A stretch of 64,000 nucleotides of DNA from positions 124,001 through 188,000 of the forward strand of contig NZ_RKLR01000004.1 of NCBI RefSeq assembly GCF_019599465.1, in the 5' to 3' direction. This stretch comes from Haloarcula rubra. Lineage in GTDB: Archaea > Halobacteriota > Halobacteria > Halobacteriales > Haloarculaceae. The translations under genes and the position numbers were made by a program. This document shows, piece after piece, positions 1-64,000 of this stretch. A model generated the notes under the pieces. It made no database searches. It worked only from the letters and a program-made list of their open reading frames with translations, and had not been told where the DNA came from. Position 1 is the stretch's first letter. Each line of letters starts with the position of its first letter.

Positions 1-1003
1 CGGTCAGCGAGTCGACGCCGTCGGCCTCGACCGCCCGCAGTTTCAGGTCCATCACCGAGCGCCAGACCGACTGTTCGAGGTCGTACTCCTCGGGCTGGAT
101 GACCTTCGGACAGCGCGTGTGGAACCGACAGCCCGAGGGCGGGTTCAGCGGCGACGGCACCGTTCCCGGGAGGAATATCTGGTCGCCCTCCCACAGCGGG
201 TCCGGTTCCGGCACCGCCGACAGCAGCGCCTCGGTGTAGGGGTGGTACGGCGGTTCGAACACCTCCTCGGTCGTCCCGACTTCGGCGAACTCGCCGAGGT
301 ACATCACCGCGATGCGGTCGGAGATGTGTTCGACCACGCTCAGGTCGTGGGCGATGAAGATGTACGAGAGGCCGTACTCGTCCTGCAGGTCCTCCAGCAG
401 GTTCAGAATCTGGGCCTGCACGGAGACGTCCAGCGCCGACACCGGCTCGTCACAGATGATGACCTCCGGGTCGACGGCCAGCGCCCGGGCGATGCCGATA
501 CGCTGGCGCTGGCCCCCGGAGAACTCGTGGGGGTAGCGGTGGGTGTGACTGGAGTTCAGCCCCACCGTTTCCAGCAGGTCGTAGATGCGCTGTTCGCGGG
601 CCTCGCCCTCGGCGATGCCGTGGATGTCCAGCGGTTCGCCGATGATGTCGCCCACGGTCAGCCGCGGGTTCAGACTCGCGAACGGGTCCTGGAAGATGTA
701 CTGCAAGTCCTTCCGCAGGTCCCGGAGGTCGCTAGACCCCATCTCCGTGAGGTCCTCGCCCCGGTAGTACACCGACCCGTCGGTTGGTTCGGTGAGTCGC
801 AGGAGCGCACGGCCGAGCGTGGTCTTCCCACACCCGCTCTCGCCGACGACGCCCAGCGTCTCGCCCTCGTGGAGTTCGAGGTCGACGCCGTCGACGGCCT
901 TCACCTGCTGGTTGTTCCCCAGCAGGGTGTCGACGAACCCGCTACTGGAGTCGTAGTACTTCTGCAGGCCCTCCACGCGGAGGATGGGGTCCTCACCGGG
1001 CAT
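1..1003 (-). CDS. dppF: Peptide ABC transporter ATP-binding protein, DppF/OppF type (partial at window edge)
   Basis: Second ATPase of a dipeptide/oligopeptide importer; it would hydrolyse ATP on the cytoplasmic side to drive uptake through DppBC. Walker A (GESGCGKTT), signature (SGGQRQR) and Walker B ([12 protein letters not shown]) are intact. The C-terminal oligopeptide-transporter segment with the FHTRCP cysteine is present. The C-terminus runs off the left edge, so the gene is incomplete here and no stop is seen. The start ATG (1003-1001) lies inside the end of the preceding ATPase gene, an 11-base overlap that indicates translational coupling. The substrate cannot be told from sequence: peptides are usual, but nickel or oligosaccharide importers share this architecture. 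Confidence 0.9.
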
Positions 1004-2057
1004 CCTGCCCCTCCTCTAGGAGCGGGTCCTCGCCCTCGACGGACACCTCGAATTCCAGTTCACCCTCCAGGTCGCCGGTGTACTCCAGACACGCCGCGGC
1101 CCGGTCGTCGGCCGCCGTCGCCGCGTCGCCCGTCTCCGGGTCGACCAGCGGTGGCTGTTTCTGGGCGCAGGACTCCTCGGCGTACGGACACCGGGGGTGG
1201 AACGCACACCCCGGTGGCACGTCGACGAGGTCGGGCATCGTCCCCGGAATCGTCTGGAGGCGGTCGCGCTCGTCGCCGATGCGCGGAATCGAACTCATCA
1301 GTCCGACCGTGTAGGGGTGTTTCGGGTCGTAGTAGAGGTCCTCGACGGGGGCTTTCTCGACGGGCCGGCCCGCGTACATCACCATCACGCGCTCGCATAT
1401 CTTCGCGACGACGCCGAGGTCGTGGGTGATGAGTTGGACGGCGGTGTCGAACTCGTCGGCGAGGTCCTGAATCTGGTCCAGAATCTTCGCCTCCGTGGTC
1501 ACGTCCAGCGCCGTCGTCGGCTCGTCGGCGATGAGCAGGTCCGGGTCACACGACAGCGCCATCGCGATGACCGCCCGCTGTTGCATCCCGCCGGAGAACT
1601 CGTGGGGGTAGTCGTCGTACCGGCTCTCGGCGTCGGGGATGCCCACCCGGTCGAGCAACTGGATGGTCCGGTCGCGGGCCTCGGCGTCGCTGTAGTTCAG
1701 GTGGTGGCGAATCGCCTCGGATATCTGCTCGCCGACCGAGTAGACGGGGTTGAGCGCGGTCTGGGCGTCCTGGAATATCATGGCGATTTCGTTGCCACGC
1801 ACCGAGCGAATCTCCGCCTCGCTCATCTCCAGCAGGTCCTCGCCCTTGAACAGAATCTCGCCGCTCTCGATGCGGCCGGGGTCCTCGATGAGGCGCATCA
1901 GCGAGAGCGCGGTGACGGACTTCCCGGCCCCACTCTCGCCGACGACGCCGAACGTCTCCCCGCTCTCGATGCGGTACGAGAGGTCGTCGACGGCGGTGAC
2001 GACCCCGTCCTCGGTGTAGAAGTTCACCGTGAGGTCGTTGATCTCGAGGAGCGTCAT
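993..2057 (-). CDS. dppD: Peptide ABC transporter ATP-binding protein, DppD/OppD type
   Basis: First of the paired ATPases of the peptide importer, 354 aa. It has Walker A GESGAGKS, signature SGGMQQR, Walker B LLIADEPTTALD, and the C-terminal FHPRCPYAEESC region typical of the Opp/Dpp ATPase subfamily. The chosen ATG (2057-2055) overlaps the stop of the permease gene in an ATGA arrangement. A longer reading frame upstream is only read-through inside dppC. An acidic C-terminal tail (EDPLLEEG) is normal for halophilic proteins. Assignment to the Dpp/Opp/Nik superfamily is secure; the substrate is inferred. Confidence 0.92.
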   Translation of the reverse strand: MTLLEINDLTVNFYTEDGVVTAVDDLSYRIESGETFGVVGESGAGKSVTALSLMRLIEDPGRIESGEILFKGEDLLEMSEAEIRSVRGNEIAMIFQDAQTALNPVYSVGEQISEAIRHHLNYSDAEARDRTIQLLDRVGIPDAESRYDDYPHEFSGGMQQRAVIAMALSCDPDLLIADEPTTALDVTTEAKILDQIQDLADEFDTAVQLITHDLGVVAKICERVMVMYAGRPVEKAPVEDLYYDPKHPYTVGLMSSIPRIGDERDRLQTIPGTMPDLVDVPPGCAFHPRCPYAEESCAQKQPPLVDPETGDAATAADDRAAACLEYTGDLEGELEFEVSVEGEDPLLEEGQDAR

Positions 2058-3094
2058 CCGCCGCCTCCCTGCCCGACGTTGCCGACTTCCTGCGCGTCCA
2101 GCGCGTCGTTGACGCCGTCGCCGATCATGTTCATCGCCATCACGAACAGGAAGATGGCGCCGCCGGGGAAGACGGTGGCCCACCACGGGATGGAGCCACC
2201 CGGCCCCTGGATGAGCGTCTCTCGGGTCTGGTCGAGCATCGTCCCCCACTCGGGGGTGCCCGGTTCGAAGCCCAGACCGAGGAAGCCCAGCGCCGCGACG
2301 CCGATGACGACGGTGCCGATAGAGAGCGACGCCTGCACGATGAGCGGCGCCATCGCGTTGGGCACGATGTGGCGGAAGATGACCGAGCGGTCACGCGCAC
2401 CCAGCGCCTGTGCGGCCAGAACGTACTCGTTCTCCTTCACGGAGAGTATCTCCCCGCGGATGAGGCGGGCGTAGCCGGCCCACCCCGGGACGGAGAAGGC
2501 GATGACGAGCGGCCAGTAGCCGCCGCCCAGCAGGGCGACGATGACCAGCGCCAGCACCAGTCCGGGGAACGCGAAGATGACGTCGACGAACCGCATCAGA
2601 ATCTCGTCGACCCAGCCGCCGTAGTAGCCGGCGACGGCGCCGTAGGCGAGGCCGAACGTCGCCGTGATGCCGACGACGACGAAGCCGATGGAGATGCTGA
2701 GTCGGCCGCCGACCAGCACCCGCGAGAACAGGTCGCGGCCGGAGGCGTCGGTGCCCATCGGGTGGGCCAGCGTCGGCGGGTCGTACCGGCCGACCGTCGA
2801 CCCGGGTTCGAGGTACAGAATCGTACTCGGGTCGTACGGGGCGATAGAGAAGGGCTGGACGGTGATACCCGCTATCGTCACCGGGCGGGCGAAGAAGGAC
2901 AACAGCGCCATCGCGGCGACGACGTAGACGCCCAGCATGGCGACTCGGTTGTGGCGGAACCGGCGCAGGGCGCGCCGCCATCGGCTCTCGGTACCACCTG
3001 TCGTCGCTTCGGACCAGTCCGACAGGTCGTCTCGTTCGGTCACGCGGTCCGTGTCGAATCCGGTTACCCGGATGCGTCCTCGTTCAGTAGACAT
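2054..3094 (-). CDS. dppC: Peptide ABC transporter permease, DppC/OppC type
   Basis: Membrane permease of 346 aa. It has a cytoplasmic N-terminal stretch of about 55 residues, a first TM segment (MLGVYVVAAMALLSFF), a periplasmic loop, then the BPD-type transmembrane domain with the EAA loop (NEYVLAAQALGARD) that contacts the ATPases. The start MSTERGRIRV at 3094 sits two bases after the stop of dppB. The C-terminus is glycine rich (QGGGG) and overlaps dppD by four bases. It pairs with DppB to form the channel. Confidence 0.92.
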   Translation of the reverse strand: MSTERGRIRVTGFDTDRVTERDDLSDWSEATTGGTESRWRRALRRFRHNRVAMLGVYVVAAMALLSFFARPVTIAGITVQPFSIAPYDPSTILYLEPGSTVGRYDPPTLAHPMGTDASGRDLFSRVLVGGRLSISIGFVVVGITATFGLAYGAVAGYYGGWVDEILMRFVDVIFAFPGLVLALVIVALLGGGYWPLVIAFSVPGWAGYARLIRGEILSVKENEYVLAAQALGARDRSVIFRHIVPNAMAPLIVQASLSIGTVVIGVAALGFLGLGFEPGTPEWGTMLDQTRETLIQGPGGSIPWWATVFPGGAIFLFVMAMNMIGDGVNDALDAQEVGNVGQGGGG

Positions 3095-3096
3095 GG

Positions 3097-4050
3097 TCAG
3101 TCGTATCGAATCCGTGGGTCGAGAACCGCATAGAGGATGTCGGCCACCAGGTTCGCCAGGATGATGGCGACGCCGATGAACAGCGTAATCCCCAGAATGA
3201 GGTCTATCTCTCGGTTGCTGACGGCGCTGATGAGCGCTCGGCCGAGACCCGGCCAGCCGAACACCTGTTCGACGACGACCGACCCCGAGACGATGCTCGC
3301 GGTCAGGAACGCGGCGACGGTCGTCACCGAGATGAGCGAGTTCCGCAGGACGTGCTTGAGCACGACCGTTCGCTCCGGCAGCCCCTTCGCTCGGGCGGCC
3401 GTGACGTACTCCTTGTTCATCTCCTCGGCCATCGAGGAGCGCATGATTCGCATCAGCGTCGACGCCGAGGCGGTGCCGATGGTGATACCGGGCAACAGCA
3501 GGTACCAGAGCATCTCCGGCGAGTACAGCGCCGTCCGTGGCGCGAGCACCGGCCAGAGGTTCAACGTCAGTGCGCCGACGAGGATGAGCATCAGTCCCAG
3601 CCAGAAGTTCGGGATGGAGATGCCCGAGAGGGCGAGGAACCGGCTGACGTGGTCGCCGAGTTCGTCCTTCCGGACCGCGGCGTAGATGCCGGCGGGGACG
3701 GCGATGATGACTGCGAACACCCAGCCGAAGAGGCCCAGTGCGATGGTCTCGGGGAGTCGCTCCACGATGACGGTGCTGACGGCCCGGTCCGTGGCGATGA
3801 CTTTGCCGAAGTCCCCTTGCAGGACGCCGACGAGCCAGTCCAGGTACTGCTCCCATATCGGGTCGTTCAGCCCGTATCTGGCGCGGAGCCGGGCCTCCTC
3901 GGCGGGGGAGATGTCCGGGTTCAGCGCCACCACCACGTCGACGGGGTCACCCGGGGTTATGTGGACGAGGGCGAACGTGATGACCGAGACACCGAACAGT
4001 ATCGGGAAGATAAGCAGGACCCGCTTGGCGATGAAGCGTCGGAGGCTCAT
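3097..4050 (-). CDS. dppB: Peptide ABC transporter permease, DppB/OppB type
   Basis: Second channel subunit, 317 aa with six predicted TM segments. It begins with the classic DppB N-terminus (RRFIAKRVLLIFPILFGV) and carries an EAA loop, EYVTAARAKGLPE. The extracellular segment after TM1 (TPGDPVD) is conserved in the family. The gene lies between the substrate-binding protein (21-base gap) and dppC (2-base gap). Gene order A-B-C-D-F is the standard Dpp/Opp operon order. Confidence 0.93.
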   Translation of the reverse strand: MSLRRFIAKRVLLIFPILFGVSVITFALVHITPGDPVDVVVALNPDISPAEEARLRARYGLNDPIWEQYLDWLVGVLQGDFGKVIATDRAVSTVIVERLPETIALGLFGWVFAVIIAVPAGIYAAVRKDELGDHVSRFLALSGISIPNFWLGLMLILVGALTLNLWPVLAPRTALYSPEMLWYLLLPGITIGTASASTLMRIMRSSMAEEMNKEYVTAARAKGLPERTVVLKHVLRNSLISVTTVAAFLTASIVSGSVVVEQVFGWPGLGRALISAVSNREIDLILGITLFIGVAIILANLVADILYAVLDPRIRYD

Positions 4051-4071
4051 AGATGGAGGACCGGGTCTGTG

Positions 4072-6057
4072 TTACCGGTCGAGGTAGGTAATCTGCTGGT
4101 CCGTTGGGTTGTACATCGCGTACCCAACTATATCTTGGGTGCTCGGGTAGGTGTTGAACCCCTTGACGTCGTTGTTCACGACGCCGACCAGCGTGCTGTG
4201 GGTGCCGTACGAGTTGCCGTTGAGCTCCAGAATCAGCTCCCAGACCTCCTCGTAGCGCTCGCGACGGAGCTGTGGGTCCTGTGCCACCTCGACCCCGTAG
4301 CGGGCCTGTCGCATCGCCTCGTTGAGTTCGGGGAAGTCGATGTTCTGGAAGTTACAACACTGGGCGAAGTTCTCGGGACTGTGGACGGACTTGGCGTAGC
4401 CGTGCGGGTTGAACCCGCCGGAGAGGCCGATGAAGGCCAGTTTGCCCTGGTCCCAGTAGTCCTGCGAGAGCAGCTGGCTGACGAAGGTGAGGAACTCCTT
4501 CGTGTTGACGCTGACGTCGAAGTACTGGGTCCCGTTTATCTCTTGGCTCATCGACTCGGCGATGAGTTCGACGGTCCGGACCCGGTCGTCGTTGTCGGAG
4601 TTCGTCTCCAGCGTCACCTCGATGGGGAACTCGACGTCGATCTCGCCGGCGGCTTCGTCGGCCAGTTCGGCGGCGGCCTCTGGCTCGTAGGTGTTGTAGC
4701 TCTTGAGGTCCTCGACCATCGCCTCGTAGTCGGTCGACCCGGTTCCGGCCGCGAGCGGCGGGAGCGGGACCCACGCGGGCTTCTCCCAGCCCTGGAAGAT
4801 GTTCTCGGAGATGCTCTGGCGCGGGATGAGCTTGTTCGCGGCCCGGCGGAGCTTCGCGTTGGTCCACGGTTCGACTTCGACCGGGAACTGGAGGAACGTG
4901 TACCCGGCGCCGTTGGTCGGTGCGGTCCGATAGTCTTCGGACTCCCGGTAGTTCGTCAGCGTGCTCGCGGTCAGGCCGAAGGTCATGTCGATCTCGCCGC
5001 TCTGGAGCGCGCCGGCCCGCTGTGAGTCCGAGGAGATGATGGCGATGTCGACTTCGTCGACGACCGGGCCGTTCGGGAACTCCGACGGGCCGTCGAACCA
5101 GTCTTTCATCTCCGTGTCGAACCAGTAGTTGTCGTTCTTCGCGAACAGGGCGTACTCCTCGTTCTGGAACTCCGCGAGTTCGAACATCCCGGTACCGAGC
5201 GGCGTGTTCCCCTGTCGGGGGTCCATGTTCCCGAGCGGGACGTTGTCGGTAATCTCCGAGGGGTACACCGGCAGGCCGCCGAGTTCGCGGATGGCGGCGG
5301 CGTCCGGTTCCTGCACGTAGAGGTCGACGGTGTAGTCGCCGTCGGCCGAGATGTGGAGCAGGGAGTCGAACACCTGCCCCGAGAGCGTCGAGTTCTCGAT
5401 GCGGCCGTAGGAGGCGACGACGTTGGGTGCGGTCAGTTCCTCGTCGTTGTGGAACTGGATGCCCTCGTGGAGCTGGAACTGGAAGTGCATCCCGTAGGTG
5501 CCGTCGGCGACGGCGTCGCCCGCCTCGTCGACGGTGAGGACCTGTGCCTCGTCGCCCGCCGACGGGCTGTCGGGGTTGTCGGGGCTCTCGACGACGATCT
5601 GCTTCTCGGTGTCGATGTAGACGGCGCCGTCGTCCGTCTCGGCGTACGACACCGTCGTCATGTAGTCGGTGTAGTCGCCCGCCGAGACGTCCTGGACGTC
5701 CACCTGCTCGTAGGACTCGGCGAGCCACGGGTAGAGTTCGCCGCTGGCGCTGGTGGTCACCATGCCCTCGAAGAGGAGGTTGTGGAGGATGGAGGCCGTC
5801 GCGGACGAACTCTCGGGGAAGTCGAACGTGTCCGGGTTCGCGCCGATAGCCGTCTTGAACGTCCCACCTTCCTGGATGTTCTCGGGGTCCACCGTCACGC
5901 GGTCCTGTACCGGGTCGACGGCCCCACCACCGCCGTCACCACCGCCGTTCAGCCCCGAACACCCGGCCATCGAGGCGACGCCGAGTCCGGCGACTGCTTG
6001 CATGAGGTTTCGCCGCGAAAGTACGCTGGACAGACCCTGTGGTTTGTTGTCAGTCAT
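4072..6057 (-). CDS. dppA: Peptide ABC transporter substrate-binding lipoprotein (SBP family 5)
   Basis: Extracellular ligand-binding protein, 661 aa, that captures peptides and delivers them to DppBC. The N-terminus has a Tat signal (SRRNLMQ, twin arginine at residues 15-16) followed by a lipobox ending AGC (Cys33) and a Gly-rich linker, so it is probably exported folded and lipid-anchored. The SBP_bac_5 fold covers the rest (for example the DTFDFPESSSATASILHNLL start and the NPHGYAKSVHSPENFAQCC region). First gene of the operon. Its length is somewhat greater than bacterial DppA (about 535 aa), as is common in haloarchaea. Confidence 0.92.
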   Translation of the reverse strand: MTDNKPQGLSSVLSRRNLMQAVAGLGVASMAGCSGLNGGGDGGGGAVDPVQDRVTVDPENIQEGGTFKTAIGANPDTFDFPESSSATASILHNLLFEGMVTTSASGELYPWLAESYEQVDVQDVSAGDYTDYMTTVSYAETDDGAVYIDTEKQIVVESPDNPDSPSAGDEAQVLTVDEAGDAVADGTYGMHFQFQLHEGIQFHNDEELTAPNVVASYGRIENSTLSGQVFDSLLHISADGDYTVDLYVQEPDAAAIRELGGLPVYPSEITDNVPLGNMDPRQGNTPLGTGMFELAEFQNEEYALFAKNDNYWFDTEMKDWFDGPSEFPNGPVVDEVDIAIISSDSQRAGALQSGEIDMTFGLTASTLTNYRESEDYRTAPTNGAGYTFLQFPVEVEPWTNAKLRRAANKLIPRQSISENIFQGWEKPAWVPLPPLAAGTGSTDYEAMVEDLKSYNTYEPEAAAELADEAAGEIDVEFPIEVTLETNSDNDDRVRTVELIAESMSQEINGTQYFDVSVNTKEFLTFVSQLLSQDYWDQGKLAFIGLSGGFNPHGYAKSVHSPENFAQCCNFQNIDFPELNEAMRQARYGVEVAQDPQLRRERYEEVWELILELNGNSYGTHSTLVGVVNNDVKGFNTYPSTQDIVGYAMYNPTDQQITYLDR

Positions 6058-6082
6058 GTGATATCACAAACGGTCTATAATG

Positions 6083-6117
6083 ATGGATAAATCCCTAAAC
6101 AAAAAATTTTGCGCAAA
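6083..6117 (-). promoter_or_regulatory. Promoter region of the dpp operon with an upstream palindrome
   Basis: Read on the minus strand, an AT-rich TATA-like stretch (GATTTATCC, about 6084-6092) lies roughly 27-35 bases before the dppA start, as expected for a haloarchaeal promoter. A perfect 10-base palindrome TTTGCGCAAA (6108-6117) sits about 25 bases further upstream and could be an operator. The remaining bases to 6258 contain no gene. They include small inverted repeats at 6145-6157 (CCCA-5-TGGG) and 6213-6224 (CGGTA-2-TACCG), the latter just past the end of btuF. Assignments are from position only. Confidence 0.4.
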
Positions 6118-6258
6118 TTTACACTGTTGTCTCTCGCGACGTACCCCATATATTGGGAAGTAGGTGCACTAAAACGACTGTCCTCCGGTGGCTGTCGTTC
6201 GTGAGCGCGGGTCGGTAAGTACCGAATAATCTCTCACGCCCACCGACTGGCGAGGTGG

Positions 6259-7356
6259 TTACTGGCGTCTGCTGGCCAGTAGTGCCGCGGCGAGTGCACC
6301 GACGAGCGCGCTCACGGCAGTGAAGCCGGGGCCGTTCCCTCCGGTCGTCGTGGTGGCCGGTTCGGTCGTAGGCTCACCGTCGGAGAGCGTCGCCGTCTGT
6401 TCGGTGGTCGTCTCGCTCTCGACGGCCGAGCGCGGGACGTAGCTGTCCTCGTCGTACCGCTCCGGATAGAGCTGTCGCGTGGCGTTGTGGACCGTGTTGA
6501 CGACGCTCCGAGGGGCCGGCTGGTTGAGGTCACGGACCCGAAGCCGAACGGTCGCGTTCGTCTCCCCGGCGGTCGTACTCGCGTACGGTTCCTCGTCGAC
6601 GAGTCCCGCCGTCCGTTCGGTGACGACCAGCACCTCGGGGTCCAACTGGAGGAGCACCTCGTCGCTCAGTTGCGGGTAGCCGGAGTGGTTGCGCGCCGCG
6701 ACGTTGTCGGCCCCGGCCACGCTCAGCATGGTGTCGATGAACGTCCCGTTGGCGGCGACGTACCCGCTCCCGAGGGGGTAGACCACCGTCTTCCGGTCCT
6801 CGATGCCCGCCGTGGTGTCCCGCACGGCGTCGACGTTCTGTGTCATCCACGCGTTGGCCTCGGCCGCGCCCGCACAGTTCCCGGTCAGGCGGCCGATGGT
6901 GGTCGTCTTCTGGCGGATGTCCTCGACGCTGGTCGAGGCCGGCAGGTGGTACACGGTCAGGCCGGCGTCCCGGAGACCCTGCACGTCGCCCGCGCTGGCG
7001 TTGGGGGCGATGACGAGGTCGGGGTCCGTGCCGACCACCTTCTCGACGCCGACGCCGAACCCGGCGGAGACGTTGGTCCGGCTATCGGCCCCCTCCAGAT
7101 ACGACGCGAACTGCGTGAGACCGACGACCTGCTCGCGGCCGCCGATTTCCCACATGGTCTGGGCGGCCGACGGGTTCGTCGTCGTCACCCGCTCCGGGCG
7201 CTCTTCGAGGGTTATCTCGGTTCCCGTGGCGTCTGTGACCGTCAGCGGGAACGAACACTCCTGTGCCGACTGCGTACTCGTCGCGGCCGCCGGCATCGCG
7301 CCGACGACGGAGAAGACCAGCAGAAGGCCCAAAATTGCGGTAGCGAATTGTCGCAT
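6259..7356 (-). CDS. btuF: PGF-CTERM-anchored substrate-binding protein of a cobalamin-type ABC importer
   Basis: Surface protein of 365 aa that would bind a corrinoid (or siderophore-like) ligand for BtuCD. It has an N-terminal signal peptide (about residues 1-26) and a periplasmic-binding-protein domain of the BtuF/FepB type beginning VTDATGTEITLEERPERV. A Thr/Glu-rich linker follows, then a C-terminal GPGF motif, hydrophobic helix and SRR end, which is the PGF-CTERM archaeosortase sorting signal. Such a signal is cleaved and the protein lipid-linked. It is divergent from btuCD with the promoters only 59 bases apart. Cobalamin as ligand rests on family resemblance and gene context. Confidence 0.85.
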   Translation of the reverse strand: MRQFATAILGLLLVFSVVGAMPAAATSTQSAQECSFPLTVTDATGTEITLEERPERVTTTNPSAAQTMWEIGGREQVVGLTQFASYLEGADSRTNVSAGFGVGVEKVVGTDPDLVIAPNASAGDVQGLRDAGLTVYHLPASTSVEDIRQKTTTIGRLTGNCAGAAEANAWMTQNVDAVRDTTAGIEDRKTVVYPLGSGYVAANGTFIDTMLSVAGADNVAARNHSGYPQLSDEVLLQLDPEVLVVTERTAGLVDEEPYASTTAGETNATVRLRVRDLNQPAPRSVVNTVHNATRQLYPERYDEDSYVPRSAVESETTTEQTATLSDGEPTTEPATTTTGGNGPGFTAVSALVGALAAALLASRRQ

Positions 7357-7381
7357 CGTCTGTGACCGGGAGGACGAACAA

Positions 7382-7391
7382 TAAATATTTA
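7382..7391. promoter_or_regulatory. Shared palindromic TATA box between btuF and btuC
   Basis: The perfect palindrome TAAATATTTA is centred at 7386.5. The btuF start (7356, minus) and the btuC start (7416, plus) lie 30.5 and 29.5 bases from that centre. One box could therefore position TBP for both leaderless or nearly leaderless transcripts. No other TATA-like sequence is present in the 59-base gap. Confidence 0.6.
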
Positions 7392-7415
7392 CCTACTGCA
7401 AGTGGCGTTTCAATC

Positions 7416-8486
7416 ATGCATCCGTCGGGACGGACGCTCTCGTGGTCGCTAGCGCTCACGGCGCTCCTCGGCGTCGTCGTCACCGTGAGCGCCGGCATCG
7501 GCCCGGTGTGGATTCCGCCCGACGCCGTCGCGAAGGTGTTGCTCAACGCCGTCGTCCTCCCGACGGCGGTCGACCTCTCGGGCGCGACGCCGGCCGTGAC
7601 GACACAGCCACTGTTCCGGTTCCCGGTCGAGGACATCCAGCGCCAAATCGTGTTGCAGGTCCGCCTGCCGCGTATCCTGTTGGGGGCGGTCGTCGGGTTC
7701 TCGCTGGCGGCCGCGGGCACCATCATGCAGGGCATCTTCCGCAACCCGATGGCCGACCCCTCCATCATCGGCGTCTCCTCGGGCGCGGCCGTCGGTGCGG
7801 TGGGGTTCATCGTCGCGCCGGTGGCCCTGCCGTTCGGCCTCGGCCTGCGCGCCGCCGCCTTCTCCGGGGCGCTACTCGCGGCCTTCGGCGTCTACCTCAT
7901 CGCGACGCAGAACGGCCGGACGCCGGTCGCGACCCTCCTGCTGGCGGGCGTCGCCGTCCAGACCTTTCTGGGCGCCGTCGTCTCCTTCCTCCTCCTCCAG
8001 AGCGGCGAGAGCATCCGTCGGGCGCTGTTCTGGCTGATGGGCCACCTCAAGGGCGCGGCGTGGTCGGAGGTCTGGACGAGTCTCCTCCTCGTCGCCGTCC
8101 CGTTCGTCGTCCTCCTCGTGTACGCCCGCGACCTGAACGTCATGTTGCTGGGGGAGGAGGACGCCCAGAGCCTCGGCATCGACGTCGAACGGACCAAGCG
8201 AATCCTGCTGGCGTTCTCCTCGCTCGTCACGGCCGCGGGCGTCGCCGTCGCCGGCATCATCGGCTTCGTCGGCCTCATCGTCCCACACGTGATGCGGCTC
8301 GTGGTCGGCCCGGACCACCGGGTCCTCCTGCCGACGGCGGCGCTGGCGGGGTCGTCGTTCCTCGTCGCGACCGACACGCTCGCTCGCTCGGGGAGCGCGG
8401 AGGTGCCCGTCGGCATCGTCACTGCCGCCCTCGGTGCCCCGTTCTTCCTCTATCTGCTCCGTCAGCGGGAGGTGCACGAACTGTGA
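7416..8486 (+). CDS. btuC: FecCD/BtuC-family ABC transporter permease
   Basis: Permease of 356 aa with about ten TM helices. Family signatures are clear: RLPRILLGAVVGFSLAAAG, FRNPMADPSIIGVSSGAAVG, and GFVGLIVPHVMRLVVGPDHR near the end. The start ATG at 7416 was chosen because it lies 30 bases after the TATA centre. An upstream in-frame start at 7362 would put the TATA box inside the gene. It overlaps the next gene (stop TGA inside GTG). FecCD permeases also carry siderophores and haem; the BtuF and BtuD partners favour vitamin B12. Confidence 0.9.
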   Translation: MHPSGRTLSWSLALTALLGVVVTVSAGIGPVWIPPDAVAKVLLNAVVLPTAVDLSGATPAVTTQPLFRFPVEDIQRQIVLQVRLPRILLGAVVGFSLAAAGTIMQGIFRNPMADPSIIGVSSGAAVGAVGFIVAPVALPFGLGLRAAAFSGALLAAFGVYLIATQNGRTPVATLLLAGVAVQTFLGAVVSFLLLQSGESIRRALFWLMGHLKGAAWSEVWTSLLLVAVPFVVLLVYARDLNVMLLGEEDAQSLGIDVERTKRILLAFSSLVTAAGVAVAGIIGFVGLIVPHVMRLVVGPDHRVLLPTAALAGSSFLVATDTLARSGSAEVPVGIVTAALGAPFFLYLLRQREVHEL

Positions 8487-9745
8487 GCGACGACGGTCAC
8501 GCGGGCGAGCGGACACCGATGCTCGAGGCCGAGGACGTCAGCGTCTCGCTGGGCGGCACGCAGATTCTCTCCGGCGTCGACTTCTCGGCCGCGTGTGGCT
8601 CCGTCGTCGGTCTGGTCGGCCCCAACGGCGCGGGGAAGACGACGGTCCTGCGGACGCTCAGGGCGACGCTCTCGCCCGACAGTGGGACGGTACGGGTCGC
8701 CGGCGAACCCATCGACGACCTCTCCTCGAAAGAGGTGAGCAGGCGCGTCGCCAGTACGCCGCAGGCGACGACGCTCTCCTTCGACTTCACCGTCGAACAG
8801 ACCGTCGAGATGGGACGGACGCCACACCTCGGCCGGTTCGAGCGTGCCGACGAGGACGACGACGACGCCGTACGGGCGGCGATGGAGCGCGCCGACGTGG
8901 CGCAGTTCGCCGACCGCACCGTCACGTCGCTCTCCGGCGGCGAGCGCCAGCGAGTCCTGCTGGCCCGGGCGCTCGCACAGGAGACGCCGGTCCTACTGCT
9001 GGACGAACCGACGGCCAATCTGGACGTCAACCACGCCGTCCGCACGCTGGAACTCGTCACGGACCTCGTCGCCGAGGGGAAGACGGCCGTCGCGGCCATC
9101 CACGACCTCAATCTGGCCGCCCGCTACTGCGACGAACTGGTCGTACTCTCCGACGGCGAGGTCCGGGCGGCCGGCGACCCGCGCGAGGTGCTCACGTCCG
9201 AGACGCTCGGGGACGCGTTCGACGCCGAGACGCTCGTGACCCGCCAGCCCGGAACGGACGCGCCGCTGGTGACGCCGCTCCCCGACCGCGCACCTATCGA
9301 CAGGACAGTCCACGTCGTCGGAACCGGCACGCAAGCCGCCGCTGCCGTCGCCCGCCTCGTCGCCGCCGGCAGTTCCGTCACCGTCGGCGTCGTGCCGGCG
9401 GGCGACGCCGCCGCCGAACGCGCCCGCGAACTCGACTGTCCGGTCGTCACCGTCCCGCCGTTCGCCGGCGTCGACAGCAACGCACGGGCGCGAGCGACGG
9501 AACTGGCCCGCGAGGCCGACGCCGTGGTCGTCGCTGGCGACGTTGGCGACGCCAACCAGTCCGTCGTCGCCGCCGCCTCGCGACTCGTCGCCGTCGCGGG
9601 CGAGGGCGTCCCCCGAGTCGAGTCCGAACGGACCACCGTCACCACCGTCGAGTCGCTGCCGGCGGCCGTCGCCGACTGCTCGCCCCCGCCCCGAGACGCC
9701 GACGACCCCGTGCCACGGTCACAGGAACAGCAAGACCGATACTGA
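8483..9745 (+). CDS. btuD: Cobalamin-type ABC transporter ATPase with haloarchaeal C-terminal extension
   Basis: ATPase of 420 aa starting at GTG 8483, overlapping the btuC stop. The ABC domain covers residues 1-255: Walker A GPNGAGKTT (46-54), signature LSGGERQR (150-157), Walker B VLLLDEPTANLD (about 170-181) and switch His (AAIHD). From about residue 275 a second domain begins (TVHVVGTGTQAAAAVARLV) with a Rossmann-like alternation of strands and glycines. It is absent from bacterial BtuD but usual in haloarchaeal homologues, and its role is unknown. Translationally coupled to btuC. Confidence 0.88.
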   Translation: MSDDGHAGERTPMLEAEDVSVSLGGTQILSGVDFSAACGSVVGLVGPNGAGKTTVLRTLRATLSPDSGTVRVAGEPIDDLSSKEVSRRVASTPQATTLSFDFTVEQTVEMGRTPHLGRFERADEDDDDAVRAAMERADVAQFADRTVTSLSGGERQRVLLARALAQETPVLLLDEPTANLDVNHAVRTLELVTDLVAEGKTAVAAIHDLNLAARYCDELVVLSDGEVRAAGDPREVLTSETLGDAFDAETLVTRQPGTDAPLVTPLPDRAPIDRTVHVVGTGTQAAAAVARLVAAGSSVTVGVVPAGDAAAERARELDCPVVTVPPFAGVDSNARARATELAREADAVVVAGDVGDANQSVVAAASRLVAVAGEGVPRVESERTTVTTVESLPAAVADCSPPPRDADDPVPRSQEQQDRY

Positions 9746-9764
9746 CCCGCTCCCTAGCCCGCCC

Positions 9765-12134
9765 GTGGACGACACTATCGCGTGGCTCCGCGACCGACCC
9801 TACTACGAGGGCCAAATCGTCGACGAGCGGACGGTGCCGGGCCGGGACGCCACCGTCGCCGACTGTGCGCTGAACGCACGCCTCGCTGACGTGCTGGCCG
9901 ACGAGGGTATCACGGAGCTCTACGCCCACCAGACCGCCGCCGTCGAGTCGGTTCGCGACGGCGAGAACGTCGTCCTCGCGACGGAGACGGCCAGCGGCAA
10001 GAGTCTGGCCTACACCGTCCCCGCCTTCGAGCGGGCGCTGGACCGGCGCGCGACGACGCTGTACGTCGCCCCGCAGGTGGCGCTCATCAACGACCAGACG
10101 GAGACGCTCTCCGAACTGGCGCAGGGCCTCGGCTTCGCATCGGGCGTCTCCGTCGCCCAGTACACCGGCCGCCAGTCGAAATCCGAGAAGGAGGCCATCC
10201 GGGAGCGTCAGCCGACCGTCCTCCTGACGACGCCGGACATGCTCCACTACGGCATCCTGTCCCACGCGCACCGCCTCTGGGACTGGTTCTTCCAGCGCCT
10301 CGAAACCGTGGTCGTCGACGAGGTCCACGGCTACCGCGGCGTCTTCGGCAGTCACGTCTCGCTCGTCATGCGCCGTCTGTCGCGCATCGCCGAGCGGTTC
10401 GACAGCGACCCGGAGTGGGTCTGCTGTTCGGCGACCATCGGCAACCCAGTCGACCACGCTGCCGCCGTCACCGGCCAGTCCGAGTCGTCGTACACGCTCG
10501 TCGACGAAGACACGAGCGCCAGCGGCCCGCGACACTGGCTGCTGTGGAACCCGCCCGAGTACGAGGGGGGTGATGGCTGGGGGAGCGGCCGCCGGAAGTC
10601 CAGCCACGTCGAGACGAAACGCCTGTTCCTCGACCTCGTCGAACGCGGCCTCCAGACGGTGGTGTTCGCCGGGTCCCGACAGACCGCCGAGCGGTACGCC
10701 AGCGACAGCGCAGACGCGTTGCGGGACAGGGGCCACCACGACCTCGCCGACGGCGTGGGCGCGTACCAGGCGGCGCTCACCGACGAGAAGCGCCGCGACC
10801 TCGAGACCCGGTTGCAGTCCGGGGACCTGCGCGGCGTCTGGTCGACCAGCGCGCTCGAACTCGGCGTCGACGTGGGCGGCCTCGACGCCGTCTTGCTGGA
10901 CGGCTACCCCGGCACGCGGATGCGCGCGTTCCAGCAGGCCGGACGCGCGGGCCGGGGCACCGACCCGGCGCTGGTCGTCCTCGTCGGCGGCGAGGACCAA
11001 CTCGACCAGTACGTCCTCCGCAACCCGGCGACGCTGTTCGAGAAAGAGGCCGAGCAGGCAGTGACGAACCCCGAGAACGAGCAGTTGCTCCCGAACCACG
11101 TGCTGGCGGCCGCCGGGGAGAACTGGCTCTCCCCCGACGACGACCGGCACTTCGGCGGGACGTTCCCGGACGTGGTCGCGGACCTCGAATCGGCCGGGAA
11201 ACTGGACCGCCGGACGACGGATAAGGGAGTTCGCTGGACCTCGAACGGTCGCCCGCACCACGACATGAGCCTCCGCACCGTCGACGACCGCGAGGTGAAA
11301 CTGGTGGCGAAGGGCGACGTCGTCGCGAGACTCCCCTTCGAGGACGCCCTGCGGGACGCCCACCCCGGCGCAATCTACCACCATCAGGGGCGGCGCTACG
11401 AGGTGACGGACCTCGACCTCTCGACGGGCGTCGCCGAACTCGATCGGACGTGGGCGGACTACTACACCCGCGTCCTGCACGACAAGACCATCACCGTCGA
11501 GACAGACTTACAGGAGCGACCGCTCCCGACCCGCGAGGACGTCCCCGTCCGGTTCGCGTCGGTGACGATGCGCAAGCAGATTACGGGCTACGAGCGCCGC
11601 GACGGGTCGTCGGGCGAGGTACTGGGCCAGCGCCCCCTCGACCTGCCGGAGACCACGCTGGAGACGAAGGCGCTGTACTACACGGTGCCGAGCGACCTCG
11701 AGAGTCAGATTCGCGGCGCGGCCTACGAGACCGGCGAGGACACTGCGGGGGCCGAGACGGACGGCGGGGACCTCGGCGACTTCCCCGGTGCCATCCACGC
11801 GGCCGAGCACGCGATGATTTCGATGTTCCCCTTCGAGTACCTCTGTGACCGCGGCGACGTCGGCGGCCTGTCGACGCCGCACCACCCGCACACCGGCGAC
11901 CCGACCATCTTCATCTACGACGGCTATCCGGGGGGTATCGGGTTGACGCGGGCGGGCTACCACGACGTCGGCCCGTTGATGGACACCACGCTGTCGATGC
12001 TGCGCTCCTGTGACTGTGCCGACGGCTGTCCGGCCTGCGTGCAGTCGCCCCACTGCGGCAACGCCAACGACCCGCTGGACAAACACGGCGCCGTCCACCT
12101 GCTGGACGGACTCACCGACGGCGAGGACGTCTGA
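9765..12134 (+). CDS. DEAD/DEAH-box DNA helicase of the Hrq1/MrfA type with C-terminal four-cysteine domain
   Basis: Superfamily 2 helicase, 789 aa, probably a 3'-5' DNA repair helicase. Motif I is LATETASGKS (71-80), motif II VVVDEVHGYRG, motif III SAT, motif VI QQAGRAGRG. The C-terminal DUF1998/MZB-type region ends in CDCADGCPACVQSPHCGN, a four-cysteine cluster that coordinates zinc in MrfA. It begins at GTG 9765, just after btuD. An ATG further upstream in frame would overlap btuD by 200 bases and is rejected. The family has roles in crosslink or mitomycin damage repair in bacteria and yeast; that role here is inference. Confidence 0.85.
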   Translation: MDDTIAWLRDRPYYEGQIVDERTVPGRDATVADCALNARLADVLADEGITELYAHQTAAVESVRDGENVVLATETASGKSLAYTVPAFERALDRRATTLYVAPQVALINDQTETLSELAQGLGFASGVSVAQYTGRQSKSEKEAIRERQPTVLLTTPDMLHYGILSHAHRLWDWFFQRLETVVVDEVHGYRGVFGSHVSLVMRRLSRIAERFDSDPEWVCCSATIGNPVDHAAAVTGQSESSYTLVDEDTSASGPRHWLLWNPPEYEGGDGWGSGRRKSSHVETKRLFLDLVERGLQTVVFAGSRQTAERYASDSADALRDRGHHDLADGVGAYQAALTDEKRRDLETRLQSGDLRGVWSTSALELGVDVGGLDAVLLDGYPGTRMRAFQQAGRAGRGTDPALVVLVGGEDQLDQYVLRNPATLFEKEAEQAVTNPENEQLLPNHVLAAAGENWLSPDDDRHFGGTFPDVVADLESAGKLDRRTTDKGVRWTSNGRPHHDMSLRTVDDREVKLVAKGDVVARLPFEDALRDAHPGAIYHHQGRRYEVTDLDLSTGVAELDRTWADYYTRVLHDKTITVETDLQERPLPTREDVPVRFASVTMRKQITGYERRDGSSGEVLGQRPLDLPETTLETKALYYTVPSDLESQIRGAAYETGEDTAGAETDGGDLGDFPGAIHAAEHAMISMFPFEYLCDRGDVGGLSTPHHPHTGDPTIFIYDGYPGGIGLTRAGYHDVGPLMDTTLSMLRSCDCADGCPACVQSPHCGNANDPLDKHGAVHLLDGLTDGEDV

Positions 12135-12135
12135 C

Positions 12136-12999
12136 TCACTCCGCCGGGGCGACGGACTCGTGGACGGTCACCTCGCCGGAGAGCTCCGTGTGTGGGGACT
12201 CGCTGAGGTCGATGCCCTCCGCCCGGCAGGCCTCGTGGACGCCGCGGACGAACGCCGACTCGACCGACAGCGCACGGTTCTTCCGCTCGACGGGGAGCCA
12301 CACGCGCCCTATCAACAGGACGGAACTGCCCGTCAACTCCGAGACGGCGACGCTCGGCGCGGGTTTCTCGTGGACGTGGTCCAGGTCGCGGGCGACGTTG
12401 CGGATGATGGCCTCCACCTCGTATAGGTCCGTCTCGTAGTCGACGCCGAACTCGTAGGAGATGCCGACGGGGTCCGTCGACGTGTGGTTCGTCACCGCCG
12501 TCGTCGCCAGCGTCGTGTTCGGGACGACGATGCGCTCGTTGTCCGGCGTCCGCACGCGGGTCACGCGGAGGTCGATGTCGACGACGGTCCCCTGCTTGCC
12601 GTCCCACTCGATGGTGTCGCCGACGTTCAGGTCGGGGTCGGTGACGATGAACGCGCCCGAGACGAAGTTGCCCAACACGTCCTGGGCGGCCAACCCGACG
12701 GCGACGGTGATGCCGGCGGCGATGAGCGTCGACCCGGCGAGGCTCCCCCTGAACCCCGCGAGACTGGCCGCGACGACGACGGTGACGACCACCACGAGGA
12801 GGTGGGTCGCGCTCACGAGCGCGCTCACGACGGTCCGGTTGAACTGCGAGCGCTCCAACGCCCAGCGAGCGCTCGGGACGACGATTAGACGGCCGATGGC
12901 GTACAACAGGGCCGCCACGGCCAGAAACTCCGCGCCGTCGTTCGCGAGTTGGACGTACGTCTCGGTGATGTCACCGGGGAAAGTGCCAGAGAACTGCAT
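12136..12999 (-). CDS. MscS-family mechanosensitive ion channel
   Basis: Small-conductance mechanosensitive channel, 287 aa. It has three TM helices in the first 110 residues. The third, pore-lining helix is rich in Ala/Gly (GLAAQDVLGNFVSGAFI), followed by the MscS beta domain (VGDTIEWDGKQGTVVDIDLRVTRVRT) and an alpha/beta C-terminal cage domain. It would release solutes on hypo-osmotic shock. Start at MQFSGTFPGD (12999); the longer frame to 13065 adds a polar stretch with no homology. Convergent with the helicase, only one base apart. Confidence 0.9.
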   Translation of the reverse strand: MQFSGTFPGDITETYVQLANDGAEFLAVAALLYAIGRLIVVPSARWALERSQFNRTVVSALVSATHLLVVVVTVVVAASLAGFRGSLAGSTLIAAGITVAVGLAAQDVLGNFVSGAFIVTDPDLNVGDTIEWDGKQGTVVDIDLRVTRVRTPDNERIVVPNTTLATTAVTNHTSTDPVGISYEFGVDYETDLYEVEAIIRNVARDLDHVHEKPAPSVAVSELTGSSVLLIGRVWLPVERKNRALSVESAFVRGVHEACRAEGIDLSESPHTELSGEVTVHESVAPAE

Positions 13000-13068
13000 A
13001 GCGGGGCTACCGCCGGGGCGGAGGTAAAAACTGGCCGTCGGGTCCGTGGTCGGACGGGGGTGCACCGA

Positions 13069-13482
13069 CTACCCGACGCGCTCGTCGAGAATCAGCCGCG
13101 TCTTCGTGCTCACGACCTCGTCCAACTCCCGCGCTCGCGTGATGAGGTCGTTGACCTCGCCCGTGTCGGTGGCGTCGACGACGACGACGATGTCCTCCTC
13201 GCCGGAGACCTGCCAGACGAAGTCGACGGACGGCCACTCGGCGATGCGGTCGGTCACCGCCGCCGTGTCCACGTCGACGTCGACGCCGACCTCTATCATC
13301 GACTTGACGTTCCCGGTGCGCGTCGCGACGGTGAACCGCTCGATGACGCCGTCCTCGACCAGTCGCTCGACCCGGTTGCGCACGGTCCCCTCGGAGGTGC
13401 CCACGTCGTCGGCTATCTCCGTGTAGGGGGTCCGGGCGTCCTTCCGGAGTATCGAGAGTATCTCCCTGTCCAGTTCGTCCAT
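13069..13482 (-). CDS. Lrp/AsnC-family transcriptional regulator
   Basis: Regulator of 137 aa. It has an N-terminal winged HTH (MDELDREILSILRKDARTPY through TSEGTVRNRVERLVEDGVI, residues 1-50) followed by a RAM-like ligand domain (VDVDVDTAAVTDRI through LDEVVSTKTRLIL). Start MDELD at 13482 is favoured; an alternative ATG at 13506 adds MGGKRPIS. The gene is divergent from carA. The palindrome at 13519-13533 lies in front of both genes, so autoregulation and control of carbamoyl phosphate synthesis are plausible. The effector, probably an amino acid, is unknown. Confidence 0.88.
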   Translation of the reverse strand: MDELDREILSILRKDARTPYTEIADDVGTSEGTVRNRVERLVEDGVIERFTVATRTGNVKSMIEVGVDVDVDTAAVTDRIAEWPSVDFVWQVSGEEDIVVVVDATDTGEVNDLITRARELDEVVSTKTRLILDERVG

Positions 13483-13518
13483 CGAGATTGGACGCTTCCC
13501 ACCCACCGGACTTGAGGA

Positions 13519-13533
13519 TTACGAAAATCGTAA
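13519..13533. promoter_or_regulatory. Lrp-type palindromic operator between the regulator gene and carA
   Basis: TTACGA-AAA-TCGTAA is a perfect inverted repeat with a 3-base centre, matching the TACGAnnnTCGTA form typical of Lrp/AsnC operators. On the plus strand a TATA-like CTTATGAA follows at about 13553-13560, some 25-32 bases before the carA ATG (13585). On the minus strand the palindrome lies where the BRE of the regulator gene's own promoter would be. Confidence 0.65.
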
Positions 13534-13584
13534 CTCGGCTTCGAAAGCAACCCTTATGAACTGGAATCCTGTACGCATCTCGTA

Positions 13585-14631
13585 ATGACAGACGCATACG
13601 TAGCGCTGGAGGGTGACCGCGTCATCGAGGCCCGCGCACGCGCGCCGGGCACGGCACGCGGCGAAGTGGTGTTCACGACCGCCTACACCGGCTACGAGGA
13701 GAGTCTGACCGACCCGTCCTACGAGGAACAGGTCCTCACGTTCTCGTACCCGCTCATCGGGAACTACGGCGTCCGCGAGGAGCGGTTCGAGTCCGACCGC
13801 GTCCACCCGCGTGCGGCCGTCGCCCGCGAGATGACCGACGACGTCGCCGAGTGGCTGGAGAGCGAGGGCGTCCCCGCCGTCGACCACCTCGACACCCGCG
13901 ACATCGTCACCGAGATTCGCGACGAAGGGGCGATGAAGTGCGGTATCGCCGCCGGCCCGGACGTGACGAAGCAGGACGCGCTGGACGAACTCCACCAGTG
14001 CAAGCACATGTCCGACCACACGGACATCGGCGCGCAGGTCTCCGTCGACGACGTCGAGGTCCACAACGAAGACGGCGACGGCGCGACCGTCGCCCTCGTC
14101 GACTGCGGTGCGAAGGGCTCTATCATCGAGTCGCTGGTCGAACGCGACGCCGCCGTCCACGTCTTCCCGTACGACGCGAGCGAGGACGACGTGGCCGCCG
14201 TCGACCCGGACCTCCTGTTCATCTCGAACGGCCCCGGCGACCCCCAGAACTTCGAGCAGGCCGGCGAACTCGTCGAGACGTACGTCGGCGACGTGCCGCT
14301 GGCGGGCATCTGTCTCGGCCAGCAGGTCGTCGCCAACGCGCTCGGCGGCGAGACGGAGAAGATGGAGTTCGGTCACCGCGGAGTCAACCAGCCAGTGCGT
14401 GACCTCCGCACGAATCAGGTCGTGATGACGACCCAGAACCACGGCTACACCGTCGCCGAACCCGGCGACAAACTCGACGTGACGCAGGTCAACGTCAACG
14501 ACGACACCCCCGAGGGACTGGAGAACGACGACCTAGACATCATCACCCGCCAGTACCACCCCGAGGCCAACCCCGGCCCGCACGACTCGCTCGGCTTCTT
14601 CGACGACGTGCTGGGGATGGCAGGGGAGTAG
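13585..14631 (+). CDS. carA: Carbamoyl phosphate synthase small (glutaminase) subunit
   Basis: Releases ammonia from glutamine for carbamoyl phosphate synthesis (arginine and pyrimidine pathways). Length 348 aa. The N-terminal CPSase small-chain domain starts YVALEGDRVIEARARAPG and contains TAYTGYEESLTDPSY. The class I glutamine amidotransferase domain has the nucleophile in LAGICLGQQ (Cys near residue 243) and the His/Glu pair in QYHPEANPGP. It stands alone: carB is 4.9 kb away on the other strand, unlike the usual carAB operon. The two probably assemble as a heterodimer. Confidence 0.96.
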   Translation: MTDAYVALEGDRVIEARARAPGTARGEVVFTTAYTGYEESLTDPSYEEQVLTFSYPLIGNYGVREERFESDRVHPRAAVAREMTDDVAEWLESEGVPAVDHLDTRDIVTEIRDEGAMKCGIAAGPDVTKQDALDELHQCKHMSDHTDIGAQVSVDDVEVHNEDGDGATVALVDCGAKGSIIESLVERDAAVHVFPYDASEDDVAAVDPDLLFISNGPGDPQNFEQAGELVETYVGDVPLAGICLGQQVVANALGGETEKMEFGHRGVNQPVRDLRTNQVVMTTQNHGYTVAEPGDKLDVTQVNVNDDTPEGLENDDLDIITRQYHPEANPGPHDSLGFFDDVLGMAGE

Positions 14632-14737
14632 CGAGACTCCGACCGCAGCGAGGGGTCTCGGACAGTGCGAGCGGCGCGACCGTAGGGCGCGGCCCCCGAC
14701 GGTTTCGAACATCGAACCGAACAGCGCGACCGACCGT

Positions 14738-15664
14738 CTAGCCGCCAGCGAACCGCTCGGCCCACGGCCGGAGGACGGCCGTGACGGCCTCGTTCATCGG
14801 AACCTCGACGTCGGTGCCTTCGGCGTGGCGGACGACAGCGGCGTTCAGCGCGTCGAGTTCCATCGCCTTCTCGTGGGTCAGGTCGTAGTGCAGCGAGGAG
14901 TACGAGTCCGCGTCGAGGTCCTCGGCGAACGCGACCCACTCGTCGGCGGTGTCTTCTGGGAGCGCCACGTCGTTCGCCCGCGCGACGGCACACACCTCCT
15001 CGACGATGCGGCGGTACATCCGCCACGAGTCCTCGTGTGCACGGACGTCGCCGACCGGCAGGCGCGTCGCCGCGGTCATCCCGGAGTGGGCGCAGATGAA
15101 CGCGAACTTCCGCCACAGTTCGACGTCGATGTCGTCGGCGAGGACGGCTTCGACGCCCGAACACGAGCGCAGGGCGTCGTCGAGCGCCGCGATTCGGTCG
15201 GTGCGCTCGCCGTCGAGTTCGCCGTAGACGAAGCGGGCCGGGCCGCCGGTGTGTTCGACGACGCCCGGGTCGGCGATGGTCGAGAAGATGTAGGTGACGC
15301 CGCCGACGACGTGGGACTCGCCTATCTCGTCGGCCAGCCATCGCTCGTTGTCGACGCCGTTCTGGAACGAGACGACGGCGGTGTCGTCGTCCAGAAGGGG
15401 GCCGAGGTCCGTCGCCGCCTCGCGCGTGTCGTGGGCCTTCACGCAGAACAGGACGTAGTCGACGGGGCCGATATCGGCCGGGTCGTCGGTCGCGGGCAGT
15501 TTGACCGCGGTGTCGCCGGCGACGCTCTCGACGGTGAGGCCGTCGGTCCGGAGCGCGTCTAGGTGGTCGCCGCGGGCTAACAGGTGGACCTCGTGACCGG
15601 CGTCGGCCAGTCGGGCGCCGAGGTAGCCGCCGACGCCGCCGGCACCGAACACTGCGAAGCGCAT
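14738..15664 (-). CDS. panE: 2-dehydropantoate (ketopantoate) 2-reductase
   Basis: NADPH-dependent reduction of ketopantoate to pantoate in the coenzyme A pathway. Length 308 aa. It has an N-terminal Rossmann fold with FGAGGVGGYLGARLADAGHE (residues 5-24). Conserved family positions follow: FCVKAHDT, SFQNGVDNE, and ELWRKFAFICAHSGMTA with the catalytic-region Lys. The helical C-terminal dimer domain covers the rest. Haloarchaea make CoA partly by archaeal enzymes but do carry PanE-family reductases. The exact substrate is by family only. Confidence 0.85.
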   Translation of the reverse strand: MRFAVFGAGGVGGYLGARLADAGHEVHLLARGDHLDALRTDGLTVESVAGDTAVKLPATDDPADIGPVDYVLFCVKAHDTREAATDLGPLLDDDTAVVSFQNGVDNERWLADEIGESHVVGGVTYIFSTIADPGVVEHTGGPARFVYGELDGERTDRIAALDDALRSCSGVEAVLADDIDVELWRKFAFICAHSGMTAATRLPVGDVRAHEDSWRMYRRIVEEVCAVARANDVALPEDTADEWVAFAEDLDADSYSSLHYDLTHEKAMELDALNAAVVRHAEGTDVEVPMNEAVTAVLRPWAERFAGG

Positions 15665-15706
15665 GGTCGACAGTGACGGCGGGCCGGACCGTAGCTGTTT
15701 GGTCGC

Positions 15707-16156
15707 TCAGAGGCGGTCGCCCGGCACCCGGCGGCCGACCAGCCGCCAGTTCCGTACGCTCCAGTACCCCAGCCCCGAGGCGACGAGCGCCGCGGCGACG
15801 AGGTAGACGAACAGGTCCGACGAGACGACCACCTCGGGGTTCTCGACGGCGTAGACGACGCCTTCGGTGCCCAGTGCGACTTGCAGGAAGCCGACGATGC
15901 CGGCGACGCTGGCACCGACGAGGCCGCGCTGTCCTCGGTGGCGGGACTCCTCGAGGACGACGAGACCGGCGACGAACGTGACGGCGCCCGCGAGGACGTA
16001 CAGCTGGAGCCGCGAGGACGCGTCACTGGCCCCACCGGTGACGAGCGCCACCACGCCGACGAAGGCGGCGGTCAACGCCAGCGTACACACCCCCACGAGA
16101 CCCCCGGTGCGGAGCAGCACCGCCCGGTCGACTCGCTGGCCTCTCCTCGTCGCCAT
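15707..16156 (-). CDS. Conserved haloarchaeal four-TM membrane protein, function unknown
   Basis: 149 aa with four hydrophobic helices: about residues 15-40, 50-67, 82-100 and 112-132. A basic N-terminus (MATRRGQRVDR) and basic C-terminus point to both ends inside. No enzymatic motif is visible. It lies 42 bases upstream of panE in the same direction and may be cotranscribed, but no functional link is evident. Codon use matches the chromosome. Confidence 0.65.
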   Translation of the reverse strand: MATRRGQRVDRAVLLRTGGLVGVCTLALTAAFVGVVALVTGGASDASSRLQLYVLAGAVTFVAGLVVLEESRHRGQRGLVGASVAGIVGFLQVALGTEGVVYAVENPEVVVSSDLFVYLVAAALVASGLGYWSVRNWRLVGRRVPGDRL

Positions 16157-16221
16157 CGACGACTAGTTGGTAACTATCGCGGAAAAACACCGGTCAGACG
16201 GGCGTCAGACGGCCGGACGCC

Positions 16222-19470
<3,249 letters not shown>

Positions 19471-19513
19471 TACCCGAATCGAACCCACACATCGTAATAA
19501 GCCCGGCGAAAAG

Positions 19514-19548
19514 GTACGAGTCTCGAAGCCCGATTTCGAATATCGTAA
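19514..19548 (-). promoter_or_regulatory. Pair of Lrp-like operator sites upstream of carB
   Basis: Two imperfect copies of the palindrome seen at carA: GTACGA-GTC-TCGAAG (19514-19528) and TTTCGA-ATA-TCGTAA (19534-19548). Their centres are 20 bases apart, two helical turns, so two dimers could bind the same face of the DNA. The carB TATA-like box is at about 19496-19504. Functional assignment is inferred from similarity to the carA site and its neighbouring Lrp gene. Confidence 0.5.
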
Positions 19549-19590
19549 TGCGACACCCTCACACGGGGGTCGTTGACACCCGTCCCCGGT

Positions 19591-19821
19591 TCAGTTGCCG
19601 CGTTCGTCGACCCGGTAGCGGTACGGTTGGCCCTCGATGACCTCGACCTCGCCGGTCTGTGCTCGGCGACCGAGTACCGTCGCGACGCGGTGGGCACTGC
19701 CGAAGTCCTCGTCGTGTTCCTCCAGCAAGTCGAGAATCTCGCGGGCCGTCAGCGGGCCGTCGGCGTCGGCGTCGTCGAGCACCGAGATGATGCGCTCGAA
19801 CTCGCCGTGGCGGATGGCCAT
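19591..19821 (-). CDS. Small winged-helix-like protein, function unknown
   Basis: 76 aa: MAIRHGEFERIISVLDDAD followed by a helix-turn-helix-like segment (PLTAREILDLLEEHDEDF, SAHRVATVLGRRAQTGEVEV) and a short wing (QPYRYRV). This resembles small haloarchaeal HTH proteins. The start at 19821 is chosen over 19848 because TTATATGG, about 27 bases upstream, would be the TATA box of a leaderless gene. No partner gene is evident. Probably DNA binding, possibly a local regulator. Confidence 0.6.
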   Translation of the reverse strand: MAIRHGEFERIISVLDDADADGPLTAREILDLLEEHDEDFGSAHRVATVLGRRAQTGEVEVIEGQPYRYRVDERGN

Positions 19822-19917
19822 AGAGACATACAAAACCCCAAACACCATATAACACCGTCAGACAGGCGTCAGACGGCATTTTAGGAGAAATCGCAGGACG
19901 GCGGCGTGCCCTCTCTG

Positions 19918-20682
19918 TCAGCCACTGTCATACGGCGTCGTCGTCGCCGTCCCACGCCGCGTCTCGTCGGGCCAGCGCTCGCGGACCCACGCCGGTCGCT
20001 CCACCGTCGTCGTCCCGAGGTCGGTGTACCGGAACCGGTGGTCGGCGGTCGCGTTCCGCTCCGTGTTGCGATAGCTGACGACGAACGACCGGACCAACCC
20101 CGACGGTGCGACGACGGCGCGGACGACGTACCGGTCGACCCGTTCGAAGCCGTCCGGCGCCCGCCGGACGACGAGTTCGTAGCCGTCGGGGTGGGACTCG
20201 ACGGCGGCGGGCCCCGCCGGGAGGAAACTCCGCACGAGCCGGCCGGTGACGTGGCCGAACCGGTCGTGTGCGGGCACCGACTGTCCGCGGACGAACTTCA
20301 TACCGAGCGGACGGCGGTAACGGTCGTACCGGACGGCGCCGTCGACGAACGTCCGGTCGCTGTAGCCGCCGCCCCGTTGCTCGCTCCGGTAGTGGTACCG
20401 GCGTTCGCTCTCGACCGCCAGTCGGGTCCGTCCGTCGCGGGCACCCACCGTCCACTGGAGGGTGAGGGTGTACGAACGCTGGTACAGCGCACGCCGGTGT
20501 GCGCGTGCGAGGGTGTCGGCGCTCGCGACGCTGTCGTTCGTCAGGCCCGGGACGGCGGCGGGCCCGGTCGGTTCTGCCGGGACCGGGGCGGGCGTCACCG
20601 TCTCCGGTCGGTCGGCGGCGGTGAAGCCGCTACACCCGGCCACGACGAACGCGGCGGCGACGGCGACGGCACGCCAGCGCAT
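19918..20682 (-). CDS. Haloarchaeal lipoprotein of unknown function
   Basis: 254 aa. A signal peptide is followed by a lipobox, VVAGCSG (Cys17). The mature part begins with a Thr/Pro-rich linker, then a domain with repeated beta strands (RSYTLTLQWTVGARDGRTRLAVESERRYHYRSE) and a paired DRYVVRAVVAPSGLVRSFVV segment. This shape resembles LolA/LppX-like outer-surface lipoproteins common in Halobacteria, but I cannot name a ligand. Transcribed in the same direction as its downstream neighbours, and separate from them. Confidence 0.65.
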   Translation of the reverse strand: MRWRAVAVAAAFVVAGCSGFTAADRPETVTPAPVPAEPTGPAAVPGLTNDSVASADTLARAHRRALYQRSYTLTLQWTVGARDGRTRLAVESERRYHYRSEQRGGGYSDRTFVDGAVRYDRYRRPLGMKFVRGQSVPAHDRFGHVTGRLVRSFLPAGPAAVESHPDGYELVVRRAPDGFERVDRYVVRAVVAPSGLVRSFVVSYRNTERNATADHRFRYTDLGTTTVERPAWVRERWPDETRRGTATTTPYDSG

Positions 20683-20719
20683 GTCGGCGATTCGGACCGC
20701 ACGCAGGAAACAGTAGCGC

Positions 20720-21256
20720 TCAGATGGCAGAGTCGTGTCGGTCGTCGAAGTTCCGCTCGGCGCGGTACTGGTCGACGAACTGCTCGACGTCGAACTTGAG
20801 CATCTGGGACTCGAACTCCGCCATCACGGCGTCGTCCTCGGCGTGACTGACGGCGTGTTCCATCAGTTCGACCAGCAACTCGACGACGATCTCGTGGAGG
20901 CGGCGGGAGTCGAAGTCGGTGACCCACGCCAGCGAGAACCCGACGGCCCCGTCCTCGGCGGCGTCGGCGACGGCGACCTTCTCCGGGAACTCCTCGATGA
21001 CGACGCCCATGAGATGAGCCATGGTGAACTCGTCGTGGTCGTCGGCCGGTTCGATGGTCTCCGTGAGTATCGCCTCCAGAAACTCCGGGACGAAGCGGGC
21101 CAGTGGGTGGGCGTCCAGCACGACGGCGTGACTCGCGCCACACGCGCAGTCGTACTCCCGAATCCCCATGTGCAGGTCGTCGTGAGTGTCGATGACCTCG
21201 CCACAGGCGAGTTCGAGTTCGGACTCGCGTCCGCCGGGCACGCGCGGTTCTGCCAT
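20720..21256 (-). CDS. Conserved haloarchaeal protein (DUF5815-like)
   Basis: 178 aa, acidic and soluble. It contains CGEVIDTHDDLH and YDCACGASHAVVLDAHPLARFVPEFL: a Cys-x-Cys cluster plus an upstream Cys that could bind a metal. A second half is predicted all-helical (RRLHEIVVELLVELMEHAV). The overall pattern matches a haloarchaea-restricted family recorded as DUF5815. Start ATG 21256 follows an AT-poor gap. Function unknown; name recalled from memory, not checked. Confidence 0.65.
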   Translation of the reverse strand: MAEPRVPGGRESELELACGEVIDTHDDLHMGIREYDCACGASHAVVLDAHPLARFVPEFLEAILTETIEPADDHDEFTMAHLMGVVIEEFPEKVAVADAAEDGAVGFSLAWVTDFDSRRLHEIVVELLVELMEHAVSHAEDDAVMAEFESQMLKFDVEQFVDQYRAERNFDDRHDSAI

Positions 21257-21328
21257 TGCCTCCGATAGGACACTCGTGGGGTTAAAGCCCGCGATACGGG
21301 GCGTGGCGCCAGAACTCGGCGTCGAGGT

Positions 21329-21745
21329 TCAGGGCCAGTCGTCGCGCTCGTCGTCCTCGTTGGTCGTCGCCGCGGGGGCCTCGGGTTCGCCGAGTTCCCA
21401 GTCGGCGGCCTCGGCGGCCTGTTCGACCGGGAGGTACTCCCACCCGGCCGTCTCGGCGAGTTCGGCGGCCGCCTCGTCGGTGCCGACGAAGACGTGACGG
21501 TCCGTGTCGAACTGCTCTTTGACGTTGACGAGACTCTCCTCGCGTCCCCGCGGCCCCGAGAAGAAGTCCTGTCGGATGCGGTGCTTCCGCGTGAAGTTGG
21601 TCACGACGTACGTGGGCTGGTCGGAGATGACGCCGACGTACTCGGACCACTGGCGGGCGTCGTTGAAGACGCTGTCCGGGTACGCCAGTTCCTTCAGGGC
21701 GTCGAGGTCGAACGCGAGGGTCATGTCGCCGCTGCCGCCGTCCAT
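21329..21745 (-). CDS. Conserved haloarchaeal hypothetical protein
   Basis: 138 aa, or 131 aa if the second ATG at 21724 (MTLAFDLDALKELAYPD) is used; the latter looks more natural because homologues normally start near a conserved aspartate-rich strand. The segment YVGVISDQPTYVVTNFTRKHRIRQDFF and the later HVFVGTDEAAAELAETAGWEYLPVEQA suggest an alpha/beta fold, perhaps HAD-like. No complete catalytic set is visible. The acidic C-terminal tail is low complexity. Confidence 0.6.
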   Translation of the reverse strand: MDGGSGDMTLAFDLDALKELAYPDSVFNDARQWSEYVGVISDQPTYVVTNFTRKHRIRQDFFSGPRGREESLVNVKEQFDTDRHVFVGTDEAAAELAETAGWEYLPVEQAAEAADWELGEPEAPAATTNEDDERDDWP

Positions 21746-21897
21746 GCGGGCTACTCCGCTACGGGCGAAAAAAAGGGCGTCGTTCTCACGCGCGCCCTGC
21801 CGAGAGCCGCGACACGGGACCGGCGACTGGTCGGTCTCGGAGCGGCGACAGACGGATACTCGGAGACGGCGTCGAAAAGGTGGGTCGGGCTACCGCG

Positions 21898-23148
21898 TCA
21901 CTCGGCGGGCGCGGCGGTCTGGGCCTTCACTTCTTCGAGGTCGACTTCCTTCTCCAGCAGGAGTTCCTTCTTCTCGGCGACCTGTCGCTCCTCGCGGATG
22001 AGCTTCTTGAACTTCGACTGCTGGGAGAGGTCGCCGATGAGCACGCCACCGACGAGCTGGCCGTCCTCGAAGGCCAGTCGGCGCCACTCGCTGTCGGAGT
22101 ACTTCCGTTCGGCCTCGTCGTCCCCGCGGGCCGGGTGACCGAACGAGAGGAACGGGAAGTCGAAGTGGGTGATGGAGTACGAGGAGACCCAGCGGAAGGC
22201 GTCGGCCTCGTCGTCTGCGACCATGTTCGACCCGGCGACCGAGCCCTGTTCCTTCGCGGAGCCCCACGCGCCGTTCTGGGCCTGCGCGTCAAGGATGGTG
22301 TCGTGGAACTGGGTGATGTCGCCGGCCGCGTAGACGTCCTTGACGCTGGTCTGCATGTACTCGTCGACGACGACGCCGTCGTCGAGTTCGACGCCGGACC
22401 CGGCGAGGAACTCCGTGTTGAAGTCCAGCCCGATAGCGACGCCGGCCCACTCGCCCTCGTACTCGACGCCGTTGGGGTCGACCGCGCCCGTGACGTGGCC
22501 GTCGTCGTCGACCGTGAAGTGGTCGACGCCGGAGTCGAAGACGGGTTCGACGCCGTTCTCGCGCAGGGCCTCGTGGATTATCTCCGCGCCGTCCTCCGAG
22601 AGCGCGTAGCGCCACCAGCGGTTGCCGCGCATGAGGTACTTCGCGTCGATGCCCTGTGCGGCACAGACGGCGGCGAGGTCGATGCCGAGCAGTCCGGCGC
22701 CGACGATGATACCCTGGTCGGCCTCCTCGGCGTGTTCGGCGATGCCGCGGGCGTCCTGGAACGTCCAGAAGTGGTGGACGCCGTCGGCGTCGCTGTTCTC
22801 GACGGGGACCTGTGCCGGGGTCCCGCCCGTCGCCACGAGGAGCTTGTCGTACTCGTAGGTGGTCCCGCTGTGGGTGTTGACCTCGTGGGCGTCGGGGTCG
22901 ATGTCGGTCACGTGGGTGTTGAGGTGGAGGTCGATGTCCCGCTCCTCGTACCACTCCGGTTCGTGGATGGAGATGGGCGCTTCCGGGAGTTTCCCCTTCG
23001 CGAACTCCTTGATGAGGATGCGGTTGTACAGGGCCTCGCCCTCGTCGGTGATGACGGTGACGTCTGCGTCTGGGTCTTCCTCGCGGATCGTCTCTGCGGC
23101 GGACGCTCCCGCGATTCCGTCTCCGATTATCACGTGCGACGTGCTCAT
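21898..23148 (-). CDS. NAD(P)/FAD-dependent oxidoreductase (pyridine nucleotide-disulfide oxidoreductase-like)
   Basis: 416 aa flavoprotein. The N-terminal FAD-binding motif is VIIGDGIAGASAAETIREED (residues 6-25), the NAD-binding motif QGIIVGAGLLGIDLAAVCAAQG. The second FAD contact is VKDVYAAGDITQF. No redox-active CxxxxC disulfide motif is present after the first strand, so it is not a classical disulfide reductase. The layout is closer to ferredoxin/rubredoxin reductase or nitrite-reductase-like FAD subunits. The last 70 residues (LIREERQVAEKKELLLEKEV onward) are a charged helix. Physiological electron partner unknown. Confidence 0.8.
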   Translation of the reverse strand: MSTSHVIIGDGIAGASAAETIREEDPDADVTVITDEGEALYNRILIKEFAKGKLPEAPISIHEPEWYEERDIDLHLNTHVTDIDPDAHEVNTHSGTTYEYDKLLVATGGTPAQVPVENSDADGVHHFWTFQDARGIAEHAEEADQGIIVGAGLLGIDLAAVCAAQGIDAKYLMRGNRWWRYALSEDGAEIIHEALRENGVEPVFDSGVDHFTVDDDGHVTGAVDPNGVEYEGEWAGVAIGLDFNTEFLAGSGVELDDGVVVDEYMQTSVKDVYAAGDITQFHDTILDAQAQNGAWGSAKEQGSVAGSNMVADDEADAFRWVSSYSITHFDFPFLSFGHPARGDDEAERKYSDSEWRRLAFEDGQLVGGVLIGDLSQQSKFKKLIREERQVAEKKELLLEKEVDLEEVKAQTAAPAE

Positions 23149-23278
23149 GTTCGGTGGGTAGGAAATCGGGCTTAATGTGGATTGCTATCTCCGTATCGGC
23201 CGTGATACCGGGGCCGAACTCGCCGAAATCCGGCGATAGTCGGGGCATTGAAGGCGTTCGCGTCCCAAGCCGTGGCTG

Positions 23279-23869
23279 ATGAAACTCCGTCAGAACGTCA
23301 AGCACTTCGCGGCCAAACAGGCGCTGACGCTCCCGGTGGTCGGGGACAAGGTCAACGACCGTCTGGTCGACCTCCACACGAACGTGTTCGCCGACAAGGC
23401 CGACCCGGACCGGGCCGACGAGCGCCGGCCCCACCTGGACGACTTCTTCGACGCGACGATGAACACCTACGTCGCGGCGCTGGAGGCGGGCTATCCGGAG
23501 GCAGAGGCCCGCGAGATAACCCACGTGCAGGCCAACTTCGACTTCTACAACCACGGCTGGACCGAGATGATGGAGTTCCCCAGCGACGAACTCGAAGTGC
23601 ACTACGAGCGATACGACGAGTTCTTCGAGCGCTACGACATCACCATCGACGACCCGCTCGGGAAGTTCCGACCGGCCGACGGCGTCGCCGAGGCTCCGTC
23701 GACGCCGGAGAAACTCGACGACCCGGACCACCCACACGCCGAGGGTGGCTTCGCGGACGACGCCTACGTCAAACTCGACAGCGGCGAGGTGGTCGTCGGC
23801 GGACAGGAGGAACCCGAAGACGTCAGTCCGTCCGAGGCCCCCGGCGTCGACGACGAGACGACCGACTGA
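23279..23869 (+). CDS. Conserved haloarchaeal protein (DUF6149-like)
   Basis: 196 aa soluble acidic protein. It begins MKLRQNVKHFAAKQALTLPV with helical N-terminal half and a motif rich in aromatic residues (NFDFYNHGWTEMMEFPSDEL). The last 60 residues are acidic and Pro/Glu rich (EEPEDVSPSEAPGVDDE). It matches a family I recall as DUF6149, function unknown. Its 3' end overlaps the convergent lipoprotein gene by 47 bases, an unusual antisense overlap. Confidence 0.65.
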   Translation: MKLRQNVKHFAAKQALTLPVVGDKVNDRLVDLHTNVFADKADPDRADERRPHLDDFFDATMNTYVAALEAGYPEAEAREITHVQANFDFYNHGWTEMMEFPSDELEVHYERYDEFFERYDITIDDPLGKFRPADGVAEAPSTPEKLDDPDHPHAEGGFADDAYVKLDSGEVVVGGQEEPEDVSPSEAPGVDDETTD

Positions 23870-24488
23870 GGCGCTCCTTGCGGCGGTCGGTCCAGCGCCG
23901 TCGCAACTCGAACGCCGCCAGTGGCGCCACCAGACTGCCGTCCTCGTGGTACCCAGCGACGGCGAACACGTGGCGGCCGTTCGTGCTGTCGACGACCACG
24001 TCGTGTTCTCGCGCGGCCGTCTCTCGCGTTCCGTTCAGTCCGACCCGCCAGACGAACTGCTCGCCCGGCGAGACGGTCAGCGAGCGGTCGCGCGCCCCGG
24101 CAGCGACGACGTGCCAGCCGTCCGGGTCCCGACGGGCCAGCGTCCACCAGTCTCGGCCGGTCTCGAAAGGGACGGCAGACCGGTTCTGGAGCGTGAACGA
24201 CAGGCGCTTGCCGACCTCTCGGAGCGTGTCGACTCTGAACAGGTCGACGGACGCGGTGAGGCGGACGTCGGGCCGTTCGCCCTCGGGCGCGTCGGGACAG
24301 ACGTACTCGTCGGCGTCGGCGGGGAGGCGCGGACACCGGTGCCGGTCGGGCGTCGTCGCACTCACGGCGGGACGGTCGGCGGTCGGTACCGGCGCGGCCG
24401 TCCGGACGGCACTGTCGCGCGTCGTCGGACAGCCAGCGAGTGCGCCCAGCGCCGCCCCGACGGCGGCGAGCACCTGACGGCGACGCAT
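23823..24488 (-). CDS. Tat-type lipoprotein, first member of a four-gene paralogue array
   Basis: 221 aa. The N-terminus MRRRQVLAAVGAALGALAGC has a twin-arginine start and a lipobox ending at Cys20. The mature domain carries a Cys-rich segment (HRCPRLPADADEYVCPDAP), then LSFTLQNRSAVPFETGRDWW, a beta-rich region, FVWRVGLNGTRE, and GRHVFAVAGYHEDGSLVAPL. These blocks recur in the same order in the three genes upstream. The C-terminus is unusually basic (RRRWTDRRKERLSRSSRRRR) and lies in the overlap with the convergent gene. The fold looks like an immunoglobulin-like surface domain; function unknown. Confidence 0.7.
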   Translation of the reverse strand: MRRRQVLAAVGAALGALAGCPTTRDSAVRTAAPVPTADRPAVSATTPDRHRCPRLPADADEYVCPDAPEGERPDVRLTASVDLFRVDTLREVGKRLSFTLQNRSAVPFETGRDWWTLARRDPDGWHVVAAGARDRSLTVSPGEQFVWRVGLNGTRETAAREHDVVVDSTNGRHVFAVAGYHEDGSLVAPLAAFELRRRWTDRRKERLSRSSRRRRRGPRTD

Positions 24489-24540
24489 ACGTCCTCGACG
24501 GCAGGCACGGCAAAGAGTTCGGCGGCCGAGCCTTTCGACG

Positions 24541-25191
24541 TCACGGCGTCCCGCTCGACCGGTCGACCGTACTCGCCCGTTCGTCTGCCACGACGTCGAA
24601 CAGACCGATGCACTCGCTGTGGAGTCCCGAACTGCCCTCGACCGTCTGGACCGCGAACGCGTATCGGCCCGGTGTGACTCGCGCGTCGACGGGTTCGAGA
24701 CGCTCGTCGGCAGTCGCGTCGCCGAGCACCCAGTCGAACCGCTCGTCGGGGCCGATCCGCACGAGCCGCGAGTCGGCGGACGCAGTCGCCGTCTGGACCC
24801 ACCCGCCCTCGCTGTCCGCTCGCATCACGTACCAACTCCTGGCGAACACCGAGAGGTCCTCGGGGCCCCGCCACCGCAGCGTGAAACGCAGTGGACTGGT
24901 CGGCCCGCCGTCGGTGAGCGTGACGACGGGGCGACTGGTCCCGAGGCGGAGTGCGGACGCCGGCGACTCGACGTGACTACAGACGCTCCGGTCGGTGCGG
25001 TCGTCGAACGTCGGACACGGCTCGCCGTCGAACCTCGCAGCCGGGGGTTCGGCCGTGGCAGTCGCCGAGGCGCGGTCGGCCGTCGGTACCGGTGCGGGCG
25101 TCCGCGTCGGTCGCTCGCGCTGTGTGGCCGGACAGCCTGCGACGGTCCCGAGTGCGCCGGCGACGCCGGCGAGTACTTGACGGCGACGCAT
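24541..25191 (-). CDS. Tat-type lipoprotein, second paralogue of the array
   Basis: 216 aa. It begins MRRRQVLAGVAGALGTVAGC, nearly the same signal and lipobox as its downstream neighbour. Shared blocks are: CPTFDDRTDRSVCSHVES (Cys pair), LRFTLRWRGPEDLSVFARSWYVM, WVQTATASADSRLVRIGPDERFDWVL, and PGRYAFAVQTVEGSSGLHSECIGLFDVV. Most similar to the gene at 25992. The ATG at 25191 is chosen because the long frame beyond it reads through the intergenic gap. Probably membrane-anchored at the cell surface. Confidence 0.7.
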   Translation of the reverse strand: MRRRQVLAGVAGALGTVAGCPATQRERPTRTPAPVPTADRASATATAEPPAARFDGEPCPTFDDRTDRSVCSHVESPASALRLGTSRPVVTLTDGGPTSPLRFTLRWRGPEDLSVFARSWYVMRADSEGGWVQTATASADSRLVRIGPDERFDWVLGDATADERLEPVDARVTPGRYAFAVQTVEGSSGLHSECIGLFDVVADERASTVDRSSGTP

Positions 25192-25244
25192 ACCTGTCCG
25201 TGGGCGCCCGTGACAAAGAGTGCGGCGGCGTAACGAGGCGTCAG

Positions 25245-25949
25245 CTATCCCTGTGCGGTCGTCTGCTCGGACCCAGTGAGCGGTATCGCCGTCTCGACGC
25301 GAGCGAGCGCGACGAACTCGGTGCGCTCCGCGGGCGCGTCCGTCGAGTCGTCGACTACCTGGTAGCCGCCGGTGACGCCGAACGCGTACACGCCCGGCGA
25401 CAGCGAGCGGTCGAGGCGTCTCGCGTCGTCGCTCGGCGACGGCCCCGACGCCGACGGAACCGCCCAGCGGTACGTCTCGCCCGACTCGACGAGAGACAGT
25501 GGCTCCGGAACCGGACCGTCGGGTCCGACCTTCGTCCACTCACCCTCGCCCTCGAAGCGGTGGAGCGACCAGTCGTAGGGGTTGAACCCGACCGTCCACT
25601 CCGAGCGGTTGTAGAGGACGAAAGAGAGCGTCTCCACGTCGTCGTCGCCCCCGTACGGGTCGAACACTTCGGGTTCGGCCGTCAGAACGACGGCGTCGTC
25701 CGTGGCCGTGTGGTAACAGACGGTCCGGTCGGCCCCGTCGTCGAACGACGGGCAGTCGAAGCCGTCGAAGACGTCCGTCGCGTCCGGCACGTCGGCGCTC
25801 GGCGTCCGCTCGTCGGTCGTCGCCGGGTCGTCGGTGCTCGTCACGGCGTCGTCGCCGGTGGATGCGTCCGCTGGTGGGTCGCCCGTCGAGAGACACCCGG
25901 CGCTCCCGAGGGCGGCGCCGACGGTGGCGAGGAGGGCACGTCGTTGCAC
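25245..25949 (-). CDS. Tat-type lipoprotein, third paralogue of the array
   Basis: 234 aa. Signal MQRRALLATVGAALGSAGC with lipobox Cys19, then an Asp/Thr-rich linker. CPSFDDGADRTVCYHTATDD, VETLSFVLYNRSEWTVGFNPYDWSL, YRWAVPSA and PGVYAFGVTGGYQ correspond block by block to the other members. The central loop is longer and includes an acidic stretch. The last segment (FVALARVETAIPLTGSE) differs from the others. Codon use matches the chromosome, which favours old local duplication rather than recent import. Confidence 0.7.
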   Translation of the reverse strand: MQRRALLATVGAALGSAGCLSTGDPPADASTGDDAVTSTDDPATTDERTPSADVPDATDVFDGFDCPSFDDGADRTVCYHTATDDAVVLTAEPEVFDPYGGDDDVETLSFVLYNRSEWTVGFNPYDWSLHRFEGEGEWTKVGPDGPVPEPLSLVESGETYRWAVPSASGPSPSDDARRLDRSLSPGVYAFGVTGGYQVVDDSTDAPAERTEFVALARVETAIPLTGSEQTTAQG

Positions 25950-25991
25950 GGGGCGACAGACGGCGGCACGGAGTAAAACCCTTCAGGACGC

Positions 25992-26615
25992 TCAAACGTC
26001 GGTTTGACCGCGTCCGTCGGCCGCGACGACGTCGAACAGTGCCAGACACTCGGTGTACACCGACGACCGCTCGCTGACGGTCTGGACGGCGAAGGCGTGC
26101 CGGCCCGGGGAGAGCGAGGTAGCCACCGACTCGACGTCGGCGGCGGTGTCGTGGGTCGTCGTATCGAGGAGCCAGTAGTGCCGGTCGCCGTGCTGGAGGT
26201 TGACCGTCTCCCCGCCCGGCGACGCCGTCGCGACGTTGGTCCACTCGTCGGCCGTCCGCTCGAACACGTACCAGTCGTTCGCGAACACCGTCAGCGCCCC
26301 CTCGGCGGTCCAGCGCAGCGTCAGGCGCAACGGCTTCACCGGGTCGCCGTCCGCCAGATGGACCACCGGCCGGTCGGGGAGGAGTCGGAGGGCCGACTCG
26401 GCCGACTGGACGTGGCCACACACCGTCTGGTCCGTCCGGCGGTCGAACCGGGGACATATCTCCTCGTCGAAGCGGCGCCAGCGGTCCGTCGAGACGGGGG
26501 CGTCGGAGGGCACCGGGGCGGGCGTCGTCACCGACGAGGACGACGCCTCGGTGCCGACGCTGTTGCACCCGGCGAACACCCCGGCGAGGCCGGCGAGGAC
26601 GGTGCGACGGCGCAT
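25992..26615 (-). CDS. Tat-type lipoprotein, fourth paralogue of the array
   Basis: 207 aa. Signal MRRRTVLAGLAGVFAGC (Cys17 lipidation site), Ser/Thr-rich linker. CPRFDRRTDQTVCGHVQS, LRLTLRWTAEGALTVFANDWYVF, VNLQHGDRHYWLL and PGRHAFAVQTVSERSSVYTECLALFDVV follow; these are the same blocks as in the 24541 gene, with a conserved Cys in the last block of both. First gene of the array in transcription order. No enzymatic residues are apparent. Confidence 0.7.
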   Translation of the reverse strand: MRRRTVLAGLAGVFAGCNSVGTEASSSSVTTPAPVPSDAPVSTDRWRRFDEEICPRFDRRTDQTVCGHVQSAESALRLLPDRPVVHLADGDPVKPLRLTLRWTAEGALTVFANDWYVFERTADEWTNVATASPGGETVNLQHGDRHYWLLDTTTHDTAADVESVATSLSPGRHAFAVQTVSERSSVYTECLALFDVVAADGRGQTDV

Positions 26616-26659
26616 CGCCGCCGGCTACGGCCCGGACGGACAAGAAGTGGGGGCCTCGT

Positions 26660-28009
26660 TCACTCGGTGGTCGGCGTCGCGCGGTCGGTCTCGGCGCCGA
26701 CCCGGCCGTCGATGCGGTCGGCACACTCGTAGCCGGCGACGACGCCGCCGTTCAGCGACCGCTCGGGGTACTGCGCCTTCGAAGCCATTCCGGCGTAGTA
26801 GACGCCGTCGGCCACCGCGTCCCCGAGGTCGTAGGGGACGACCATGTCGACGTACCCTCGCTCGTAGATGGGCGCGGTGCGGGGGTTTCGCGCGGTGCGG
26901 ACCCAGTTGACCGACTCGCGGTCGAAGTCGGGGAACAGGTCTTCGATGCCCGAGAGCCACGTCTCCCGGACCTCGTCGTCGTCCTGCTGCCAGACATCCT
27001 CCTCGGGGGACTGGATGTAGCGGGCGACGTACAGCAGGTGTTCGCCGCCGTAACGCTCGCGCGGGACGAAGTTCGTGTGCTCGATGAGTGCGCCGAAGGG
27101 GGCCTCGTCGGCGATGTTGAGCCAGTAGGTGTCCATCAGCGACTCGTCCATACTGACGACCGAACACACCGTCCCCTGGAAGTCGATGTCACAGGGGTAG
27201 CCCGTCAGGTCTTCGAGGACGTCGGGCATCGTCGCGACGACGACGCTGTCCACGTCGTGGGTCGTCGTCTCGCCGTCGCGTTCGACGGTCAGTCCGGCCA
27301 CCGCCCCGTCGGCGGTGTCGACGTCCGTCACGCGCGTGCCCGTCTCGATGTTCTCGCGGCCGACGGCGTCGACGAGGGCGTCCAGCAGGCGGCCGAACCC
27401 GCCGTCGAGGTAGCCCAGCACCTCGCCCTTCAGGATGTCTCGCTCGCCGCGGAACTTGATGCGCCCCAGCAGCCACGCCGCGCTCACGTCGGCTTTCCGG
27501 TCGCCGAACTTCGCGTCCAGCAAGGGCTCGAAGAACGTCTCGTAGACGTTCTGCGTGGTGTGTTCGCGGGCGAACTGTTCGACGGGGACGTCCTCGAAGT
27601 CGGACAGTTCCTCGTAGGTGTCGAACGAGGGGACGCCGCCGCGGACGTCGACGTCGAGCGTGAGCATCCCCAGACGGAACTTGTCGTAGAGGCTCCAGTG
27701 GGGGAAGGAGAGAATCTCCCACGGCTTGTCCATCGGGTGGACGACGCCGTCGACGTAGTAGGCGTTCTTCCCGATACGCCACTCGACGTCGTCGCCGAGT
27801 CCCAGTTCCTCGGCGAGTTCGACGATGGTCTCCTCGGACTTCGAGAGGTGGTGGTAGAACTTCTCGATGGGGTCCCCGGCCGTCTCGTACACCGCGGCCA
27901 GACCGCCCAGGTCGTCGCTGGCCTCGAACACGCGGACCTCGTGCCCGCGTTGCTGGAGGCGGTACGCCGCAGAGAGCCCCGCGATGCCGCCGCCGACGAC
28001 GCCTATCAT
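26660..28009 (-). CDS. FAD-dependent oxidoreductase, amine oxidase / protoporphyrinogen oxidase-like
   Basis: 449 aa. The dinucleotide-binding N-terminus is VVGGGIAGLSAAYRLQQRGHEVRVFEASDDLGG (residues 4-36), the classic start of this flavin family. A later ARYIQSPEEDVWQQDDDE region and the closing NGGVVAGYECADRI, matching the second FAD-contact strand, complete the fold. The WPP-like middle region and the FYHHLSKSEETI motif resemble a subgroup sometimes annotated as UDP-galactopyranose mutase-like or carotenoid/phytoene-type oxidases. Substrate cannot be assigned. Starts 11 bases from the kinase gene end. Confidence 0.75.
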   Translation of the reverse strand: MIGVVGGGIAGLSAAYRLQQRGHEVRVFEASDDLGGLAAVYETAGDPIEKFYHHLSKSEETIVELAEELGLGDDVEWRIGKNAYYVDGVVHPMDKPWEILSFPHWSLYDKFRLGMLTLDVDVRGGVPSFDTYEELSDFEDVPVEQFAREHTTQNVYETFFEPLLDAKFGDRKADVSAAWLLGRIKFRGERDILKGEVLGYLDGGFGRLLDALVDAVGRENIETGTRVTDVDTADGAVAGLTVERDGETTTHDVDSVVVATMPDVLEDLTGYPCDIDFQGTVCSVVSMDESLMDTYWLNIADEAPFGALIEHTNFVPRERYGGEHLLYVARYIQSPEEDVWQQDDDEVRETWLSGIEDLFPDFDRESVNWVRTARNPRTAPIYERGYVDMVVPYDLGDAVADGVYYAGMASKAQYPERSLNGGVVAGYECADRIDGRVGAETDRATPTTE

Positions 28010-28020
28010 ACGCGGGGGTA

Positions 28021-30255
28021 TCAGTCGTCGCGGGATTTACTTTGTGCTTCGGCCGCCGGGTCGCTGGTGTACACCACGCCCGCCCGCGTCGCCTCCGACG
28101 CGCGCTGTGGCGGGGTCCGCTGGAACTCGAGGACGGCGACGGTCCCGGTCGGGTCGTTGTCCTCGAACCAGACGTTCCCGCCGTAGAGGTCCATCATCAC
28201 GGAGACGAAGTAGAGGCCGAACCCGTCGCCAGTCTGGTTCGGCGTGAGCGAGCGCTCGAACATCGTCGTCTTCAGGTCGTCGGAGATGCCCGGCCCGTCG
28301 TCGGCGACGCGGAGTTGGACCCAGTCGCCCGCCTGCTGGGTCGTGATACTGACGTGGGGGGTGCCGTCGTTGTGTTCGACGGCGTTCTCGACGACGCTCA
28401 GCAACACCTCGTCGGCGAGGCCGTTCGCCAGCACGCACTCCTCGCCGACGGCGACGCCGATGGCGGCGTCGGGCCACTCGTCGCCGACCGTCCGGGCCAC
28501 CTGCCGGAGACGCTCGCCGAGTTCGACCACCTCCAGTCGCTCGCTCTCGCTCGCGGTCACCGTCTCGTTGATGTCACGAATCGTCTCGCTCGTCGCCGCG
28601 AGTTCCTCACACCACGCGGTGACGCTGTCGAGGTGTCGTCGCTGGTCCTCGGGGACGTGGTCGCGGAGGTGTTCCGAACGGCCGCGTATCACCAGCAGGC
28701 CGTTCCGGAGCGAGTGTCTGAGCACGCCGTTGAAGAACTCTATCTGCTCGTTGCGTCGCTGGACCGCCGTGCGACTCTCACGGAGTTCTCGCTCCCGTTC
28801 GACCTGGTCGAGTGCGACCTGCGTGGTCCGTGCGAGAATCTCGGCGTACTGTCGGTCTTCCGGTGCGTACTGCTCGCCCTCGGAGGCGATGGCGACGACG
28901 CCGTGGTCTCCGAGCGGCACCATCAGCGCCGTCTCGAGGGGGCCGACCCCGTCGCCGTCGAACGACGCGATGCGGCGCTCGCCGCTGTCGTACGTCTGCC
29001 AGAGGTTGTCGTCGGGCATCTCCTCCGGGTCGACGTACAACAGGTCGTCGTCGACGTACGTCTCGACGGCGTCGCTGACGGCGGTCGGTTCGAGGTGCCC
29101 CATCTCGTTTATGAGGAAGACGCCGGCGGCGTTCTGGTCGAGCACTCGCGTCGCGAAGTCGACGGTCAACCGCGCCACCGTCTCCGGTTGGCTCGCCTCG
29201 ATGAACTGCTGGGTCGCGCTCTGGAGCGCCTCGAGACGGTCCTGCCGGCGCTGTTGGCCGGTCACGTCCCGGAGCAGGACGAGTCGGCCCCGGACCGTTC
29301 CGCGCTGGTCGGTGATGGCCCTGCTCTGTGGGGCGAAGTAGACCGACCCGTGGCCCAGCGTGAGGACGCTCCCACGGTCGACGTCGTCGAGGAGACCGGG
29401 GGCGAGGTCGTCGACGTGTGCCCCCTCGATGTCGTCGCCGTCGGCTATCGCGTCGGCGGCGGCCGGGTTGTAGTCGATGACGACGTCCTCACAGTCCAGG
29501 ACGAGGACGGGGTCGGGGAGTTCGTCGACCAGCAGGTCTCCCGCGAGCGGTGTGACCGAGAGGAAGTCGTACCGGAACAGTGCGAGGCCGACGAGCAGGC
29601 CGTTCAGCGCGAGCGTGAGCGGCGCGACGTTGATGCCCGGATGCGGCGTCACACCGAAGACGAACAGGAAGTGCGCGCACGCCGTTATGACGCCGGCGAC
29701 GAGCACCACGAACGTCTGTTTGCGGTGGAGGTTCCGGCTCCGGAGCAGGAACTCCCCGAGCAAGCCGTACGCGACGACGATGAGGAGGAGCGAGACGGCC
29801 GTCTGTGCGGTGTACACCGCTCCCGTCTGCCCGACGAAGAACGTCCGTCCGGCGACGGTCGAGAGGGTCGCGTCGGCGACGACGAGGTCGTGGAGCGGGT
29901 TCGTCAGGGCCAGCAGTGCGTACGTCGTCGGGAGGAGGAACAGCACGCCGAGGCGGGCGGGCGTGACCCACGTCCTGTGGCCTGTGTACAGCAGCGCGAA
30001 CAGGACCCAGAGACCGACCATCAGGCCGGAGACGACCCGAATCGCGAGGAACAGCGTGGTCGCGACGGCGGGGTCGGTGGTGACGACCCACGCGGCTTCG
30101 AGGAAACACCAGCCAGCGGCGGCGACCATCAGCCACCCGAACGGGACGGCCCCGGCCACCGAGCGGTTGCGCCAGGCGGCGCCGGCGAGACCCGCACTGA
30201 CGACTCCACCGACCAAGCTCCCCGTCGCTACGACGGTCCCTACCTCGGCGTCCAT
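28021..30255 (-). CDS. Membrane sensor histidine kinase with 7TM, PAS and GAF domains
   Basis: 744 aa. The N-terminal seven-TM sensor domain (about 1-240) is of the HisKA_7TM type. It is followed by a PAS domain (ELPDPVLVLDCEDVVIDYNP), a GAF domain (about 360-510, with YVDPEEMPDDNLWQTYDSGE), and a DHp helix whose H-box is VLRHSLRNGLLV. The C-terminal ATPase has an N-box VVENAVEHNDGTPHV, G1 DDGPGISDD and G2 GDGFGLYFV. All catalytic boxes look intact. No response regulator lies next to it, so it is an orphan kinase, as is common in haloarchaea. Signal unknown. Confidence 0.88.
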   Translation of the reverse strand: MDAEVGTVVATGSLVGGVVSAGLAGAAWRNRSVAGAVPFGWLMVAAAGWCFLEAAWVVTTDPAVATTLFLAIRVVSGLMVGLWVLFALLYTGHRTWVTPARLGVLFLLPTTYALLALTNPLHDLVVADATLSTVAGRTFFVGQTGAVYTAQTAVSLLLIVVAYGLLGEFLLRSRNLHRKQTFVVLVAGVITACAHFLFVFGVTPHPGINVAPLTLALNGLLVGLALFRYDFLSVTPLAGDLLVDELPDPVLVLDCEDVVIDYNPAAADAIADGDDIEGAHVDDLAPGLLDDVDRGSVLTLGHGSVYFAPQSRAITDQRGTVRGRLVLLRDVTGQQRRQDRLEALQSATQQFIEASQPETVARLTVDFATRVLDQNAAGVFLINEMGHLEPTAVSDAVETYVDDDLLYVDPEEMPDDNLWQTYDSGERRIASFDGDGVGPLETALMVPLGDHGVVAIASEGEQYAPEDRQYAEILARTTQVALDQVERERELRESRTAVQRRNEQIEFFNGVLRHSLRNGLLVIRGRSEHLRDHVPEDQRRHLDSVTAWCEELAATSETIRDINETVTASESERLEVVELGERLRQVARTVGDEWPDAAIGVAVGEECVLANGLADEVLLSVVENAVEHNDGTPHVSITTQQAGDWVQLRVADDGPGISDDLKTTMFERSLTPNQTGDGFGLYFVSVMMDLYGGNVWFEDNDPTGTVAVLEFQRTPPQRASEATRAGVVYTSDPAAEAQSKSRDD

Positions 30256-30385
30256 CCGCTATCTACGGGTAGGTCCAGACTCCGTGGTTTATGCCTTTGG
30301 ACTGTGTTCTCAATTCTGAGAGCCGACAGCGGAGTCGCTGTGGCGGTCCGCTACCTTTTTGACCACACTGGAAAAATTCGCAGGC

Positions 30386-31261
30386 ATGCTGACCGTCCGG
30401 GCACCGGCCACGAGCGCGAATCTCGGCAGTGGCTTCGACGTGTTCGGCGTCGCGCTGGAGCGACCCGCCGACGTCGTTCGTCTCTCGAAGGCCGACCGGA
30501 CGACCATCGACGTGACCGGTGCCGGGAGCCAGTTCATCCCGGAGGACCCGGAGAAGAACACCGTCGGCGCCGTCGCCGAGGCGCTGGAGGCGCCCGCACA
30601 CATCGAGATAGACAAGGGCGTGCGCCCGGCGTCGGGACTCGGGTCGTCGGCCGCCAGCGCCGCCGCGGCGGCCGTCGGCCTCAACGAACTGTACGACCGC
30701 GGGTACACCCGCGAGGAACTGGTGCCCATCGCCGCCAAGGGCGAGGCCGTCGTCTCCGGCGACGCCCACGACGACAACGTCGCGCCCTCCATCATGGGCG
30801 GGTTCACCATCGCGACGGCGTCGGGCGTGCGACAGGTCGACGCCTCGATACCGCTGGTCGCCTGCCTCCCCGACATCGTCGTCTCGACCCGGGACGCCCG
30901 GCGGGTCGTCCCGGAGAACGCCCGCGTCGACCAACTGGTCGAGACCGTCGGCAACGCCGCGACGCTGACGACGGGCATGCACCGGGACGACCCGGGCCTC
31001 GTCGGCGAGGGGATGCACGACACCGTGGTCACGCCAGCGCGGGCGAAACTCATCGACGGGTACGAGTCCGTCAGAGAGGCCGCACTCGACGCCGGCGCCA
31101 CCGGTGTCACCATCTCGGGGGCCGGCCCGACGGTCATCGCCGCCTGCGAGGACGCCGACCAGCGAGCCATCGCGAGTGCCATGCTCGACACCTTCGGCGA
31201 CCGTGGCATCGACGCGCGGGCGTACCAGACCCGCATCGGTCGCGGCGCAAAGGTGTTCTGA
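30386..31261 (+). CDS. thrB: Homoserine kinase
   Basis: Phosphorylates L-homoserine for threonine synthesis. Length 291 aa, GHMP kinase fold. The N-terminal motif is VRAPATSANLGSGFDVFG, the ATP-binding GHMP loop RPASGLGSSAASAAAAAVG (around residues 80-98), and motif 3 ATGVTISGAGPTVIA. Start at ATG 30386 is supported by CTACCTTTTTGACC, a TATA-like box 25-30 bases upstream, which would make the transcript leaderless. The in-frame ATG at 30359 lies on that box. Divergent from the sensor kinase. Confidence 0.94.
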   Translation: MLTVRAPATSANLGSGFDVFGVALERPADVVRLSKADRTTIDVTGAGSQFIPEDPEKNTVGAVAEALEAPAHIEIDKGVRPASGLGSSAASAAAAAVGLNELYDRGYTREELVPIAAKGEAVVSGDAHDDNVAPSIMGGFTIATASGVRQVDASIPLVACLPDIVVSTRDARRVVPENARVDQLVETVGNAATLTTGMHRDDPGLVGEGMHDTVVTPARAKLIDGYESVREAALDAGATGVTISGAGPTVIAACEDADQRAIASAMLDTFGDRGIDARAYQTRIGRGAKVF

Positions 31262-31262
31262 G

Positions 31263-31484
31263 CTACAGGAGGCCGAGGTCGCGTTCGGTCGGCGTCTCCT
31301 CGACGACGACCCCGCAGTCCGGGCAGCGCTCCATCTCGTCGACGATGAACGTCTTCTCGCAGTCGGGGCACGTACGGAGGGCCGTCTGGGCGTCGTCACG
31401 CGATTTCGTCTGCCGTCTGGAACCACATCCGGGACCACCGACGAGCGACTTGAGTCGCTCGCTGAGCTTTTGACTCATTGTCAT
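31263..31484 (-). CDS. Small zinc-ribbon protein
   Basis: 73 aa (71 if the second ATG at 31478 is used). A basic N-terminal helix (MSQKLSERLKSLVGG) leads to a zinc-ribbon: RTCPDCEKTFIVDEMERCPDCGVV with two CPDC knuckles. The C-terminus ends ERDLGLL. It is convergent with thrB with a one-base gap. Single zinc-ribbons of this size in Halobacteria are thought to be regulators or protein-interaction modules; no specific role is visible. Confidence 0.65.
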   Translation of the reverse strand: MTMSQKLSERLKSLVGGPGCGSRRQTKSRDDAQTALRTCPDCEKTFIVDEMERCPDCGVVVEETPTERDLGLL

Positions 31485-31586
31485 GTATGGGAGGAGACTG
31501 CGAACAAATGTCTTTCGGCCAACCTTTTGGCGTGGCGTCGTCCGTCCCGGCAGAGCACCTATACTTCGGCCGGGCGGACTCGGTGT

Positions 31587-32411
31587 ATGAACGTCCTCCT
31601 CACGGGCGCGAACGGCACCGTCGGGACCGCTATCACCGACCACCTCGACGACCGCTACGAGTTCACGCGTCTCGACGTCGACGCGGGCGACCAGACGGAC
31701 GTCGTCGCCGACGTGCGCGACTACGACGAGATACGGCCCCACTTCGACGGGCAGGACGCGGTCGTCCACCTCGCGCTGACGCCCGGCACCGGCGGTCCCG
31801 ACGACCGCTCGCTCGGATGGTCCGAACCGCTGGCGGACAACCTCGAAGGCATCCACAACGTCGCCGAGGCGGCCGTCGACGCCGACCTCGACAGCCTCGT
31901 CTTCGCCTCGTCGAACCACGCCGTCGGGATGGTCGAGGTCCGCAACGCGCCCGACGTGTACCACGACACGGGCGTCCGCGCGGGCCACGACGAACCCCAC
32001 CGGCCCGACTCCCGGTACGGCCTCACCAAGAGCTACGGCGAGGACGTGGGGCGACTGGCGGCCGAAGCCCACGGGATTCGGTTCTACGGCCTCCGCATCG
32101 GCGCGGTCCGGGACCCGGAGTACGACCACCCCTACGGCGACGCCGAACGAGGCGTCGACGAGGGCCGCTGGGAGCGCGGGAGCGACGCCTACGCGGAACA
32201 GGTCGCCCGGATGAAGGGCCTCTGGCAGTCGCGACGGGACTGCGCGCAGTTGGTGGCGTGCTGTCTCGACGACGAGAGCGTGGAGTGGGACCACTTCTAC
32301 GGCGTCAGCGGGAACGAGCGCCGCTGGCTCGACGACCTCGCGTACGCCCGAGAGACCGTCGGCTACGACCCGCAGGACGACGGCGAGGCGTGGGACGGCC
32401 CGCCGGCGTAG
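31587..32411 (+). CDS. NAD-dependent epimerase/dehydratase-family protein, similar to haloarchaeal glucose-6-phosphate dehydrogenase (Azf)
   Basis: 274 aa extended short-chain dehydrogenase. Cofactor motif LLTGANGTVG (residues 4-13), an acidic residue after the second strand (LDVDAGD) that favours NAD over NADP. FASSNHAVGMVEV with the catalytic Ser, and YGLTKSYGEDVGR with the Tyr-x-x-x-Lys pair. SRRDCAQLVACCLDD, FYGVSGNERRW and VGYDPQDDGEAWD closely recall the Haloferax Azf enzyme as I remember it. That enzyme opens the archaeal oxidative pentose phosphate route. It may be Azf or a paralogue; the family is certain, the substrate is not. Confidence 0.7.
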   Translation: MNVLLTGANGTVGTAITDHLDDRYEFTRLDVDAGDQTDVVADVRDYDEIRPHFDGQDAVVHLALTPGTGGPDDRSLGWSEPLADNLEGIHNVAEAAVDADLDSLVFASSNHAVGMVEVRNAPDVYHDTGVRAGHDEPHRPDSRYGLTKSYGEDVGRLAAEAHGIRFYGLRIGAVRDPEYDHPYGDAERGVDEGRWERGSDAYAEQVARMKGLWQSRRDCAQLVACCLDDESVEWDHFYGVSGNERRWLDDLAYARETVGYDPQDDGEAWDGPPA

Positions 32412-32460
32412 GTGGAGACGCCGGCCTAACCTCTTTGTCGTGGCGTGTGGCACCGTCGGT

Positions 32461-33432
32461 ATGGACCACACGATAGTACTCTGTGACAACAAGACGGTCG
32501 ACCCGACGACACAGTCCGAGATTCTGGAGGCCGCGGGCGCGAGCATCGAACTGCTCGACGAGAAGACGGAGTCTGCTGTCACCGAGGCCGTACAGGGCGC
32601 TCACGGTATCATCGTGGACGCGGCGACGCCGGTCACTGCCGTGTCGCTCTCGGCCACGGACACCCTGCGGGTGGTCGGCCGGGCCGGCATCGGCGTCGAC
32701 AACATCGACGTGGACGCGGCCGCCGACCACGGTATCACCGTCGTGAACGTCCCCGACTACTGTCTCGACGAAGTGTCGACCCACGCGCTCTCGCTGTTGC
32801 TGGCCTGCGTGCGGTCGATACCCCACTACGACCGCGAGATAGCGGCCGGCGAGTGGGACTGGCGGACCGGCCGGCCGCTCCACCGGATGCGGGGCCGGAC
32901 ACTGGGCCTCGCCGGGTTCGGTGCCATCGCCCGGCGTCTGGCGTCGAAACTCCGCGCCTACCAACTCGACGTGGTCGCCCACGACCCCAACGTCGACGCG
33001 GCGACGATGCGGGACTACGGCGTCGAGAAGGTGTCGTTCGAGGCGATGCTGGACCGGGTCGACTTCCTCTCGATTCACGCGCCGCTGTACGAGACGACCC
33101 ACCACCTGTTCTCGACCGCGGAGTTCGAGCGGTTGGACGAGGTCGTCCTCGTCAACACCGCCCGCGGCCCGGTCGTCGACGAGGACGCCCTTCTCGCGGC
33201 CCTCGAGGACGGCTCTGTGGCGAAGGCGGGACTCGACGTTCGCGCCGAAGAACCGCCGGGCCCGGACGACCCGCTCGCCGGCCGGGACGACGTGGTTTGC
33301 ACGCCACACGTCGGATGGTACTCCGAGGAGAGCAGGGCCGACCTCTCCCGGGGGGTCGCCAGCGACGTGGCGGCCGTCTTGCAGGGGGAGGACCCGACGA
33401 ATCCGGTCGACCCGGAGACGCCGTGGATTTGA
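32461..33432 (+). CDS. D-2-hydroxyacid dehydrogenase (phosphoglycerate dehydrogenase-like)
   Basis: 323 aa NAD-dependent enzyme. The catalytic-domain start contains GRAGIGVDNIDVDAAADHGI, the cofactor motif is GLAGFGAIARRLASKL, and the catalytic residues are Arg in VNTARGPVVDEDAL, Glu in the following VRAEEPP block and His in CTPHVGWYSEES. No C-terminal ACT domain, so it is probably not the main SerA. Other options are glyoxylate/hydroxypyruvate or D-lactate type reductases. Start ATG 32461; the GTG-like frame at 32440 is less likely. Confidence 0.85.
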   Translation: MDHTIVLCDNKTVDPTTQSEILEAAGASIELLDEKTESAVTEAVQGAHGIIVDAATPVTAVSLSATDTLRVVGRAGIGVDNIDVDAAADHGITVVNVPDYCLDEVSTHALSLLLACVRSIPHYDREIAAGEWDWRTGRPLHRMRGRTLGLAGFGAIARRLASKLRAYQLDVVAHDPNVDAATMRDYGVEKVSFEAMLDRVDFLSIHAPLYETTHHLFSTAEFERLDEVVLVNTARGPVVDEDALLAALEDGSVAKAGLDVRAEEPPGPDDPLAGRDDVVCTPHVGWYSEESRADLSRGVASDVAAVLQGEDPTNPVDPETPWI

Positions 33433-33885
33433 CTACCCGCCCTGCACGCACTCGTTGCGCGTGTCGTGCAGCACTTCCTCCGCGTGGCCCGACGGGTCCG
33501 CGCGGTCGGGGTCGTAGACGGCTTTCACTTCGCCGTCGGCCAGCACGAACGTCCGCCGGTTCGGACGGCCGTCCGGCGCGTCGACGCCGAACGCCTCGAC
33601 CAGCGCGCCGTCGGTGTCCGCCAGCAAGTCGTAGAGGAGCCCCTCCTCGTCGGCGAACTCGGCGTGGGTCTCGACGTCGTCCGTCGAGACGCCGTAGACG
33701 GTGATGCCGCCCTCGCGGAACTGTGGGTACGCCTCCTGAAAGTCGCGGGCCTCGATGGTACACCCGCCGGTGAAGTCCTCGGGGTAGAAGTAGACGACCG
33801 TCGGTTCGCTGAAGTCCGGTGTCACCGTCTCGCCGTACTGGTTCTGTGCGCTCACGTCGGGTGCTGGGTCGCCTGCTTCGAGCAT
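33433..33885 (-). CDS. bcp: Peroxiredoxin (Bcp/PrxQ-like)
   Basis: Thiol peroxidase, 150 aa, reducing H2O2 and organic peroxides in the cytoplasm. The peroxidatic Cys lies in [16 protein letters not shown] (about residue 42). The fold continues with [20 protein letters not shown] second Cys occurs only near the C-terminus (RNECVQGG), so resolving chemistry may use that Cys or an external thiol. Convergent with the dehydrogenase: the two stop codons abut exactly at 33432/33433. Confidence 0.88.
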
Positions 33886-34004
33886 ACCGCCACCTGGTGG
33901 GCCGCGGTTTTACGGATTTGGGTCGGGGCAGACGCGGGGACACTGTCGGTCCGGCCCAGTCGCGTTTGGACAACCATTTAACGAGCGCGGGAGAACCGGC
34001 GTCC

Positions 34005-34655
34005 ATGTCGAACCCACGAATCCTGATTCTCGGACCGCCGGGAGCCGGAAAGGGCACGCAGAGCGCGAACCTCGCCGACGCCTACGGCGTCGAGCACGTC
34101 ACGACGGGGGACGCCCTGCGGGCCAACAAGGACATGGACATCAGCGACATGGACACCGAGTACGACACGCCGCGGCAGTACATGGAAGCGGGCGACCTCG
34201 TCCCCGACGCCGTCGTCAACGCCATCGTCGACGAGGCGCTCTCGCAGGCCGACGGGTTCGTGCTCGACGGCTACCCCCGGAATCTGGAGCAGGCCGAGGA
34301 ACTCGAAGGGATGACCGACCTCGACGTGATTCTCTCGCTGGACGTCTCCCGCGAGGAACTCGTCGACCGCCTGACCGGCCGCCGGGTGTGTGACGACTGT
34401 GGCGCGAACTACCACGTCGAGTTCAACCAACCCGAGGAAGCGGGCGTCTGCGACGAGTGTGGCGGCGACCTGATTCAGCGCGAGGACGACAACGAGGAGT
34501 CGGTGCGGAACCGACTCGACGTCTTCGACGAGAACACCGCCCCGGTCATCGCCCACTACGAGGACCACGACGGCTTCGTCGCCGTCGACGGCGAGCAGAC
34601 CCCCGACGAGGTCTGGGCGGACATCGAGAGCGCGGTCGACGCACACGCAGAATAA
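34005..34655 (+). CDS. adk: Adenylate kinase
   Basis: Interconverts ATP, ADP and AMP; 216 aa. P-loop GPPGAGKGT (residues 10-18), AMP-binding [14 protein letters not shown] catalytic-site motif. The long LID carries a zinc-binding four-Cys set (CDDC and CDEC) instead of the polar form. Start ATG 34005 gives [13 protein letters not shown]. It heads a conserved archaeal cluster (adk, EMC3-like insertase, cmk, cbf5), usually found downstream of the secY/ribosomal protein operon, which is not in this window upstream. Confidence 0.95.
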
Positions 34656-34689
34656 ACGTTGATAAGTCGCCACTGCTGAACACTGTACA

Positions 34690-35583
34690 ATGGCACGCAC
34701 CGCGCCGAAGGTAGAACGACTCGCCGACGAGGGCGAAGCAATGACCGACGCACTCGCCGAGGTCCTCTCCGTCGCCGAGGAGAAAGGTACCGTCACGTGG
34801 AGTGACGTCAGCGACGACATCACCAGCGGCGAGTGGGGCCGACTCATCGAGTCCGGCCTCCTCGTCGACGCCGACGGACAGGGGTTCGTCGTCGACGACC
34901 CGGAGGGCGTCCGCGAGGCCCTCGAGGAGTCCGACGCCACCCCCGAAGACGACGAGGACGACGGCGGCTGGAGCACGTGGGACAAACTGGCCGGCCTCGC
35001 GACGCTCGGCCTGTTCGCGGGCTACTCGCTCAACTCCGTCCGTAACGCCATCGGCGGCGTCATCGACGTGGCGCTGGGACCGCTCGCGGAAGTCGTCCCC
35101 TTCTACGTCGTCATCCTCGTCCTGGCCGTGTTCACCGGCTCGACGTCCTCGATTCTGCAGGACCAACTGATGGACATGTCCGGCATGGGCGACCATCAGG
35201 AGAAGATGCAGGACCTCAAGGAACGCCGCGAGGCCGCGAAGGAGCGCGGCGACGACGAGGCGCTGGACCGCCTCGAAGAGGAGCAGATGGAGCTCATGAC
35301 CGACCAGATGGGTATGTTCAAGAAGCAGTTCCGCCCGATGGTCTGGATAATGCTCATCAACATCCCCATCTTCCTGTGGCTCTACTGGATGGTGTTCGGC
35401 ACCGGGATGTCGCTGGAGCCACCCGTCGTCACGTTCCCGATACTCGGCGAGGTCAGCTCGTGGCGAGAGGGCGCTGCCGGGCCGCTCCAGGCGTGGATCC
35501 TCTGGTACTTCCTGTGCTCGCTCTCGTTCACCCAGATAATCCGAAAGGCGCTGAACGTCGAGACGACGCCGACCGGCACCTGA
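34690..35583 (+). CDS. EMC3/TMCO1-like membrane insertase (DUF106 family)
   Basis: 297 aa member of the Oxa1/YidC superfamily, archaeal branch (also called Ylp1). The N-terminal 100 residues form a soluble HTH-like region absent from bacterial YidC. TM1 is [20 protein letters not shown], followed by [23 protein letters not shown] and a long cytoplasmic coiled coil ([20 protein letters not shown]). Then TM segments [19 protein letters not shown] and [19 protein letters not shown]. It would aid insertion of membrane proteins with the Sec translocon. Position after adk is conserved in archaea. Confidence 0.88.
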
Positions 35584-35653
35584 CCCGTCCGCGACGGGTC
35601 CCGGTGCGGTCCGAAGACACAACTCCTTTTATCGCCACCCGCGGAGGGTGACT

Positions 35654-36232
35654 ATGCTGGTTACCGTCTCTGGTCCCGCTGGCAGCGGGAAGAGCACGCT
35701 CGCGAAGAGCCTCGCCGACGCGCTTTCCTACGACCACGTCAGCGGCGGCGATATCTTCCGCTCGCTGGCCGAAGAGCGGGGGATGACGCCGCTGGAACTG
35801 AACAAGGCCGCCGAGGAGGACGACCAGATAGACCGCGACCTCGACCGACGGCTCCGGGACATCGCCGCCGAACGGGACGACCTCGTCCTCGAATCGCGTC
35901 TCGCCGGGTGGATGGCCGGGGAGTACGCCGACATCAAACTCTGGCTCACCGCACCGCTCGACGTGCGGGCCGACCGCATCGCGCAGCGCGAGAACAAGCC
36001 CTTCGAACAGGCCCGCACGGAGACCAAAGAGCGCGGCGACAGCGAGGCACAGCGCTACAACGACTACTACGACATCGACTTCGACGACCTCTCCATCTAC
36101 GACCTCTCAGTGAACACCGCCCGCTGGGACCCACAGGGCGTCCTGAGCGTCTCGCTGCACGCCATCGACTCCTACCGGCCCGACGGCGACGAGGGGAAAG
36201 CGCCCGTCGAAGGCATCCGCTACGAGTTCTGA
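35654..36232 (+). CDS. cmk: Cytidylate kinase
   Basis: Phosphorylates CMP/dCMP. Length 192 aa, archaeal short form. P-loop [13 protein letters not shown] (residues 4-16), NMP-binding [15 protein letters not shown], and the lid [14 protein letters not shown]. Start at ATG 35654: CTTTTATC about 25 bases upstream is a good TATA box and the transcript would be leaderless. The in-frame GTG at 35648 is less likely. It is followed after 4 bases by cbf5, so the two are probably cotranscribed. Confidence 0.93.
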
Positions 36233-36236
36233 GCCG

Positions 36237-37127
36237 ATGGCACTCCGCGACCCACCCGACGACCGCGACGTCGACGCCCTGCTCTCGTTCGGCGTCGTCA
36301 ACCTCGACAAGCCCCCCGGCCCCTCGGCCCATCAGGTCGCCGCGTGGGTCCGGGACGCCACCGACCAGTCCCGGGTGGCCCACGGCGGCACGCTCGACCC
36401 GAAGGTGACCGGCTGTCTCCCGATTCTGCTCGGCGACGCCGCCCGCGCGGCGCGGGTGTTCGACGATGCTATCAAGGAGTACGTCGCGGTGCTGGAACTG
36501 CACGACCGCGCCCCCGCGGACTTCGAGTCGGTCGTCGCCGAGTTCGAGGGCGAGGTGTACCAGAAACCGCCCCGGAAGAGCGCCGTGAAGCGGCAACTGC
36601 GGACTCGCCGGATTCACGACCTCGACGTGCTCGAACGCGAGGAGCGTCGGGCCCTCCTCCGCGTGCGCTGTGCGTCGGGGACCTACATCCGAAAGCTGTG
36701 TCACGACGTCGGACTGGCGCTCGGAACCGGTGCCCACATGGGCGACCTGCGCCGGACCGCGACGGGCACCTTCGACGACGCCGCTCTCGTGTCGATGCAC
36801 GACCTCGTGGACGCACTCGCCTTCGCCGAGGACGGCGACGAGACGTCCCTCCGCGAGGCCGTCCAGCCAGCGGAACGCGCCCTCGTCGCGCTCCCGCGGG
36901 TGACGGTCGCCCATAGCGCCGCGCGTGCGGTCGCCGACGGTGCGCCGGTGTACGCCCCCGGTGTCGTGGACGCCCGTCCCGCGGCGGTCGGTGACGCCAC
37001 GCCGGACGAGGGTGCGCTGGTCGCCTGTTACACCCCCGACGGGGCGGCCGTCTGTCTCGGGACGCTGGTCGGCGACCCCGAGGCCGACAGCGGGACCGTC
37101 GTCGAACTCGAACGCGTCCTCGTCTGA
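36237..37127 (+). CDS. cbf5: tRNA/rRNA pseudouridine synthase Cbf5 (TruB family)
   Basis: Catalytic subunit of H/ACA RNPs and tRNA Psi55 synthase, 296 aa. The N-terminal motif GVVNLDKPPGPSAHQVAAWV and catalytic Asp in VAHGGTLDPKVTGCLPILLG are intact. RCASGTYIRKLCHDVGLALG and MGDLRRTATG follow. A C-terminal PUA domain starts near residue 215 (LPRVTVAHSAARAVADGAPV). Some H/ACA-subunit-specific N-terminal extension is short here, as in other haloarchaea. In the genome context it belongs with cmk. Confidence 0.94.
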   Translation: MALRDPPDDRDVDALLSFGVVNLDKPPGPSAHQVAAWVRDATDQSRVAHGGTLDPKVTGCLPILLGDAARAARVFDDAIKEYVAVLELHDRAPADFESVVAEFEGEVYQKPPRKSAVKRQLRTRRIHDLDVLEREERRALLRVRCASGTYIRKLCHDVGLALGTGAHMGDLRRTATGTFDDAALVSMHDLVDALAFAEDGDETSLREAVQPAERALVALPRVTVAHSAARAVADGAPVYAPGVVDARPAAVGDATPDEGALVACYTPDGAAVCLGTLVGDPEADSGTVVELERVLV

Positions 37128-37218
37128 GGGCCGATAGACGGGCCTTACTCGCGGGAACGCGGGGAGTCGGACCGGTAATTTCCTCGTTACCTACTGCTTG
37201 GTCCCGTCCTATCTACCG

Positions 37219-38409
37219 ATGGGAGCGCAGACGGGACACACAGCAGTCGTCGTCGGTAACGGGTCGCCGGGCAGTATCGCTACCGTCCGTTCGCTCGGGC
37301 GGCACGGGGTCGACACCGTCGTCGCGTCTGACCTCGCTCTCCCGCCGAGCGCCCGTTCGCGCTACTGCGACGAGTTCGTCCCGCTTCCGACGCCGACGGA
37401 CCCCGACGAGTACGCGTCGGCGCTCCTCTCGCTGGCCCGTCGACCCGACGTACGAACCATCTTTCCCGGCCGCGAACAGGATGCCTTCGTCCTCGCGAGC
37501 AACCGTGACGCGTTCGCCGACCACGTGGCCCCGCTCTGGCCGGCGTTCGAGACGGTCCGCGAGACGCACGACCGACTGGCGCTGTTCGCGACGGCGGCGT
37601 CGGCCGACGTCCCCGTCGCGACCACCGACCCGCTGGACGCGGTCACCGACTGGACCGACGAGCGTATCGTCAAGTCGCGGTACGCGCTCTTGACGGGCAC
37701 GTACGACCGAGCCATCCCCTCACGCGACCTGCACAAGCCGCCCTCGACGGTGTACCTCGAACCGGGCCAGACCCCCGACCGGCAGGCGCTCGTCGAACGG
37801 ATGGAACACGTCCCGGTCACACAGCCCTACGTACGGGGGACGGAGTTCTCCTTCCGGGCGCTGTACGACCACGGCGACCCGGTGGTGACGAGTCAGATAC
37901 GCCAGCACCGCGGGTTCAAGTACACCGGCGGCGCCAGCGTCTACCGGGAGTCGGTCTTCGACCCGCGTCTCGAACGCGCCGGCCGCGCGCTCCTGGACGC
38001 ACTCGACTGGCACGGCCCCGCGGAAGTGGAGTTCCGTCGCCCGACGGACGGCGACGAGTACCTGCTCATGGAGGTCAACCCGCGGCTCTGGGCCTCGCTG
38101 TCCTGTGACGTTCGCGCCGGCGCCGACTACCCGTGGGCCATCTGGCGTCTCGCCGGCGGCGACCCGGTGGCCGGGACCAGCGACTACGAGACCGGCGTCG
38201 GGACCCACCTGCTCCGCGGCGAGGCGTCGTACCTGTACAGCCTCTGGACCCACGACTGTCCGCTGGTGGACCCGCCCGGTCTCGGGACGGCACTCCGTGA
38301 ACTCGTCACGTCGTTCCGTCGCCACCCCGACTGTGACTACCTCTGGCCGTCGGACCCGTGGCCCTTCCTCCGCGACTGCCGTCTCGCGGTCCGCTCCCAC
38401 CTCCCGTGA
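37219..38409 (+). CDS. ATP-grasp carboxylate-amine ligase-like protein
   Basis: 396 aa. The preATP-grasp N-terminal domain is VVVGNGSPGSIATVRSLGRHG; then an ATP-grasp core with RIVKSRYALLTG, VTQPYVRGTEFSFRALYDHG, and the metal-binding LLMEVNPRLWASLSCDVRAG (Glu/Asn). Ligases of this form join a carboxylate to an amine or thiol via acyl phosphate, often for surface or small-molecule modification. The next partner gene is the tRNA, so no pathway context is given. Start ATG 37219 is preferred over a TTG at 37198. Confidence 0.72.
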   Translation: MGAQTGHTAVVVGNGSPGSIATVRSLGRHGVDTVVASDLALPPSARSRYCDEFVPLPTPTDPDEYASALLSLARRPDVRTIFPGREQDAFVLASNRDAFADHVAPLWPAFETVRETHDRLALFATAASADVPVATTDPLDAVTDWTDERIVKSRYALLTGTYDRAIPSRDLHKPPSTVYLEPGQTPDRQALVERMEHVPVTQPYVRGTEFSFRALYDHGDPVVTSQIRQHRGFKYTGGASVYRESVFDPRLERAGRALLDALDWHGPAEVEFRRPTDGDEYLLMEVNPRLWASLSCDVRAGADYPWAIWRLAGGDPVAGTSDYETGVGTHLLRGEASYLYSLWTHDCPLVDPPGLGTALRELVTSFRRHPDCDYLWPSDPWPFLRDCRLAVRSHLP

Positions 38410-38480
38410 CCGCGGCACACCCCACCACGGCGCGGCCGAAGCGAAGCCCTTAATTAAAACACACTCGTCCTCCCGAGTGC

Positions 38481-38551
38481 GGGACCGTGGGGTAGCGGTA
38501 TCCTCTGCCGATGGGGTCGGTAGGACCTGAGTTCGAATCTCGGCGGTCCCA
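38481..38551 (+). tRNA. tRNA-Pro (anticodon GGG)
   Basis: Full cloverleaf can be drawn: acceptor stem GGGACCG with CGGTCCC and discriminator A at 38551. The anticodon stem is TGCCG/CGGTA with loop ATGGGGT, anticodon GGG; the T arm is CTGAG-TTCGAAT-CTCGG. No CCA is encoded. A TATA-like CTTAATTAAAA at 38451-38461 lies about 25 bases upstream. The integrated element begins directly after it, and tRNA genes are the usual integration targets of haloarchaeal elements. Confidence 0.93.
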
Positions 38552-38621
38552 CTCCAATTTCACCCGGATGGAAATTACGAGGAGCATAGAGCTACTGCAA
38601 CCAAATTCCTTAGCAGTGAAT

Positions 38622-38636
38622 GGTGTACTAAACACC
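38622..38636. promoter_or_regulatory. Inverted repeat in the promoter region of the left arm
   Basis: GGTGT-ACTAA-ACACC is a perfect inverted repeat 17 bases before the first start codon of the left arm (GTG 38653). The centre contains TACTAAAC, which would serve as TATA box at the right distance for a leaderless transcript. GGTG/CACC half-sites also form the larger palindrome at 58807, so one regulator could act on both; this is inference. The sequence from 38552 to 38652 has no gene. Confidence 0.4.
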
Positions 38637-38652
38637 GGTCTTTAAGTGCGAG

Positions 38653-38781
38653 GTGGTCGGCTTGATTTCCGACGCCTCCACAACGGAACCAACGCCGGTT
38701 GTCTGCGAGTTCTGTGGGTTCTCTATTACTGACGACGGGCAGAACTGTCCCGCCCTCGATGACGGGAGGTGCCGCCCATGA
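38653..38781 (+). CDS. Very small zinc-finger protein, first gene of the left arm
   Basis: 42 aa with GTG start at 38653 (TTG at 38662 is an alternative). The sequence holds VVCEFCGFSITDDGQNCP then LDDGRCRP, a four-Cys pattern C-x2-C-x9-C-x8-C that could hold zinc. Its stop TGA overlaps the next ATG (ATGA), the same coupling used through the whole operon, which supports it being real despite its size. Likely a DNA- or protein-binding accessory factor of the element; function unknown. Confidence 0.55.
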   Translation: MVGLISDASTTEPTPVVCEFCGFSITDDGQNCPALDDGRCRP

Positions 38782-39107
38782 CCGTCACGCTGGAGACGCC
38801 GTGTCTCACGGACGGCAACTGGGTCCGACGATCGGCCGACTCTCGGGGCGTCGACGGTCACGATCTCTGCGACCAGTGTTTCCCCGACGGCTGGGACACG
38901 GTCGCCGAGAAAGACGTCGAGACGTTCCTGACGACTGGTCGAACGCGGTCGAAACTCCACCGGAGTATCGACACTGGTGACGACGCCGACACGAGCGGAT
39001 TCGGCGACCACGACTACCCCGACCAGACGCTCGCTTCAAGAGTCCTGAACGACGAGGTCACGGTCGAACACGAGTTCGAGTGGGACCGCGCGGGAGGTGA
39101 CGCGTAG
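38778..39107 (+). CDS. Element-encoded hypothetical protein with CxxC motif
   Basis: 109 aa, acidic. A single knuckle CDQCFPDGWDTVAEKDVE follows GHDLCDQC, with another Cys upstream (LETPCLTDG); this could make a partial zinc site. Residues 75-109 are acidic. Preceded by an ATGA overlap and followed directly by the next ATG (TAG then ATG at 39108). No recognisable family. Confidence 0.55.
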   Translation: MTVTLETPCLTDGNWVRRSADSRGVDGHDLCDQCFPDGWDTVAEKDVETFLTTGRTRSKLHRSIDTGDDADTSGFGDHDYPDQTLASRVLNDEVTVEHEFEWDRAGGDA

Positions 39108-39380
39108 ATGGTGTCGCACGACGACGAGTGCGAGTCCTGCGGTGCCATCGGTCGAACGACGGTGACCCGCTTCGCGGACGGGTCGCGCTACGAGATGTGC
39201 GAGCCCTGTACCCGCGATTGGCTCCTCATCTGGCGCCACTGGTGCGAGATCCAACCCCAGCAGGCCAACCGGGTTCGTGCGCAAGCTAACCGGGATACTC
39301 TCGCGCGTAGTGACGGTGGTCGGCCGATAACCGACGGTGGTCAGTCTGCGGACGCGACTGACCGGGAGGGGTCGCAGTGA
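39108..39380 (+). CDS. Element-encoded small zinc-ribbon protein
   Basis: 90 aa. DECESCGAIGRTTVTRF and RYEMCEPCTRDWLLIW form a two-knuckle zinc ribbon (C-x2-C, C-x2-C). The C-terminal third (ARSDGGRPITDGGQ) is polar and low complexity. It overlaps the next gene, whose GTG lies in the stop. Such proteins recur in haloarchaeal viruses and plasmids. Specific role unknown. Confidence 0.6.
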   Translation: MVSHDDECESCGAIGRTTVTRFADGSRYEMCEPCTRDWLLIWRHWCEIQPQQANRVRAQANRDTLARSDGGRPITDGGQSADATDREGSQ

Positions 39381-39739
39381 CGCTCTACCCTTCGGGTGGT
39401 GAGGCCGCGACACTCGTCCTCGCCTACTGTCTGGTGTCGTGGTTCGTCGGCGGACTCTACGGCGCCTACGCGTGGGAACGGGCCCACCGCGACCGGTCGC
39501 TCCGGGAGATCTGTGGGTTCGGCGACGAGGAGGTCGCCACCGACGGCGGCCGCGACACCTTCGCGTGTGACGGGTGTGGCGACGAGACGCCGATCGGATC
39601 GCGCTGGCGGTACCTCCGCCCAGACCAGCCTGACGACGAAATCGCGACCGATCATCTCTGCCCGCGCTGTTCGACGCGGAAGGACTCGTCCCGACTGTTC
39701 CGGTCGGCCGACGATATCGGAGGTGGTGCTGGTGAGTAA
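39377..39739 (+). CDS. Membrane-anchored zinc-ribbon protein
   Basis: 120 aa with GTG start at 39377. One N-terminal TM helix (AATLVLAYCLVSWFVGGLYGAY, about residues 10-31) is followed by a cytoplasmic basic stretch (RAHRDRSLREI) and a zinc ribbon: TFACDGCGDETPIG and HLCPRCSTRK. This could tether a nucleic-acid or protein complex to the membrane. Overlaps the next small gene by eight bases. Confidence 0.6.
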   Translation: MTLYPSGGEAATLVLAYCLVSWFVGGLYGAYAWERAHRDRSLREICGFGDEEVATDGGRDTFACDGCGDETPIGSRWRYLRPDQPDDEIATDHLCPRCSTRKDSSRLFRSADDIGGGAGE

Positions 39740-39863
39740 GCGCACCATCGCCCGCGAACACCTCCTCGGTGCGACGGTATGGGCCTACGCTGGCGGCACC
39801 GCCATCGTCAAGCCGTGGACCAGTCGTGACCACTTCTCCCGGTTCTGGAGGGTTGGGTCGTGA
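39732..39863 (+). CDS. Very small basic protein in the left-arm operon
   Basis: 43 aa starting at GTG 39732 (another GTG at 39726). Sequence features: SKRTIAREHLLGATVWAYAG, then a basic, aromatic tail (WTSRDHFSRFWRVG). The middle is weakly hydrophobic. Kept because it starts inside the previous gene's end and its TGA overlaps the GTG of the next gene, in line with the operon's coupling pattern. No family recognised. Confidence 0.45.
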   Translation: MSKRTIAREHLLGATVWAYAGGTAIVKPWTSRDHFSRFWRVGS

Positions 39864-40381
39864 GTAGTACCACGGAGCTGGCCGACCCGAAGGCCATCGG
39901 CCTCGACGTTGAGGACCTCGTCGTCGGCACCGTCGATGCGCTTGCAGCCGCCGAAGACGACGATGCCCATCACGACGCTGTCGTGACCGAGCTACTCTGT
40001 CCGTCGCTCGTCGACGCCGACGTGCCTGTCGTGTTCTGTGGGACGCCGCTCGTGCCCGTGGGCGCCCACGTCGAGATCAAGGCGTGCAAACGCTGGACCA
40101 GCGACGGACCGGGTCGGTCCCGCGGTCGGTGGGTGCTGAAAGGTCGTGACGACGGCCAGCACGCCGCGCTGCTGGACGGCGCCAGCTACTACGCGCTGGC
40201 CGTCTACGAGACGACCCCCGGCGATGAGCGCGTGCTGGTCGCGATTGCTGTAATCCCGGCATCGCTCCTAGACGAACACCTGCGTGGTCGGTGGCGCGAG
40301 ACCGACCGTCGCGAGGGCACGCTCGCGAAACTCGGGTGGCCGCACCTGCTCGGCCGCGTTCTCGGGGGTGAGCCGGCGTGA
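39860..40381 (+). CDS. Possible PD-(D/E)XK-type nuclease
   Basis: 173 aa, GTG start overlapping the preceding stop. VDADVPVVFCGTPLVPVGAH precedes VEIKACKRW: an Asp followed about 20 residues later by Glu-x-Lys, the active-site arrangement of restriction-endonuclease-like folds. Then GRWVLKGRDDGQHAALLDG and SYYALAVYE complete a plausible alpha/beta core. It directly overlaps the methyltransferase gene, so it may be a partner nuclease or a recombination/resolvase-type enzyme. The catalytic motif is seen; the activity is inferred. Confidence 0.45.
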   Translation: MSSTTELADPKAIGLDVEDLVVGTVDALAAAEDDDAHHDAVVTELLCPSLVDADVPVVFCGTPLVPVGAHVEIKACKRWTSDGPGRSRGRWVLKGRDDGQHAALLDGASYYALAVYETTPGDERVLVAIAVIPASLLDEHLRGRWRETDRREGTLAKLGWPHLLGRVLGGEPA

Positions 40382-41874
40382 CGACGGTCACGGCCGTCGA
40401 CCTGTTCTGCGGTGGCGGCGGGCTCTCGACGGCACTCGCCGAGGCGTGCGAAGACCTCGATCGCGACGTCGAGCTGGTCGCGGTCAACCACTGGGGGAAA
40501 GCCATCGAGACCCACGAGCGAAACCATCCGTGGGCGACGCATCTGAACGCGAAGATCGAGGAACTCCACCCGCCAGACGTCGTCGATCCCGGCACCGTCG
40601 ATATCCTCATCGCGGCGCCGGAGTGTACACACTTCTCGACGGCGCGGGGTGGCAAGCCGGTCACCGAACAGGCCCGCGCCAGCCCGATGCACGTGCTGGA
40701 CTGGGTCGGCAAGCTCCAGCCCCAGACGCTGCTGCTGGAGAACGTTCCCGAGTTCGAATCGTGGGGCCCGATCGTCGACGGCGAACCCTCTCGTGACGGG
40801 ACGAAGTTCGACGCCTGGAAAGCCCAGCTCGAGGCCGACCGCTACTCGGTCCGGCACACGAAACTGAACGCCGCCGACTACGGCGACGCGACCTCGCGAC
40901 GACGGTTCTTCGTGATGGGGCGCCGAGACTACCGCCCGTCGTTCCCCGAGCCGACCCACAGCGAGGACGGCGAGGTGCCCGGCACTGAGCCGTACCGAAC
41001 GGCTGCCGAAATCATCGATTGGTCGGACACTGGTGAGACCCTCTGGACGCGCTCGCGTCCGCTGTCGAACAACACGATGCAGCGCATCGCCGAAGGCATC
41101 CGCCAGCACTGCGACGAGCGGCTGTCCGCCTTCGCCGAGGCCGTAGCGACCCTCACGCCCGACGACGTCGAGGCGATGCAGGCCGACGTGGTCGCCGTCG
41201 ACGACGTTCAACAGGCCGCCGCCGAACGGAGCGACCCGTTCCTCGTCGAAGGCCCGGCGGCGATCGCCGACCGGGACGAGACGACTGCGCTCTCGGTGCC
41301 GATGGTGATGGGCCAGCACTCGAACGCGAAGGCGAAGGACTCCCGCGAGAGTCCGCTTCCGACCATCGCGACGCGAGGGGCGATTCACTACATCCACGCC
41401 GATGCGTTCGTGTTGCCGCGCAACGGTGCGTTCCGTGGGCTCCACAGTAACGCGACGTACGAGGCCGACGACCGGCCGCTCCACACGGTCACGGCGAAGA
41501 ACCACGACGGCCACCTCGTCTCGCCGTTCCTCGTCGAGTACTACGGCAACAGCGACGTGAAAACTGTCGAAGAACCGCTGCCGACGGTCACGACGAAAGA
41601 CCGACACGCGCTGTGTCTCCCCGACCTGTACCCGTGGGGGCTAGACCTCCGGTACCGGATGCTGCAGCCGCGTGAGTTGGCGGCCGCGCAGGGCTTCCCA
41701 CCGGATTACGAGTTCGCGGGGAACAAGACTGAGACGACGAAGCAGATCGGGAACGCGGTACCGGTCAACCTCGGGAAGGCACTCGTCAAACAGCTCCTCC
41801 TTCCGACCGACCAGCCCGCTATCTCACAGTGGGAAGAGTCTGACCAGCCTGTCGACGGGGAGGCCGATGACTGA
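40378..41874 (+). CDS. DNA cytosine-5 methyltransferase
   Basis: 498 aa, SAM-dependent. Motif I AVDLFCGGGGLSTALAEA (residues 6-23). The catalytic loop reads LIAAPECTHFSTARGG, with Glu in place of the second Pro of the usual PPC but the Cys nucleophile kept. Motif VI LLLENVPEFES, motif VIII RRRFFVMGRR, a long variable target-recognition region (about 200-420), and motif X IGNAVPVNLGKALV close the fold. It probably modifies the element's DNA against host restriction, or forms a pair with the preceding nuclease-like protein. GTG start overlaps that gene by four bases. Confidence 0.9.
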   Translation: MTTVTAVDLFCGGGGLSTALAEACEDLDRDVELVAVNHWGKAIETHERNHPWATHLNAKIEELHPPDVVDPGTVDILIAAPECTHFSTARGGKPVTEQARASPMHVLDWVGKLQPQTLLLENVPEFESWGPIVDGEPSRDGTKFDAWKAQLEADRYSVRHTKLNAADYGDATSRRRFFVMGRRDYRPSFPEPTHSEDGEVPGTEPYRTAAEIIDWSDTGETLWTRSRPLSNNTMQRIAEGIRQHCDERLSAFAEAVATLTPDDVEAMQADVVAVDDVQQAAAERSDPFLVEGPAAIADRDETTALSVPMVMGQHSNAKAKDSRESPLPTIATRGAIHYIHADAFVLPRNGAFRGLHSNATYEADDRPLHTVTAKNHDGHLVSPFLVEYYGNSDVKTVEEPLPTVTTKDRHALCLPDLYPWGLDLRYRMLQPRELAAAQGFPPDYEFAGNKTETTKQIGNAVPVNLGKALVKQLLLPTDQPAISQWEESDQPVDGEADD

Positions 41875-42470
41875 TGCCGTCGACGCACCAGGGCAGCGAG
41901 ATCCGCGAGCGGTTGCGCTGTCCCGACCTCGCCGACCGTCTGGGCGAAGACCCGGCCCGCTGGCTGGATCAGGACCTCATGGCCCGGTCGACGAGACGAC
42001 AGATCGATCACGAAGGCACGGGTCCCCAGCAGGTCCGCCTCGTCGAGGACCGGGACGTCACGACCGCGGCGATGGTCGTGTTCTCGCTCATCGACGGCAT
42101 CGACACGATCGAGCGGGTCCGTATCTGGAAAGCGGTCGAACGACGGCTGGCGAACGACCGGTACGACTCGGCGGTCGACCTCGAGGAGCCTCGCGGGGCG
42201 GTCATGCACCGGCTGGACCAGCGCGAAGAGTGGCTTCGGTTGCATGGCGAGCGGCCCGACCGGCTCCCGCACGGCCCACGCCGGCCGTGTGAGTGTTGCG
42301 AGGACGAGAGCGGTGTCACTGCTGGCGACCTTCGGGAACGCGACGCGGCAGCTGCCGAACGGCTCACCGAGGGGTACTCGCGGGACGGCGTCGACACGAG
42401 TGAGACCACACCGGAGACCGAGGCAGCGACGCTCGGTGAGTACGCGACCGACGGAGGTGCGTCGGAGTGA
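41874..42470 (+). CDS. Element-encoded hypothetical protein with a Cys cluster
   Basis: 198 aa; charged, mostly helical. LRCPDLADRLGEDPARWLDQ, DRDVTTAAMVVFSLIDGIDT and RVRIWKAVERRLANDR suggest two helical bundles. PRRPCECCEDESG near residue 140 has three Cys in four residues. The last 50 residues are acidic and Thr/Glu rich. It overlaps the methyltransferase stop (TGATG) and the next gene's start. No family recognised. Confidence 0.55.
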   Translation: MPSTHQGSEIRERLRCPDLADRLGEDPARWLDQDLMARSTRRQIDHEGTGPQQVRLVEDRDVTTAAMVVFSLIDGIDTIERVRIWKAVERRLANDRYDSAVDLEEPRGAVMHRLDQREEWLRLHGERPDRLPHGPRRPCECCEDESGVTAGDLRERDAAAAERLTEGYSRDGVDTSETTPETEAATLGEYATDGGASE

Positions 42471-44101
42471 CGCACGTCGCGCCGCACATCCACGAGGCCG
42501 ACGCGTGGCTCTACTACGGTCCCGTCGCCGCCGGCAACAGCGAGGCCGTCGACTACGATGGGCTTGATCCGTACTGGGCGCTTGCGGACCTGCTCATTAA
42601 CGAGTGCGACGGGTACGCCGAACTCTCCGACGTCGTCATCGACGGCGAGGTGTGCGACCTCCGGTTGAACTACTCGACGTCTGGCATCGCGCCTCGCCCG
42701 ACCGATCCCGTCGACAGTGACACGCTCTACGAGTTCGATATCCACGTCGACGGTGAAGGCGAGCGCAAGTGCAACTTCAACGTCTCGCCGCGGTTCCCGT
42801 CCATGCGGAAACCCGATGGTGAAGAGCTGACGTTCCCGTTCAACCACACCGACGCCGATGCCGGTGTGAGTGTGCACGCCCAGCCGTCGAACATCGATCT
42901 CGACGAACTCCCAGGCCTGCTGGCGCGGGCGATCTTCGAGCTCGCCGACGATGCTGGAGTCGGCCTGTATCACGGCTACTTCGACGCGCCGTTCGATGGG
43001 CACGTTACGGCCGTCGAGCGCTATGTCCGCCTCACGCGGTCGATGAACGAGAAGCTCATCGGCACTGGTGGCGTCCTCGACCGGCTGACGATGCTCTTGT
43101 CGGATGCCACCGGGACAGCTGGTGAGTACAAGTGGGACAACGAGGAGGAACGCGGCCACCACCACATCCTCAAGCACGGGTCTGTGAGTGCCGAAGAACT
43201 GGTCCCACAGCACCGTCTCGGCGGGAACATCAAGAGCTACCTCCCGGAGAACCCGGAGAACTTCACCCCAGACGATCCGCTGTACCATCCGAAGCTCGGT
43301 GTGAAGTTCGTCGCCGGGCGGACGTCGACGGGGTCGGTCTCCTGGGCCGACCGGCACGACGTGATTCAGGAACTCGACGAGCGGCTTTTGTCGTTGCTCT
43401 CGTGGGCTGGTGTGCCGACCGAGGCTGGCGGCACGACGTTCGTCGCCGACGATCACTTCGAAGCGGCGCCCGCAGAGTCGTCGGTGCCGATTCACGAGGA
43501 CCCGCTCCCACGGCTGGAGACCCAGCAGGAGCACTTGCTGCTGACCGTGCTGCGGGACATGACGCCGACCGACCAGTCGATGACCGAGACCCTCGCGACC
43601 GACGGCGGGATGCACGCTGAGCAGCTTGCCGATGCGACCGACACGTCGCTGTCGACGGTGTATCGAATGCTCCAGCGGCTGGAGGGCGTCGTCACCAGCG
43701 ATAACGGCCACGTCCGGTTCGTCTCGGAGAAGCTTCGGCAGGAGGTTCGCGGGCTCGTCGAGTCCGTCGAGCACGCCATCGACTCAGCAGCCGACCGGGC
43801 CGCTCGTATCGTCGACATGGACGTCCGGCAGTCGTCGTCGTCGGCGTTCGACCGGTGGCTCGCGAAGTACGGCGCCGAGTTCGAGGCGCCCAACCACGAG
43901 GGGCAGCGCCCAGTGGTCCGCATCGACACGGTGCTCTCAGAGCTGAAGTCGACGAACCAGCCACTCGTTGGCGACGTCATCGGGGAGATGATCCGCGCCT
44001 GGAAGACCGACGGTCGTGATCCGGCGACGCTGCTGGACGCTGTCGTCGAGGTCGCCATCGACGGCACGCAGTACACGCGCCCGGCCAGAACCCTCCGGTA
44101 G
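42467..44101 (+). CDS. Large element protein with winged-helix segment; candidate replication or control protein
   Basis: 544 aa, last gene of the left arm, GTG start at 42467. The N-terminal 370 residues are a globular domain with many His/Asp/Tyr (EADAWLYYGPVAAG, ERGHHHILKHGSVSAEELVP, GVKFVAGRTSTGSVSW), unlike known Rep or MCM types. Residues about 383-420 form a winged HTH (MHAEQLADATDTSLSTVYRM then LQRLEGVVTSDNGHVRFV). A C-terminal helical part follows. Related long proteins occur in other haloarchaeal elements to my memory, without a defined role. Its place before a structured non-coding region suits a replication initiator, but this is inference. Confidence 0.5.
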   Translation: MTHVAPHIHEADAWLYYGPVAAGNSEAVDYDGLDPYWALADLLINECDGYAELSDVVIDGEVCDLRLNYSTSGIAPRPTDPVDSDTLYEFDIHVDGEGERKCNFNVSPRFPSMRKPDGEELTFPFNHTDADAGVSVHAQPSNIDLDELPGLLARAIFELADDAGVGLYHGYFDAPFDGHVTAVERYVRLTRSMNEKLIGTGGVLDRLTMLLSDATGTAGEYKWDNEEERGHHHILKHGSVSAEELVPQHRLGGNIKSYLPENPENFTPDDPLYHPKLGVKFVAGRTSTGSVSWADRHDVIQELDERLLSLLSWAGVPTEAGGTTFVADDHFEAAPAESSVPIHEDPLPRLETQQEHLLLTVLRDMTPTDQSMTETLATDGGMHAEQLADATDTSLSTVYRMLQRLEGVVTSDNGHVRFVSEKLRQEVRGLVESVEHAIDSAADRAARIVDMDVRQSSSSAFDRWLAKYGAEFEAPNHEGQRPVVRIDTVLSELKSTNQPLVGDVIGEMIRAWKTDGRDPATLLDAVVEVAIDGTQYTRPARTLR

Positions 44102-44438
44102 CGCCCGACAGCCGAGAGGCATCACTATCCAGCGTACTGGTTCTTTATAAGTGGTAACGCGGCCGAACCCCGTAACCCCTGTTTCGGGTGCAGTCGGTTC
44201 CCGGCTTGTTTCGGTCTCATCGGCAGTTGGTTGTCGGTCGCGTGCCCGCCCGGCGGGCAGCACCCCTTAGCGGGTGTGGCTAAGGCCACGCCCCTGCGGG
44301 GCGCAAAAATACACCCCGCCCCGCTGCCGCAGACTCCAGTTGAAGCACGCGAAACAAGGGTGTTGATCGAGGCTCTCTCACTATGGCTGGTATGTAACTG
44401 GGAATAAATTTATCAGTCACAAATCAGTAGAACCCGAT
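44102..44438. other. Structured, GC-rich non-coding region: candidate ncRNA or replication origin
   Basis: No open frame of note. A good TATA box, CTTTATAAG (44143-44151), is followed by GC-rich sequence containing stem-loops: CCCGC-CCG-GCGGG (within 44242-44262), CCTTAGC-7-GCTAAGG (44265-44285) and CGCCCC-TGC-GGGGCG (44289-44303). The last is followed by an A-rich run and then AT-rich DNA. An RNA starting near 44173 and ending near 44310 is one reading; an origin for the element is another. A second TATA-like AATAAATTTATC at about 44403-44414 serves the next gene. Confidence 0.4.
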
Positions 44439-44627
44439 ATGTTTGGGAACAACCACAATGACGACACTACCAAACTTCAAGACGCGATTATAAACGAGTA
44501 CGATCTGGGTGTCTCAAACCCGAAACAGATTGCAGCGAACTGCGACTGCTCTGAGAGTTACGTCAAGGAGACGTTGAACGAATTCCGGCCTGACTGGGAC
44601 AACGACAGTGGATTCAGCTTCATGTGA
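44439..44627 (+). CDS. Small helix-turn-helix protein of the cargo island
   Basis: 62 aa. KLQDAIINEYDLGVSNPKQI and ANCDCSESYVKETLNEFRPD form a tri-helical HTH resembling sigma-70 region 4 or phage-type regulators. A TATA box about 27-35 bases upstream makes it leaderless. Its base composition is much lower in GC than the element's operons. It overlaps the following nuclease gene by 20 bases, so the two are probably one transcript and the HTH may be its regulator. Confidence 0.6.
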   Translation: MFGNNHNDDTTKLQDAIINEYDLGVSNPKQIAANCDCSESYVKETLNEFRPDWDNDSGFSFM

Positions 44628-45045
44628 GATACTGGAGGCGCTACGGCGTCTCCCTCCACGTCACTTCGAGCAATTTGTTGCCGATGTCTGGCAGGAACGT
44701 CAGGGGTGGGCAACGGAAGTGATGGATGCAGGCCCAGACAAGGGCCTCGATGTCATCGGACAACCACCTGATGGAGGCCCAAAAACTGCCGTTCAGTGCA
44801 AGCGCTACGCAGCGGGGAACAAAATCACGAGCAGGGATGTCCAGCAGTACGCTGCTCTGAGACAACAGTGGGACGACGTTGAGGGTGTAACAATTGTCAC
44901 GACGAGTTCCTTCACGAAGGACGCCCGAGAGTTGGCAGACAGAATGAGAGTGAAGTGTATTGATGCCGACGACCTCGCTCAGTTGGTTCAGAGGTACGAC
45001 GCCCTTGATATCCTGGAATGGTACGACAACGGTAAATCTAAGTAA
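44608..45045 (+). CDS. Mrr-like restriction endonuclease domain protein
   Basis: 145 aa with GTG start. The Mrr_cat-like fold is visible as RHFEQFVADVWQERQGWATEV, then DAGPDKGLDVIG (catalytic Asp) and TAVQCKRYAAGNKITSRDV with the Gln-x-Lys pair of Mrr enzymes. VEGVTIVTTSSFTKDARELA is the following strand and helix typical of the family. Unlike E. coli Mrr there is no N-terminal winged-helix, but the preceding gene supplies an HTH. Probably cleaves modified or foreign DNA; could serve in defence or inter-element competition. Confidence 0.75.
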   Translation: MDSASCEILEALRRLPPRHFEQFVADVWQERQGWATEVMDAGPDKGLDVIGQPPDGGPKTAVQCKRYAAGNKITSRDVQQYAALRQQWDDVEGVTIVTTSSFTKDARELADRMRVKCIDADDLAQLVQRYDALDILEWYDNGKSK

Positions 45046-45052
45046 AATAACA

Positions 45053-45217
45053 ATGACAGATGATGATCTTCGGTTCGGAGACGTAGATGGTAATACAGAA
45101 ACCGGTGACAGAGATATTGCCGATCTAATCCGTCAAGTAGTAATCTTGCTCCTCGGAGCCTATATTGTCCTCAAAATGCTCGAAATACTGTTTAACGTCC
45201 CAGTTCCGATGGTATGA
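45053..45217 (+). CDS. Small single-TM protein
   Basis: 54 aa. Acidic N-terminus (MTDDDLRFGDVDGNTETGD), then one TM helix (LIRQVVILLLGAYIVLKMLE) and a short tail. Starts 7 bases after the Mrr-like gene, in the same direction, so probably in one operon with it. Too short to assign a family; a membrane-acting partner is one possibility. Confidence 0.5.
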   Translation: MTDDDLRFGDVDGNTETGDRDIADLIRQVVILLLGAYIVLKMLEILFNVPVPMV

Positions 45218-45280
45218 GGATGTATCTGGGGTAGTGCTCTTACAGAAGGTTGAAAACGCGTGCAGTCCAGATTTGTGGCT

Positions 45281-45397
45281 TTATTCGTCGTCTACATCAC
45301 GTTCAACACGTGAGTGAAAGAACCTGGCGAAGATTGCGGGTCCTTTATACCCCTTCTGTCCTTCGAGCGGGGGTTCTTTGTCTCTGATATCAGCCAT
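45281..45397 (-). CDS. Very small hypothetical protein
   Basis: 38 aa: MADIRDKEPPLEGQKGYKG followed by PAIFARFFHSRVERDVDDE. A TATA-like GGATTTATG lies about 30-39 bases before the ATG on the minus strand. Composition is plausible for a haloarchaeal protein, but nothing else supports it. Divergent from the 45702 gene. Confidence 0.3.
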   Translation of the reverse strand: MADIRDKEPPLEGQKGYKGPAIFARFFHSRVERDVDDE

Positions 45398-45701
45398 GGT
45401 GAGTATACCTATGTGTGGCAGAACATAAATCCTTCCGACGTGCAATGACAGTAGTGACATAGTTATTGACGTTAATATCATGCTATAAAGGAAATATGAA
45501 AGGATATTTGAGCAATATCTCAAATGCCTGTACATCGAGGAGCCGATATACGTTCCGAAAAATCAGAGATTGATGCAAATATCAAATTACTATACGTAGG
45601 TGCTATTCTACTTCGCAAATGCGGTAAATAATTCGAGATATCCGATTTTAGGAGTAACGGGAGCAAAAATATTTAACTGACCCTGTGTACAGAGTTAAGA
45701 T
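45398..45701. other. AT-rich intergenic region with promoters and an inverted repeat
   Basis: No convincing gene. An inverted repeat ATTTGAG-CAATAT-CTCAAAT (45506-45525) is perfect over seven bases per arm. A TATA box (AAAAATATTTAAC, about 45665-45677) lies 25-37 bases before the 45702 gene, which is then leaderless. A 25-codon frame (45496-45573) preceded by TATAAAG is present but unsupported. Confidence 0.4.
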
Positions 45702-46109
45702 ATGTCCTCAGAATCAGAGTTTCAAATTGACGGAAGTACTAGAATGCAATTTACGTCAGTGACTTTGACAGAAGGCCAACTGAAGAACCTCCAAGAGTTT
45801 GGAATCATTGAGATAAACGATGATCCGGGGTTTTCAGCCCCTAATGTCCGGACGATTGATCAGGCTAAAATCGATCTGAGGAAACTGAAACAGCTGCTTT
45901 ACCAGTACCAATTGTTAAACAGCGTAGCGAGCAAAGTCGAGACCGAGATACTTGAATATTTTAGAGAATCAGAAGGAAGAACTCATACGACAGGAGAGCT
46001 GGCGGAGGCGATAAATCGCCCCAAATCCAGCGTTAGTCGCTCACTGGGAAAACTCGTTGAGAAAGACCATCTAGACAAAGTCCAAGATGGGGTATATCGA
46101 AGCAAATAA
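45702..46109 (+). CDS. Winged-helix (MarR/IclR-like) regulator of the cargo island
   Basis: 135 aa. The N-terminal 60 residues are a small beta-rich region (FTSVTLTEGQLKNLQEFGII). Residues 70-135 form a winged HTH: VETEILEYFRESEGRTHTTG, ELAEAINRPKSSVSRSLGKL, VEKDHLDKVQDGVYRSK. Typical of haloarchaeal MarR-type regulators. Low GC relative to neighbours. It precedes the membrane protein at 46164 by 54 bases and may control it. Confidence 0.65.
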   Translation: MSSESEFQIDGSTRMQFTSVTLTEGQLKNLQEFGIIEINDDPGFSAPNVRTIDQAKIDLRKLKQLLYQYQLLNSVASKVETEILEYFRESEGRTHTTGELAEAINRPKSSVSRSLGKLVEKDHLDKVQDGVYRSK

Positions 46110-46163
46110 ATATATCGTTGAAAATAAATGGTATCAAATCAGAAACGTAGATGAGATATTTTT

Positions 46164-46799
46164 ATGACTGACTCTGAAGAATCGCCATCTGAAGATCTGT
46201 CTTACCCATCTAATATTCGCTCTCTTAAAATCACACATGAAGAAGCACGAACCGTACTGGACCATCAAATAAGTATTTTAAATGATATAGATAACAAGGC
46301 AACCAGAACTGTTAGGATTACAGCTGTAATTTTGGGAATTATTGTTTCTGCCCCGTCTGTGATAGAGAATCCAAATACGTTTGTAAACCCATTTACAAAG
46401 TGGGGTATCGCTGGACTTGTTCTTTCAATCTCACTTGGGATGTTTACCTACAGTAGCTCATCTCCAGACTTAGGTCCGAATTCAAGTGATATTAACAGAA
46501 TGCTGGATAATAAATATCGGGATGATGAATGGCTCGTAATCTTACTAGATTCATATGAAGATTGGATTGACAGAACTCAACAAGTAAATCAGTTCAATGG
46601 TATATTTTTAGCGTTGTCACAGCTTTCACTAATTACATCCCTCAGCCTATTAGCATGGGGAGTTAAGAAAGGAATGCAAATTGAGTTTAGTGTTTTCGGA
46701 TTTTCAACAGCTTCATTACCTATATTGACAATCTTTGCACTTTCAGTCGTATATCTCTTGTATATATCTGGGTGTAAGATATGTAGAGAATACAATTAG
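46164..46799 (+). CDS. Four-TM protein resembling Pycsar/SLATT-type membrane effectors
   Basis: 211 aa. A cytoplasmic N-terminal helix (HEEARTVLDHQISILN) leads into DIDNKATRTVRITAV (residues 41-55), which resembles the Asp-x-Lys-Ala entry to TM1 in PycTM/SLATT effectors. TM1 is about 51-67, TM2 80-97, then a soluble helical insert with DSYEDWIDRTQQVNQFNG, TM3 145-167 and TM4 178-203. In those systems such proteins disrupt membranes when a second messenger binds. No nucleotide cyclase is adjacent, so a defence role is only a suggestion. GC is about 42 percent in one 60-base line counted by hand. Confidence 0.5.
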   Translation: MTDSEESPSEDLSYPSNIRSLKITHEEARTVLDHQISILNDIDNKATRTVRITAVILGIIVSAPSVIENPNTFVNPFTKWGIAGLVLSISLGMFTYSSSSPDLGPNSSDINRMLDNKYRDDEWLVILLDSYEDWIDRTQQVNQFNGIFLALSQLSLITSLSLLAWGVKKGMQIEFSVFGFSTASLPILTIFALSVVYLLYISGCKICREYN

Positions 46800-47007
46800 T
46801 GCCTTCTCTACAATTGAGTGGACACTCATTGGTGTTTGTGTGAATTCTACTAGGTGAGTCTGTATTGAAACGTTTTGAACCCAGTCAGACTGACACCGCC
46901 CGTCGGTCCCGTAGAGTTCAGCCTGAGCGCCCGCAGAACCTTCGCTCGGAACTCGCTGTTGACCATGGGCGGAACTCTGCCACTCTGGCCTTGTAGTGCT
47001 ACCCCAG

Positions 47008-47385
47008 CTACAACTCGTCCAACAGCTTCTCGGCCTTCTTGTCCCCGATACCGTCGACGCGCTGGAGGTCCTCACAGTCGGCCGCGTGGAGATCGGCCAC
47101 CGTGTCGAACTCGTCAGCCAGCTCTCGAGAGAGTTCATCGCCGATGCCGTCGACGTCGTCACACATGTCTCGAATCGTACTCGCCCGGTCGTCGACGAGG
47201 ATGCCCAGCCGGCGTTCTAACTCCGTCTCGTCGATCTCGCCATCGAGATACGCTTGATGCACCTCCTCGACCGGCGACGGACCGGGATCGTCGGACTCCA
47301 GCCAGTCGCTCACCACCACGTACGAGCGGCCGACGACGAACACGAGTGCGGACAGACCGACCAGCAGTGCCCCGATATCGGTCAT
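47008..47385 (-). CDS. Membrane-anchored protein with SHOCT-like segment and helix-hairpin-helix
   Basis: 125 aa, last gene of the right arm. A TM helix (ALLVGLSALVFVVGRSYVVV) near the N-terminus. VEEVHQAYLDGEIDETELER resembles a SHOCT segment (short oligomerisation helix pair). Two HhH-like elements follow: DVDGIGDELSRELADEF and LQRVDGIGDKKAEKLLDEL, the last typical of DNA-binding HhH. The combination suggests a link between DNA and the membrane. Overlaps the upstream zinc-ribbon gene (ATGA). Confidence 0.6.
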   Translation of the reverse strand: MTDIGALLVGLSALVFVVGRSYVVVSDWLESDDPGPSPVEEVHQAYLDGEIDETELERRLGILVDDRASTIRDMCDDVDGIGDELSRELADEFDTVADLHAADCEDLQRVDGIGDKKAEKLLDEL

Positions 47386-47486
47386 ACCTGCGTGCGTCGA
47401 CGCCCACACGCCGGACACCAATCCGTCGACTGTTCAGCCGCACAGCGGACGCACGCGACCAGTGGCACCTCGAACGGCACACTCAC
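47382..47486 (-). CDS. Very small zinc-ribbon protein in the right arm
   Basis: 34 aa with GTG start at 47486. SVPFEVPLVACVRCAAEQ then STDWCPACGRRRTQV gives C-x2-C and C-x2-C knuckles, a minimal zinc ribbon. The GTG overlaps the TGA of the upstream gene and the stop overlaps the downstream ATG, consistent with operon coupling and supporting its reality. Confidence 0.55.
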   Translation of the reverse strand: MSVPFEVPLVACVRCAAEQSTDWCPACGRRRTQV

Positions 47487-47824
47487 GGCATGTCGACCTC
47501 CCGGACGCGCTGGGCGTAGGCGGCGACCAGCACGACGAGGCCGGCGACGATCGTCTCGGCGGGCACCTCCGACGGCAACAGCGGGACGTTCCCCGCCGCG
47601 ACGGGGGCGATGATCAGCCCGACGCCGAGGACCCACAGCAGTTTCCCCGGCGTCGGCGCGGCGACCGAGTCCAGCACGATCATGCCGAGGCCACCCACCG
47701 CGAGGGCGACGCCGATCACGACCGGCGCCAGTCCGTCCACGAGGAGATCCCCGACCACCGCGACGGGCAGCGCCGCCACCAGCATCGCGGTCGCGAGCTT
47801 CGCGAACACGCTACTGTTTGCCAT
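47483..47824 (-). CDS. Four-TM hypothetical membrane protein
   Basis: 113 aa, hydrophobic over most of its length with helices at about 8-30, 33-52, 62-78 and 85-105. Ala/Val/Gly rich, few charges. Start ATG at 47824 overlaps the adhesin stop. Resembles small integral membrane proteins of the element's particle module, but no family is recognised. Confidence 0.6.
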   Translation of the reverse strand: MANSSVFAKLATAMLVAALPVAVVGDLLVDGLAPVVIGVALAVGGLGMIVLDSVAAPTPGKLLWVLGVGLIIAPVAAGNVPLLPSEVPAETIVAGLVVLVAAYAQRVREVDMP

Positions 47825-49530
47825 CAGCGGCTCCTCCCGACGAGGTTGCTCACCGTCTGACCGATGTTTCCGTTCCCGAAGCGTCGGTACGCGAGGACGG
47901 CCGCGCCGGCCAGCAGGCCCACGCCGGCGACCGTCGAAGCCGTGCCGCCACCGCCGCCCGTCCCGGTCGGGCCGAACGCGGAGCCGCCGCCGAGCGTCCC
48001 CGAGAGGTCCGTCGTTCCGTTGAACGCCGTCCCGTTCGCGTACTCGCCGGAGTAGTCCAGCGTCGGGTTCTCGACCTGCGAGGCGTTGTTCGTCACGCTA
48101 TCCGAGAGTTGGCCCTGATAGAACCGCGTCGGGTCGTCGAACTCGCGAGTACCGTTGTATACCGGGTCGCCGCTCTCGTTCCGAATCGTGTAGTCGAACT
48201 CCTCGACGGGTTCCGGCGATTGGACCGTGACCGCGGTGCCGTTGCCGGTCAGCGACGACTCCAGTTCCGCGAACCGGACGTCGAGGCGTTCGTCGAGTGT
48301 CGGCGTCGCCGTCCCGTTCGTCTCTGTGGTCGCTCGCTTCGGCGCGTTGATGATGAACGTCGCCTGCTGGATCGACTTGACGGCGATGAACCCTTTTGTC
48401 TCCCACACTGCCGGTTCGTCGCTGATGATCGTGAAGTTGTACGTCTTGCCGTCTAAGAGGTTCACGAACGCCTTCGTGTTGTGGTTGAACGATGTGACCG
48501 AGACTGTGCCGTCCGGGCGCTCGGTGTACAGTTTCAGATCGTCGGCGAAGAGGTCGTTCTCGGTCCGGTCGTCGAGGCCGAACTCCATCTCGAAGCGGTC
48601 GGTGTCGACCATCGCAAAGTCGACGCCTGTGACGTCGCTACCCGATACCGTGACGTTCTGGGAACTGTTCTTGTAGCCCGATTTCGACGCCGTGATCTCG
48701 TAGTCGCCGTCCTTCAACGAGAACGAGTAGTAGCCCGTGGCGTTCGTTGTCGTCGACTTGCCGGTGTCCGTTTCAACCGTGGCGTTTTCGAGTGCGTTGC
48801 CGTCAGTGTCCGTGACAGTTCCGGAGACTTTGGAGGTCGAGGGTTGTGCGTTACCGACGATATTGTCGATAACCATGTGGGGTCCTTGATAGGTCCGCTG
48901 GTCCCAATTGACCGCTCCGATACTATTCCCATTCTGGTAAAACGCGATAGAATTGCTTTCAGAAATTAAATTTCCGGACGTGTCGTAAGCCGCCACCGTG
49001 TAGCTGTTTGAACCGTAATCCGGTCGGAAAAAGACCCTAACGTGTTCTTCTGTTGGGAAAGTAACGTTGGTATCGTACCACGATGAACCATCATAGTACC
49101 GAATAGTTACGCTCCCACTCCCCGCGTTATAGCGATTATACATTAGTTTGTTCCCGTCCACTTGGTCCCACAATCCTTGTCCGACTTCTTGACTCCCCGC
49201 CTCGAAATAAACCCACATTGAGATATTGTCGAACGACCCGGAGTTATGGAAAGAGCCTTCCATATACTCCTTACTGTGGAGCTCTAAAGCGTAGTCGTCG
49301 TTAACGGTGTGGTTCGTCGTTATCCGACCAACATCGTTTATTGAACAACTACCGTCGCAATGGTACTCATTCAAATCTCCGTCTGCAAATTGGTCCAAAT
49401 CCGTCCCGCCATAGGGAGTAGGAGAGCTTGCCGCTCCCGCAATTTGGGCCGCTCCAGATGCTATCAACAGTATCGCGATGCCGCCGGTTTTCAGTAGCTT
49501 TTGCCAATCTCTATCATCTTTGTTTGTCAT
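47824..49530 (-). CDS. Large secreted adhesin-like protein with lectin-like and carboxypeptidase-regulatory domains and C-terminal TM
   Basis: 568 aa surface protein, candidate receptor-binding protein of the element. Signal peptide about residues 12-34. Residues 41-229 look like a concanavalin-A/LamG-type beta sandwich (DQFADGDLNEYHCDG, MWVYFEAGSQEVGQGLWDQV, HMVIDNIVGN). Residues 233-305 are a carboxypeptidase regulatory-like domain (VSGTVTDTDGNALENATV, GYYSFSLKDGDYEITASKSG). A Thr/Asn-rich region with N-glycosylation sites follows, then a TM helix and basic tail (AYRRFGNGNIG) that anchor it. Base composition changes at about 48840, the boundary of the first domain. Confidence 0.75.
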   Translation of the reverse strand: MTNKDDRDWQKLLKTGGIAILLIASGAAQIAGAASSPTPYGGTDLDQFADGDLNEYHCDGSCSINDVGRITTNHTVNDDYALELHSKEYMEGSFHNSGSFDNISMWVYFEAGSQEVGQGLWDQVDGNKLMYNRYNAGSGSVTIRYYDGSSWYDTNVTFPTEEHVRVFFRPDYGSNSYTVAAYDTSGNLISESNSIAFYQNGNSIGAVNWDQRTYQGPHMVIDNIVGNAQPSTSKVSGTVTDTDGNALENATVETDTGKSTTTNATGYYSFSLKDGDYEITASKSGYKNSSQNVTVSGSDVTGVDFAMVDTDRFEMEFGLDDRTENDLFADDLKLYTERPDGTVSVTSFNHNTKAFVNLLDGKTYNFTIISDEPAVWETKGFIAVKSIQQATFIINAPKRATTETNGTATPTLDERLDVRFAELESSLTGNGTAVTVQSPEPVEEFDYTIRNESGDPVYNGTREFDDPTRFYQGQLSDSVTNNASQVENPTLDYSGEYANGTAFNGTTDLSGTLGGGSAFGPTGTGGGGGTASTVAGVGLLAGAAVLAYRRFGNGNIGQTVSNLVGRSR

Positions 49531-49827
49531 TTAGTGTAGCACCTCCGAAACTCGATTGACGAACTGTCCAACCGCCGACACGGCACTCCCGACGTCGACG
49601 ACGCCGCTGTACGTCCCGACGACCGCCAGTACCAGCACGACGAACCCGATGAGCGAGAGCACTCGCGAGTACCGAGCGAGGACCACGAACGCGTCGGCGG
49701 CCTCTCGCAGGTACCACAGGCCGACGACGACCGCCGCCAGCCCGCCGATGGCGACGCCCTCGACGCCGACGTGACTCGCCAGCAGTTCCAGCAGCGATTT
49801 CACGAGCTCGTAGACGACGGCAGCCAT
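49531..49827 (-). CDS. Three-TM hypothetical membrane protein
   Basis: 98 aa, ATG at 49827 (GTG 49830 in frame). Predicted helices at about 20-38, 45-60 and 63-80; the C-terminus is amphipathic (VSAVGQFVNRVSEVL). Stop directly precedes the adhesin ATG. Preceded by about 195 bases without a gene, the only sizeable gap in the arm apart from that at 55.2 kb. Confidence 0.6.
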   Translation of the reverse strand: MAAVVYELVKSLLELLASHVGVEGVAIGGLAAVVVGLWYLREAADAFVVLARYSRVLSLIGFVVLVLAVVGTYSGVVDVGSAVSAVGQFVNRVSEVLH

Positions 49828-49980
49828 CACGCGGACGCACCTCCGCAGTACTGTGTGCGCGTGCCCCCGGGGGGCCGCTCGTGTCCTATCGGAGTAACGC
49901 GCGCGTGCGAAGCCGAAATCTCGACCGGCTTCTCGCGGCCGCTCGACCCCGATTTCGGTTTTCGACCCCTGCCCCCTGCT

Positions 49981-50009
49981 CGCTCAGATTTTTTAAAAAT
50001 TTCTGAGCG
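49981..50009. repeat. AT-rich inverted repeat after the ATPase gene
   Basis: CGCTCAGA (49981-49988) is repeated inverted as TCTGAGCG (50002-50009), enclosing TTTTTT and AAAAA runs. It lies 13 bases past the end of the ATPase gene and 154 bases before the next start. It could be a terminator/processing hairpin or a promoter for the adhesin group; the sequence does not decide. Confidence 0.45.
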
Positions 50010-50022
50010 AACAGCGATTTGC

Positions 50023-51420
50023 TCAAGCACTGCCGACCGCCTCCTGCCAGTTCAAAAAGTCGATGCTGACCTCGGCGTCCAGTCGGGCATCGCCCTTCAT
50101 GTTCGGCCACTTGAGTTTCGCAAAATTCGGCGCCTTCCACGGCATCCCTTCGCCAGTGTCCATGTCCGAGGTCAGGTCCTCGTTCAGTGGACACGAGCGG
50201 TCGCCGGGCAGCGTTCGGCCCAGTGGCGGCGAGTTACCGTTCATGGTCAGCCGCCAGCGAATCTTCTGGCGGGCGAACCGATGGACTTCACTCAGTGCGT
50301 GGGCCTGGTAGGAGAACGAGAGCCCCTTTTTCCGGGCGTCGGCGTACTTGTTCCTGAACCACTTGATCTTGTCATAGTGTTCGTGTGCGTCTTTCTCGGC
50401 GTCGGCGTCGAGGATGTTCCCCGCTTCGTCGAGGTTGATGAACGTCGGATGCACGAACACGTCGCCCGTGATCCGGTGGGCGACGAACGCGAACCACCAG
50501 TGATCCGCGTCAGTCGGTTTCGTCGGCCCGTCCTCGTCGACGGGCGTCGTCATCCGGTAGTCGAAGAAATTGAACTTCGAGACGTCGCGACAGCCTCGAT
50601 GCAACGGGTCGGGGAAGACGACGTAGAACTGCCCGGGCAGCAGCTGGCTCATCAAGTCCTGCACCGACTCGTAACGGATGACGTCCCGCGTGATGTCTTC
50701 TGGGCGGACCTCGAACTCGTCGACGCCGTGGGCTTCGGGCACGATCCGGACCCGCGTGTTCATCCCCTCGGGAATGGCTAGCGTCGCGTAGGGTGCGAGT
50801 GCCAACCATTCGGTCCGCTCGTTCGTCCCCGACTCGTCGACGGACTCGGCCCAGATGCAGGTCTCGTTGTTGACCTGCATCCGCCACATCACCATCGACA
50901 GTGCCAGCGTCGTCTTGCCGCCGCCGGGCTCGCCGTGGATGAACATGTCGGTCCCTTTCACCGCGCCGATCCGGTTGACCCGGCTCGGCTTGTCGGCGAT
51001 CCACTCGAAGACTTTCGCTCGATACGGCGGGTAGCGCTCCAGTGCCTCGTGAGAGAGGCGGGCGTTGTCCGGGTGGTAGTCCACCTTCCCGGCCAGTGCC
51101 CGGAGGAGTTCGAGATCGCGTTCATCCGTGTAGACGAGGGCGTCGACGAACGCCTCTGGATGTTGGGCGATGGACATGGGGACGCCCTCGGCGTCGTGGA
51201 GATACTGGTGGAGCGGCTTCTTGCCGAACCGCTTGTGGATGTCCTCGCCGTCGTTGTGGTTCTTCGCCGCCGGGTCGCCCAGCGCCTGACACGACGTCGT
51301 GTGTGGCTCCGTGAGCGTCCGTAGCTGATCCCGGATCTGGGGCTGTGAATCCGCCTTCTCCGGGAGTATCTGTTCGCTGATCGTCTGTGACTCTGCGCTC
51401 TCGTATGGTATCTGACTCAT
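50023..51420 (-). CDS. P-loop ATPase of the right arm
   Basis: 465 aa. Walker A FIHGEPGGGKTTLALSMVMW (residues 160-179, core GEPGGGKT) and a hydrophobic strand ending TFINLDEAGN (about 326-335) as Walker B. The remainder is helical with LSFSYQAHALSEVHRFARQK near the end, similar to the sensor part of FtsK/HerA-like or viral packaging ATPases. No TM helix. Probably energises DNA loading or assembly of the particle. ATG 51420 overlaps the upstream stop by one base. Confidence 0.7.
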   Translation of the reverse strand: MSQIPYESAESQTISEQILPEKADSQPQIRDQLRTLTEPHTTSCQALGDPAAKNHNDGEDIHKRFGKKPLHQYLHDAEGVPMSIAQHPEAFVDALVYTDERDLELLRALAGKVDYHPDNARLSHEALERYPPYRAKVFEWIADKPSRVNRIGAVKGTDMFIHGEPGGGKTTLALSMVMWRMQVNNETCIWAESVDESGTNERTEWLALAPYATLAIPEGMNTRVRIVPEAHGVDEFEVRPEDITRDVIRYESVQDLMSQLLPGQFYVVFPDPLHRGCRDVSKFNFFDYRMTTPVDEDGPTKPTDADHWWFAFVAHRITGDVFVHPTFINLDEAGNILDADAEKDAHEHYDKIKWFRNKYADARKKGLSFSYQAHALSEVHRFARQKIRWRLTMNGNSPPLGRTLPGDRSCPLNEDLTSDMDTGEGMPWKAPNFAKLKWPNMKGDARLDAEVSIDFLNWQEAVGSA

Positions 51421-52187
51421 CACCAATCAGGTTGCTCCGTGTCGTTTCCAGCGCCTTTCTCGGGCAGTTCGCCAGCCCGGCCGATGCGCACGCGGACGCC
51501 AGCTCTGAACTTCGGGAGGAGGTGCGTAGCCGCGAAGAGCCGCCGCGACCGCTCGTGCTCTGGCCTGTCGCCGGTCAGCACGTCGACGGTCGCGCCCTCC
51601 TGATAGACGCGCTTGCCCCACTCTGCGCCGAGTTCGCCGTGCGTGGCATCCAGCACGTCGCTACTCCAGCCGATAACGGCCGGCTTGTCGTCGAGGCCCT
51701 CGAGTAACTCGGCCAGTACCGACTGTTGAAGCTGGTCGAGTTCGGTCAGCCCAGGTCGCATCCCGATGTGCTTCTGCTGGCGTGGGTCGTGCGTGTCGCC
51801 CTCGTCAGCAGATTCGACGTACTCGGTCACGTCGTTCCGGAGTTTCCGGAAGGCGTTGCGGTGGGCTGGCTGGACGTGGGTGACGAGGATGCGCTCGCGA
51901 ACGTCCTTCGCAACCGCTTCGTCGAGGTCGCGCATCGGTCCCCGGCGTGCCGACGGCCGGAGCATCGCCCCGAGGAGAAGGCCCTGTTGACCGCGGAACT
52001 GGCGGGCCATGTCAGCGTACATCCGGCGGTCGAGACGGCCGAGCGTCCGGACCGTCATCTCCTGGAGCCACTCCAGCACGCGGTCTTCCGAGCGGAGGCC
52101 CGCCCGGAGTTCGTCGGCGCGGTCGCGCACGTTCGTTTTCAGCGTGACCAGTGCGGGCGTGTACGACGAGTCCTGCGCGTCACTCAT
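51420..52187 (-). CDS. Charged helical protein, function unknown
   Basis: 255 aa. Start at MSDAQDSSYTPAL (52187), overlapping the upstream stop. Strongly helical with Arg/Asp/Glu patterns: RADELRAGLRSEDRVLEWLQ, AHRNAFRKLRNDVTEYVESA, TELDQLQQSVLAELLEGLDD. No TM. Its C-terminal part (AAVIGWSSDVLDATHG is near, HLLPKFRAGVRVRIG later) could be a small globular domain. Placed between the polytopic protein and the ATPase, as an adaptor would be. No family recognised. Confidence 0.55.
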   Translation of the reverse strand: MSDAQDSSYTPALVTLKTNVRDRADELRAGLRSEDRVLEWLQEMTVRTLGRLDRRMYADMARQFRGQQGLLLGAMLRPSARRGPMRDLDEAVAKDVRERILVTHVQPAHRNAFRKLRNDVTEYVESADEGDTHDPRQQKHIGMRPGLTELDQLQQSVLAELLEGLDDKPAVIGWSSDVLDATHGELGAEWGKRVYQEGATVDVLTGDRPEHERSRRLFAATHLLPKFRAGVRVRIGRAGELPEKGAGNDTEQPDW

Positions 52188-53880
52188 CGTTATCACCCTC
52201 ATCGGCAGCCAGCGAGCCGTTCGTCGCCTCGCGGCGGTGATCGGTCACGCTCTCGTCGGTGTCGTCGTTCCGGATCGCCGCCGGCACCTCGCCGTCGGGA
52301 TCGTAGGACTCCTCGATGAGCGTGCGGTCGTGGTCGGCGACCTTCTCGTCGATTGCGCGTTGCTTGCGGACGCGTTCCCGGTCGAGTTGGTCTTTGACCT
52401 CTTCGAGGTGTTTCGCGTCGTCGACGTCCTCGGCGAACTGGACCATCGTTCCGAACGCCGAGCGGAGATGCATCGGCGCCGGACGGACCGCGGCCTTGCC
52501 GTCGACTGGCGTCGCCAGCCACACGAGAAGGCCCATCGTCGTGACGGTCGTGACTGGCCAGAACGACGCCAGCCCGTAGTGGACCGACCCGATAGCCAGA
52601 ACGATAGCGCCGACGATAGCCAGCCACTCACCGCCGTGGTCGCGGTCCAGCGGCGGCCAGTCGATCGTCCAGTGCTCTGGCTCGTAGAACAGCAGTTTCT
52701 CGCTCTCTGGGTCGACGACGAACATCTCGTCCCATTTCGACCCCTCTTTCAGCGGCACGCGCGTCCGGAGTTGTTCGACGTTCGCGAGTCGAGCGCTCTT
52801 GCCGAAGACGCGGGCGAGGAAGGGGAACAGACCCGATTTCACGACTGCGACGCCGTGCTCGGTCCGGACGATCTTCTCCACATCCATCTCGCCGTCGATG
52901 ATGTCGTAGGAATTCTGCCCCTCACGAGTCGGGCTCTCGGCGTGTTCGAGCGTGGGGCGGAAGAACACCGCCTTGCTGACGTTGTTCGTGTACGTCTCCA
53001 GCAGGATGATCGCAAACAGCCCCACGACGTACAGTGAGACGACGTACTGGGCGTTTACGACGAGCGACGCCACGCCTTCGTAGAAGAGCAGGCCACCGAG
53101 GCCAGTCCCCAACGAGAGGGCGATGATCCACGGCGTATAGCCGTACTGCGGGCCGATTCCTGCTTTGTCGAGTCCCTGTTTGCAGAGCCAGCCGACGGCG
53201 AACCCACCGACGACGATGATCGCTAGGAAATCGACGATGACGCTGGCGATGTAGTCACCGGCACTGTTGATGTCCACGGACTGCGTGGTAGCGATGCTCT
53301 TGTGTCTGAAGTTCGCCCATCGCGCGTACTCTTTGCCCTCGATCCACATCGTCACGCGGACTGCCTCGTCGTGCTGGCGGAGTGGGATCTTCACCGTGGG
53401 CCGCCCTCGCTCGAACGTGACGTCGTGCGTGACGTGCGTGACGTTCTTCGCGACTGGGACCGTCGTGGTCGTGTTGCCGCGCTGGACCGTCTTCTGGCCT
53501 TTCTCCCAGTAGGCGACGTGGACGGTCTCCTGCTGGTCGCCGTAGGTCCAGGTGCGGAGATACACGGCGTTCCGGCCGACCGTGTGGCCGGGCGGCAGGT
53601 ACTCGCCGCTATCGGTCGCACCGGGGTTGGCGAAGGGGTTGTTGGCCGGCCAGTAGACGACCCAGAAGAACTGGTCCTGGCCCATCCGGACGCTCGGTGG
53701 GGAGTTCGCCTGTCGCGGGCCAGTCTGGGTGAGGTCGTCGAGGGTCAGGCCACTCTCGTCGCTGGCGCTGGCGTTGCCGGCCGTCTCGTTCCCGACCTGT
53801 TGGGCGTCGACGGCGCCGACGACCGGTGAGAGGACCAGCAGGCCGACCAGCGCCAGCAGCGCGATGGGTGCCCGGCTCAT
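52180..53880 (-). CDS. Secreted-ectodomain polytopic membrane protein with C-terminal coiled coil
   Basis: 566 aa. Signal peptide (residues 1-26), an ectodomain to about 205 containing FFWVVYWPANNPFANPG and HVAYWEKGQKTVQRGN with N-glycosylation sites, then three TM helices (about 210-300), a cytoplasmic region (KIVRTEHGVAVVKSGLFPFL and FVVDPESEKLLFYEPEHW), two further TMs (about 425-470), and a charged coiled coil (LEEVKDQLDRERVRKQRAID). The layout suits a scaffold or DNA-to-membrane coupling protein. It overlaps both neighbours. Confidence 0.6.
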   Translation of the reverse strand: MSRAPIALLALVGLLVLSPVVGAVDAQQVGNETAGNASASDESGLTLDDLTQTGPRQANSPPSVRMGQDQFFWVVYWPANNPFANPGATDSGEYLPPGHTVGRNAVYLRTWTYGDQQETVHVAYWEKGQKTVQRGNTTTTVPVAKNVTHVTHDVTFERGRPTVKIPLRQHDEAVRVTMWIEGKEYARWANFRHKSIATTQSVDINSAGDYIASVIVDFLAIIVVGGFAVGWLCKQGLDKAGIGPQYGYTPWIIALSLGTGLGGLLFYEGVASLVVNAQYVVSLYVVGLFAIILLETYTNNVSKAVFFRPTLEHAESPTREGQNSYDIIDGEMDVEKIVRTEHGVAVVKSGLFPFLARVFGKSARLANVEQLRTRVPLKEGSKWDEMFVVDPESEKLLFYEPEHWTIDWPPLDRDHGGEWLAIVGAIVLAIGSVHYGLASFWPVTTVTTMGLLVWLATPVDGKAAVRPAPMHLRSAFGTMVQFAEDVDDAKHLEEVKDQLDRERVRKQRAIDEKVADHDRTLIEESYDPDGEVPAAIRNDDTDESVTDHRREATNGSLAADEGDNDE

Positions 53881-54104
53881 GTCGTGGTGAGCTCCTCCAC
53901 GTACCGAGCGCGTCTGTCGACCCGTTTCAGCGCCACCAATAGGCCCAGCACTGCGAGGACGGCGAACCCGGTCAGCGCGTACTGGCCGGCCGCCGCGGTC
54001 GCCGCACCGATGTACGCCGCCGCGCCGAGACTGGTGAGCGTCGCGATCGCCTCCGGCGCGATCTGTGGGTGGGTCAGCGTCGCCAGCGAGTACGGGGCAG
54101 TCAT
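53877..54104 (-). CDS. Small two-TM membrane protein
   Basis: 75 aa. Helices at about 22-40 and 43-60, then a basic C-terminus (ALKRVDRRARYVEEL). ATG 54104 overlaps the upstream stop. Similar in size and layout to other members of this arm; no named family. Confidence 0.55.
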   Translation of the reverse strand: MTAPYSLATLTHPQIAPEAIATLTSLGAAAYIGAATAAAGQYALTGFAVLAVLGLLVALKRVDRRARYVEELTTT

Positions 54105-54343
54105 GCGACCACCACCCCGACGTCGAGGGCGGTCGACACGGACTGTGCCATCACTTCGGCCCCGCGCTCGATGATGACTGCCGGCCCGCCGCCGATGGAT
54201 TGCGCGAGACCGTTCACGAACTCGCCGAACGCCCGGCCGGCGTCGCCGCCCCAGTTGAAGATGCCGTCCAGCAGGTTCTGGACGCCACTCGGGACGGCGT
54301 CGGGGAGTGTCGGCGCCCCGCCAGGGCCGCCCTTAGGTGGCAT
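54101..54343 (-). CDS. Small amphipathic protein of the right arm
   Basis: 80 aa, starting MPPKGGPGGAPTLPDAVP. FNWGGDAGRAFGEFVNGLAQ and IIERGAEVMAQSVSTALDVG suggest amphipathic helices and weak membrane association, not a clear TM. Start lies inside the end of the upstream gene. Unknown function. Confidence 0.5.
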   Translation of the reverse strand: MPPKGGPGGAPTLPDAVPSGVQNLLDGIFNWGGDAGRAFGEFVNGLAQSIGGGPAVIIERGAEVMAQSVSTALDVGVVVA

Positions 54344-54812
54344 CGTCCACCTCCGCCGTGCGGATAGCTTCAGTCTCGACGTGGCCGACGAGGAGCCGAC
54401 TCTCGGCGTCGGCAGCCGCACACTCGCCGGAGCAGTAGGTCCACTCGCGCCGATTCCGCTCCGTGACGACCGTTAGCGGGCCGACGCTGGCCCGTCGCGG
54501 TGTACCCGATGCACGGACCTCCACGAACTCACTGACGCCGTCGCGACTCGACTGCGACCGGATGTGCCCGCCGCACGCCTCGCAGTGTGCCTCACACTCC
54601 GGTAGGCCGTTATCGTAGGCCAGCATGGCACCGATGAGTGCGAAGAACCCACCAGCGACGAGGCCGACGAGCGGGTCATTCCCGAGCATGACCCACTCGA
54701 CAAGCGCCTTTCCGATGGCCCACAGGCCGACGCCAGCGATCACGAGTCCCAACCAGCCACCGAGCGAGAGGTCCGACAGTCGGACGTCGTCGAACTCGAC
54801 GAGGTCAGACAT
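54333..54812 (-). CDS. Two-TM protein with cytoplasmic zinc finger
   Basis: 159 aa. TM helices at about 19-37 and 47-65 (GWLGLVIAGVGLWAIGKAL, GLVAGGFFALIGAMLAYDNG). Then ECEAHCEACGGHIRSQ and a later WTYCSGECAAADAESR: Cys pairs and His that may bind zinc. Begins eight bases within the preceding gene's end. Confidence 0.55.
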   Translation of the reverse strand: MSDLVEFDDVRLSDLSLGGWLGLVIAGVGLWAIGKALVEWVMLGNDPLVGLVAGGFFALIGAMLAYDNGLPECEAHCEACGGHIRSQSSRDGVSEFVEVRASGTPRRASVGPLTVVTERNRREWTYCSGECAAADAESRLLVGHVETEAIRTAEVDDAT

Positions 54813-55188
54813 ACTCGTCCACCTCCACGACGAGGAAGACGAGGCCGATGAGCGCCAGTGCGATGCCGACGTACTGGGACACGGTGAGCGAGATCGCGCC
54901 CGACAGCGCTCCAGCGCCGAGGCCACCGACCGCGAAGTTACTCACGAAGTACGGGTGACTGACGACGAACTCGATAGCCATGCCGACGAGGTCGCCGAAC
55001 TGGACGAGGCCCATCATCACGGCACCGCCGACAGCCATCGCGATGGCCGTTACCCACTGCGTGGTTCGATCCCACGAGACGCTGAGATCCTCGCTCCGGG
55101 CATACGCGACGGCGAACCGGAGGAGGAACACGGTGCCGAGGATGGCGACGAACGCGCCGATGCCGGCCACCGGATCCATCGTTGGCAC
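54805..55188 (-). CDS. Four-TM membrane protein, similar in shape to pleolipovirus VP3
   Basis: 127 aa from GTG 55188, or 124 aa from ATG 55179. Helices at about 8-25, 43-62, 72-90 and 98-120. The GTG overlaps the stop of the small upstream frame (TAGTG). Size and four-helix layout resemble small integral membrane proteins that line the inside of pleolipovirus particles; no sequence signature proves the link. Confidence 0.55.
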   Translation of the reverse strand: MPTMDPVAGIGAFVAILGTVFLLRFAVAYARSEDLSVSWDRTTQWVTAIAMAVGGAVMMGLVQFGDLVGMAIEFVVSHPYFVSNFAVGGLGAGALSGAISLTVSQYVGIALALIGLVFLVVEVDEYV

Positions 55189-55274
55189 TATCGGCCACCT
55201 CCCGGCCCGCTGTTGGTTCGCCCTCTCCGTGAGGGGATTCGATCCGTTCGTTTCGTGTGTGTCGTGTGTTTCAT
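55188..55274 (-). CDS. Very small basic peptide frame
   Basis: 28 aa, MKHTTHTKRTDRIPSRRG then a Gly-rich end. Its ATG overlaps the upstream TGA (ATGA) and its TAG overlaps the downstream GTG (TAGTG). That double coupling is the only reason to consider it real. A basic peptide could bind DNA. Confidence 0.3.
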   Translation of the reverse strand: MKHTTHTKRTDRIPSRRGRTNSGPGGGR

Positions 55275-55558
55275 CTATTGTTGAACCACTTCTGAGCCCG
55301 GTCAAGGCCCTTGTCGGCGAGAATGACGACGTACAGCACCGCGGCGGCGACGAGAAGTTTCGTCCCGAGTTCCGCATAGCCGAGTTCCGGGAGAATCGTC
55401 GCCGCCGTCGTCGCGACTGCTGGGAACCAGTAACCCGACGTCGCCGACAGCAGGCCCCAGAGCGGGTCGAACAAGCCGAGGCCGAGGCTCCCGAGTGCGC
55501 TCAGGATCACCGCCCCGCCTGTCAGCGGATGTAGTACGAGATTTTTGAGTCGTTCCAT
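55271..55558 (-). CDS. Three-TM membrane protein
   Basis: 95 aa beginning MERLKNLVLHPLTGGAVIL. Helices at about 13-28, 35-53 and 66-83; basic tail DKGLDRAQKWFNNR. ATG 55558 is 3 bases from the upstream stop. Unknown function. Confidence 0.55.
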   Translation of the reverse strand: MERLKNLVLHPLTGGAVILSALGSLGLGLFDPLWGLLSATSGYWFPAVATTAATILPELGYAELGTKLLVAAAVLYVVILADKGLDRAQKWFNNR

Positions 55559-55560
55559 GG

Positions 55561-55992
55561 TCAGGTCCCGGGAATCAGCATGTACAGCTTCCAGGCGATC
55601 GCCGGCAGGCGTTTCAGCAGCTCCCAGCCGAGGTACACGAGCACGGCCGTGAACCCGACTGCGAGTATCGGTGCGGCCCATCCAGCGCTGGCTATTACCC
55701 CCGCAATCGCCTGCTGGACCGCTGAGTACGCACCGAGCAGATCGACACCGAGTGCGCCGAACACGTTGATGAGCGTCACGCGGATGACGTCGAACGTGCC
55801 AGCGACGACGTCGAACATCGCCAGAATCGTGTTCACGCCGAAGGCGCCGACGTTCAGCACCGCGTTGATGATGTACGCCGAGATGATGCTCCCGACGAAC
55901 GCTACCGGATTCGTGGCGAACTGAAACAGCGTCTTCGCGACGCTTTTCGGCGCTCTCAGCGTGAACAGTGTCTCAGTGTCGTCAGCGGACAC
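55561..55992 (-). CDS. Multi-TM membrane protein
   Basis: 143 aa. A cytoplasmic N-terminus (MSADDTETLFTLRAPKSVA) is followed by hydrophobic segments near 28-48, 55-80 and 100-125, ending LKRLPAIAWKLYMLIPGT. It overlaps the upstream gene by 11 bases. No conserved family recognised; likely a structural membrane component. Confidence 0.55.
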   Translation of the reverse strand: MSADDTETLFTLRAPKSVAKTLFQFATNPVAFVGSIISAYIINAVLNVGAFGVNTILAMFDVVAGTFDVIRVTLINVFGALGVDLLGAYSAVQQAIAGVIASAGWAAPILAVGFTAVLVYLGWELLKRLPAIAWKLYMLIPGT

Positions 55993-56326
55993 GAGACACC
56001 ACCCACGCTATTGGAAACAGCGTTGCCAGCACGATCATCAGCGCCACGACGTAGCCGGCAATCCCGGCGTCGGCGACGTACGGTATCGCCGCCGCGAACC
56101 CGCGGTTGATTATGACCGCCGGCAGGCCGTAGACGACGCCGACCGCCGTCGCAGCGAACTCGGTGAGGCCGGACAGCAACTCTAACGGGACGTTGACCAG
56201 CGACAGAAACGCCGAGATAGTCCCTCGGAAGTACGCGAGGATGCTCGCCCCGAAAATGAGGGTCAGCAACCGCCCCCAGCGGATCGAGACGCCGTTCTCG
56301 GCGATGTAGTCGCTGATTTCGACCAT
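55982..56326 (-). CDS. Multi-TM membrane protein
   Basis: 114 aa. Segments at about 18-38, 50-72 and 88-110 (GYVVALMIVLATLFPIAWVV). N-terminus MVEISDYIAENGVSIRWGRL is amphipathic. Adjacent genes overlap. Unknown function. Confidence 0.55.
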   Translation of the reverse strand: MVEISDYIAENGVSIRWGRLLTLIFGASILAYFRGTISAFLSLVNVPLELLSGLTEFAATAVGVVYGLPAVIINRGFAAAIPYVADAGIAGYVVALMIVLATLFPIAWVVSRVR

Positions 56327-56327
56327 G

Positions 56328-56780
56328 CTATCCCTCTTCCTCTTCTTCGGAGTCGGTCCAGCCCGGCGTCGGCACGTCGAAGCCCGTCCCGATCAACGGG
56401 AAGAAGTTCGTCGTGTCCTCCTCGCTGATGTACGCCAGCAGGACGTAGAACGCCAGCAGGACAATGGCGAACCCGAAGACGAACGACAGCGGGCTGGCGA
56501 ACCGGCCACCCGGGCCAATCGAGAGTGCGCTGGCGATAGCCCCGAAGTTGATGATCTGGGCCGTCCCACCGAATACCGCGTTGATGAGGTCGCCTGCGGC
56601 GGCGATGAACGCCTGCGTCGGGACGATGAACACGTCTGCCAGCGTGAAGATGCCACTGGCGAGCGCCGCGCCGAACGCGAACAACACGGCGCCGATCCCC
56701 TGGAAGAGGACGGCACCGATGCTGCCCGCGTTGGCCGCCCGGTCGAACAGACTCCGGACTCGTGGCCCACCAGCCGACAC
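56328..56780 (-). CDS. Multi-TM membrane protein with acidic tail
   Basis: 150 aa. Hydrophobic segments at about 20-45, 50-75 and 100-122 (LSFVFGFAIVLLAFYVLLAY), and an acidic C-terminus ending in a run of Glu. Lies two bases after the spike-like gene's stop. Possibly interacts with the spike-like protein; unknown. Confidence 0.55.
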   Translation of the reverse strand: MSAGGPRVRSLFDRAANAGSIGAVLFQGIGAVLFAFGAALASGIFTLADVFIVPTQAFIAAAGDLINAVFGGTAQIINFGAIASALSIGPGGRFASPLSFVFGFAIVLLAFYVLLAYISEEDTTNFFPLIGTGFDVPTPGWTDSEEEEEG

Positions 56781-56782
56781 GA

Positions 56783-58273
56783 TCAGGACCCTCCGAGCTT
56801 CCGTTTCAGGCCCACAGCGCCGAGGATGACGCCGACGACGCCGGTTACCTGTGCCCAGATGGACGAGAAGAACCCGCCGCCGGACGTCCCGGTCGGACCA
56901 CCGGCCAGCGACTGCAGGATCGTGTCGATCTCCTCGTCCTGATAGAGGATGACCATGTGGACACGGTAGTTCGTATCAGCGCTGGCGTCGGCGACGAACG
57001 TCGCCGTCGAGCCCTGCGACCCCAGCGTGTCCGTGACGCTCGCGTAGGCGCCGTCCTGGTCGGTCAGGTTGCCGAACTCTTCGTCGGTGTCGGTGCCGGT
57101 CGCCACCTCTGCGATAGCGTAGCGGGACTCGACGAGGCCCTGTTCGAACTCCAGCGTGATCGTGCCGTGGCTCAAGTCGATGGCCGACGGCACCTCCATG
57201 TCCGCGTACAGTTCCAGCTTCTGCGGGTAGTTGTAGTCGTCCGCCGATGAGACGTTCGTTGAGTACTCGTCGGAGTCCGTGATGTCCGAGAGCTGGTACT
57301 GGACGTCGTAGACGTGCAGGTCGTTGATGACCGCGTCGTCGTAGATACCGCCCAGCGTGTCGAGGTCGGTGATGTTCGCGACGCCGCCCTCGTAGTAGTT
57401 CGTGACCGTCGTCGTCTCGAGCTCGCCGTCGCCGTCAGTGTCGCGTTCGATCTCCGCGAGGTCGGCCTCGCTCTTCTTGTCCAGATCGAGGCCGGCCATC
57501 GTAACGGTCACGTCGTTGTCGACGCCGACGATCTCGACTTTCTGGATGCCGTCGAAGCTGCCGTCACCGCTGCCGGCCAGCGGGAGGTTCGCCAGCTTCT
57601 CGGCGAACACGATGCCGTTGCCCGTGCTGTTGGCGGCGATGTCTTCGGCGGACGCGTCGGCCGAGCCGTTGATCTCGGCGTAGCGGTAGTCGCCATCACT
57701 GTCGACGGCGCGGATCTCGGCCGTTCCCGAAAGCGTGTCGACGTTCAAGACCGTCGTCAGCACGCGCTTGTTGGGGTCCGAGTCGATGGACACGTTGTCG
57801 GCGTAGGTCGCCGTCGCGGTCTCGCCGCTGGCGATGGTAGCCGCGAACTCCAGCTTGTCGACGCCGTCAGCGTCGGCGTCGCTGACCGACATGGACGAAG
57901 ACGCTCCGGAGGATGTCGTCCAGTCCGATGCGACGGTCCAGTTCGCGGAGTTCGACGACTCCCCATCGATGCGCGGGAACAGGTGATACGCGTCGGCGTC
58001 GATCTGGTCGAAGCGAACGCCGACAGGCGTGTCCTGTGACTGGTTGACCGTCGCCGGCAGCGAGGTCAGTTCACCGGAGTCGTTGTAGTACTGTGTTGCC
58101 GAGGACATCTCCGAGTTATCCCACTCGTCGATGACGAGTTCATCCTCGACGGCTGTCGGGTTCGGCGCTTTGTCCGAATTGAAGTTCAGGCCGGGCGCCG
58201 CGGTGGCGGTGCCGGCGATGGGCGATGCGATAACGGTCAGAGTGAGGAATACGGCGAGTATTGCGCGTCTCAT
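56783..58273 (-). CDS. Spike-like secreted membrane-anchored protein
   Basis: 496 aa, likely the main surface protein of the element's particle. Signal peptide (AILAVFLTLTVIASPIAGTA, about 4-25), a 430-residue acidic ectodomain with many N-glycosylation sites (NQS, NWT, NVS, NGS, NST, NIT, NLT), and a C-terminal TM (SSIWAQVTGVVGVILGAVGL) with a short basic tail (KRKLGG). This is the plan of pleolipovirus spike proteins (about 500 aa, C-terminal anchor, followed by small membrane proteins). Sequence identity to them cannot be judged here. Confidence 0.65.
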   Translation of the reverse strand: MRRAILAVFLTLTVIASPIAGTATAAPGLNFNSDKAPNPTAVEDELVIDEWDNSEMSSATQYYNDSGELTSLPATVNQSQDTPVGVRFDQIDADAYHLFPRIDGESSNSANWTVASDWTTSSGASSSMSVSDADADGVDKLEFAATIASGETATATYADNVSIDSDPNKRVLTTVLNVDTLSGTAEIRAVDSDGDYRYAEINGSADASAEDIAANSTGNGIVFAEKLANLPLAGSGDGSFDGIQKVEIVGVDNDVTVTMAGLDLDKKSEADLAEIERDTDGDGELETTTVTNYYEGGVANITDLDTLGGIYDDAVINDLHVYDVQYQLSDITDSDEYSTNVSSADDYNYPQKLELYADMEVPSAIDLSHGTITLEFEQGLVESRYAIAEVATGTDTDEEFGNLTDQDGAYASVTDTLGSQGSTATFVADASADTNYRVHMVILYQDEEIDTILQSLAGGPTGTSGGGFFSSIWAQVTGVVGVILGAVGLKRKLGGS

Positions 58274-58539
58274 TCGTTCTCTGGGCGGTTCCGGTCGCTA
58301 CCCGTGGTTGGCTGGTCGGTGCCGCCGTCTGTGGCTGGCGACGGGATCGGGTGGTCTATGTCGGCTTTCGCCCGATCGACGGCGCTTCGGGCACCCTGCT
58401 GGCCGGCGACCCAGAGCGTCCCCAGCACGAGCGGGAGTGCCAGCAGCACTGCCGACAGGCCGGCCCAGTTCGCCGTAGCGAGGATGGACGCGATGGTCGC
58501 GTAGCCGGCCAGATGGACGAGGGTGGCGCGGTCGTTCAT
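58270..58539 (-). CDS. Small two-TM membrane protein upstream of the spike gene
   Basis: 89 aa. Helices at about 6-25 and 28-46 (LSAVLLALPLVLGTLWVAGQ), then a polar tail rich in Asp/Thr/Pro. Start MNDRATLVHLAGYATI at 58539, overlapping its upstream neighbour; its stop overlaps the spike start. Confidence 0.55.
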   Translation of the reverse strand: MNDRATLVHLAGYATIASILATANWAGLSAVLLALPLVLGTLWVAGQQGARSAVDRAKADIDHPIPSPATDGGTDQPTTGSDRNRPENE

Positions 58540-58712
58540 GTGTCACCCGCGAGGAGTTCGGCGGCGAGGTCGCGGCTGGCGCCGGCCGCCTCACGGCGTG
58601 CTCGCTCGCGCCTTCGCTCGTCGACGTTTCGCCACTCGGTTCGGAACGGTCGATTCGCGGTCTCGGCCGCGCTGTCCGGTGGTTCGTCGCCACCGGACGT
58701 GTGGTCGGTCAT
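58536..58712 (-). CDS. Small charged protein, first gene of the right arm
   Basis: 58 aa starting at MTDHTSGGDEPP (58712). The C-terminal half is a highly charged helix (RNVDERRRERARREAAG, then ASRDLAAELLAG). The TATA-like TATTTAC (58793-58801, minus strand) implies a leader of about 55 bases, unlike the leaderless genes elsewhere. An in-frame ATG at 58805 would overlap that promoter. Confidence 0.5.
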   Translation of the reverse strand: MTDHTSGGDEPPDSAAETANRPFRTEWRNVDERRRERARREAAGASRDLAAELLAGDT

Positions 58713-58806
58713 GGGTAGGGGTACAGGCCCGCGGTTCGACCGCGGGTTGCCCGCGAATGCGAGTCTCAGGCCATATACCCGCCGCTGAGTACACAGTAAA
58801 TACACC

Positions 58807-58820
58807 GCTGGTGCACCAGC
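58807..58820. promoter_or_regulatory. Perfect palindrome between divergent promoters (probable operator)
   Basis: GCTGGTGCACCAGC is its own reverse complement. On the minus strand it is next to the TATA box of the right arm (TATTTAC, 58793-58801), where BRE would be. On the plus strand it lies about 18 bases before the TATA box (GTTTAATAAC, about 58838-58847) of the AbrB-like gene. A protein bound here could block or balance both promoters. Confidence 0.6.
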
Positions 58821-58867
58821 GTCACCATAGAAGATACGTTTAATAACCTAGATATGTCTCCTCCACT

Positions 58868-59125
58868 ATGCAGAAGCTCCAGAACCGGAACGGATCTGGT
58901 GTGGTGACCGTGCCGAAGAATTTCCTCGACCGCGACGGCCTCCTTGACGAGGACGGCGAACCGGACGAGTCGCATCTCACTGTCGATCGGTTGGGAGAGC
59001 GTGCCTACTTCGTCCGCGTGTGTGACGGCGACATTCCCGAACTCCACGAGTGTGAAGTCATTCAGCGTGTCGCCGCCGAGCGGATGCTCGAAGAGGACGT
59101 GTTCGGACGGCGGCAGGGCGAGTAA
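58868..59125 (+). CDS. AbrB/SpoVT-like regulator, candidate repressor of the element
   Basis: 85 aa. The N-terminus KLQNRNGSGVVTVPKNFLDR is a swapped-hairpin AbrB-type DNA-binding start, as in haloarchaeal virus and plasmid regulators. The rest (LTVDRLGERAYFVRVCDGD) continues the small beta fold and ends in a charged helix. Divergent from the particle arm with the 14-base palindrome between them. TATA box about 22-30 bases upstream. Most likely controls both promoters; this is inference. Confidence 0.65.
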   Translation: MQKLQNRNGSGVVTVPKNFLDRDGLLDEDGEPDESHLTVDRLGERAYFVRVCDGDIPELHECEVIQRVAAERMLEEDVFGRRQGE

Positions 59126-59149
59126 GCTTTCTACGAACAGACAACGAAA

Positions 59150-59881
59150 TCAGTCACTTATCTTGGCATACTGGCGTCTGGCCTTACGATTTGAATTGCG
59201 AACTGAATTGACAAAGAGATACACTGCTATCCAGAATCCGAGTGCATAGGCTATATGAGACAAGACAAATATCGCCAGTTCCAGCTCTAACTGTAGATTG
59301 AAGATTTCCGCTCCGGTGATGAGAAAAATCCCCCCGAACATTATTTGCGGAGAGAACCCTCTTTGCATAAACCAAAAGCGTGTGGATAGCCCCACGATAC
59401 TGATGATAACCGTGGCGACAGTCCAGTACAGTCGCACGGTATCCCGTATTCCGAGGTCTAAGCCACCCCAGATTGTGAAATAAATGACGCCCCACAGTGA
59501 CACAAGTAACAGGAACAGTATCAGGAGATGACCAGCGATCTTCCGCTTGAATCCACCGCCTGACGGGAGCGAGCCATTCGAAACGAAATTATAGACTTTA
59601 CGGTAGAAATTGACCGCGACCGCTCCCTGCATAAACGAACCAAGCAGGATGATTCCAACAACGACAGTGTTGAACGAGGCTGTCTCTCGTGCGCCCCAGA
59701 TCGTAAGTCCGGTTCCAATACCGAGTATGAGCGTACCGAGAACTCCTTTCGGAGCTTCTACAGCGAACTCACTATCGGGATCGATGAACGGCAGTCCCCA
59801 CGTAACAAGGACAGACCCAACAGTTACGAGAACTATCGCCAGCCACGGCGGGAAGTAATCAAAGAACCACGAGACGACCAT
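59150..59881 (-). CDS. Seven-TM hypothetical membrane protein
   Basis: 243 aa. ATG 59881 (MVVSWFFDYFPPWLAIVLV) overlaps the upstream stop. About seven TM helices; between TM3 and TM4 a basic loop (GGGFKRKIAG). C-terminal basic tail (RNSNRKARRQYAKI). No known family. The pair with the next gene is lower in GC than the particle arm, so it may be cargo, for example a superinfection-exclusion or defence-type membrane pair; this is conjecture. Confidence 0.55.
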   Translation of the reverse strand: MVVSWFFDYFPPWLAIVLVTVGSVLVTWGLPFIDPDSEFAVEAPKGVLGTLILGIGTGLTIWGARETASFNTVVVGIILLGSFMQGAVAVNFYRKVYNFVSNGSLPSGGGFKRKIAGHLLILFLLLVSLWGVIYFTIWGGLDLGIRDTVRLYWTVATVIISIVGLSTRFWFMQRGFSPQIMFGGIFLITGAEIFNLQLELELAIFVLSHIAYALGFWIAVYLFVNSVRNSNRKARRQYAKISD

Positions 59882-60237
59882 CACGCAACCTCCTGAAACC
59901 GGTCCTGTAGCGATTGAACGAGGATGTACGCGACCGGCAACATCAGCACCAGTGGGAGCGCAACGGTGCTATCTGCGAGTGAATATCCGAGGAATATGTC
60001 GCGGGTCATATCCATATTGTTTATTTGCCAGACCAATACCGGTGGATAGATGACAGTCATCACCAACCAGAGTCCAACAAAATTGTCCAGATCGTCGGCA
60101 GCTATTAGATACGCACCTGTTGCCGCAAGATATGTTCCCAACAATACCAGTGGTGGATAAATCTCGAAGACTGGTTCCAACCACTCGATATTCCTACCGA
60201 AAATCAGAACACCATTCCATAGCTCATCGATTGGCAT
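59881..60237 (-). CDS. Four-TM hypothetical membrane protein
   Basis: 118 aa, start MPIDELWNGVLIFG. Helices at about 26-46, 51-68 and 88-110, with a short amphipathic N-terminus and MDMTRDIFLGYS loop. TATA-like GTTTATTGAC (about 60262-60271) upstream makes it leaderless. Coupled to the 59150 gene by a stop/start overlap. Function unknown. Confidence 0.55.
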   Translation of the reverse strand: MPIDELWNGVLIFGRNIEWLEPVFEIYPPLVLLGTYLAATGAYLIAADDLDNFVGLWLVMTVIYPPVLVWQINNMDMTRDIFLGYSLADSTVALPLVLMLPVAYILVQSLQDRFQEVA

Positions 60238-60362
60238 TCATTTCATTAGCGAGTGTTCGAGTCAATAAACTTTGATTATCGGATTGAACGGGAGACAGCG
60301 ACCCCTATCGATCTCTTGCGTAGCGGTACAATCGTACGGAGGATGATTTCTCCACAATCGGG

Positions 60363-60959
60363 CTACAGAGAGATGTTATCGAACGCATCATCGATGACTG
60401 ACTCACTGGGTGCGTTCAGATACGGTTCTATCGCTGCGAAGCTCTCCCAGCCGCCGACTGCCATCACCACGCGTGGGTTCATCTGCTGGTCGACGAGGAG
60501 TCGTTGGGCGAACCGGCGGCGGAGATCGTGCGTGCTCACCTTCTCGAAATCGGCGTCGCCGGTCTCGTCGGCCGCTCGCTGGGCGGTCCGGCGGACCACG
60601 GCCCGGACGCCCGGCTGTGTCAGGTCGACGTACGGGTCTTTCGGTACGATGTTGTGCTCGTTCTGGTAGCGCTGGAGGTCGCGCTCGACGCTGTCGGGGA
60701 GGTAGGCGTCGCGTGGCTTCCCGCCGTTCCCGCTGGTGTCCTTGCCCGAGCGGACCCGGAGGCGGTACTGGTCGCTCTCGGTCTGTTTGACGTCGACGGG
60801 ACTGACTTGCGGGATTTCGAAGGCGCGCAGGCCGACGAACGCGCCCAGCTGGATGATGAGGTCGTCGCGCTGGCTGGTGGTCGCTCGGCGGAGGTCCTCG
60901 ATCTCGCTGTCGGTGAGCCAGACTTTGTGTTCGTTTCCATCGGTGGCTTCGATTCGCAT
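60363..60959 (-). CDS. int: Tyrosine recombinase / integrase
   Basis: 198 aa, compact catalytic-domain form without a core-binding N-terminal domain. Catalytic residues can be placed: Arg45 in GLRAFEI, Lys73 in VRSGKDTSG, His144 and Arg147 in THDLRRRFAQ, Trp171 at the second His position in AVGGWES, and Tyr180 in EPYLNAP. It would integrate and excise the element, and its nearest tRNA is tRNA-Pro, 22 kb away. Gene reads inward. It is short, so help from other DNA-binding proteins may be needed. Confidence 0.85.
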   Translation of the reverse strand: MRIEATDGNEHKVWLTDSEIEDLRRATTSQRDDLIIQLGAFVGLRAFEIPQVSPVDVKQTESDQYRLRVRSGKDTSGNGGKPRDAYLPDSVERDLQRYQNEHNIVPKDPYVDLTQPGVRAVVRRTAQRAADETGDADFEKVSTHDLRRRFAQRLLVDQQMNPRVVMAVGGWESFAAIEPYLNAPSESVIDDAFDNISL

Positions 60960-61044
60960 TACGGTTCCTTGAGTTTCCGCTAGGAAAGGCGTTGCGGAGG
61001 TCTGGACACACCCCGCGTACCGAGTGAAAATACGAGTATCTGTT

Positions 61045-61065
61045 ACGACTTGTATAAAAAGTCGT
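61045..61065. promoter_or_regulatory. Inverted repeat with central TATA upstream of the integrase
   Basis: ACGACTT-GTATAAA-AAGTCGT: seven-base arms around a seven-base spacer. On the minus strand the spacer contains TTTATAC, suited to a TATA box about 95 bases before the integrase start, giving a long leader. The geometry also resembles a tyrosine recombinase core site, and it lies just after the zinc-ribbon gene, so a terminator is a third option. Confidence 0.4.
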
Positions 61066-61082
61066 TATCTTCTCCACGGCCG

Positions 61083-61538
61083 TCAGAGTATGTATATTGC
61101 GAGTCCGGCTAAGATGACGAGCAGTAGAATCGTTAGATAAAAGCCGAGATTGCTATCTCCTGACCCTGGTTGGGCTGGGGAACTCGTGGCTTCACGCACG
61201 TTTGAGATCGTTTCGACATCATCGTCGGGGTGTGTGTACTGATTGTCGCTGTCCTCGGATGGTTCTGGGGCTACCTTCTTGAACTCCTCTGTCCCGCAGA
61301 CTTTGCACTGTTCACGCTCTTCGGTGTGTTTCTGCTTGCACTTTTTACAGTACCAGACTTCTTCCTGGTGTTCTGACTCCGATGTCGATTGTGTCGTCCG
61401 CACCTTTGAGGACGCCCCTCGCTCCTCGCGATATTGGGTAAACACAGTGTGCTCACACTCAGAACACTCAGAGGGATTGGACCGATAGGTTTCTCCACAA
61501 CGGTTACACTCCCACTTGTCGCTTCGAAACAACCCCAT
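61083..61538 (-). CDS. Zinc-ribbon protein with C-terminal TM anchor
   Basis: 151 aa. Two zinc ribbons: WECNRCGETYRSNPSECSEC (residues about 9-28) and VWYCKKCKQKH with EQCKVCGTEEF. A Ser/Thr-rich acidic linker and a C-terminal TM helix (YLTILLLVILAGLAIYIL) follow. Divergent from the zinc-ribbon gene at 61639. Role unknown; tail-anchored zinc-ribbons are frequent in Halobacteria. Confidence 0.65.
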   Translation of the reverse strand: MGLFRSDKWECNRCGETYRSNPSECSECEHTVFTQYREERGASSKVRTTQSTSESEHQEEVWYCKKCKQKHTEEREQCKVCGTEEFKKVAPEPSEDSDNQYTHPDDDVETISNVREATSSPAQPGSGDSNLGFYLTILLLVILAGLAIYIL

Positions 61539-61638
61539 ATCGTTATTCAGACACCCGGAATCAAGTATTAGTACCGACTATTCAGACAATCCGTTGCTGC
61601 ATTGTGATTTATATTTGGCACTGTCCAACAGGCCACCA

Positions 61639-61944
61639 ATGCTGTGGGTGTGTGACAGATGTGGGACTATCCACTCTCAGAACCCGCTGGAGTGTCGAAA
61701 ATGTGGCCATCGAATCCTCGATCCGATCCAGCCCAACGAGTACGAACGAAAATACGACGAGAAGCCCCCAGAACCTGTTGATGATGCAATTACGATGGGT
61801 ACCACATCAGAGCCAGATTTTGAGTCCTCACCAGATGTAGCTGTAGACGGATCAATCTCTACAGAGGACAGGGAAGAAGTAGATAGCAGTCAACAGCAAG
61901 AGGACAGTGGTTTACTCGCCCGGTTACGGAATTGGTTATCCTGA
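61639..61944 (+). CDS. Zinc-ribbon protein
   Basis: 101 aa. MLWVCDRCGTIHSQNPLECR then KCGHRILDPIQ gives a single zinc ribbon (C-x2-C, C-x2-C). The rest is acidic and disordered, ending LLARLRNWLS. ATG 61639 is 26 bases after TTTATATTTGG, a good TATA box, so leaderless. The similarity of its ribbon to the first ribbon of the divergent gene suggests they arose together. Confidence 0.65.
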   Translation: MLWVCDRCGTIHSQNPLECRKCGHRILDPIQPNEYERKYDEKPPEPVDDAITMGTTSEPDFESSPDVAVDGSISTEDREEVDSSQQQEDSGLLARLRNWLS

Positions 61945-61972
61945 AGATTTCGGCTCATTTGACAAGCCGTTA

Positions 61973-62824
61973 CTACCTGTCCGTGTCGTCAGTAGACCCG
62001 TCTGGGATGTCTGGAGGTTGATCCAGCTGATAGGCTGCGGCGGCACTCAGTCGCCATGACGGTGCATCGCCATGTACTGCCTGCCCGTTCGTCACCGATT
62101 GAATAAACGTCCGGATCTCCTGCTGGAACTCAGTATCCCGCTCTTCGGCTATTTGAACTGGTGATTGGGGACGGTCCGGCCGTTTTGTGCCGCGGTTGAT
62201 GACGTACGTTCGTGCAAACGCCAGTCGGAGGTGTTCCGGCCCGTTCAACAGATACAGCGGTAGTGAGAGCGGAGTCTCGCTGCTTTTCACGCCCTTCGGA
62301 GCGCCCAATGCATACAACAGACGGCCCAGCACGCTTGCATCCGTCGCTGGGCGGAGTTCGGTTGCCCGTCCGTCGTCGGCCTCGCGAAACGCCACAGAAC
62401 CGGTTCCGATTCGATCCAATGCTTCGGTGGCTACGCTTCTCGTCTCGTCCGTCACTGTCAACGCCGGGACCCAGTTATCGTTGATACTCCCGCCGCTGAA
62501 GATCCAGGCGACGAGGACGTTCAACGTCTGGAGGGTAGGTGAGTCCCAGTCGAGATTAAACCAGCCGTTGCGCTGGGCTTTCTGCATCCCACGGACTGCA
62601 TCCGGACGGCCGTCGCCGTCGACCCACGACCGGATTCGGCTTCGTGGCAGGTTCAATGCTGACGCGACGGCGGTCGACCCTTTGTTCGGGTTCTTCGCCG
62701 TGTACTTCGTGACTTCGTGATACTGGCGGACGAGTTCGACTGGTGTGGCCTCGCTACTCGTCTTGTAGGTCTCGATGAAGGCCTGTATGAGAGTGTCTGT
62801 GTCAGGTGGGTGCGATACAGGCAT
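61973..62824 (-). CDS. HTH protein with LAGLIDADG-like C-terminal domain
   Basis: 283 aa. The N-terminal 110 residues include an HTH (VASALNLPRSRIRSWVDGDG). The C-terminal part has LVAWIFSGGSINDNWVPALT followed by LGRLLYALGAPKGVKSSETP and LSLPLYLLNGPEHLRLAFAR, the spacing of helices and strands seen in LAGLIDADG homing endonucleases, though the two acidic catalytic positions are replaced by Ser/Ala. It may be a domesticated DNA-binding protein. The longer frame to 62896 has no support. Confidence 0.45.
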   Translation of the reverse strand: MPVSHPPDTDTLIQAFIETYKTSSEATPVELVRQYHEVTKYTAKNPNKGSTAVASALNLPRSRIRSWVDGDGRPDAVRGMQKAQRNGWFNLDWDSPTLQTLNVLVAWIFSGGSINDNWVPALTVTDETRSVATEALDRIGTGSVAFREADDGRATELRPATDASVLGRLLYALGAPKGVKSSETPLSLPLYLLNGPEHLRLAFARTYVINRGTKRPDRPQSPVQIAEERDTEFQQEIRTFIQSVTNGQAVHGDAPSWRLSAAAAYQLDQPPDIPDGSTDDTDR

Positions 62825-62874
62825 CTGATAGCGTTGTTCTGAAGCGGGAACGCGAGGTAGAAAGCTGTTAGTGC

Positions 62875-63348
62875 TTAGGCGTCCGGACCGGACCACTCTG
62901 CGAGCGTCGCCGAATTGTCGCCCTGTTCCGATCGGTACGTGACCCTGACGTTTGCCTGGTCGAAGTTGCTCCCGTCCTGTTCGATTGTTACCGAGGCGCC
63001 AGCAGAGATTTCGCTGCCGTCACCGTATGCGTCGAATTGGTCCCACGTAGCTGAACTCACTGGGCCAGATAAGCCGGTCCCGTCGAAATCTTCATTGGAA
63101 ATTACAGTGAGGGTCTGCGCCTCGATAGTGTCACCACCGTCATGCGTGATATCCAACTGTGGCGTACCGGAGCTATCGTAGTCGAAGCTGAAGCTCGCCT
63201 GTGGGGCTGTATTGCTGACCTGGTCGCCCAGACCGAGAACGAATGTTGCAATCACGGCCGCGAGGATCACGGTGATCGCGACCATGAGGATTACGCCTAT
63301 GACGGGTGAGACACCCTGGTCGTCGGAGAGTAGTTTGCGAATTTCCAT
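62875..63348 (-). CDS. Archaeal type IV pilin (pilin_N domain)
   Basis: 157 aa. The prepilin signal is [18 protein letters not shown], cut by PibD after the Gly, followed by the hydrophobic helix [19 protein letters not shown]. The mature part is a short beta-rich domain with [20 protein letters not shown]. These form adhesive pili or contribute to biofilms. Its divergent neighbour at 63678 has nearly the same N-terminal half, so the two are paralogues. Confidence 0.85.
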
Positions 63349-63379
63349 TGTTGTTCAACGGAAAGCCGGCGACAGAGTT

Positions 63380-63397
63380 TTGTTAGTTCCCTAACAA
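63380..63397. promoter_or_regulatory. Inverted repeat in the pilin intergenic region
   Basis: TTGTTAG-TTCC-CTAACAA, perfect seven-base arms. It lies about 32-49 bases before the 62875-63348 pilin start, at the BRE/TATA position of its promoter, and may bind a regulator. The 63349-63677 gap of 329 bases otherwise holds no gene. A second TATA box (TCTTTATAAC, about 63638-63645) lies 30-40 bases before the 63678 pilin. Confidence 0.4.
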
Positions 63398-63677
63398 CCA
63401 CTGTTTGCTGTTGGGTGGTTCTGTCCACTCGACTTTCTCGTAGTATCCAAGTTAGTAGCCACATACTTAAACCCATCACGGTGATTACAGAGTCTGAGAA
63501 CGCCCACCGTTTCAAATGCCTGATAATCGGAGCGGTGCATTATTCGGACATATCAGGGTCTAAGAGTGGATTTCAACTCAGTCTTGAAGCGATGAAATCC
63601 AGACTTGAAAATGGGAAATTGCCGAACGGTAGTATATCTTTATAACATTCGATATTATGGTAGTTTACGTACAACCT

Positions 63678-64000
63678 ATGGACCTGAAAGCACTGATTAA
63701 CGACGACGATGCGGTTTCGCCTGTCATAGGCGTGATCCTCATGGTCGCCATCACCGTCATCCTCGCGGCCGTGATCGCGTCCTTCGTCCTTGGACTCGGA
63801 GACCAAGCACAGCAGACAACGCCTCAGGCGAGCTTCAGTTTCGACTACGAATCAAGTTCTCACAGCTTAGGCGGGACGACCTACGATGGATATCTTGATG
63901 TAACTCACGATGGAGGCGATTCCATCTCAATAGACGAAGTGTATATCCGTGGTAGTGGTTCCAACACTACTGATTCATGGGCGAACATCGGAAGTTCAAC
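63678..64000 (+). CDS. Archaeal type IV pilin (partial at window end)
   Basis: At least 107 residues, cut by the right edge. N-terminus MDLKALINDDDAVSPVIG with the hydrophobic helix [20 protein letters not shown] and the shared ASFSFDYESSSHSLGGT start of the beta domain. TATA box upstream. It is a paralogue of the divergent pilin at 62875: the helix is nearly identical, while the beta domain differs after about residue 55. Confidence 0.8.
   Translation, partial: MDLKALINDDDAVSPVIGVILMVAITVILAAVIASFVLGLGDQAQQTTPQASFSFDYESSSHSLGGTTYDGYLDVTHDGGDSISIDEVYIRGSGSNTTDSWANIGSS

Follow-up and report, generated by a model that had tools for sequence, protein, structure and literature searches.

Extent of the element and its replicon

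The window (the whole 64-kb stretch of DNA analysed) carries an integrated element of 29.9 kb (38539-68478), the right end of which lies outside the window (Table 1). It sits in the host chromosome within a tRNA-Pro gene and is flanked by 19-nt repeats, and a near-empty site was found in a sister species. Read across the junction, the excised circle has the integrase, then a 62-aa ORF spanning attP, then the 42-aa CxxC ORF, and the same pattern of attP-spanning and CxxC ORFs is found in pleolipoproviruses (PMC7911831). A search of Rfam gave no match. The coordinates of the sequence-only reading left out Rep, the origin, Orc1/Cdc6, the integrase and the att sites, and the element had not been delimited.

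Table 1. Features of the element (window scale unless L052 is given; L052 lies beyond the window edge)
Feature	Coordinates	Strand	Basis or remark
attL, 19-nt repeat	38539..38557	+	identical copy is attR
42-aa CxxC ORF beside attL	38653..38781	+	sequence
DNA cytosine methyltransferase, in the operon ahead of Rep	40378..41874	+	Pfam PF00145 9e-35
DUF7845 replication initiator (Rep-Arvir)	42467..44101	+	PF25227 1.2e-97
Predicted origin GTGTGGCTAAGGCCA	44274..44288	+	15 nt, exact SNJ2 ori motif match
Membrane-tethered helix-hairpin-helix (HhH) protein	47008..47421	-	PF14520 1.2e-11
Small multi-TM protein	47483..47824	-	
Adhesin-like secreted protein, 568 aa, C-terminal anchor	47824..49530	-	PF13620 1.9e-17 (carboxypeptidase-regulatory domain)
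Two-TM protein	49531..49830	-	
P-loop ATPase, 467 aa, core gene	50023..51426	-	
Soluble core protein, 260 aa (family 255-260 aa)	51420..52187	-	
Core polytopic protein, 566 aa, signal and C-terminal coiled coil	52180..53880	-	
Small TM protein	53877..54104	-	
Small protein, weak member of 56328 paralogous family	54101..54343	-	
Two-TM protein with CxxC motifs	54333..54812	-	
Three-TM protein	54805..55179	-	
Small TM protein, kept in most relatives	55271..55558	-	
Three-TM protein, kept in most relatives	55561..55992	-	
Small two-TM protein, paralogue of 56328	55982..56326	-	
Small protein, two TM, other member of the pair	56328..56780	-	
Spike-like secreted protein, 496 aa, C-terminal TM anchor	56783..58273	-	AlphaFold2 model, Foldseek, family alignment
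Small protein, 1-2 TM, near operon start	58270..58539	-	
Small charged protein, operon gene 1	58536..58712	-	
AbrB-like regulator, divergent from structural operon	58868..59125	+	E 1e-12 to 2e-17
Short tyrosine recombinase	60363..60959	-	PF00589 9e-10; common to relatives and LSV-48N
Element remainder to window edge, with two genes for type IV pilins	62875..64000		
Orc1/Cdc6	L052 6260-7270		
wHTH	L052 7844-8200		
SNJ2-type integrase, adjoins attR	L052 9049-10395		
attR	L052 10460-10478 (68460-68478)		past window end

As judged from its genes, the non-structural half of the element is of betapleolipovirus type. The DUF7845 Rep conserves both the catalytic Tyr (Y283 in SNJ2) and E25, and a tblastn search with it returned 21 phage records, of which those listed are pleolipoviruses. 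The origin motif sits 173 nt past the Rep stop codon, at the same spacing as in SNJ2, where its function as ori has been described (PMC13107129), and it is exact in five of the seven elements tested, the present one included. The Orc1/Cdc6 protein matches that of SNJ2 at 44%, and homologues of the AbrB-like regulator (SNJ2 gp11, HRPV-9 gp10 and Harhisp1_140) occupy the same slot in their genomes. DUF7845 Reps are also known from plasmids and conjugative elements, an observation that counts against a viral reading.

The structural arm and its distribution

The region 47008-58712 is best read as the structural (particle-forming) half of this provirus-like element. From 58712 to 47008, 18 minus-strand ORFs (about 11.7 kb) follow each other almost without gaps, with stop and start codons often overlapping. 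The near-gapless arm of membrane proteins described in the sequence-only reading is thus real and arranged as stated, but its twenty genes come down to about eighteen. The spike-like protein proposed there has the expected signal and anchor, and its AlphaFold2 model (pLDDT 69) is all-beta with a domain resembling carbohydrate-binding modules (Foldseek). Eight small proteins, mostly TM, follow (53877-56780), and the paralogous pair 56328/55982 stands directly behind the spike in most relatives. The polytopic 52180 protein with its signal and coiled coil, the P-loop ATPase (50023) and the membrane-tethered HhH protein were also correctly recognised. The 52180 model combines a beta-rich ectodomain with TM segments at low confidence (pTM 0.35) and yielded no significant fold match. 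The ATPase alignment displays the motifs GEPGGGKT, hhhhDE and RKxGxS-x5-H-x5-VH; the protein matches PHROG 22963, whose source virus was looked for and not found, and its profile retrieved nothing when PDB sequences were searched. Scans of the main proteins (all but the smallest TM proteins) against Pfam, PHROGs and NCBIfam bore out that no capsid, portal, protease, terminase, tail or conjugation gene is recognisable among them.

The ATPase and 52180 families each occur in 69 of 391 haloarchaeal genomes, 67 of which (about one in six sampled species) contain both, and the spread covers at least 23 genera. The core order, from the regulator through the spike, the paired small TM proteins, 52180, 51420 and the ATPase to the adhesin, is found again at more than 30 loci in other species, so the arrangement of the arm is not due to chance. 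The adhesin-like 47824 protein itself is variable, with homologues only in the closest relatives. The ATPase search of genome contigs gave only one irrelevant bacterial locus, and plasmid searches with the ATPase and 52180 returned only Haloarcula and Halosegnis records. Queries for the spike and the ATPase, as far as tried, found no match among 50,697 phage records, nor did peptide-pattern scans of IMG/VR, where ATPase scans found no relative; an abundant virus might be expected in such collections, and this absence counts against a virus.

In the Rep tree, elements with the module interleave with betapleolipoviruses, which indicates that modules have been exchanged repeatedly, and one relative and a genuine betapleolipovirus provirus are arranged in tandem. 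Correlations between distance matrices gave r 0.71 for spike and 52180 and r 0.86 for 52180 and 51420, were weaker for the ATPase and reached 0.38-0.58 for Rep. These matrices do not cleanly separate the structural genes from Rep, and the case for exchange is therefore that of the tree.

Relationship of the module to known particles and machineries

On profile evidence, the structural arm is not homologous to the pleolipovirus spike, ORF6, ORF7 or VP3. Pleolipovirus spike, ORF7 and VP3 profiles all remained below 10% against the arm (ORF7 at most 7.6%), and the spike compared with HRPV-1 VP4 reached hhalign values of 3.7-9.3% with no tblastn match. No pleolipovirus spike was found among the 50 best PDB matches of the spike model, which is of moderate confidence. 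The 52180 ectodomain matched ORF6 over 31-34 columns only (hhalign 36-72%), no arm protein exceeded 2% with the HRPV-3 ORF6-like protein, and HRPV-3 ORF6 gave one weak match (32%), to the backbone protein g39860. The ATPase is less clear-cut. Uncontaminated hhalign comparisons with the pleolipovirus NTPase (VP8 type) gave 61-94%, P-loop controls reached 72-89% with the module ATPase, and the pleolipovirus NTPase profile picked up several module ATPases (best 4e-5), ranking them higher than most of the other P-loop ORFs compared, with two shared blocks. It is possible that the ATPase is a remote relative of this NTPase, a link we regard as suggestive. An hhalign value of 99.4% for the same pair was rejected, because the expanded pleolipovirus alignment had taken in ATPases of the module family itself.

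The module might nevertheless be a strongly diverged pleolipovirus cluster, and the element a member of the Pleolipoviridae with an enlarged arm, in which 52180 would be the counterpart of ORF6/ORF7 and the ATPase that of VP8. Its position in the same slot between Rep and the AbrB-like regulator, with the spike at the 5' end and the NTPase near the 3' end, would fit this scheme, as would the NTPase profile matches and the short ORF6 match. Nonetheless, we consider it unlikely given the low spike, ORF7 and VP3 scores, the level attained by the P-loop controls, the spike fold comparison and the artefactual nature of the highest ATPase score. The pleolipovirus likeness seen in the sequence-only reading therefore extends to the replicon, layout and regulator but not, by profile, to the structural proteins.

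We give less credit still to the idea that the module builds a lemon-shaped virion like those of LSV-48N, His1 and fuselloviruses, with the paired two-TM proteins as coat. As paired paralogous two-TM proteins, 56328 and 55982 do recall VP1 and VP3 of SSV1. LSV-48N, a lemon-shaped virus of Haloferax, has the Rep, the short integrase and a further backbone gene in common with the element, and no capsid gene was recognisable in it either (PMC12714723). However, profile comparisons of the module with structural proteins of LSV-48N, with those His1 proteins that were tested and with SSV1 VP3 revealed no relation, and for a two-helix coat protein hhalign stayed below 1% to both His1 gp21 and SSV1 VP3.

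It is slightly more improbable that the arm encodes an apparatus for conjugation or for the cell surface (a pilus, or a system for adhesion or secretion) on an integrative element: a single ATPase, a polytopic protein, surface adhesins and the occurrence of DUF7845 on conjugative elements would agree with it, but no relaxase, VirB4, TraG, VirD4, VirB6 or pilus ATPase was detected when the main proteins were scanned against Pfam and NCBIfam, the module ATPase had no match above cut-off in these scans, and the replicon layout is viral. Finally, it is very improbable that the element is a plasmid spread in vesicles like pR1SE and the apHPVs: membrane and secreted proteins, an ATPase, integration, cargo genes and module parts on plasmids (e.g. 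pNG300 and a Halosegnis plasmid) speak for it, but the apHPV core includes a subtilisin-like protease (pR1SE ORF7) and two clusters with a variable region, no peptidase showed up among the large arm proteins in a Pfam scan, plasmid records came from two genera only, and no pR1SE-type similarity was found in these searches to uphold the link first suggested.

Proposed life cycle and comparison with known systems

The reading that fits the sequence data best is the one first put forward, an undescribed membrane-enveloped agent, given the lack of any capsid, tail or conjugation match and the recurrence of the module order elsewhere. These elements are probably proviruses of a non-lytic agent whose membrane particle we infer from its genes. 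The SNJ2-type integrase would excise the element from tRNA-Pro, and closure of the circle would place the integrase, attP-bridging ORF, CxxC ORF, methyltransferase and Rep on one strand. Rep would then initiate rolling-circle replication at the hairpin motif behind its own gene, while the operon behind the AbrB-like regulator may furnish the host membrane with a glycan-binding spike and several small multi-TM proteins. Particle assembly and DNA loading could fall to the conserved trio 52180-51420-ATPase, although the ATPase could have another function; particles would bud from the cell without lysing it, and recognition of the next host may be a task of the spike and the variable adhesin.

By sequence, the module has no detectable homology to known structural modules, and its spike and other structural proteins appear unrelated to any proven virion protein, a point that counts against the viral reading. 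With somewhat more reserve, we favour an undescribed haloarchaeal virus family, or an infectious vesicle replicon, with its own capsid-less module in about 17% of sampled species and replication cassettes repeatedly swapped with pleolipoviruses. The capsid-less viruses known from archaea belong mainly to a single vesicle-like family. If our reading is correct, a second, apparently unrelated membrane-particle module on the same replicon would make such viruses assemblies of exchangeable cassettes, and a common group of haloarchaeal viruses would have been overlooked so far. Since the carriers are culturable species, particle formation is directly testable.

Among known systems, Halfvol2, a Haloferax volcanii provirus described as representing a new and probably enveloped group, is also tRNA-integrated with several TM proteins and no match to known viruses, and was recovered as a circle from virus stock according to its paper; the likeness drawn here is by description, and Halfvol2 has only 12.3 kb. 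The apHPVs and pR1SE share integration, cargo and the idea of exit in membrane vesicles, but the element has no such protease, its replication genes are different and the two-cluster core (ORF6, ORF25) was not seen; pR1SE is set apart by description. On the circular plasmid pNG300 of Haloarcula marismortui, 52180, 51420, the ATPase and small TM members stand in the order found here, but no spike match was detected on it. LSV-48N (25 kb) is of similar size but differs in its structural arm, its layout and the lack of an AbrB-like homologue. Also close are betapleolipoviruses, above all SNJ2, HHPV-4, HRPV-9 and Harhisp1, with the same DUF7845 Rep and catalytic Tyr, ori motif and spacing; SNJ2 and Harhisp1 also have an Orc1/Cdc6 counterpart. 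These viruses share the SNJ2-type integrase beside a tRNA att site, the attP-bridging ORF with the CxxC ORF and the AbrB-like regulator divergent from a structural operon with the spike upstream and the NTPase downstream. At 9-19 kb they are smaller, whereas the element has an 18-gene arm, many more small TM proteins and an adhesin behind the ATPase.

Element boundaries and the replicon

The element is longer than the arm that the sequence-only reading had flagged, and lies in tRNA-Pro between 19-nt att repeats (see table). In the sister genome (G299) the flanks are 0.86 kb apart, a near-empty site, versus 30.1 kb here, and the same site in G337 holds a 27.7 kb insert with a DUF7845 gene and a module ATPase. 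It is practically certain that this is an integrated mobile element with a betapleolipovirus-type replicon.

Features of the element (window coordinates unless L052, the continuation past the window, is named)
Feature	Position	Strand	Length	Remarks
Element	38539-68478		29.9 kb	right end on L052
Cytosine methyltransferase	40378			within Rep operon
Rep	42467	+	544 aa	DUF7845 (1e-97)
Low-GC interval	44000-47000			~41% GC vs 66% nearby
Origin motif	44274-44288			173 nt past Rep stop
Mrr-type restriction endonuclease	44608-45045			between Rep and arm
Structural arm	47008-58712	-		18 ORFs
HhH protein	47008	-		membrane-tethered
Downstream adhesin	47824	-	568 aa	anchored
ATPase	50023	-	467 aa	P-loop
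51420 protein	51420	-	260 aa	soluble
52180 protein	52180	-	566 aa	polytopic
Paired paralogues	55982, 56328	-		two-TM
Spike	56783	-	496 aa	secreted, C-terminal anchor
Small proteins	within arm	-		~10, mostly multi-TM
Regulator	58868	+		AbrB-like
Type IV pilins (two)	62875-64000; L052:4875-6139			near right end
wHTH regulator	further inside from integrase			related to HHPV-4 regulators
Orc1/Cdc6	further inside from integrase			44% to SNJ2
Tyrosine integrase	immediately before right repeat copy		448 aa	38% identity to SNJ2 integrase

The replicon is betapleolipoviral. The Rep profile matched betapleolipovirus Reps at 100%, and the matches listed by tblastn against phage records were pleolipoviruses. 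In SNJ2 the DUF7845 protein was shown to drive the replication of the virus, there is evidence that this proceeds by a rolling circle, and the origin motif GTGTGGCTAAGGCCA is experimentally needed (PMC13107129). An exact copy is found here at the spacing of the reference viruses, and five of the seven elements tested possess the motif. The catalytic Tyr is kept in 26/26 Rep sequences compared; here E25 is also kept and E303 is replaced by Gly, as in HGPV-1 and HRPV-3. In the excised circle, its junction read from the sequence, a 62-aa ORF immediately after the integrase spans attP and precedes a CxxC ORF, a layout described for pleolipoproviruses (PMC7911831).

The low GC between Rep and the arm is a sign of recently acquired cargo. 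The endonuclease and the methyltransferase are possible defence or protection cargo, and the pilins are perhaps cargo affecting attachment.

A widespread structural module

The arm is nearly gapless, as first described, with frequent stop/start codon overlaps and high third-position GC, and the twenty genes first counted become 18. That it is a membrane-protein arm lacking a recognisable capsid gene was borne out: no capsid, portal, terminase, tail or conjugation protein scored above cut-off when the main arm proteins were scanned against Pfam, PHROGs and NCBIfam.

Beyond this genome the module recurs widely as a unit. The ATPase and the 52180 protein each occur in 69 of the 391 haloarchaeal genomes sampled, and together in 67, from 23 of 86 genera. 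Across the closest loci and 23 further ones the order is near-constant: divergent regulator, spike, paired paralogues, homologues of the genes at 55561 and 55271, variable genes, 52180, 51420, ATPase and further variable genes, which often include a large anchored adhesin-like protein. Six elements, including this one, are bounded by att repeats at tRNA genes (Pro, Met, Pro, Lys, Lys and Arg) and measure 26 to 34 kb. Haloarcula marismortui pNG300 (L123) carries the ATPase, 52180, 51420 and small TM genes, and pNG200 (L002) also has the ATPase, so that both "plasmids" may in fact represent this agent in an episomal state. On a Halosegnis marinus plasmid (L003:6880-27673) the module lies beside a type-B DNA polymerase gene, with Cdc6, recalling the PolB replicon of the gammapleolipovirus His2. 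A Haloarcula sp. GH36 plasmid (L001:9148-15125) retains only the regulator, short integrase and module ATPase of the element, a probable remnant.

The proposed particle and its relation to known systems

The arm sits in the pleolipovirus slot and yet is a different module. Its regulator is homologous to SNJ2 gp11, HRPV-9 gp10 and Harhisp1_140, which likewise diverge from the structural operon, and the interval from regulator to Rep holds VP3-spike-ORF6-ORF7-NTPase in pleolipoviruses. The likeness proposed initially stands for replicon, layout and regulator. It fails for the spike, ORF7 and VP3 profiles, which matched none of the arm proteins, and is uncertain for ORF6 (a short match to the 52180 ectodomain only) and for the NTPase, which shares an RKxGxS-x5-H-x5-VH block with the ATPase. 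Since control P-loop families reached 72-89% against the ATPase, homology of the two beyond the P-loop fold is rated as only possible. A 99.4% ATPase match to the NTPase, arising from mixed alignments, was discarded. As the tests for the spike and for ORF6/7 failed, no membership of the Pleolipoviridae is claimed. The suggested link to the vesicle plasmid pR1SE was not supported: by the tests possible, it is not a relative.

The membrane-enveloped agent first suggested is still the best explanation: judging by gene content and position, the arm probably produces an extracellular membrane particle. AlphaFold2 modelled the spike (pLDDT 69) as all-beta, ending in a TM helix at the C terminus, and Foldseek gave partial-chain matches to the Haloferax tailed virus 1 turret, carbohydrate-binding modules and viral tail-fibre-like proteins; a glycan-binding surface spike would suit this model without being proved by it. 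Several spike homologues have an RR-type leader ahead of a hydrophobic stretch, consistent with Tat export. The downstream adhesin is variable, as host recognition would predict. The 52180 model was too uncertain for interpretation.

The tree of DUF7845 Reps points to exchange of cassettes, for it does not unite the module-bearing elements: one sits with SNJ2/HHPV-4 (support 0.97-1.0), another three sit with HRPV-3/HGPV-1/Harhisp1 (0.98-1.0), and others branch outside. In G237 (C1; L066, L039; module-oriented 46021-60000) a genuine betapleolipovirus provirus, with an NTPase 45% identical to that of SNJ2 and a second DUF7845 Rep, stands in tandem directly behind a module element at the same tRNA-Pro. 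Rep, the short integrase and one further backbone gene are common to the element and the lemon-shaped virus LSV-48N, which shares no part of the structural arm. At least three distinct structural modules thus go with this replicon. An important comparison would be Halfvol2, a provirus that had been obtained from a virus stock (PMC7911831).

What the first reader, a model, noticed from the sequence alone, without database searches (positions are those of the whole stretch)
58713..58867. A compact switch: AbrB-like gene, divergent promoters and a perfect 14-base palindrome
GCTGGTGCACCAGC sits between the TATA box of the particle arm and the TATA box of the regulator. Its place at the BRE of the particle promoter and close upstream of the regulator promoter suggests repression with autoregulation. 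The left-arm promoter also has a GGTGT/ACACC inverted repeat (38622-38636) that could be bound by the same protein.
Basis: partly seen in the sequence, partly recalled or inferred. Interest (0 to 1): 0.6.

Follow-up and report, generated by a model that had tools for sequence, protein, structure and literature searches.

The report
Viral leader matching host S-layer mRNA

Summary
The palindrome exists (58807-58820; in full CGCTGGTGCACCAGCG, 58806-58821) between a divergent AbrB-like gene and the particle operon of a ~22 kb integrated Haloarcula element. It is locally unusual (0.3% of shuffles). Among 13 Haloarcula divergent regions it is exact only here, 13/14 in two others and absent in ten (mean identity of the block 0.24). 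It does not sit at the particle BRE: the conserved TATA is 26 bp away. The left-arm repeat is chance-level. 'Autoregulated palindromic operator' is therefore only weakly supported.

What is conserved lies closer to the particle genes: CTCAG at the BRE, TATA, then a rigidly placed hairpin CCCGC(G/T)G-N5-C(C/A)GCGGG (arms 0.96 identical, loop 0.27), then GTACCCCTACCC-ATG of the first gene. That 15-mer occurs otherwise almost only at the predicted 5' end of the S-layer glycoprotein mRNA (124 of 392 Halobacteriales genomes, usually one copy). In one genome, element and host share the same variant base. Hairpin and/or box persist where the divergent regulator is of another type. Most likely this is the leader of the particle mRNA, exploiting an S-layer-type expression signal; the AbrB-like protein probably controls the promoter, but its site is unknown.

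The parts
58868..59125 (+). 85-aa AbrB-like divergent regulator gene
   Evidence: Relatives in 74/392 Halobacteriales genomes; PHROG 14267 E 9e-18; no Pfam or NCBIfam hit; residues 6-25 align to haloarchaeal AbrB/MazE domains, hhalign prob 46, E 2e-4
58839..58846 (+). TATA box of the regulator promoter (TTTAATAA); start codon about 22 bp further, so probably a leaderless transcript
   Evidence: Aligned and conserved in 13 loci, mean identity 0.70
58806..58821 (.). Perfect 16-bp palindrome CGCTGGTGCACCAGCG (the reported feature)
   Evidence: exact in 1 of 13 loci, 13/14 in G247 and G348, 5 or more mismatches in the other ten
58783..58789 (-). CTCAGCG, conserved upstream neighbour of the particle TATA (BRE position)
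   Evidence: CTCAG-like motif 43-44 nt upstream of the hairpin in 11 of 13 loci; mean identity 0.66
58771..58779 (-). TATA box of the particle operon (GGTATATGG); predicted transcription start about 58747-58749
   Evidence: TATA-like box at the same offset (about 31 nt) from the hairpin in all 13 loci; start inferred from the TATA distance of about 28 nt read off the S-layer promoters
58750..58755 (-). Third arm CGCGGG, able to pair with the 5' arm of the hairpin; probably just outside the transcript
   Evidence: Changed together with both hairpin arms in G247 and G295, not kept in several other loci
58728..58746 (-). Leader hairpin / dyad CCCGCGG-TCGAA-CCGCGGG at the predicted 5' end of the particle mRNA
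   Evidence: Arms kept in 13/13 loci plus G083, loop free; RNA fold -16.2 kcal/mol, z -2.25
58713..58724 (-). 12-nt box GTACCCCTACCC directly before the ATG, identical to the 5' end of the host S-layer mRNA leader
58536..58712 (-). First gene of the particle operon, 58 aa (MTDHTSGGDEPPDS...GASRDL), ATG at 58712
   Evidence: Family found with alignment A4 in the order; start fixed by conservation of leader plus ATG
58270..58539 (-). Small predicted membrane protein, second gene of the particle operon
   Evidence: ORF list; tblastn hit in G324 only
56783..58273 (-). Putative structural protein with signal peptide, 496 aa
   Evidence: Homologs in 51/392 Halobacteriales genomes; no Pfam, NCBIfam or PDB sequence match
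38622..38636 (.). Left-arm repeat GGTGT-N5-ACACC; judged chance
   Evidence: 1.17 comparable repeats per 100 bp; not conserved in four relatives

Best explanation
The region is the divergent control region of an integrated virus-like element of Haloarcula. An AbrB-like regulator is transcribed rightward and the particle operon leftward. Shown: the evolutionarily constrained signals are the two TATA boxes, a CTCAG element at the particle BRE, a GC-rich hairpin/dyad at a fixed position 3' of the particle TATA, and a 12-nt box immediately before the first start codon that is identical to the 5' end of the host S-layer mRNA leader; the palindrome is not part of this conserved set. Inferred: the particle mRNA begins 2-4 nt before the hairpin, so its leader is a 5'-terminal stem-loop plus the S-layer box. 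The box gives the particle operon the translation or stability property that the very abundant S-layer mRNA has, and the hairpin protects the 5' end or presents the box. The AbrB-like protein acts on this promoter pair through a site not yet identified.
For: In 13 Haloarcula loci the hairpin arms are 0.96 identical, the loop 0.27, the 12-nt box 0.71 and the palindrome block 0.24. Hairpin-to-ATG spacing is 13-15 nt and TATA-to-hairpin about 31 nt in all. GTACCCCTACCCATG occurs in 27/32 Haloarcula genomes, reversed-sequence control 0; the non-element copies there are S-layer leaders. Across the order it is in 124/392 genomes and 36/95 genera, and 22 of 23 sampled loci outside Haloarcula precede an S-layer signal peptide. 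NCBIfam identifies the gene as S-layer glycoprotein (NF041335, E 8e-38). In the S-layer promoters the box lies about 28 nt after TTTATAA, at the predicted mRNA start. G384 has the variant GTACCCCTACCTATG in both element and host S-layer leader. The box is kept where the divergent gene is another type (G083, G091, G201) and in an element of another genus with a different first gene (G372); hairpins of differing sequence precede it there (except G083, same stem), G372's stem holding a G-U pair. One stem pair changes on both sides in G247 and G295 although the G247 regulator is 91% identical.
Against: The box is absent from the elements of G348, G394 and G218 and from Halorubrum-type elements, and G247 and G324 carry variants that their hosts' S-layer leaders do not share. 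No transcription start has been mapped; all mRNA ends are predicted from TATA distance. What the S-layer box does is unknown. Only one stem pair shows compensatory change; G091 and G372 leaders do not fold better than shuffles. The stem sequence, not just pairing, is conserved in Haloarcula, as expected also for a DNA operator.
Confidence: 0.6

Rival explanations
1. The conserved dyad CCCGCGG-N5-CCGCGGG (with its third half-site) is a DNA operator overlapping the start of particle transcription, bound by a dimeric protein such as the AbrB-like regulator or a host factor, and the RNA hairpin is incidental.
For: Dyad with invariant arms and free centre at a fixed distance from the TATA and over the predicted start; arm sequence as well as symmetry is conserved; the third arm changes together with the other two in G247 and G295.
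Against: The same dyad is kept beside a far-diverged regulator (G083, G218) and is changed beside a 91%-identical one (G247). Stems of unrelated sequence occupy the same place in G201, G091 and G372.
Confidence: 0.35
2. One reading: the palindrome is the operator of an autoregulatory AbrB-like repressor.
For: Perfect 16-bp palindrome between the two TATA boxes, P about 0.003 in shuffles; 13/14 matches in G247 (same place) and G348 (displaced), none reached by 300 shuffles.
Against: Absent in 10 of 13 loci, including one with an 81%-identical regulator; lowest identity of the blocks measured; not at the particle BRE; left-arm counterpart is chance-level.
Confidence: 0.2
3. The match between the particle leader and the S-layer leader is coincidence.
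For: It is only 12 nt plus the start codon, and flanks show no similarity; some elements in the same genus lack it.
Against: My composition-based estimate is about 0.01 chance copies per genome; the sole other copy is consistently the S-layer leader at its predicted 5' end; several separate elements keep it in the same register before the ATG; G384 element and host share the variant T.
Confidence: 0.12

Closest known systems
LSV-48N, lemon-shaped virus of Haloferax (PP151251; PMC12714723)
   Same: Integrated element of similar size (24.9 kb) in a haloarchaeon, tyrosine recombinase, a homolog of window 42467-44101 (tblastn E 1e-36), and, per the paper, a predicted swapped-hairpin AbrB-like regulator.
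   Different: No homolog of the window's structural proteins or of the 85-aa regulator at usable E-values; no GTACCCCTACC box in its genome.
C68 of the Sulfolobus plasmid-virus pSSVx (AbrB-like; Contursi 2011, cited in PMC12714723)
   Same: Small AbrB-like protein encoded by an archaeal virus-like element.
   Different: No credible sequence match of the window family to any solved structure; binding behaviour not tested.
Haloarchaeal S-layer glycoprotein mRNA leader
   Same: GTACCCCTACCC before an ATG, downstream of a TATA box.
   Different: In the S-layer gene the box is at the predicted 5' end, usually followed by an upstream ORF of 28-41 codons and the S-layer start about 105 nt on; in the element a hairpin precedes the box and the ATG starts the first operon gene.
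pR1SE-like haloarchaeal plasmids moved in vesicles (apHPVs, PMC10818511)
   Same: Haloarchaeal element with an operon of membrane/exported proteins and a packaging-type ATPase.
   Different: Not compared by sequence: the pR1SE record was not held.

Membership tests
AbrB/MazE (SpoVT-AbrB) transcription factors | Match to Pfam PF04014 or an NCBIfam AbrB model | tested here: not met
   No family in Pfam at E 0.1 or NCBIfam at E 0.01
AbrB/MazE (SpoVT-AbrB) transcription factors | N-terminal 'xxGxVTxPKxxLxxxxL' hairpin similar to known members | tested here: inconclusive
   hhalign of A1 against 16 haloarchaeal PF04014 domains: 20 columns, prob 46, E 2e-4 for one comparison
AbrB/MazE (SpoVT-AbrB) transcription factors | Swapped-hairpin beta-beta-alpha-beta-beta fold | tested here: inconclusive
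   Element order E-E-H-E-E-H predicted, but mean pLDDT 55 for the monomer
AbrB/MazE (SpoVT-AbrB) transcription factors | Sequence-specific DNA binding as dimer | not testable with these tools
   Needs protein and a binding assay
LSV-48N-type lemon-shaped viruses | Homologous structural proteins | tested here: not met
   tblastn of window proteins against PP151251: only window 42467-44101 (E 1e-36) and the integrase (E 3e-5) match
Known phages/viruses in INPHARED | Homolog of packaging-type ATPase, 566-aa protein or regulator | tested here: not met
   No tblastn match
S-layer-type leader | GTACCCCTACCC immediately before an ATG and downstream of a TATA box | tested here: met
   Window 58710-58724 (-); 12/12 identical
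S-layer-type leader | Box at the mRNA 5' end, no hairpin before it | tested here: not met
   In the element a hairpin lies between the predicted start and the box
Rfam RNA families | Match to a described leader or riboswitch family | tested here: not met
   No match in 58500-59200; nothing credible in S-layer loci

The most novel reading that the evidence does not exclude
A family of integrated haloarchaeal virus-like elements has captured, or converged on, the 5'-terminal sequence of the host S-layer mRNA, a box conserved across much of the Halobacteriales, and puts it behind a 5' hairpin so that particle proteins are expressed like the host's most abundant surface protein. This would also expose an undescribed, deeply conserved expression signal in the S-layer gene itself.
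Probability: 0.45. Interest if true: 0.75.

Novelty: new variant of a known kind. Interest (0 to 1): 0.5.

Why it matters
Little is known of how archaeal viruses ensure high late expression, and haloarchaeal translation largely does without Shine-Dalgarno signals. A short box found in S-layer leaders (the 15-mer occurs in 36 of 95 genera) and in viral particle operons gives a directly testable candidate for a leader signal that sets output of a very abundant haloarchaeal protein and that viruses exploit. It also shows that a visually striking palindrome can be a poor guide: the conserved element lay about 60 bp away.

Tried and rejected
Palindrome as conserved operator: aligned in 13 loci, kept in 3 at most. 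Left-arm repeat as second binding site: chance-level and not conserved. Relatives of the regulator in IMG/VR, phages and GTDB contigs by single sequence: none; plasmids gave three weak Halobaculum hits; whole-genome search and a closer alignment did find relatives. IMG/VR pattern hits for the box (L045-L057) show no significant similarity to the element's proteins and look like chance. Solved-structure search for the regulator gave only chance hits, and for the 496-aa particle protein two weak antibody hits. Hairpin as a terminator: no gene points into it from the right direction and no U-run follows (read from sequence). Covariation as proof of RNA pairing: too few changes (one pair, two sequences). 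Literature search for a described S-layer leader box found nothing in the held library, which is not proof that none exists.

Full report
Setting. The window lies on contig C32 of a 4.67 Mb haloarchaeal genome; its genus is Haloarcula, as matching loci are named Har. mannanilytica, rara, sebkhae and pellucida. The element runs from about the tRNA-Pro gene at 38481-38552 to past a tyrosine recombinase at 60363-60959 (Pfam Phage_integrase E 9e-10). Leftward genes 47483-58712 include a putative structural protein (56783-58273), a 566-aa membrane protein and a P-loop ATPase; these are syntenic in G247, G295 and G375 and found more distantly elsewhere. The structural protein has homologs in 51 of 392 Halobacteriales genomes, so this is a widespread family; the ATPase and the 566-aa protein have no match in the phage collection.

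The observation. The 14-mer is exact and unique in the window and the genome and extends to 16 bp. Locally it is improbable (0.3% of shuffles contain such a palindrome). The left-arm repeat is not special. The BRE placement is wrong: alignment identifies GGTATATGG (58771-58779, minus) as the particle TATA, with a conserved CTCAG element where the BRE should be.

Conservation. I aligned 13 divergent regions from Haloarcula. Mean pairwise identities: hairpin arms 0.96 each, loop 0.27, 12-nt box 0.71, regulator TATA 0.70, CTCAG block 0.66, particle TATA 0.55, whole region 0.50, palindrome block 0.24. The best matches to the 14-mer are 0, 1 and 1 mismatches in G000, G247 and G348 (the last displaced), and 5-6 in the other ten, no better than shuffles. 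The palindrome is thus at best a lineage-limited site.

The hairpin. CCCGCGG-N5-CCGCGGG lies 13-15 nt before the ATG and about 31 nt after the first T of the TATA in every locus, so it would sit at the very 5' end of the particle mRNA. In G247 and G295 both arms (and the third arm) change together. In G083 the same hairpin is kept although its divergent gene is too diverged for tblastn. G201 and G091 have a different divergent protein (MSQT... type) and stems of different sequence; G218 has that protein type with a CCGCGG stem; G372 has a stem with a G-U pair. Covariation on the alignment is weak because the stem hardly varies. I favour an RNA element over a DNA operator by a modest margin.

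The S-layer box. Searching GTACCCCTACCCATG in 32 Haloarcula genomes returned the elements plus, in nearly every genome, one further copy (27/32 genomes have a match; reversed control none). That copy precedes a short upstream ORF (mostly 28-30 codons) and, about 105 nt on, the S-layer glycoprotein gene (NCBIfam NF041335 and halo_sig_pep). In order-wide search the 15-mer is in 124/392 genomes and 36/95 genera, and 22 of 23 sampled loci are S-layer leaders. The upstream ATG is not essential: G324 has AAG in its place, so the constrained feature is the sequence at the mRNA 5' end. The host of this window has it too (L245). G384 carries the variant T at position 12 in both element and S-layer leader; G247 and G324 elements have variants their hosts do not share. 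My composition estimate gives about 0.01 chance copies per genome.

The regulator. 85 aa, PHROG 14267, no Pfam family. An N-terminal stretch resembles AbrB/MazE domains and predicted element order fits, but the model is poor (pLDDT 55). 'AbrB-like' is reasonable; membership is not proven.

Mechanism. Shown: anatomy, conservation and the identity with the S-layer leader. Inferred: transcription starts, the function of box and hairpin, and any action of the regulator. Likely mechanism: the particle operon is transcribed from a TATA promoter under control of the divergent regulator, and its message carries a protective or presenting 5' hairpin plus an S-layer-type box that gives strong translation or stability. 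Two decayed cases fit with loss of constraint: G322 (regulator ATG lost, first gene broken, hairpin lost) and G348's two frameshifted copies with an imperfect hairpin; G384 keeps its hairpin despite a stop in the first gene.

Limits.

Noticed in passing
L223-L244, L192-L221 (S-layer loci), e.g. L206:1501-1620: The S-layer glycoprotein gene of many haloarchaea shares an almost invariant GTACCCCTACCC at the predicted mRNA 5' end plus a short upstream ORF; no description found in the held literature.
   Followed up: partly
L173, L174, L175 (G201, G091, G218): The divergent slot holds a different protein (MSQT.../MSRT..., 124-133 aa) while the first particle gene is the same family and, in G201 and G091, the 12-nt box too: the regulator module appears exchangeable.
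   Followed up: partly
L040 and L042 (G348:C1:43478-46711 and 3030163-3033396): Two copies with identical upstream sequence and the same frameshifted regulator and imperfect leader hairpin in one genome; decayed duplicate elements.
   Followed up: no
window 42467-44101: 544-aa protein homologous to LSV-48N CDS0026 (25% over 499 aa, E 1e-36), annotated there as transcriptional regulator; widespread in the related elements.
   Followed up: partly
window 40378-41874: DNA (cytosine-5) methyltransferase (TIGR00675, E 1e-30) in the early arm, found in only one of the related loci compared.
   Followed up: no
L073:13270-13440 (LSV-48N): The LSV-48N late-operon leader also has a strong dyad, ACCCTAAGACACGTCTTAGGGT, just after a TATA-like box, in different geometry.
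   Followed up: no
L012 and L022 (G132, G183), upstream of the regulator: Another conserved dyad AGCCAGCC(C)(A/G)AGGCTGGCT 41-59 bp before the regulator start in this distant clade, a candidate regulator operator of its own.
   Followed up: no
window 38400-61200: No direct repeat of 20 nt or more joins the tRNA-Pro end to the integrase end; the attachment sites and exact right end remain undefined.
   Followed up: no
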